The notes: generated from the sequence alone by a model not told the origin. 20,431 nt of DNA from a virus (IMGVR_UViG_3300032240_000912:1-20431), one strand, 5' to 3'. Shown: positions 1-20,431, counted from the stretch's first letter. Translations and numbers: made by a program.

Positions 1-123
1 GCCGCATTGGTAAGTGGATTTAGTCCATCAATCATGACTAGCTTGCTAGCCGCTGATTTGGATCAGTTCACTCCAGAAGGCATCATGCTTAAGACTGTAA
101 TGAGTGATCGTTACGCTCTGTAA
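1..123 (+). CDS. C-terminal end of a probable VWA/TROVE-like (DUF2828-type) protein, partial
   Basis: Reading from base 1 in frame 1 gives 40 residues ending in TAA at 121-123; the rest lies upstream of the window. The tail contains SGFSPSIM, then TPEGIMLKTVMSDRY. From memory this resembles the end of VWA-type proteins of the DUF2828/Ro60-like group carried by some phages, where an SG-x-SP motif follows a beta strand and a TP...M...L.S.RY segment closes the domain. Ro60 relatives are ring-shaped RNA-binding proteins that hold Y RNAs or misfolded RNAs. Only the last strand and helix are visible, so the family call is tentative. The non-coding, hairpin-rich stretch directly downstream fits an RNA partner but does not prove one. 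Confidence 0.45.
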   Translation, partial: AALVSGFSPSIMTSLLAADLDQFTPEGIMLKTVMSDRYAL

Positions 124-315
124 GAACTGCTGGCCCACCTTAGCTTCATGCTGAGAACCCAGCATCCGCGATACACGAAATGTGGGATGGGCTGTGTATC
201 CGGGGTTTGTAATTTCCTGACACAAAAATAATTACAGTATTGGACACGCATACTCAAAAGCGAGGTGGAAGCAGGTGGAAACCCTGCACCTAATTCGTTG
301 TTTTATTACAACACC
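124..315 (+). ncRNA. Candidate structured RNA (possible Y-RNA-like) between VWA gene and terminator
   Basis: There is no convincing reading frame here, but several local helices exist: ATGCTG(148-153)/CAGCAT(160-165) with a 6-base loop; GGCCCA(132-137)/TGGGCT(188-193) enclosing it; an alternative GATACAC(170-176)/GTGTATC(194-200); a 5-bp, 7-base-loop hairpin GCAGG-TGGAAAC-CCTGC (271-287); and GTTGT(297-301)/ACAAC(307-311). The 271-287 hairpin has the geometry of a tRNA T-arm, and its loop keeps U54, R57, A58 and Y60 of the T-loop. CACGAAATG at 174-182 is one base off the bacterial Y-RNA Rsr-binding consensus GNCGAA(N)G as I remember it. Bacterial Y RNAs pair a Ro-binding stem with a tRNA-like module and lie next to the Ro-like gene. 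The region ends in a strong terminator. It could instead be an ordinary 3' untranslated region. Confidence 0.3.
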
Positions 316-350
316 GACCCAGTTGATTTAAGTTGACTGGGTTCTTTTTT
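316..350 (+). terminator. Rho-independent terminator
   Basis: GACCCAGT (316-323) pairs with ACTGGGTT (336-343), extended inward by T-G, G-T and A-T pairs to a 6-base loop (327-332). The hairpin is followed by CTTTTTT. It ends transcription from the VWA gene and non-coding region. Its 3' arm contains the -35 hexamer of the next promoter. Confidence 0.88.
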
Positions 351-361
351 GATGTTATAAT
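333..361 (+). promoter_or_regulatory. Sigma70-type promoter for the small-gene operon
   Basis: TTGACT at 333-338, exactly 17 bases, then TATAAT at 356-361. The predicted start is near 368, with the first ATG at 393. The -35 lies inside the 3' arm of the preceding terminator. Hexamers and spacing are identical to the promoter at 1898-1926, which argues that both are real and used by unmodified host RNA polymerase. Confidence 0.8.
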
Positions 362-392
362 ATAAGTAATTAATTAACAGGACCCAGGAATT

Positions 393-638
393 ATGAGAGA
401 ATACGAAAGCATACAAGGCGATAATTTAGAAGAAGCTGACCAAGCTCAGCTACTTACAACTAATGCAACAGCAGATGCTGTGGCTAAATTACGTGCTAGT
501 ATACCACGTGGTCCTAGCCTAAGTCACTGTAATGAGTGCGGAGAAGAAATTCCTCTAGCACGTCAAAAGGTTGTTGCAGGTTGTACCATGTGTATCGATT
601 GTCAGCAACTTTTTGAAAGACGGAAACTTGGCTTATAA
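393..638 (+). CDS. DksA/TraR-family zinc-finger protein
   Basis: This 81-residue protein has a charged helical N-terminus and a C-terminal zinc finger: C46-x2-C49, then C67-x2-C70, with an extra C64. The segment CNECGEEIPLARQ and the closing Cys-x2-Cys followed by FERR are typical of the short DksA/TraR/YbiI class found in phages and plasmids. Full-length DksA binds in the secondary channel of RNA polymerase and works with ppGpp; short TraR-type proteins act there without ppGpp. The length fits TraR-like members. It is the first gene after the promoter at 333-361, with AGGA at 386-389 just upstream of the ATG. It probably modulates host transcription early in infection. Confidence 0.85.
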   Translation: MREYESIQGDNLEEADQAQLLTTNATADAVAKLRASIPRGPSLSHCNECGEEIPLARQKVVAGCTMCIDCQQLFERRKLGL

Positions 639-813
639 AATAATCCCAACTATCGAAGATTTTGGTCCCCGTAAGGGACTTGAAGGCCCTTTCAACTTTA
701 ATGGTCGTGTATTGTATTATGATCCTATCGAAGGAAAATATTATGATCCGCGGACTGACTTTTATGTCCCTCATTCTGAGTATTTTGAAATCGTAGGATT
801 GATGATAAAATGA
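628..813 (+). CDS. Small hypothetical protein, Tyr/Asp-rich
   Basis: This frame has no ATG before its end, so the start must be a rare codon. TTG at 628, overlapping the end of the zinc-finger gene by 11 bases and following GAAAGACGGA, gives 61 residues; an earlier TTG at 571 would lie deep inside the previous gene. The product includes the near-repeat YYDPIEGKYYDPRTDFYV and ends in MIK. I do not recognise the family. Support for a real gene comes from its non-random composition and from the ATGA overlap of its stop with the next gene, as in the rest of this cluster. It is cytoplasmic, with no membrane segment. Confidence 0.5.
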   Translation: MAYKIIPTIEDFGPRKGLEGPFNFNGRVLYYDPIEGKYYDPRTDFYVPHSEYFEIVGLMIK

Positions 814-977
814 AAATTAAATTTGATAAAGACACAATGCCCGATCATTTGTACAATACGCTCTTACAGCATTTTGTAAACGAAGCAGTTGGGCTAGGAG
901 TTGAAGTAACTAAGTTTACCGAGTTTACGAACTGGGTAATTGAATGTGAAGTAGAAGCAAAGGAATCGGTGCATTAA
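810..977 (+). CDS. Small hypothetical protein, 55 aa
   Basis: ATG at 810-812 overlaps the previous stop (ATGA), and TAA at 975-977 overlaps the next ATG (TAATG), so the frame is locked to both neighbours by translational coupling. The product begins MKIKFDKDTMPDHLYNTLLQ and is acidic and helical in appearance, with an amphipathic stretch through HFVNEAVGLGVEV. I see no known motif. The two-sided start/stop overlap is the main evidence for a real gene. Function unknown. Confidence 0.62.
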   Translation: MKIKFDKDTMPDHLYNTLLQHFVNEAVGLGVEVTKFTEFTNWVIECEVEAKESVH

Positions 978-1438
978 TGCCTAAGTGTTATCAATTGATT
1001 GGAGTACCTGCCGCAGGTAAAACTACTTGGCTTAGAAGTCAAAACTGGATCACGGACATGGAGTATGTAAGCACTGATTATCATGTGCATACCTATGCTA
1101 AAGAGCAAGGTAAGACTTATTCGGAAGTGTTTAAGGAGTTTATGCCTCGAGCAGTTGAACTAATGGCGCAGGAAGTCGTAGACGCTAGAACAGCTGGGCG
1201 TGATATCCTTTGGGATCAAACCAGCACCACTGTTAAAAGTCGTGCTCGTAAGTTCAATATGCTTCCAGACTATTGGCACATTGCTGTGGTATTCCAAACT
1301 CCGGCAATACCAGTATTAAAGGAACGTTTGGCTAATCGTGTAGAACAACCTATTCCTTGGGAAGTTGTGCAAGGAATGATTGATAATTTTGAATACCCTA
1401 CTAACGATGAGGGTTTCAAAGAAATTTGGAGGGTATAA
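977..1438 (+). CDS. P-loop kinase, polynucleotide-kinase/AAA_33-like
   Basis: This 153-residue protein has a Walker A motif near the N-terminus (GVPAAGKTT, residues 9-17), a likely catalytic or substrate Asp in STD (D34), and an ILWDQTSTT strand-end motif (D80) followed by Arg-rich KSRARK, with further Arg residues (R117, R121) in the lid region. This order matches the kinase domain of T4 polynucleotide kinase and its AAA_33/zeta-like relatives, which phosphorylate 5'-OH ends of nucleic acids or small molecules. No phosphatase domain is fused, unlike T4 Pnk, but the next gene is a separate phosphatase. The start overlaps the previous stop by one base. A nucleic acid substrate is inferred, not shown. 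Confidence 0.75.
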   Translation: MPKCYQLIGVPAAGKTTWLRSQNWITDMEYVSTDYHVHTYAKEQGKTYSEVFKEFMPRAVELMAQEVVDARTAGRDILWDQTSTTVKSRARKFNMLPDYWHIAVVFQTPAIPVLKERLANRVEQPIPWEVVQGMIDNFEYPTNDEGFKEIWRV

Positions 1439-1905
1439 TGCCTTGGATTGAAAACGTAGCCGCAGATGATATCCCAAAAAGATTTCATCACGAAGCCGGC
1501 GAGAACAGTATGCTGATCAGCATTGTTGATCCAGCAAGCTGGCGTCCTACTCCTGCCCACAAGTTCAAAGAAATTCATAACTTTGAATTTTTGGATGTAG
1601 AAGAAAAGGACGAAGTGCTCGAAGAAGCTATGAAGTGTAGCCATGCGCAGGCCGCAGAACTTGTTCGGTTGCTACAACACGCATTGGACAACCGTATGAA
1701 CGTTGTTGTTCATTGCTTTGCAGGCATCTGCCGGTCGGGTGCGGTTTGTGAGGTAGGAGTAATGATGGGCTTACAAGATACTGGTCGCTTTCGTAGCCCT
1801 AACTTGCTAGTCAAGCATCGTATGATGAAGGCTCTAGGATGGACTTACGATGCAGACGAAAAGCCAAACATTGACGATTGGAGAACTTTCCGTCAGGTTG
1901 ACTAA
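1438..1905 (+). CDS. Cysteine-based (dual-specificity/tyrosine-type) phosphatase
   Basis: The start is ATG 1438, which overlaps the previous TAA and follows GGAGGG at 1428-1433. The 155-residue product carries the Cys-phosphatase signature HCFAGICRS (H92, C93, R99, S100) after a beta strand NVVV. The Cys is the nucleophile and the Arg binds phosphate. The length suits a compact dual-specificity or RNA-phosphatase-like member; some viral enzymes of this fold remove phosphates from RNA 5' ends rather than proteins. The immediate coupling to a Pnk-like kinase makes a nucleic-acid-end role plausible, but protein Tyr phosphatase is equally possible. The end of the gene holds the -35 of the next promoter. 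Confidence 0.8.
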   Translation: MPWIENVAADDIPKRFHHEAGENSMLISIVDPASWRPTPAHKFKEIHNFEFLDVEEKDEVLEEAMKCSHAQAAELVRLLQHALDNRMNVVVHCFAGICRSGAVCEVGVMMGLQDTGRFRSPNLLVKHRMMKALGWTYDADEKPNIDDWRTFRQVD

Positions 1906-1926
1906 AAGAAATTTTGGCTGTATAAT
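1898..1926 (+). promoter_or_regulatory. Sigma70-type promoter for the metallophosphoesterase gene
   Basis: TTGACT (1898-1903), 17 bases, TATAAT (1921-1926). The -35 overlaps the last codons of the phosphatase gene. The predicted start near 1933 leaves a short leader with a strong AGGAGG at 1944-1949 before ATG 1955. Confidence 0.82.
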
Positions 1927-1954
1927 TATAACTTAACTTAGAAAGGAGGCGAAT

Positions 1955-2560
1955 ATGCCAAGTGTATTCTTAGTAAGCGACACGCATTTTGGACACATGG
2001 GCGTATGTCGCTTTACACGTAACGATGGTGTTACCAAGTTACGCCCGTGGGACAGTCCTGAAGAAATGGACGAAGCTATGGTTAAAGCGTGGAACGAACG
2101 GGTAAAACCCACTGACAAAGTCTATCATTTAGGTGACGTTGTTATTAACCGCAAGGCTTTAAACATCATGCACAGACTTAACGGCGACAAAGTTTTAATT
2201 CGTGGTAACCACGATATCTTTAAAGACGAGGACTATCGTATGTACTTTAGAGAACTTAGAGCTTATCACGTTATGGACGGCATGATCCTTAGCCATATTC
2301 CGTTACACAGTGATAGTATGGGTCGTTTTGGTACTAACATTCACGGTCACTTACACGCAAATCGTGTGAAACGAGCCCGTGGAGTTGATGCTAGAACAGG
2401 AGAAATCTTGTACAGCGATGAAAACGATGTTCGTTATCATTGCGTTTGCGTGGAACAAACTCCTGATTTTGCTCCAATTCTGTTTGAAGACGTTATTGCA
2501 CGTATTACAGCAGAAGGCGGATCAGTAGGATTCAAGAACGGAAACGGACCTACTATGTAA
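1955..2560 (+). CDS. Calcineurin-like metallophosphoesterase
   Basis: This 201-residue protein carries the canonical order of metal ligands: SDTHFGH (D9, H11), LGDV (D61), GNHD (N85, H86), SH (H114) and HGHLH (H130-H134). These bind two divalent metals and hydrolyse phosphomonoesters or diesters. The length fits small cytoplasmic members found in bacteria and phages, often annotated as phosphoesterases on nucleotides or nucleic acids. It has a strong ribosome binding site (AGGAGG, 5-base spacing) and its own promoter, so it is expressed separately from the upstream set. A 7-bp hairpin overlaps the stop codon and a terminator follows. The substrate cannot be told from sequence. Confidence 0.88.
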   Translation: MPSVFLVSDTHFGHMGVCRFTRNDGVTKLRPWDSPEEMDEAMVKAWNERVKPTDKVYHLGDVVINRKALNIMHRLNGDKVLIRGNHDIFKDEDYRMYFRELRAYHVMDGMILSHIPLHSDSMGRFGTNIHGHLHANRVKRARGVDARTGEILYSDENDVRYHCVCVEQTPDFAPILFEDVIARITAEGGSVGFKNGNGPTM

Positions 2561-2600
2561 AATAGTAGCTTAAAATAGGGCCTAAGGGCCCTATTTTTTT
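2550..2600 (+). terminator. Double hairpin with rho-independent terminator
   Basis: CTACTAT(2550-2556)/ATAGTAG(2562-2568) forms a perfect 7-bp hairpin across the stop codon. The terminator proper is an 11-bp stem (2572-2582 with 2587-2597), loop TAAG, running into a T tract that ends at 2600. It separates the early-type genes from the late structural gene. Confidence 0.88.
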
Positions 2601-2622
2601 GGCATATGCTTCTTCGCGATTT

Positions 2623-2630
2623 AATAAATA
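2623..2630 (+). promoter_or_regulatory. T4-type late promoter for the tail-fibre gene
   Basis: AATAAATA matches the T4 late consensus TATAAATA at 7 of 8 positions, with no -35. The predicted start near 2636 leaves about 21 bases of leader containing TTGGAG (2643-2648) before ATG 2657. This is the only late promoter in the window followed by a normal leader with a ribosome binding site. Confidence 0.62.
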
Positions 2631-2656
2631 CACTATAGAATATTGGAGATAGCACG

Positions 2657-3988
2657 ATGTCGCTACGCATAAGAAGAGGAACAGACGCCCAAAGACAAAC
2701 CCTGACTTTTGATCAGGGCGAAGTTGTTTATACAACAGACACTAAAAAAGTATATGTAGGTGACGGCATTACAGCCGGCGGCCAAAATATTCTAGCTACT
2801 TCTGCGGGGACAGGGGTTACATTTAATCCTACTACACAACAGTTTGACTTTAATACAGTAGCGTTAGGTCTTACTACATCTGATGTTACAGAAGGTACTA
2901 GAAAGTACTTTACAACACAGCGAGCACAAGATGCCGCAGCCGCACTATTTACAAATGTAGGTAGTCCTACAACTACTGGAACTATTTCAGGCACTATTAC
3001 AACAGGTACAGTAACATTATCAGCTACACCTAGTCCACTATTAGAGCAAGGTGAAAAATTTAGTGTTATCGGTACAGGCGGCGGTGGACTTACTGCTGGT
3101 GGGACTTATTTTGTTGTTAGTAATACAGGATCGTCTGTAGTACTAGCTAATTCTTTAGTTAATGCTATGGCTGGCACAGCTATTACCAATTTAACCACTG
3201 CAAGTTTAACAGGAACTACATTCTCATCTGGGGGGACAGACACTGGAGTTACATTTGTCTATGATCCAATAACCCATACAATGGCTGTTACTTCAACTGG
3301 TGTAACAACTGTTTCAACAGATACAAACCCTAGTTTAGGCGGAAATCTAAGTTTAAATTCACGTAATATTACAGGAACGGGCAATATTAATATTACTGGT
3401 TCTGGAACGTTTAGTTCAACTCTAAGTGCTAGCGGAGCATTAACAGCACCAACTGCTACTTTTGCTACTAAACTAAATGTAGATAATATTAGTAGTATTA
3501 GTATTACAGGTGTTAATGTAAGCGCCGATGGTACTGCACCCTTAGTTGTTACAGGAATAGGAACTCTTGGCCCAACTAGCGGTCAAGTATATTTGACTAT
3601 TAATGCAGCCAAAGGAACGATTGCTTCCCCGACTGCATCTGCAGCCGGTGACTTATTGGGTGGTATTGTTATACAAGGATATGTTGGTGGCGCGGCTGTT
3701 TATAAAGCGGCTGGACTTGTAGCAGCCGGTTGGGACGCATCTGCAATAATGTCAGATACATATCCTAAATCAACACTATCATTAGTTGCATACGGTGGTG
3801 GATCAACTATCCGTATTGCTACTTTAGATAATCAAGGAGTTTTTACTGCACCTGTGTTTAAAGCGGCTAACTATGCTACTGGTTCATATCCAGCTAGCCC
3901 AGCGAAGGGTTGGATAATTTTTGACAGCACTACAAATAAATTTATGGGTTATAATGGAACATCCTGGGTAGCATTTACTGGACCTTAA
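2657..3988 (+). CDS. Tail-fibre/adhesin-type structural protein with Mtd_N-like N-terminus
   Basis: This 443-residue protein starts SLRIRRGTDAQRQTLTF and continues with GEVVYTTDTKKVYVGDG. This is the short beta-rich N-terminal module found on phage tail fibres and related adhesins (Mtd_N/hyaluronidase-like), which docks the fibre to the particle. The long middle is low in charge and rich in Thr, Ser, Gly and Asn with short beta-prone repeats, as in fibrous shafts. The last 60 residues (from about KAANYATGSYPASPAKGW) contain the FDSTTNKFMGYNGTSW pattern common at the ends of such fibres. No chaperone or lectin domain is identifiable. It is monocistronic, with a late promoter and a terminator, and should be assembled into the virion. 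It directly precedes the oxygenase island. Confidence 0.8.
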   Translation: MSLRIRRGTDAQRQTLTFDQGEVVYTTDTKKVYVGDGITAGGQNILATSAGTGVTFNPTTQQFDFNTVALGLTTSDVTEGTRKYFTTQRAQDAAAALFTNVGSPTTTGTISGTITTGTVTLSATPSPLLEQGEKFSVIGTGGGGLTAGGTYFVVSNTGSSVVLANSLVNAMAGTAITNLTTASLTGTTFSSGGTDTGVTFVYDPITHTMAVTSTGVTTVSTDTNPSLGGNLSLNSRNITGTGNINITGSGTFSSTLSASGALTAPTATFATKLNVDNISSISITGVNVSADGTAPLVVTGIGTLGPTSGQVYLTINAAKGTIASPTASAAGDLLGGIVIQGYVGGAAVYKAAGLVAAGWDASAIMSDTYPKSTLSLVAYGGGSTIRIATLDNQGVFTAPVFKAANYATGSYPASPAKGWIIFDSTTNKFMGYNGTSWVAFTGP

Positions 3989-4010
3989 GCTATTAAAGTT
4001 TAAAACAAAT

Positions 4011-4036
4011 ACCAATCTTAGGGTTGGTGTTTTTTT
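4011..4036 (+). terminator. Rho-independent terminator after the tail-fibre gene
   Basis: ACCAATC (4011-4017) pairs with GGTTGGT (4022-4028), with loop TTAG, followed by GTTTTTTT. Only 5 bases separate it from the next late promoter element. Confidence 0.85.
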
Positions 4037-4041
4037 GACTC

Positions 4042-4049
4042 CATAAATA
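4042..4049 (+). promoter_or_regulatory. T4-type late promoter, leaderless arrangement
   Basis: CATAAATA matches 7 of 8 of TATAAATA. Only 5 bases separate it from ATG 4055. With the usual late start about 6 bases after the octamer, +1 falls on the A of ATG. No ribosome binding site lies upstream. Confidence 0.65.
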
Positions 4050-4054
4050 TCATC

Positions 4055-4702
4055 ATGACACTGACCCTACTAACTTCGGGGACTACTAAAGCCCCTAAAC
4101 AAATAACCCATTCCTGGGAATATATAGAACAAGCTATACAAAGATCAATTAAAGAAATTGGTTTAAAATCGGACGACATTGTATTAGATGTATTTCCAGG
4201 TAACACAATCGCACACTATACTGTAACAGCGATGCCTGCATACCGAGCAGGCGCACAACTTATATCTGCAAAATTTGAAGCAATAGATTACTTACAAAGA
4301 TTTAATCAGTGTAGACCAACCTATATCGCTCTTATACCACGCCACTGGGAAATATTAAAAGAACACCCGGAATGGAATAACATGGACCTGAGCTGTGTAC
4401 GTTATATGGTAACTGGTAGTGGCCCTGTATCGCAGTCAATGATAGACGACTTTGTTAGCAAAGGAGTTAAGACAGTGGCTAATTGGTACGGTATGACAGA
4501 ACAACCCCCTCCTGTGTTTATAGGTTACAATTCAGAGCAATTTGATTTTAGATCTAAAGAAGGTTATACTGTTGAGTTTACAGACGAAAGCGAGTGTGTA
4601 ATCAATGGTTTTGCCACAGGTGATTTATTTGATGTTGTAACTAAGAAATTCCTTGCAAGAAAAACAGCACCATCAAATATTAATACTTGGAAGAACTGTT
4701 AG
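4055..4702 (+). CDS. Miniature adenylate-forming (ANL superfamily) enzyme
   Basis: This 215-residue protein carries the AMP-binding motifs in order: LTSGTTKAPKQ (A3, residues 6-16), an A4-like segment around FPGNTIAHYTV (48-58), GSGPVS (121-126), NWYGMTEQ (A5, 143-150) and FATGD (A7, 187-190). ANL enzymes activate carboxylic acids as acyl-adenylates using ATP, for CoA ligation or carrier loading. Full enzymes have 500-600 residues. This one lacks the roughly 150 residues before A3 and the C-terminal swivel domain with the A10 lysine; it stops soon after A7. A late promoter abuts the ATG, so it looks like a designed short gene rather than a broken one. It may adenylate only, or work with a partner. 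Its end overlaps the converging gene by 23 bases. Confidence 0.72.
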   Translation: MTLTLLTSGTTKAPKQITHSWEYIEQAIQRSIKEIGLKSDDIVLDVFPGNTIAHYTVTAMPAYRAGAQLISAKFEAIDYLQRFNQCRPTYIALIPRHWEILKEHPEWNNMDLSCVRYMVTGSGPVSQSMIDDFVSKGVKTVANWYGMTEQPPPVFIGYNSEQFDFRSKEGYTVEFTDESECVINGFATGDLFDVVTKKFLARKTAPSNINTWKNC

Positions 4703-5165
4703 ATAATCTTTGTTTTAAGGTAGAAACAGTAACCACAATTCTCGGGGGTACTGGGATATAAACACTGTGAAACTTTGCAACATCTAGTTTATGCCATCTA
4801 TGCAGATCAATTACATGCTCCTCATACATACTATCGTTTGTTTTTTCTCTATGGAATCTAGTTGATCCGTTGCCAGATTGTATTACATAGTTAAAAGCAA
4901 CATCTCTGCAAGATAAATTATCCATATGAACTGGCAAGTCTGCTGATAGTAAAAATATATGTGTATCGTGCTCAAAATCAAATAACGACTCTGTAAACTT
5001 TTTCAGTTTATCACTAGCATTGATGCTACAAAAACAATCGTAGGTTGATGCTTCGGTGTTGCCCTGTGATGTATATCTTTCACCAGTAGCAATAGTATTG
5101 TATATGTCTTCTATAAGGTCTTTTGGAATTCTAGGAAGATGATCTAAGTATTCTAAGTTACTCAT
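4680..5165 (-). CDS. Probable 2OG/Fe(II)-dependent oxygenase, small
   Basis: This 161-residue protein shows VHMDNLS (H80, D82) followed about 50 residues later by KFHSVY (H133) and PPRIVVTVS (R142). That is the HxD...H metal triad plus the 2OG-binding Arg of the double-stranded beta-helix fold, with a GNGSTRF strand between. Such enzymes hydroxylate or otherwise oxidise C-H bonds using O2 and 2-oxoglutarate. It is the last gene of the minus operon from 6479 and its start overlaps the stop of the gene at 5158-5721 by 8 bases. It belongs to no subfamily I can name. The substrate is unknown. Confidence 0.6.
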   Translation of the reverse strand: MSNLEYLDHLPRIPKDLIEDIYNTIATGERYTSQGNTEASTYDCFCSINASDKLKKFTESLFDFEHDTHIFLLSADLPVHMDNLSCRDVAFNYVIQSGNGSTRFHREKTNDSMYEEHVIDLHRWHKLDVAKFHSVYIPVPPRIVVTVSTLKQRLSNSSSKY

Positions 5166-5721
5166 AAACAGTTCCTAGATTAAAATTATCATAATCGAAT
5201 TCACCGAATATTCTTATACTAACTTGCTCTCCAACACCGTGTGGAAATCCGTGAGGAATAGAATCGTTAAAAAACACACATTTTTCTTTAACTTCTACGT
5301 CTCCTTTCATCCACATGGGTCCGGTCATTTTACTTGCTATAGTTAATCCTAAATTTTTATCAAGGTCTACAGGTGTAGTATCGTCACTGTCAACATGAAC
5401 AACCAAAGGTCCAGTAAGTACAAAAGCACGAATCATGCCTATAGTCTTTATAGGTAACGACTCGACTAAAGATCTAATATATGGAATGTGGATCGTTTCA
5501 TCCCACGACCAATCTGAATGCGGGATGAGCTTTGCTGTTTTAAAATCTTCAAAAACTTGTGTAGAATTTTTATTTAGAAAAACAGTTTTCCAACCGTCTC
5601 CCTGCCCATTTAAATGCTGAGTGTCCCACTTATCAAGTGGAATACTACGAAGCTCTTGTTCTAACAACACTTCGTTCACGTCTATGTCTACAGCAACAGC
5701 TTTAATGTTTAACCAATCCAT
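5158..5721 (-). CDS. Probable 2OG/Fe(II)-dependent oxygenase
   Basis: This 187-residue protein has LVVHVDSDD (H109, D111), then FFNDSIPHGFPHG (H157) and VSIRIFGEFD (R170), the standard HxD...H...R series of a double-stranded beta-helix oxygenase. The N-terminal 90 residues have no recognisable motif. The ATG overlaps the stop of the acetyltransferase gene upstream (TAATG), and the stop region overlaps the next gene, so all three minus-strand genes should be made from one message. The substrate is unknown; it could act on the acetyltransferase product. Confidence 0.65.
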   Translation of the reverse strand: MDWLNIKAVAVDIDVNEVLLEQELRSIPLDKWDTQHLNGQGDGWKTVFLNKNSTQVFEDFKTAKLIPHSDWSWDETIHIPYIRSLVESLPIKTIGMIRAFVLTGPLVVHVDSDDTTPVDLDKNLGLTIASKMTGPMWMKGDVEVKEKCVFFNDSIPHGFPHGVGEQVSIRIFGEFDYDNFNLGTVYE

Positions 5722-6479
5722 TAGCTCGCCTTAAAAGTTAATGTTGGGATATCATCCCAAATAGTATCATCTAGTTTTTCAAATTCATCTATAAACTTAA
5801 ACACATTATCTACAGGCAATGTTTTAAGTACTTCTAGTTTTGCGTTCCACCAGCGAGTTTTTAATAGTGCTTGTTTAACATCATCTGGAAATCTATCTCT
5901 AATCTTTTTTGCAGGAATGCCTCCTACAATAGTATAGGGCTCTACATCTTTAGTTACTACAGCATTAGCGGCAACTACTGCTCCATCGCCTATAGTAACA
6001 CCTGGCATAACAACTATACCATCTCCGAGATAAACATCGTTTCCTATAATAACAGGAGTATTCATTCTTTCTATGCTAGTCCTGTTTTTAGGAATATCTA
6101 GACGTTCTAGTTCAGCATCGGTATAATCTGATTCTCTAGCCATTATAGTATCTGGATTTATACTAACTCCGCTAAAATTGTGCATGCCGCCTGCGATTGT
6201 ACACCGATAGCCAAAACCACTATGTCTGCCAACAAATACATTTGAACGCATATAACCGCCACTTCGGATACTAGAGTATGCACCAATAAAAATTCTGTTA
6301 GGTGTATCTTGAAAAGTTGGGCTCCAATTCATAGATCCCTTTTCAAACATAATTCCTTCTAAATGACTAGTTTCTTTATATCGTATATTATAATCATTAA
6401 GACTTGACTCACCAAGAGAAATATCAGCAACTAGTGTTTTATTAAGAAACTGTTGTAGTTTGTATTCGATATGCTTCAT
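5721..6479 (-). CDS. Left-handed beta-helix O-acetyltransferase (CatB/LbH type)
   Basis: This 252-residue protein has hexapeptide-repeat turns. An N-terminal helical part (1-65) is followed by RIFIGAYSSIRSGGYMRSN and VFVGRHSGFGYRCTIAGG, then a 40-residue insert, then VIIGNDVYLGDGIVV, MPGVTIGDGAVVAANAVVTKD and GGIPAKKIRDRF. The last block is the classic C-terminal coil and cap of LbH acetyltransferases acting on sugars, antibiotics or nucleotide sugars using acetyl-CoA; they work as trimers with active sites between coils. MHNFSG in the loop before the insert may supply the catalytic His. It leads the minus operon, with a late promoter whose predicted start coincides with the ATG. The natural acceptor is probably a sugar, by family analogy only. 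Confidence 0.85.
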   Translation of the reverse strand: MKHIEYKLQQFLNKTLVADISLGESSLNDYNIRYKETSHLEGIMFEKGSMNWSPTFQDTPNRIFIGAYSSIRSGGYMRSNVFVGRHSGFGYRCTIAGGMHNFSGVSINPDTIMARESDYTDAELERLDIPKNRTSIERMNTPVIIGNDVYLGDGIVVMPGVTIGDGAVVAANAVVTKDVEPYTIVGGIPAKKIRDRFPDDVKQALLKTRWWNAKLEVLKTLPVDNVFKFIDEFEKLDDTIWDDIPTLTFKAS

Positions 6480-6484
6480 GAATA

Positions 6485-6492
6485 TATTTATA
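6485..6492 (-). promoter_or_regulatory. T4-type late promoter (minus strand), leaderless arrangement
   Basis: On the minus strand this reads TATAAATA, a perfect match to the T4 late consensus, 5 bases before the ATG ending at 6479. The predicted +1 is the A of ATG. There is no ribosome binding site. It is back to back with the plus-strand element at 6506-6513. Confidence 0.82.
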
Positions 6493-6505
6493 GTCCAGTC
6501 TGTTC

Positions 6506-6513
6506 ACTAAATA
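6506..6513 (+). promoter_or_regulatory. Weak T4-type late promoter (plus strand)
   Basis: ACTAAATA matches 6 of 8 of TATAAATA. Six bases lie between it and ATG 6520, so the leader would be about one base. No ribosome binding site is present. It is divergent from the element at 6485-6492. Confidence 0.5.
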
Positions 6514-6519
6514 TGCATT

Positions 6520-7266
6520 ATGAGTAACAGCCAACTTTTTATAGATTTAGAAAAACATATAGACTTAACAGAATGGGACAATCTGAAACCTGAAATTAGC
6601 AGAGGTATAGCTACTGCTAAAGATCTTGCTTGGGATGGAATTCATTTTACTTATGGTGTAATTAGACCACATGCTCAAGGAATAATGATCAAACCATTGT
6701 GGGAAGTTGTGAAACAATGGAAGGCACTTCCCGAGGATGATCCTTTTAAAGTAGCAGGCAGCGGATTAAATCATAATCAGCTTACAGATTATTTAAAAAA
6801 TGCTTTTGGTGCTTATGATTTCTATCGTGTCTATCCTATTATTGAGGAAGGCAATATACTAGGGGAATGTTCAAAACATTTTCCTGGACTAGTAAACTGG
6901 ATGCGTGTAATCGAATCTAATGTATTTTCTAATTTATACCAAGTTAATTTGATAACTGTAGATTCCGGAGGTATTCCTTGGGAACATGCCGATCTTAATA
7001 GCCAAGATGCTCCAATTCCCGAGGCACCCGATCTAATAAAAGAGTTTATTCATATAAAAACAGATTGTGACAGACCATTTTATATCATTGATCCGGATAC
7101 CGAAGAACGTGTGTTTATGAATACCCGAGCTGCCTGGTGGAATGAAAATCTATGGCACGGTGGTCTTCCTATTCAAAGACCTACATATACTTTGAGAATA
7201 AATGGAACATTTACAGACGAATTTAGAACAAAGATAGGTGCAAAAAATATTAGGAAGCATATATGA
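6520..7266 (+). CDS. 2OG/Fe(II)-type oxygenase, paralogue of the 13562-14359 gene
   Basis: This 248-residue protein has GIPWEHADLN (H156, D158), then NTRAAWWNENLWHGG (H213) and YTLRINGTF (R226), an HxD...H...R triad. It aligns along its whole length with the product of 13562-14359: both share DNL-PEI near the N-terminus, a FGAYD/MGAYD block, the FP...V.W.....VF segment, EFIH, NTRAAWWN and RI.G.FTDEFR. This suggests duplication and divergence within the island. The family is phage-like and not assignable to a characterised enzyme from memory. It starts a two-gene plus operon; the next gene overlaps it by 4 bases. Confidence 0.68.
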   Translation: MSNSQLFIDLEKHIDLTEWDNLKPEISRGIATAKDLAWDGIHFTYGVIRPHAQGIMIKPLWEVVKQWKALPEDDPFKVAGSGLNHNQLTDYLKNAFGAYDFYRVYPIIEEGNILGECSKHFPGLVNWMRVIESNVFSNLYQVNLITVDSGGIPWEHADLNSQDAPIPEAPDLIKEFIHIKTDCDRPFYIIDPDTEERVFMNTRAAWWNENLWHGGLPIQRPTYTLRINGTFTDEFRTKIGAKNIRKHI

Positions 7267-8147
7267 TAAATTATACATTAGATAAAAATAAGTGGACTGT
7301 AATCATAGAAAATTTTGATATGACTACAGCGACTCAAGAAGATATAAATCAAATATCTAAATTGGTTGCAAAAAATACCCTAGTAGTTATTCGAAATCAA
7401 AATCTAAGTGTAAAAGACGAAGTAAGAATTTTAAAAATGTTTAAAGATGTACAAAAATTTGTTGTCTCGGAAGCCGACAATTATGTTAGCACATTAGCAG
7501 GTGCTATGGTAAAAGGTTCCGAAGATTTATTTTTACGAGTAAGTGGCAAGAAAGATGAAGAAGGCCGTGTAGGTATTGCTGCCTATGATTGTGAAATGAT
7601 ATGGCATTGTAATGAACCTGGGGTTAAAGATAGGAAACCAATAGTTTGGTTACATAGCGTTGAAGGTTCTAAAGGCTCTAGAACTAGCTATACTAATAAT
7701 AGCCTCTCATATAACGATCTACCTGAGAATCTAAAACAAGAATTAGAAAACTATCATCTTGAAATTTATCAAGGATTAGGTCTAGGTAAGGACGATTTAG
7801 AATCCGACTATGAGGAATTACTAAAAATGGGTGAGAACGGAATTGTCAAATATAATCCACCATTGATAAAGATCAATAAAGCCGGAAACAAAGGAATATA
7901 TTTCCCCATGTATCATGTTCATAAAATTAAAGAACTAGATGAACAGAGAAGCAAAGAGATAACAGATTTTTTACGTGAATTCGTAGTCCGAGAAGAATAT
8001 GTGTATCACCATGATTGGCAAGATGGTGATATTCTAATTGCTGATCAAGAAATTGGCATACACAAGCGATGGCCGTTTAATAAAATAACAGAAAGAACTT
8101 TACACAGAGCCTGTTTTGATTATCCTGATCAAGATTATACAAGTTAA
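7263..8147 (+). CDS. TauD/TfdA-family dioxygenase with altered metal motif
   Basis: This 294-residue protein has TauD-like features in order: LVVIRNQNLS (40-49), MIWHCNEPG (112-120), KPIVWLHSVEG then SRTSYTNN (strand and 2OG-contact Thr), and near the end DGDILIADQEIGIHKR (H267) followed by ERTLHRACF (R282). TauD/TfdA enzymes oxidise small molecules such as taurine, carnitine precursors or amino acid derivatives. The first metal motif reads H115-C-N117 where TauD has HxD, so a carboxylate ligand is replaced by Asn, or the site is displaced. The end overlaps the converging gene by 4 bases with interlocked stop codons. Confidence 0.78.
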   Translation: MINYTLDKNKWTVIIENFDMTTATQEDINQISKLVAKNTLVVIRNQNLSVKDEVRILKMFKDVQKFVVSEADNYVSTLAGAMVKGSEDLFLRVSGKKDEEGRVGIAAYDCEMIWHCNEPGVKDRKPIVWLHSVEGSKGSRTSYTNNSLSYNDLPENLKQELENYHLEIYQGLGLGKDDLESDYEELLKMGENGIVKYNPPLIKINKAGNKGIYFPMYHVHKIKELDEQRSKEITDFLREFVVREEYVYHHDWQDGDILIADQEIGIHKRWPFNKITERTLHRACFDYPDQDYTS

Positions 8148-8791
8148 GGCAATTCGTCTATAACGATATATTCGCCTGTGATGCCTTGTTTAGTAGCGGC
8201 ATCGTCTATTAATTTTTTCCACTCGTCAGTAGCATCGTGTCTAGCAATAATCATGTGCATACGATCCTCATTGCTGTTGTTAACTACTGAGTGGTGGTAG
8301 TATAAATTCATAGCATAAACTCCACCCTGCTCCATAATTAATTCTTCACCGTCACCCCATACCCATTTACATCCGGTAGGGTTATTTAAAGCAACGTTAA
8401 TATTTTCAATTAATTTTATACTAGAATCTTTATGCATAGAAATATTCCCGCCAGCTCGCAACAACATAAATCTTACTCTACCATACTTGTTTGACGGAAA
8501 TACTTCTTTAAGCCAACGAGTTGTTATAGGACATAGGTCTGCTATTTCTGTCCAGTACATATCGTTACTTGCATCTTTGCCTTTCTTGTAACCATAGTCA
8601 CTCCAATTCTCATGCTTATCCCATCCGAGTCCGTGTAGTGTTAGACTTTCCCATCCGTCGTGTCCATAGTCTCCGGACCGGTGGGGTGTGAATCTATCGA
8701 CAAGTGCAAATGCTTCTGCAAGCATTTCAGTGTAAGGCATGGGCACATCTAATTTTAAATAACGTCCTTCTGATTGAAAATATTCTTTCAT
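8144..8791 (-). CDS. Aspartyl/asparaginyl beta-hydroxylase-like 2OG oxygenase
   Basis: This 215-residue protein has the AspH-type core: RFMLLRAGGNISMHKDSS (H120, D122), INVALNNP, WGDGEE, then YAMNLYYHHSVVNNS followed by EDRMHMIIA (H166/H167, R177). In this family the HxD, second His and H-x-V-x-N-x-S...R pattern bind iron and 2OG; members hydroxylate Asp/Asn or Pro in peptides or free amino acids. It is the last gene of the minus operon that starts near 11482. ATG overlaps the preceding stop (TAATG), with GGAG a few bases upstream. A peptidyl or amino acid substrate is likely from the family, but unproved here. Confidence 0.78.
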   Translation of the reverse strand: MKEYFQSEGRYLKLDVPMPYTEMLAEAFALVDRFTPHRSGDYGHDGWESLTLHGLGWDKHENWSDYGYKKGKDASNDMYWTEIADLCPITTRWLKEVFPSNKYGRVRFMLLRAGGNISMHKDSSIKLIENINVALNNPTGCKWVWGDGEELIMEQGGVYAMNLYYHHSVVNNSNEDRMHMIIARHDATDEWKKLIDDAATKQGITGEYIVIDELP

Positions 8792-10236
8792 TATATTACT
8801 CCTAACGGCCTTCCGCTATTGTGTTGCCAATCTTCTTTATGCCACTCGGGTGTTTTCAATTCTTTTATATCTGTGTATACAAAGTTACTAGCTTTATCTA
8901 AATGCTGTTGTGTTTTAACTTTCCAAAACCCATCGGCCGCCCGTGATGTCAGCATAAGCGTTACATTAGGATCTTTCTGTTGTAATTTTTGGAATAGCAT
9001 ATTTTCACACGCAATTCGATATTTTAAACTTGTTGAAGCAATAAATGGAGAATGATTATACAGATCGCTTAAATTCAGTAGTGTATTTTTATTTTCTTCT
9101 AACCAATCAAAATTAAATGCCGCTGTGTAATCAATCAGAATATAATCATATGTTAGTTGCTTAACTTCATTCCACAAGGCGTCCCAGTTATCAATCGTGG
9201 TTAAAAACTTTTCCCATTGTTCTGCTATCTGTTGTTTATAGCTATTTGAGATATAAGGAGAATTATTAGGCAACATGGGTTTATTATCCCAATAAAAATC
9301 TGCATAATCTTTGCCGTCCCATTCTTCAACCATCTTCTTCATGAACATCAAACAGTTATGATTAATGTCTGTAAAAATTACTTTGGTATTTTTAGTGAAC
9401 CCGATAAGCTGAAGATTTTTAACCCAGTTAAATCCGATACCAACTGTAGCATATTGTTCTACCGCACCGTCAAAAGGCAATTCATGTCTTAACCCGTCAG
9501 AATTCCAACCAGCGAAAAAGTTCATTCCAAAAAAATGATTGTATTTTATTTCAGTTAGTGCTTTTAGGAAAACATGATCGTATTCATAGTATAGATATTT
9601 TTTACTTGCTCGGATTTGTTCTGGCAAGGTTAGTAATATCTTATCTTGTTCCAACCCTATATTCAATATATTCCAACCGTGCAACTTAACAGAATATGTT
9701 TTAAGTTCTGTTCCTTTTTTAATCCACGCAGGAATCTCTGGATCGTTATACAAATAATCTTCACTACGGATAGGAGCAACTTGTTGATATTCTACCCACT
9801 CCTCGTTACCTATAGCAGGACATCCAAGGTCTTTATATTCTGTTAGATTAACGATATAAAATTGTTGATGTAATTCAAAGCAGGCATTCTTTTTATAGTA
9901 GGAGTGATCTCCTCTATCAAGTATATGCCCTGCTACAAAAAACTTATCCTTACATAAATTTTCAATCGCAGGAAATAGTCTATCCGATAATCCTAAACTA
10001 GTTCCGGCCGCAATAATAACAGCATGACTGTATCCTTCTTCTGCGGCAGTTTGTAGCAACGCATCCTCGTCTTTACTAATAAGAATATCGTAGCCATACA
10101 TATCAAAACGATGTATTAGAAAATCAGTTAAGTTTATACATACTTCCCGAGCGTAACCGCTTTGGCAGTTGTCGATAATATCTAGGATGCAACAAACTAT
10201 TGGCTTTTTCTTTTCAGTTCTAAATTTTGTTACCAT
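8791..10236 (-). CDS. Two-part protein of unknown function with methyltransferase-like segment
   Basis: This 481-residue protein is not recognised with confidence. Residues 10-140 look alpha/beta, with KPIVCCILDIIDNCQSGYA, a strand AVIIAAGTSL and FFVAGHILDRGD, reminiscent of a nucleotide- or sugar-binding Rossmann-type domain. Residues 260-345 hold YATVGIGFNWVKNL, then KVIFTDINHNC and EWDGKDYADFYWD, which resembles the glycine-rich loop and acidic strand end of class I SAM methyltransferases. A glycosyltransferase plus methyltransferase fusion is possible but speculative. ATG lies inside the end of the upstream GNAT-like gene (ATGGTAA) with AAGGAA upstream, so it is translated from the same message. 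Confidence 0.55.
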   Translation of the reverse strand: MVTKFRTEKKKPIVCCILDIIDNCQSGYAREVCINLTDFLIHRFDMYGYDILISKDEDALLQTAAEEGYSHAVIIAAGTSLGLSDRLFPAIENLCKDKFFVAGHILDRGDHSYYKKNACFELHQQFYIVNLTEYKDLGCPAIGNEEWVEYQQVAPIRSEDYLYNDPEIPAWIKKGTELKTYSVKLHGWNILNIGLEQDKILLTLPEQIRASKKYLYYEYDHVFLKALTEIKYNHFFGMNFFAGWNSDGLRHELPFDGAVEQYATVGIGFNWVKNLQLIGFTKNTKVIFTDINHNCLMFMKKMVEEWDGKDYADFYWDNKPMLPNNSPYISNSYKQQIAEQWEKFLTTIDNWDALWNEVKQLTYDYILIDYTAAFNFDWLEENKNTLLNLSDLYNHSPFIASTSLKYRIACENMLFQKLQQKDPNVTLMLTSRAADGFWKVKTQQHLDKASNFVYTDIKELKTPEWHKEDWQHNSGRPLGVI

Positions 10237-10781
10237 CTCGGATTCCTTTCTAACTCTTCTAAAAATTTATTAGCATAGAGTTCCCATACAGTTTGTCGAG
10301 TACCTCTGTACTCTATCTCTTTGATACGTTTCATTTGGCCCGTTGCTTCCATAGCAGGACCAAATATGTTATGTACTAGACGTTGTGTTCCTACGCTGTT
10401 TTCATTACTAGTAATGTATAAGTTAGCCCACGGCGGAGTCCACTCTATACAAACGGGTATTAAAAACTGACTAGTAACATGCTGATGAGTAACTATTTGA
10501 TTTCTTGTACGAATACTAGGAATAGGTATATGGTCTGAGAATACACAAGTACGTGCGGCAATTCTAAAAGCATCTTCCCCCATTTCTGGAAAACTGTGTG
10601 CGGCAACACTACCTACTGCCTTACCATAATAGTATAGGATCCATACTGCCCATGACTTTTCTTTTGCTAGGCTATCTACTAGCATCTTTTGACTAGCATT
10701 GTTTTCAAACCCCTTGGCTTTAGCAGTAGCATAAAACTCTGTTAAATCTAGTTCAGGTGTCCAAGATTTTATTTCAAACAT
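10230..10781 (-). CDS. GNAT-like N-acetyltransferase
   Basis: This 183-residue protein has the outline of a GNAT fold: WAVWILYYYGKAVGSVAAHSF (strands 2-3, with GKAVG the typical turn), a long middle with FLIPVCIEW, then NLYITSNENSVGTQRLVHNIFG (strand 5, the N-E-N turn and helix). The usual Q/RxxGxG/A acetyl-CoA loop is not clear; GTQRLVH may stand in for it. GNAT enzymes acetylate amines. It overlaps the upstream gene by 13 bases and the downstream gene by 7. Assigned on general fold shape, so moderate confidence. Confidence 0.5.
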   Translation of the reverse strand: MFEIKSWTPELDLTEFYATAKAKGFENNASQKMLVDSLAKEKSWAVWILYYYGKAVGSVAAHSFPEMGEDAFRIAARTCVFSDHIPIPSIRTRNQIVTHQHVTSQFLIPVCIEWTPPWANLYITSNENSVGTQRLVHNIFGPAMEATGQMKRIKEIEYRGTRQTVWELYANKFLEELERNPRW

Positions 10782-11482
10782 TGTACACGCTCAATAAAAT
10801 CTGCTGGGTAGTTTGTACTAAAACTTGACCAACACAGTTGATCCATAACTTCCCATGGTTGCGGTTCATCCCATTTAATTCCCAAACTATCTAAGTGCTT
10901 ACGCATTTCTTTTTGTCTTGTTGTGTAGATATGGCTTTCCACATCTTTAATACTAATTGTACTTTCATTGTCGCGATATGTAAAGAAGTAATTGATACTT
11001 TTTAACTTGCCATCTACTACAAAATAACTGCTAGGATGCATACTATATTTGTGTAAGCCTAAACTCTTGTGTGCCTTAATAATGTTAATCATTTGGTATT
11101 GCCAATCTGGAACTACTTGATCGTAATTGGCCATATCACATCCTGCCTGCTCCCAAAAGTCTGGGCCGTCTATTTCCAAATACAATTTTCTATTATCTAA
11201 ATCTATATTCTTAATTGTTGGAACTAGCTCAGGATAAGCGTTACGCATCTGTGTTAGATAGTTTACTTCACGTAGCCATTTTTCTTCCATCTTGTCAGGA
11301 TCTACTACTTGATTTTGGCCTTTATGGTATTCAGTATCATTATAGTACCACTGACAGAATACTTTTTTATCCTCAGATATGAGGCTAGTATAAATTAGAT
11401 TGTTTCGGCAAAGACCTATGCCAGGTACGTTGTTGTAATAATATTCCATGGTATAGTAATTAGCTATAAATATTTGCCACAT
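10769..11482 (-). CDS. Unrecognised family, paralogue of the 17140-17835 gene
   Basis: This product of up to 237 residues shares a clear pattern with the product of 17140-17835: YYY...PG...NL.Y.., W..REV.FL, the DLDNRKLYLE / DLNNRKVFIE block, P DW..Q(M/I), and an HP/YPH-x(3)-F/Y-x-V/I...LK.I segment. The last two recall the catalytic loop and DFG region of kinase-like phosphotransferases (APH type), but the catalytic Asp is not conserved, so a degenerate kinase fold is only a guess. ATG at 11482 would overlap the divergent ATG at 11481 by two bases; ATG at 11449 is an alternative start. No clear minus-strand late promoter is seen. Confidence 0.6.
   Translation of the reverse strand: MWQIFIANYYTMEYYYNNVPGIGLCRNNLIYTSLISEDKKVFCQWYYNDTEYHKGQNQVVDPDKMEEKWLREVNYLTQMRNAYPELVPTIKNIDLDNRKLYLEIDGPDFWEQAGCDMANYDQVVPDWQYQMINIIKAHKSLGLHKYSMHPSSYFVVDGKLKSINYFFTYRDNESTISIKDVESHIYTTRQKEMRKHLDSLGIKWDEPQPWEVMDQLCWSSFSTNYPADFIERVQCLK
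11465..11472 (+). promoter_or_regulatory. T4-type late promoter for the radical SAM operon
   Basis: TATAAATA, a perfect consensus match, lies 8 bases before ATG 11481. The predicted leader is about 3 bases (CAC). No ribosome binding site is present. The element lies inside the divergent minus-strand gene if that gene starts at 11482. Confidence 0.82.
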
Positions 11483-12518
11483 GAATATTTTAGAAACTGT
11501 ATCCCTATGTAACCAATGCTATCGTCATATTTCAGCAGAACGATTCGAAAAGGACGGTAAGATGATGTTGGGCAAAACTTGTCCAAAACACGGTTACCAA
11601 GAAGTGATACTAGACATTAGTGCAGACTTTTATAAAAGTCAACAATACCAAAAACGTAGACCAAGTTCCTATTGGTTAGACATTACTAATCGATGTAATT
11701 TAGACTGTCCACATTGTTATCAAATGCCCGATAATAATAGCAAGGATCCTAGCATAGATTACTTACTATCAGAAGTTATGAGTTGGCCTGACAATGGATT
11801 GCCTGTTAGCTTAGTAGGAGCAGAACCTACAGTGCGTAAAGACCTAGCTGATTTAGTTTTGGCAATACACGCCTTGCCCACTAAGACTAGAAATGTTATA
11901 ATAGTTACCAATGGTGTGTATTTGGCTAAATGGGATTATGTAGAAAGGTTTAAAGGAATACCAAACTTAAAATGGACATTTGGACTTAACCATCCTGACT
12001 ACAACGGCGGACAAATACGAGACAAACAAATGATAGGTTTAGAAAACTGTCTTAAGTTAGGACTCGATGTAAAGACATTAACATACACATTGGCTAATTT
12101 AGAACAGCTAACTGATGTAATGCACGAAGTACAAAAGTTTGGCATCAATGCTAGGATACAATTAGGTGTTGAGATTGGTCGTGTACCAGAAGGTGAGTTT
12201 GTAGAACTTTACTTGTCAGAGCTAGTTACAGTTGCTAAACAGTTTTGTTTAGACAACGGCTGGACATGGGAGCCTGATTATCAGGGCGGCAATCGTACAC
12301 ACTTTGCTGTTCGTATAAATGGCATTGAACATAAGTTTATCAAATGGTGCGATGTTCGAACTATAGACTTAGAAGAAATACAAAGCGAGTCTTGGGCTAG
12401 TATTGTTCCAGGTAAGCCTATGAGTCCATTACTACATCAAGTTATATTAAGAGATCAAGCAGTTAACAAAGGACAGATGTTGTACGATACAGTACCTGAA
12501 AAATATAGACATGAATAA
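11481..12518 (+). CDS. Radical SAM enzyme with N-terminal Cys/His knuckle, copy 1
   Basis: This 345-residue protein has an N-terminal CNQC (C10, C13) and CPKHG (C34, H37) knuckle, then TNRCNLDCPHCYQ with the radical SAM cluster C72-x3-C76-x2-C79, and GAEPT (113-117) as the SAM-binding GGEP-like motif. The same N-terminal CxxC...CxxHG element precedes the radical SAM core in archaeal lipid and pterin-modifying enzymes (tetraether synthase and MJ0619-like groups), which form C-C bonds or methylate unactivated carbons. That points to demanding chemistry, but the substrate is unknown. It is followed by a closely related gene overlapping by 8 bases. It begins a five-gene plus operon. Confidence 0.85.
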   Translation: MNILETVSLCNQCYRHISAERFEKDGKMMLGKTCPKHGYQEVILDISADFYKSQQYQKRRPSSYWLDITNRCNLDCPHCYQMPDNNSKDPSIDYLLSEVMSWPDNGLPVSLVGAEPTVRKDLADLVLAIHALPTKTRNVIIVTNGVYLAKWDYVERFKGIPNLKWTFGLNHPDYNGGQIRDKQMIGLENCLKLGLDVKTLTYTLANLEQLTDVMHEVQKFGINARIQLGVEIGRVPEGEFVELYLSELVTVAKQFCLDNGWTWEPDYQGGNRTHFAVRINGIEHKFIKWCDVRTIDLEEIQSESWASIVPGKPMSPLLHQVILRDQAVNKGQMLYDTVPEKYRHE

Positions 12519-13575
12519 AATACACGATACAATATCCTTATGCGAACATTGCTATAGGCATGTACCTGCTGTTCTTTTCGAACAAGATGGGTCTGTATGG
12601 TTATCAAAAAAATGTAAGTGGCATGGTGAGAGTAAATACTTAGTAGAACCTAATGCTGATTTCTATATTAATTACAAATACAATAGACCAACTAATCATA
12701 CCTATTGCTTAGATATTACTAATCGTTGTAATTTAAATTGCCCACATTGTTATCAAATTCCAGATAATATGAGCAAGGATCCTAGTATAGAAAATATACT
12801 TGATATTATCCGTGCGTGGGACGATGACGGATATGCTGTTGCCTTAATGGGTGCAGAGCCAACTACTAGAAAAGATTTACCAGAGTTGTGCAGAGCTATT
12901 CAGGCACTGCCTGGCAAACCTAGAGCAATAATGATTTTAACAAACGGCGTTTATCTATCCGACCTAGATTATGCTAAACAGTTTGAAAACATGTCTAACT
13001 TGTTTTGGACTATTGGATTAAATCATCCCGACTACCAAGGGCATACAGTTAGAAAAAAACAAATGGAGGGTATTGATAATTGTATGAAGTTAGGTATGAC
13101 TATAAAAAATGTTAGTTACACTCTTGAGACTATAGATCAGTTAGAATATTGCTTAGAAGAAATACAGGAGTTCGGCCAGACGCTTAGTCCACACAACTAC
13201 AGAGTACGAGTAGGCACAGATATCGGTCGTCATCCGGGCGAAGAAAAAATATACTTGTCTGAGTTAGTAGACATGGTCAAAGCGATATGCGATAAGAAAG
13301 GGTGGACACACGAGTATGATCATAATTACGGAATTAGAGTTCACTATCCTTTGCGTATTAACGGCATACTAGTTAAGATTATACAATGGCCTGATGTACG
13401 CACTATTGACTTAGAAGAAGATCAAACAGAATCGTGGGCTGATATGTTACCCGGTAAGCCTGTAAGTCCATTAGTTCATCAGGTTATACTACGGGATGGT
13501 GCAGTAAATAAAAACTTACCACTATATGATACAGTACCTGAAAAGTATCAAAGGAAATATGATGCACGGGATTAA
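12511..13575 (+). CDS. Radical SAM enzyme with N-terminal Cys/His knuckle, copy 2
   Basis: This 354-residue protein is a tandem paralogue of copy 1: the C11-x2-C14 and C35-x2-H38 knuckle, DITNRCNLNCPHCYQIPDN with cluster ligands C73, C77 and C80, and MGAEPTTRKDL. Similarity is high across the whole length, including GLNHPDY and the C-terminal PGKP-SPL-HQVILRD-AVNK-LYDTVPEKY block. An extra 8-10 residues occur around SPHNYRVRVGTDIGRH. The two copies may act in sequence, on two positions, or as a heterodimer. The ATG lies inside the end of copy 1, so expression is coupled. Confidence 0.85.
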   Translation: MNKIHDTISLCEHCYRHVPAVLFEQDGSVWLSKKCKWHGESKYLVEPNADFYINYKYNRPTNHTYCLDITNRCNLNCPHCYQIPDNMSKDPSIENILDIIRAWDDDGYAVALMGAEPTTRKDLPELCRAIQALPGKPRAIMILTNGVYLSDLDYAKQFENMSNLFWTIGLNHPDYQGHTVRKKQMEGIDNCMKLGMTIKNVSYTLETIDQLEYCLEEIQEFGQTLSPHNYRVRVGTDIGRHPGEEKIYLSELVDMVKAICDKKGWTHEYDHNYGIRVHYPLRINGILVKIIQWPDVRTIDLEEDQTESWADMLPGKPVSPLVHQVILRDGAVNKNLPLYDTVPEKYQRKYDARD

Positions 13576-14359
13576 TGGTAAACCTTATTTTGATATGACA
13601 CCTTACTTGGATATGGACGGGTTCGATAACTTACAGCCTGAGATATTAACAGGATTCGCTCTAGCACGTGAGTATGCTAAAGAAGGCACATGGATGGTTC
13701 CTGGTTTTACCTTTGAGAAAATGAGTTATCAGCCGCACTGGAAACCCATATACAAGGCAATGGAAGAGTTCACGGCCTTACCCAACAGTCCGTTAAAACA
13801 GGCAGGACTAGCACTAATGCCAAAAGACTTTAAAAACTTCCAAGAGCGTAACAAGTTTACCCGTTTCCTAAAGATGGCTATGGGTGCCTACGATCCGTAC
13901 ATCTACTATTACTTGTGGGAAGAAGGTTCGTGGGATGATCGAACTGCTCCGCGCAAACTAACACCTGAAGCAGAATACTTCCCAGAAACAGTTAAATGGG
14001 TTGAAAGTCTAGTGGGCACAGTGTTTGAAGACATTGGCCGAGTTATCTTTTTCCATTGTGAAGCAGATGGTATCCCGTTTGAGCATAGAGATTTAGATGC
14101 TAAGAATGGCGTGAACGTTGTTAAGCCGCATCGCAATGAGTTTATACACGTTCGTCCTAATACTAAAAAAGCGTTTTACTTGTGGGATCCAGAAACTAAA
14201 AATAAAACATATCTTAACACACGAGCCGCATGGTGGAATGATGTAGACTGGCACGGTGGTGAACGTATCATGGAACAAAGTTACGGCCTACGAATCGATG
14301 GTAAGTTTACAGATGAGTTCCGTAAACAGTTAGGCGTAGATCATTTAGAGAGTTATTAA
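13562..14359 (+). CDS. 2OG/Fe(II)-type oxygenase, paralogue of the 6520-7266 gene
   Basis: Start chosen at ATG 13562, preceded by AAAGGAAAT; ATG 13559 is adjacent and possible, and an upstream TTG-type start is unlikely. The 265-residue protein has GIPFEHRDLD (H175, D177), then NTRAAWWNDVDWHGG (H231) and YGLRIDGKF (R244). It aligns end to end with the 6520-7266 product, sharing the AYD block, NTRAAWW and FTDEFR. The ATG lies inside the end of radical SAM copy 2, and the stop is one base before the next gene, placing it in the same operon as both radical SAM enzymes. Confidence 0.7.
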   Translation: MHGINGKPYFDMTPYLDMDGFDNLQPEILTGFALAREYAKEGTWMVPGFTFEKMSYQPHWKPIYKAMEEFTALPNSPLKQAGLALMPKDFKNFQERNKFTRFLKMAMGAYDPYIYYYLWEEGSWDDRTAPRKLTPEAEYFPETVKWVESLVGTVFEDIGRVIFFHCEADGIPFEHRDLDAKNGVNVVKPHRNEFIHVRPNTKKAFYLWDPETKNKTYLNTRAAWWNDVDWHGGERIMEQSYGLRIDGKFTDEFRKQLGVDHLESY

Positions 14360-14360
14360 A

Positions 14361-15053
14361 ATGAAAGATACTGATTTTTTTCTAAAATTAAATGTCCCTA
14401 ATTTTTCAGAAATGCAAAAAGAAGTCTTGGACTATTTAAAAAAACATCCTGATTTAATTATCGAAAATGGCGGAGAACAACACATACATGTTACTTTAGA
14501 TCAATTTCCGATAATTTCTTCAGTATTTTCTCCTCGTGCTAAAAATAAAATCAATGAAATCAGCATAGGTGTAGTTCCACCAATGCATTCAACACCAATA
14601 CATATAGACGGACTAAGAGAAGATCCTAATCACTTCTATAGAAATCAAATAGAACAAACAGCACGTAACCATCCCGATAGATCTTATGATGATATCGATT
14701 GGACAAAATTTCCATCTGCTAATCAATATGTGTTAATAATTCCAATCAGCAATTATGAAAATTCTATGAACTATTGGTACAATGTAACTGATAACGTAAA
14801 CAAGGAAATTTTCCATTACTATGAACGAGAACAGTTTCCTTATAAATGGTGGCTCAATTTTTATACAGATACAACTACTGCTATTCCTATAGAAAAAGTA
14901 ATAATCGATAGACCAACCTTTATAAGATCGGACATATATCATAATGTAACAAATAACGGAACAGAAAACAGGTTAGCACTAATTATAAGAATATTTGAAT
15001 ACAAAAGATATTCGTCTCTTGATCAAGTTTTTGACTACACTGGATTAGTATGA
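14361..15053 (+). CDS. Probable 2OG/Fe(II)-dependent oxygenase
   Basis: This 230-residue protein has PPMHSTPIHIDGL (H81, D83), then FIRSDIYHNVTN (H194) and ENRLALIIRIFEY (R204), a 2-His-1-carboxylate plus Arg layout in a beta-rich context with YVLIIPISNYENS between. The N-terminal 45 residues are helical. It follows the oxygenase at 13562 by one base and overlaps the next oxygenase by ATGA, so three oxygenases sit in a row behind two radical SAM genes. I cannot place it in a characterised subfamily. Confidence 0.62.
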   Translation: MKDTDFFLKLNVPNFSEMQKEVLDYLKKHPDLIIENGGEQHIHVTLDQFPIISSVFSPRAKNKINEISIGVVPPMHSTPIHIDGLREDPNHFYRNQIEQTARNHPDRSYDDIDWTKFPSANQYVLIIPISNYENSMNYWYNVTDNVNKEIFHYYEREQFPYKWWLNFYTDTTTAIPIEKVIIDRPTFIRSDIYHNVTNNGTENRLALIIRIFEYKRYSSLDQVFDYTGLV

Positions 15054-15574
15054 AATACATAGGTAATTTTAAGTCCTGGATAGATGAGCAGAAGATAATA
15101 GATCACCTTACCAAATGTCAAGGTGATAAGACTCCGGTGTGGCAACCTGATCGTTGGAAGGGTAATGCTATATTAGAAAAGTTTACAGAAATGGCTCGCC
15201 CGGGTTATTCTAATAATCAGTATTTCTTTCATCAAATGAATCCTAAATATAAAGAGATGCAGGACTTTAAATGGTCGTTACCAGAAGTTCCAGAACACAG
15301 AACAAATATCAATTGGTGGTTCGTTATGTTGTATCCTGGAGAATTTCAGGCCATGCATATAGATCCACAGCTAACAGAAGTCAGTAATCCTGTGCGTTAC
15401 ACAATGTTCTTACAGGATTGGGAACCGGGACATATATTTGTCTGGGACGATCAATATATTGCCAACTATAAGGCAGGTGATATGTATGAGTGGAGTGACC
15501 CTATGACTGTACATGGGCCTGCTAACATAGGTTATACTACAAGATACACATTACAAATTACTATGTACGATTAA
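15050..15574 (+). CDS. Probable 2OG/Fe(II)-dependent oxygenase
   Basis: This 174-residue protein has FVMLYPGEFQAMHIDPQ (H103, D105), GHIFVWDDQY, AGDMYEWSDPMTVHGPANIG (H155) and YTTRYTLQITMYD (R165). The spacing and the DP-TVHG-AN-G-T-R closing strand fit small oxygenases common in phages. It is the last gene of the plus operon from 11481 and its 3' end overlaps the converging radical SAM gene by 14 bases. The product of 16656-17147 is similar in size and layout and may be related. Confidence 0.68.
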   Translation: MKYIGNFKSWIDEQKIIDHLTKCQGDKTPVWQPDRWKGNAILEKFTEMARPGYSNNQYFFHQMNPKYKEMQDFKWSLPEVPEHRTNINWWFVMLYPGEFQAMHIDPQLTEVSNPVRYTMFLQDWEPGHIFVWDDQYIANYKAGDMYEWSDPMTVHGPANIGYTTRYTLQITMYD

Positions 15575-16655
15575 CTACTTGGTCGTGTATAGCCATATAT
15601 GGACTTTTGCTAGAACACATAATTGTACAAGGTGCTGATTTATTTTCTTCTCGTCTACGATGTAAATTAGTTAACCATGCTTCGCTTGAAGTGACTTGTT
15701 TAACGCCGTGCTTGATAGAATCAATACTATCAAATCCACCTAAGTCATTTACAAATTCCTCAACATTCTTTTTTGCTTCTTCTGCTATTAAGTTAACATC
15801 CGAAGGATCATATATTCCAAATTTCTTATATGTGTCAATATCGTAATTAACATACATAAATGCAGATATAATACAGCAAGGATATACGTGCCCAAATGCG
15901 TCAATAAAGATGCGTAACTCTTCTTCGGCAAAGCAGTTATAACTAAGTCCAGACCAAGATTTATAATCTTTTAAATCATGAAACTCTACAGGTCTTACAT
16001 CGCTGTTAGTTGGTTGTTCAATGTGATATGCTATCTTTCCCTGCCTATCTAGTACAGGAAACTCTTTAGCGAATCGTCTAGAATTTTTAATTGTAAATTT
16101 TTTGAATCCTAACTTTTCAGAAAGTTGTTTAGCTTCTTGTTCTTGATGTTCATTATGTTTAAATCTTATAAACATCCAATTGGCTGTGCCGCCAGCATTG
16201 ATAAATGCTTTGGCGTTTTCTATGATCTTATTGTAGTCTGTGTTTATTCGGTATAGTGCATGTGTATCACTCAACCCATCAATGGCGAAATTAATTTCAT
16301 GTTTCTCGGGTAATATCTTAACTAGTGTTTCCCAGTACTTAGGAGTTCTAGCACTACCATTTGTATGGATTATAATAGTGATGTTAGGAGTTGTTTTAGT
16401 TACATAATCGCACATTGCTGTGAAATCATTGTTAACAATATTTTCTCCATAGTTACCGCAGAAGTCTAATTGATGAAGTTGATTTAAAAATTCTGGAGTA
16501 AAGATCTTTTTAAAATTTTCTAAACTAAGATCAGATTCTATTACTCTGTCATTATCTATACCACCATGTATGTTTCTAGCACACATAGGACAAGCGGCTT
16601 GACATCTATTAGTAATTTCTAACTGAACTGTTTTAATCTTTTTGTATGTAAACAT
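15561..16655 (-). CDS. Radical SAM enzyme with SPASM-like C-terminus
   Basis: This 364-residue protein has a radical SAM cluster at the N-terminus (ITNRCQAACPMC: C18, C22, C25), then FCGNYGEN near the SAM site and an IHTNGS strand. The C-terminus has YNCFAEEELRIFIDAFGHVYPCC, then SAPCTIMC, giving five extra cysteines placed like the auxiliary Fe-S cluster ligands of SPASM/twitch enzymes. Such enzymes modify peptides (RiPP maturation), proteins or small molecules. No precursor peptide gene is visible. It is the last gene of the five-gene minus operon; ATG directly abuts the stop of the upstream gene (TAAATG). Confidence 0.82.
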   Translation of the reverse strand: MFTYKKIKTVQLEITNRCQAACPMCARNIHGGIDNDRVIESDLSLENFKKIFTPEFLNQLHQLDFCGNYGENIVNNDFTAMCDYVTKTTPNITIIIHTNGSARTPKYWETLVKILPEKHEINFAIDGLSDTHALYRINTDYNKIIENAKAFINAGGTANWMFIRFKHNEHQEQEAKQLSEKLGFKKFTIKNSRRFAKEFPVLDRQGKIAYHIEQPTNSDVRPVEFHDLKDYKSWSGLSYNCFAEEELRIFIDAFGHVYPCCIISAFMYVNYDIDTYKKFGIYDPSDVNLIAEEAKKNVEEFVNDLGGFDSIDSIKHGVKQVTSSEAWLTNLHRRREENKSAPCTIMCSSKSPYMAIHDQVVNRT

Positions 16656-17147
16656 TTAATATCCTATTAGGTGAAACATGTATTTTTTTGATAAGCTACC
16701 ATTAATACCGTTGTGCCATTCGCGATGGTTGTTCCATTCTAAAATAGTTCCTTGAGGTTTGTTATAGTGATATTCATGTCCTAGTACAAAAAGCTGTCCT
16801 ACACTAGGTTGGCTTATAAACACAGAGTATCGCTTCAGCTTGCCGTGTTTTAAATATTCTTTTTCATTATCATCTATGTCATAGTGATATCCCGTCATGT
16901 ATCCGGGCTCTACACAACTAATCCAACTGCGTAAAGGTATAATACCTAATTGTTCACTAAGGTCTTTTTCAATGTCCTTAGTATTGTAAAAGTTTGTCCA
17001 CTTAACACTGTCTGTATTAAAGTTACTGTCTTTCCACAGATCTAGCATTTGCTTGTACTCTGGGTTATTCATGTCCCATCGTGCAGGGTCAACAGTAACT
17101 ACTCGACCGTCAGTTAGATCATGTATTACAGAATTCCAATTAATCAT
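16656..17147 (-). CDS. Probable 2OG/Fe(II)-dependent oxygenase
   Basis: Start chosen at the ATG ending at 17147, which overlaps the upstream stop by 8 bases; a longer frame beginning at 17288 would run 140 bases into the previous gene. The 163-residue protein has GYMTGYHYDIDDNE (H88, D90), then EWNNHREWHNG (H145) and a closing strand SKKYMFHLIGY with Lys (K154/K155) where Arg is usual for binding 2-oxoglutarate; Lys is known in some members of the superfamily. RYSVFISQPSVGQLFVLG forms the middle strands. The substrate is unknown. Confidence 0.6.
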   Translation of the reverse strand: MINWNSVIHDLTDGRVVTVDPARWDMNNPEYKQMLDLWKDSNFNTDSVKWTNFYNTKDIEKDLSEQLGIIPLRSWISCVEPGYMTGYHYDIDDNEKEYLKHGKLKRYSVFISQPSVGQLFVLGHEYHYNKPQGTILEWNNHREWHNGINGSLSKKYMFHLIGY

Positions 17148-17835
17148 TTTTATACAACTCTTTAAAGACTTCTGAGAATATATTACTAGGCCATGCTTGA
17201 GATAGATGTCTTGTTGCTGTGATTTCAAAGAATTTCTTAAAATCAATATAACCATTAGCATCTGTTGATTCGTCAAATCGATAGGCACCGTGTTTACCTA
17301 TGACTCCTTCTATTATCTTTCTTTCTATAAATTGTTCTTCGTAAGGAACTACTGAATAATGATCTATGGTTTTTAAGGTTTGATCTTTTGAAATATAGAA
17401 ACAATGCGGATACAAAGCCATCTTCCAAAATTTGTTTTCTTTAGTTGAAACAAAGAAATCTTTAATTTGTTTTTCCCAGTCTGGTAATTCTTCATTTAGA
17501 TTCCTGCCAGGAGTAAACAGTATCTGAGACAGAGTTTCTTTATTCCACTCGATGAATACTTTCCTATTGTTAAGATCTACATCATAGACTTTAGGAGTTG
17601 TTTTTAAATGTGATAATCGATTTAAGAATTTAACTTCTCTATCAAAGAACCATTGTATCAGATCTTCGTCCGTTACTTCTTGTCCTTCTCTTCTATATGC
17701 AGGATCAATGCAGTAGTGCATACACATTACTGTTTGTTCAGGATTAATCTTAGGGCTATATAATAAGTTTGAACTATTAGCAGTTCCAGTAGGGGTTAAC
17801 TTATAATAATAGTTCCAAGAGCTGGTGTCTATCAT
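17140..17835 (-). CDS. Unrecognised family, paralogue of the 10769-11482 gene
   Basis: This 231-residue protein shares NYYYKLTPTG...SNLLYSP, FFDREVKFLNRL, VYDVDLNNRKVFIEW, LPDWEKQI and LYPHCFYISKDQTLKTIDHY with the 10769-11482 product. The last motif loosely recalls the catalytic loop and metal-binding strand of kinase-like phosphotransferases (H/Y-PH-F....LK.IDH), better preserved here than in the paralogue, with TIDH possibly the metal-site Asp. This remains a guess. The ATG overlaps the upstream stop (ATGA). One member of this family sits in each of the two long minus operons, always close to a radical SAM gene. Confidence 0.6.
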   Translation of the reverse strand: MIDTSSWNYYYKLTPTGTANSSNLLYSPKINPEQTVMCMHYCIDPAYRREGQEVTDEDLIQWFFDREVKFLNRLSHLKTTPKVYDVDLNNRKVFIEWNKETLSQILFTPGRNLNEELPDWEKQIKDFFVSTKENKFWKMALYPHCFYISKDQTLKTIDHYSVVPYEEQFIERKIIEGVIGKHGAYRFDESTDANGYIDFKKFFEITATRHLSQAWPSNIFSEVFKELYKND

Positions 17836-19373
17836 AGCTTACTCCAACTTAGTTTTTTATCAATATAGCTTTGCACCTGATCTCTAAATTTTTGATCTGA
17901 CGTATTAACCTCACTTATTTTGTAATCGTAAATTTCTTCATATGTATTTGTTTCATAATAAGCGAATAGTCGATCAGACAAGAAAGGATTACACCCTCTA
18001 AGTCCGTTAAATCCGTTAGCACCATAAAAATCTTTTACAAGAGCTTCTGCCTGATACCAATCCATGTCACTATGTTTCCATATAACAATATCGTTCCTAG
18101 TGCTGCCTACACCACCACCCCTAGGCGTAGTTGATTTAAAAATAACTGCGCCACTAGAGTCTTTACTTACTTCATATCCCGGATTCTGTCTTGCTTCTAA
18201 TTTAACTAACCCGTTAGTTACAAGTTCTTTAGTAAAGCGACTTTGATTAGTAAGTGTTTCGTCATAGTCAGGAACTTCTAAGATGTGTGCTGATGCACTC
18301 TGTCTTAGCCAATTTGTATTAAGCCATTCTAAACTGTTATTCCAAGACTCTACACTTTCGCCGGGTATACCACATATCATTTGTATGTTTGCTCTGTAAC
18401 GCTTAGGTGCATGCTTATCAGTATACTCTTGAAAATCTAATAGGCCTTCCTGCAACTTATCTGGATCCATACCTTTACGTACTAACTTACCTGCTTCGTG
18501 ATTAAATGTTTCAATGCCCATGCTGTGTCCAAGGAACCCTAATCTAATGTAAGTGTCCCAATGTTCGCGATGTTTAACAACCAAGTCTCCTCGAGCGAAT
18601 CCGCATATCCAAGGATTGTATCCTAGTTCATCTACTGCGTCTGCATACTTCTGTAATTTTTCTGTACGGTCATTAAATGTTTCATCCATGACACGCCAAT
18701 TTGTAATACCCCACTTTTCATAGCCTGTTTGCATTTGTAGTTTGAATTGGTCTTTGCTTACACTAACGTCTTTACTTTGTCCAAGCAAGGGAAAGTTACA
18801 GTAACTACAATTGAACATACAACCGCGGGCTGTTTCAATTTGAGGGCATTCCCAAGGCATCATAAAGTCACGTTCTTCGTAGTCTACTAGGTAACTATCT
18901 AACGGCGCACTAGGATAATGGTATAACCCTCTGATAACTTTTTTGCTAGGAATAGTGATGTCTGTTTTTAAAGTTGTACCCAATGTACCTATTAAATGTT
19001 TACATAGAGCAAGTATAGCATTTTCACCATAGCTGTCTACCCAATAGTCTACTCCCTCAGCAGGTGTAACCATTGCGTTGTTTCCACCGACTACTACAGG
19101 AATAGTTGGATACTCTTGTTTTAGCCAAGCAATAAACTCATTAAGGTAAGGACTCCACGGATTTAAAAATGCAGTGCCAAAACAAAACATAACAGTCTTG
19201 TCAGTTGTGCGTGAGCGTACAAGCCCTTGTAGTTCTGCTAATTGCCAAAAGGCAGTAAAGTCTACTACTTCTGCATCCCAATCATTCATTCGTAGAAATG
19301 TAGCCACCCGATGAGTCCACAGGATACGTTCCCAACGTTTGCCTGTTAGGCTAAAGAATAAAGCATGATTCAT
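17832..19373 (-). CDS. Radical SAM enzyme of the B12-binding-domain type
   Basis: This 513-residue protein has an alpha/beta N-terminal domain (1-130) with VVDFTAFW, TVMFCFGTAF and PVVVGGNNA, laid out like the cobalamin-binding domain of class B radical SAM enzymes. The core follows with QIETARGCMFNCSYCNFP (C185, C189, C192) and a TIM-barrel pattern with VMDETFND, CGFARGDLVV, MGIETF and MICGIPGES. The DxHxxG motif that contacts cobalamin is not visible, so it may bind B12 base-off or not at all. Known relatives methylate unactivated carbons or transfer sulphur. ATGA overlaps link it to the gene above and the gene below. Confidence 0.82.
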   Translation of the reverse strand: MNHALFFSLTGKRWERILWTHRVATFLRMNDWDAEVVDFTAFWQLAELQGLVRSRTTDKTVMFCFGTAFLNPWSPYLNEFIAWLKQEYPTIPVVVGGNNAMVTPAEGVDYWVDSYGENAILALCKHLIGTLGTTLKTDITIPSKKVIRGLYHYPSAPLDSYLVDYEERDFMMPWECPQIETARGCMFNCSYCNFPLLGQSKDVSVSKDQFKLQMQTGYEKWGITNWRVMDETFNDRTEKLQKYADAVDELGYNPWICGFARGDLVVKHREHWDTYIRLGFLGHSMGIETFNHEAGKLVRKGMDPDKLQEGLLDFQEYTDKHAPKRYRANIQMICGIPGESVESWNNSLEWLNTNWLRQSASAHILEVPDYDETLTNQSRFTKELVTNGLVKLEARQNPGYEVSKDSSGAVIFKSTTPRGGGVGSTRNDIVIWKHSDMDWYQAEALVKDFYGANGFNGLRGCNPFLSDRLFAYYETNTYEEIYDYKISEVNTSDQKFRDQVQSYIDKKLSWSKL

Positions 19374-20035
19374 AAGATCTTAAACTCGTCAGGCAATATG
19401 TGTTTTAATGAATCTAATTTAGATTTTTCTATATTAAACTTTACACCTATTGATGAAAGAGAAAAGTTGTTTATAAAACCTAGCTTGTTAGCTTCGTTGA
19501 ACCAAGGACTCAGTGTGTTATCAAACACAAACCTAGCATCGTCTGGGTTTGCTATAGTTGTAGATAATGCAACTGCTATAGGTTCTGTCAAAGTATTCTT
19601 TTTTAACAAGTGTCTAACAACTAGTTGTACTCTAGCACGACGGCCAAAATTAGCGGCAGTATGCAAAAAACTAGCATCCATATTATACCATATACCGTCT
19701 TGTTCTAATTTGTGCATTTGCTTGCGTATTAGATCAATCAAATAACATTCTTCTCCTAAGATGTTAAGATGATATCGGTCATCAATATCGGCATGGATTT
19801 GATAGCATTGATTAGGATCTAAAATAATTATCCTAGCCTCGCCTTTGGTCACAGGCAAAGAATTGTAAAGTGTTTCCCAAACAGTGCCTTTATACTCGTT
19901 TTTTATAATCCAGGGGTTGTAAAAGAAATCGCCCGTTGGTTCATTGATGGTTGTTTTCATTCCACTTTTGGGTAATGAGTAACATGCCTCTTGAAATAAT
20001 TTTGGATCTACTGTATAATTGGTGTTAGCTAGCAT
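19370..20035 (-). CDS. 2OG/Fe(II) oxygenase, Asp/Asn hydroxylase-like
   Basis: Start chosen at the ATG ending at 20035, 4 bases after a CATAAATA late element on the minus strand; a longer TTG-started frame would span that promoter. The 221-residue protein has CYQIHADIDDRYHLNIL (H81, D83), then MDASFLHTAANFGRR (H125) and ARVQLVVRHL (R132-R135). The D-x-FLHTAAN-G-R-R pattern is close to the AspH-type closing motif. The C-terminal 75 residues are extra to the core. It leads the five-gene minus operon containing two radical SAM enzymes. Confidence 0.7.
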   Translation of the reverse strand: MLANTNYTVDPKLFQEACYSLPKSGMKTTINEPTGDFFYNPWIIKNEYKGTVWETLYNSLPVTKGEARIIILDPNQCYQIHADIDDRYHLNILGEECYLIDLIRKQMHKLEQDGIWYNMDASFLHTAANFGRRARVQLVVRHLLKKNTLTEPIAVALSTTIANPDDARFVFDNTLSPWFNEANKLGFINNFSLSSIGVKFNIEKSKLDSLKHILPDEFKIL

Positions 20036-20039
20036 GAAA

Positions 20040-20047
20040 TATTTATG
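20040..20047 (-). promoter_or_regulatory. T4-type late promoter (minus strand)
   Basis: On the minus strand this reads CATAAATA, 7 of 8 of TATAAATA, followed by TTTC and the ATG ending at 20035. The predicted start falls on or next to the first base of the ATG. No ribosome binding site is present. Confidence 0.68.
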
Positions 20048-20062
20048 TGCTACTATAATGAG

Positions 20063-20070
20063 GTTAAATA
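20063..20070 (+). promoter_or_regulatory. Weak T4-type late promoter (plus strand)
   Basis: GTTAAATA, 6 of 8 of TATAAATA, is followed by TTTC and ATG 20075, mirroring the minus-strand element. GAGG at 20060-20063 lies too far upstream (11 bases) to serve as a normal ribosome binding site. Confidence 0.5.
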
Positions 20071-20074
20071 TTTC

Positions 20075-20431
20075 ATGCAAATACCCTTTGATAACACTTG
20101 GAAAAATATAGCGATTGGACTAAGCGGCGGCGCAGATAGTGCGTTACTAGCATATCTACTATGTGAACAAACAACTACCCAATCAGTACATATCATCTCG
20201 CATAAGCGTATGTGGAAAACTAGACCATGGCAAAGCTATGATAGCCTAACTGTATACACATGGTTGTTAAAACGATTTCCAAACATTAAATTTTCTCGCC
20301 ATACAAATTTTATTGCGCCCGATATAGAATACGGAAACATGGGTCCTAACTTAACTGACGAGTACGGGAAAAAAGTTAGTGGCGATAATATACAGCAACG
20401 GTCGTTTGCCGAGTATGTATGCTTTAATGAA
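20075..20431 (+). CDS. PP-loop ATP pyrophosphatase-like protein, 3' truncated by window
   Basis: 119 residues are visible; the gene runs off the window. IAIGLSGGADSALLAYLL (residues 12-29) contains the PP-loop SGGxDS, which binds the pyrophosphate of ATP in N-type ATP pyrophosphatases such as QueC, asparagine synthase, tRNA thiolation enzymes and GMP synthase. These activate a carbonyl or carboxyl group by adenylation, then aminate or thiolate it. HIISHKRMWKTRPWQSYDS and a later helix follow, not matching QueC in detail. It suggests that the island continues with an amide-forming or nucleoside-modifying step. The subfamily cannot be told from this fragment. Confidence 0.75.
   Translation, partial: MQIPFDNTWKNIAIGLSGGADSALLAYLLCEQTTTQSVHIISHKRMWKTRPWQSYDSLTVYTWLLKRFPNIKFSRHTNFIAPDIEYGNMGPNLTDEYGKKVSGDNIQQRSFAEYVCFNE

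Follow-up and report, generated by a model that had tools for sequence, protein, structure and literature searches.

The virus record analyzed here (20,431 bases, referred to as the window) encodes two proteins, A and B, that belong to a family of radical SAM enzymes with an N-terminal metal knuckle. In phages this family is real, conserved, and unreported; no description of its phage members was found in the literature searched, which was largely without subscription journals. B is the core enzyme of a cassette that is conserved across T4-superfamily phage relatives, and A, a paralogue with a single origin, is optional. The best explanation, to which we assign a probability of roughly 0.4, is that the cassette containing B carries out a radical modification of a glycan or small molecule.

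The reading frames of A and B lie on the same strand (+) and overlap by 8 bases, and the proteins are 54% identical from end to end (E = 3e-138), which bears out the initial annotation of a tandem, overlapping pair. Both genes also retain the knuckle and cysteine cluster noted there. In A, the motifs are C10-x2-C13-x20-C34-x2-H37 and C72-x3-C76-x2-C79, and the pattern in B is identical. The profile PF23545 ('HMPTM N-terminal zinc ribbon') scores 49.6 bits for A and 50.8 for B against a Pfam cut-off of 27, and PF04055 (Radical_SAM) is above its cut-off in both (E = 4.7e-13 and 4.6e-14, respectively). With the CX3CX2C motif and a partial TIM barrel, A and B are members of the radical SAM superfamily.

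Relatives were collected in three scans of IMG/VR that gave more than 100 loci; in the third, 186 sequences matched and the best 80 were kept. CX2CX20CX2H and CX3CX2C occur with exact spacing in each of the 100 distinct full-length viral relatives found, a degree of conservation far above chance, and GAE[PA] is present in 99 of them. Only six cysteine columns are invariant in this set, all in the knuckle or the radical SAM cluster; SPASM or twitch cysteines are absent from A and B, with no invariant cysteine past C79. Comparison with orthologues yielded dN/dS values of 0.04–0.08 for each of the two genes, so both are under purifying selection. The possibility that A is a decaying duplicate was ruled out (dN/dS 0.05–0.07).

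Two long relatives (186 and 201 kb) encode a T4-type Gp23 major capsid protein. In the one relative searched (L142), the capsid protein is ∼70% identical to those of jumbo T4-superfamily phages (e.g., Sinorhizobium phage Phosso and Cronobacter phage GAP32). The window is a fragment that has no capsid gene, so its placement in the T4 superfamily rests on the gene order it has in common with the long relatives. Among 50,697 GenBank phages, A and B each had one weak partial match, on unannotated contigs from faecal samples, and genes 12, 14, 17, 19, and 22 had none. Sequenced bacteria offered no close source of A or B, the best matches being ∼29% identical over partial length.

The cassette was defined in a well-covered set of 48 non-redundant loci, those in which 6 kb or more flank B on both sides (Table 1).

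Table 1. Features of the window. Fractions give occurrence among the 48 well-covered loci, all of which contain B.
Feature	Coordinates	Strand	Evidence or detail
Fibre-like gene with Mtd_N domain, upstream of cassette	2657..3988	+	domain match
Gene 10, TauD-type oxygenase, co-occurs with A	7263..8147	+	domain match
Gene 11, predicted 2-oxoglutarate oxygenase	8144..8791	-	motif alignment
Gene 12, GT-A-like (residues ∼9–232) plus class I methyltransferase-like (∼232–451)	8791..10236	-	42/48 loci
Gene 13, weakly GNAT/FeeM-like acyltransferase	10230..10781	-	48/48 loci
Gene 14, matches a protein-kinase-like fold by profile; motif of the catalytic loop apparently degenerate	10769..11482	-	44/48 loci
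Gene A, knuckle radical SAM protein, accessory paralogue	11481..12518	+	345 aa
Rubredoxin-like knuckle of A, C10 to H37 (CX2CX20CX2H)	11508..11591	+	translation, PF23545, published ligand motif
Radical SAM CX3CX2C cluster of A (C72, C76, C79)	11694..11717	+	invariant alignment columns
Gene B, knuckle radical SAM protein, core cassette member	12511..13575	+	354 aa
Gene 17, predicted 2-oxoglutarate/Fe(II) oxygenase (H187xD189...H243...R256)	13526..14359	+	48/48 loci
Gene 18, predicted 2-oxoglutarate/Fe(II) oxygenase, accessory	14361..15053	+	motif alignment
Gene 19, predicted 2-oxoglutarate/Fe(II) oxygenase (H103xD105...H155)	15050..15574	+	48/48 loci
Gene 20, fourth radical SAM protein, accessory	15561..16655	-	Pfam, NCBIfam
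Gene 21, kinase-like paralogue of gene 14	17140..17835	-	48/48 loci
Gene 22, B12-binding-like radical SAM protein, accessory	17832..19373	-	Pfam, NCBIfam
Gene 23, Asp/Arg-hydroxylase-like 2-oxoglutarate oxygenase	19370..20080	-	46/48 loci

In alignments, genes 7, 11, 17/9, 18, 19, and 23 show an H-x-D...H facial triad, in most cases followed by an arginine further downstream, and an oxygenase motif was read by eye in the ORF at 16656–17288. Together with the TauD-type gene 10, these bring the predicted 2-oxoglutarate oxygenases of the window to about nine, alongside four radical SAM enzymes. In the ∼15 kb from 4680 to 20080, enzymes that depend on oxygen and enzymes sensitive to it are thus unusually dense. 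Judged by comparison with relatives, the true start of gene 17 is probably ∼35 bases downstream of the annotated one. The TauD gene (gene 10) occurs in 23 of 24 loci with A and in 11 of 24 without it (p = 0.0003, kinship ignored).

Genes 14 and 21 matched protein kinases in a PDB sequence profile search, a signal confined to these two, as the profiles of genes 12, 13, and 17 returned nothing useful. One relative has a 399-residue ORF (L142:11988–13184) in which a gene-21 kinase-like region is joined to a small 2-oxoglutarate oxygenase like that of the window ORF at 16656–17288, which suggests that the two work together. The best fold matches of the GT-A-like domain of gene 12 include a PBCV-1 capsid glycosyltransferase (Z = 11.3). 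However, these Z scores are not high and are almost equalled by those of many nucleotidyltransferases, and an invariant DXD-type motif was not seen among the conserved columns of the family alignment, so that glycosyl transfer by gene 12 is doubtful.

Other genes were noted in the window and in some relatives. A 215-residue AMP-binding enzyme (window 4055–4702) matches the middle of PF00501, and some relatives have longer ORFs that look like AMP-ligases (e.g., 485 residues at L001:3436–4890). A gene resembling PP-loop ATP pyrophosphatases (LSGGADSALL) starts at 20045 and runs off the contig end at 20431. Downstream in relatives are an ORF that is PLP-enzyme-like by eye and has no Pfam match (L018:6373–7227), a PP-loop protein weakly like QueC (L028:12823–13533), and a twitch-type radical SAM protein (L018:7740–9176).

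Bacterial PF23545 proteins resemble A and B in having the knuckle and a radical SAM domain and in occurring as several tandem copies, including in Omnitrophota. One Omnitrophota sample has five knuckle radical SAM genes within 15 kb (G153:C14:85911–100636), and other Omnitrophota genomes have two adjacent copies. These bacterial proteins are nevertheless longer than A and B (∼430–530 residues), and many have a second CX3CX2C. A quick tree of the radical SAM domain, with long branches and with MJ0619 included as a fragment only, placed the phage proteins in one clade (support 99) and the bacterial and archaeal knuckle proteins in a separate group of moderate support (83).

The nearest bacterial relatives in the same tree are proteins from Roseibium, Labrenzia, and an acidobacterium (support 96), three of a set of four (L074, L075, L078, and L087) that also comprises a gammaproteobacterial protein. 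Unlike A and B, all four are knuckle-less, although towards the C terminus they have a Trp-Pro/Trp-Gln motif like that of the phage proteins. Ahead of the radical SAM gene in Roseibium and Labrenzia lie genes for a GNAT protein and an Asp/Arg-hydroxylase-like 2-oxoglutarate oxygenase (L074:6129–8199 and L075:5948–8051); this oxygenase is recognized by the profile of phage gene 11. The Roseibium operon is followed by a gene for a giant 2604-residue RTX protein; the Labrenzia locus has an Imm11-like gene and, after it, a large ORF. The presence of this trio in both phages and bacteria suggests a common chemical module, though loci of this type are rare (2/87, 1/297, and 1/369 closely related genomes), and we regard the operon as a lead only.

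Two viral systems offer further comparisons. PBCV-1 A064R combines a glycosyltransferase and a methyltransferase in virion glycan synthesis (PMC9614988), and gene 12 likewise pairs a GT-A-like with a methyltransferase-like domain. The similarity is limited by a low Z score and ∼6% identity, by the lack of an invariant DXD in gene 12, and by a further transferase domain in A064R. Pelagimyophages, which are T4-like aquatic phages, are reported to carry radical SAM cassettes in the tail-fibre region, within hypervariable host-recognition regions (PMC7029224), and may offer a parallel; in GenBank phages, A and B have a weak partial match at most.

The GT-A-like and methyltransferase-like, acyltransferase-like, and kinase-like proteins of the cassette make a glycan or small-molecule target somewhat likelier than a protein, although no sugar-nucleotide enzyme was recognized within the window. 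The RTX and fibre neighbors argue in the other direction: a tail fibre or other adhesin might be hydroxylated by the oxygenases, phosphorylated, or acylated, with A and B altering a side chain or an alpha-carbon. We consider a protein target unlikely, but several observations favor it. A gene with an Mtd_N domain lies upstream of the cassette, and the related bacterial operon precedes the RTX gene. The peptide maturases SkfB and YydG/EpeE are secondary sequence matches, SuiB comes third when the fold matches are ranked by entry type, and the profiles of genes 14 and 21 point to protein kinases. However, A and B do not have the SPASM or twitch cysteines, and the kinase-like proteins have no evident catalytic aspartate in the loop when read by eye. 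A RiPP precursor inside the cassette was excluded, since genes 11 to 19 overlap or abut and leave no room for one.

The relationship between A and B bears on whether they form an obligate heterodimer of one catalytic and one regulatory subunit; heterodimeric chemistry had been suggested in the initial annotation. Gene overlap and the tandem order, which is kept in 27 of 63 non-redundant loci, are in keeping with such a complex. Nevertheless, 25 of the 63 have B without A although the upstream DNA is visible, and in a few loci A and B are a few kb apart with other genes between them. Every catalytic motif is also kept in A. In five loci, a third paralogue (C) accompanies the pair, and in at least some of these A and B are apart. 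In the well-covered set, A is found in about half of the loci (24/48 or 23/48, at slightly different identity thresholds), which makes an obligate heterodimer improbable. Some assignments near the identity threshold are approximate (in L065, A adjoins B where the tree label has none), but the conclusion that B is core and A optional is independent of them.

In a full-length tree of the phage family, A forms a single clade (support 100), and the test does not reject one clade for B as well (p-AU = 0.79). Most simply, the two arose from one duplication, and A was later lost or exchanged several times. Only 10 columns separate A from B at high conservation, and their substrates may therefore be similar. 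The two-step chemistry suggested in the initial annotation, or chemistry split between substrates, is possible.

NCBIfam models and fold comparison were used to place A and B among known enzymes. The best-scoring models were Tes (NF045702; 71.4 bits for A and 81.1 for B) and TrsS (NF045646; 73.6 and 79.6), far below the cut-offs of 450 (an equivalog threshold) and 490, respectively. The NrdG2 activase model (TIGR02495) gave 18.3 and 24.1 bits against a cut-off of 131, and QueE was absent from the 25 best NCBIfam matches listed. A model of A was built with AlphaFold2 on a 31-sequence alignment (pLDDT 90.6). GDGT-MAS was its top Foldseek match, and a second structural alignment with GDGT-MAS (7tol) covered both knuckle and barrel (Z = 29.6 over 326 residues). 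MoaA was the runner-up (Z = 17.9), and past these top two, the PDB matches reflect ordinary radical SAM similarity. In a PDB sequence search with B, GDGT-MAS was the sole match at E < 0.01. These scores and the fold ranking, in which QueE is far lower (Z = 13.3), rule out a QueE or anaerobic activase identity; the 7-carboxy-7-deazaguanine or activase kinship that would have undercut the initial annotation was thus not found. Synthesis of a modified nucleotide, either a viperin-like chain terminator or a hypermodified DNA base, is quite improbable. Viperin is among the fold matches (Z ∼14.8), and the QueC-like protein of some relatives would fit, but the viperin NCBIfam model scores only 26–28 bits against a cut-off of 180, and no hydroxymethylase or thymidine-modification genes were recognized within the window.

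GDGT-MAS/Tes (MJ0619 of M. jannaschii; PDB 7TOL and 7TOM) has a rubredoxin-like iron site with the ligands C9X2C12X20C33X2H36 (PMC9433317). The identical ligand spacing, the radical SAM barrel, and the whole-length fold similarity uphold the assignment of the phage knuckle to the tetraether synthase type. The enzymes differ in important respects. GDGT-MAS is ∼500 residues long, compared with 345 for A, and has two auxiliary [4Fe-4S] clusters, one N-terminal and one C-terminal; the C-terminal one holds the carbon intermediate during the coupling reaction (PMC9433317). A and B are viral, have undergone an optional duplication, and have neither cluster; a profile alignment shows that the N-terminal CX2C-type insert of 7tol is missing from the phage proteins. 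The phage family has the GDGT-MAS architecture but, with no conserved cysteines for auxiliary clusters and scores far below the model cut-off, does not qualify as Tes. The carbon-holding cluster is among those absent, so tetraether-type coupling by A and B is unlikely, and the proposal that they join unactivated carbons loses its footing. Methylation of such carbons fares no better as a suggestion: MJ0619 was at one time reported to be a pterin methylase, but the authors of its structure were unable to corroborate that activity (PMC9433317). A tetraether-synthase-type role in joining or altering lipid chains is thus highly improbable: despite the shared architecture and best fold match, the published mechanism uses a cluster-bound carbon, and the Tes scores are far too low.

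For the radical modification of a glycan or small molecule, we propose the following scheme. A and B are compact enzymes with the knuckle-plus-barrel architecture of GDGT-MAS minus the auxiliary clusters; their motifs, fold, orthology, purifying selection, and cassette membership are established here, and the steps that follow are inferred. The [4Fe-4S] cluster would cleave SAM to give a 5'-deoxyadenosyl radical. The N-terminal iron or zinc knuckle may be structural or may pass electrons, and conserved C-terminal residues (H274, W289, E299, H319, R324, D325, and N329) would bind a polar substrate at the site that the C-terminal cluster occupies in GDGT-MAS. By analogy with other enzymes free of auxiliary clusters, the likeliest outcome would be hydrogen abstraction followed by a redox-neutral step (epimerization, dehydration, deamination, or rearrangement) rather than carbon–carbon coupling, because there is no auxiliary cluster to accept an electron or hold an intermediate. 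This reaction type is deduced from the cluster absence and not from the active site. B would provide the core step of a phage pathway that includes the GT-A/methyltransferase, GNAT-like, and kinase-like proteins and the 2-oxoglutarate oxygenases, and A, derived from one duplication, would perform a related optional step or the same step at another position. Most plausibly, the pathway would decorate a glycan, or a molecule linked to sugar, close to host recognition; the Mtd_N fibre gene, the A064R parallel, and the GNAT and oxygenase neighbors of the bacterial relatives speak for this reading. A more ambitious reading, which we offer tentatively and consider somewhat doubtful, is that a phage branch of the tetraether-synthase architecture, having shed its auxiliary clusters, builds a previously unknown virion or host-surface modification together with about nine 2-oxoglutarate oxygenases and the kinase-like proteins, by a type of pathway not known in cells.

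With the A/B family, the knuckle radical SAM architecture familiar from tetraether lipid synthase gains a viral form free of auxiliary clusters, which provides a natural test of the role of the knuckle when clusters are absent. In uncultured T4-superfamily phages, a pathway of several oxidative and radical enzymes is kept with strong conservation, and cultured phages in GenBank offer no close relatives of it. The product of the cassette, if found, could show a new phage route to altering surfaces or small molecules.
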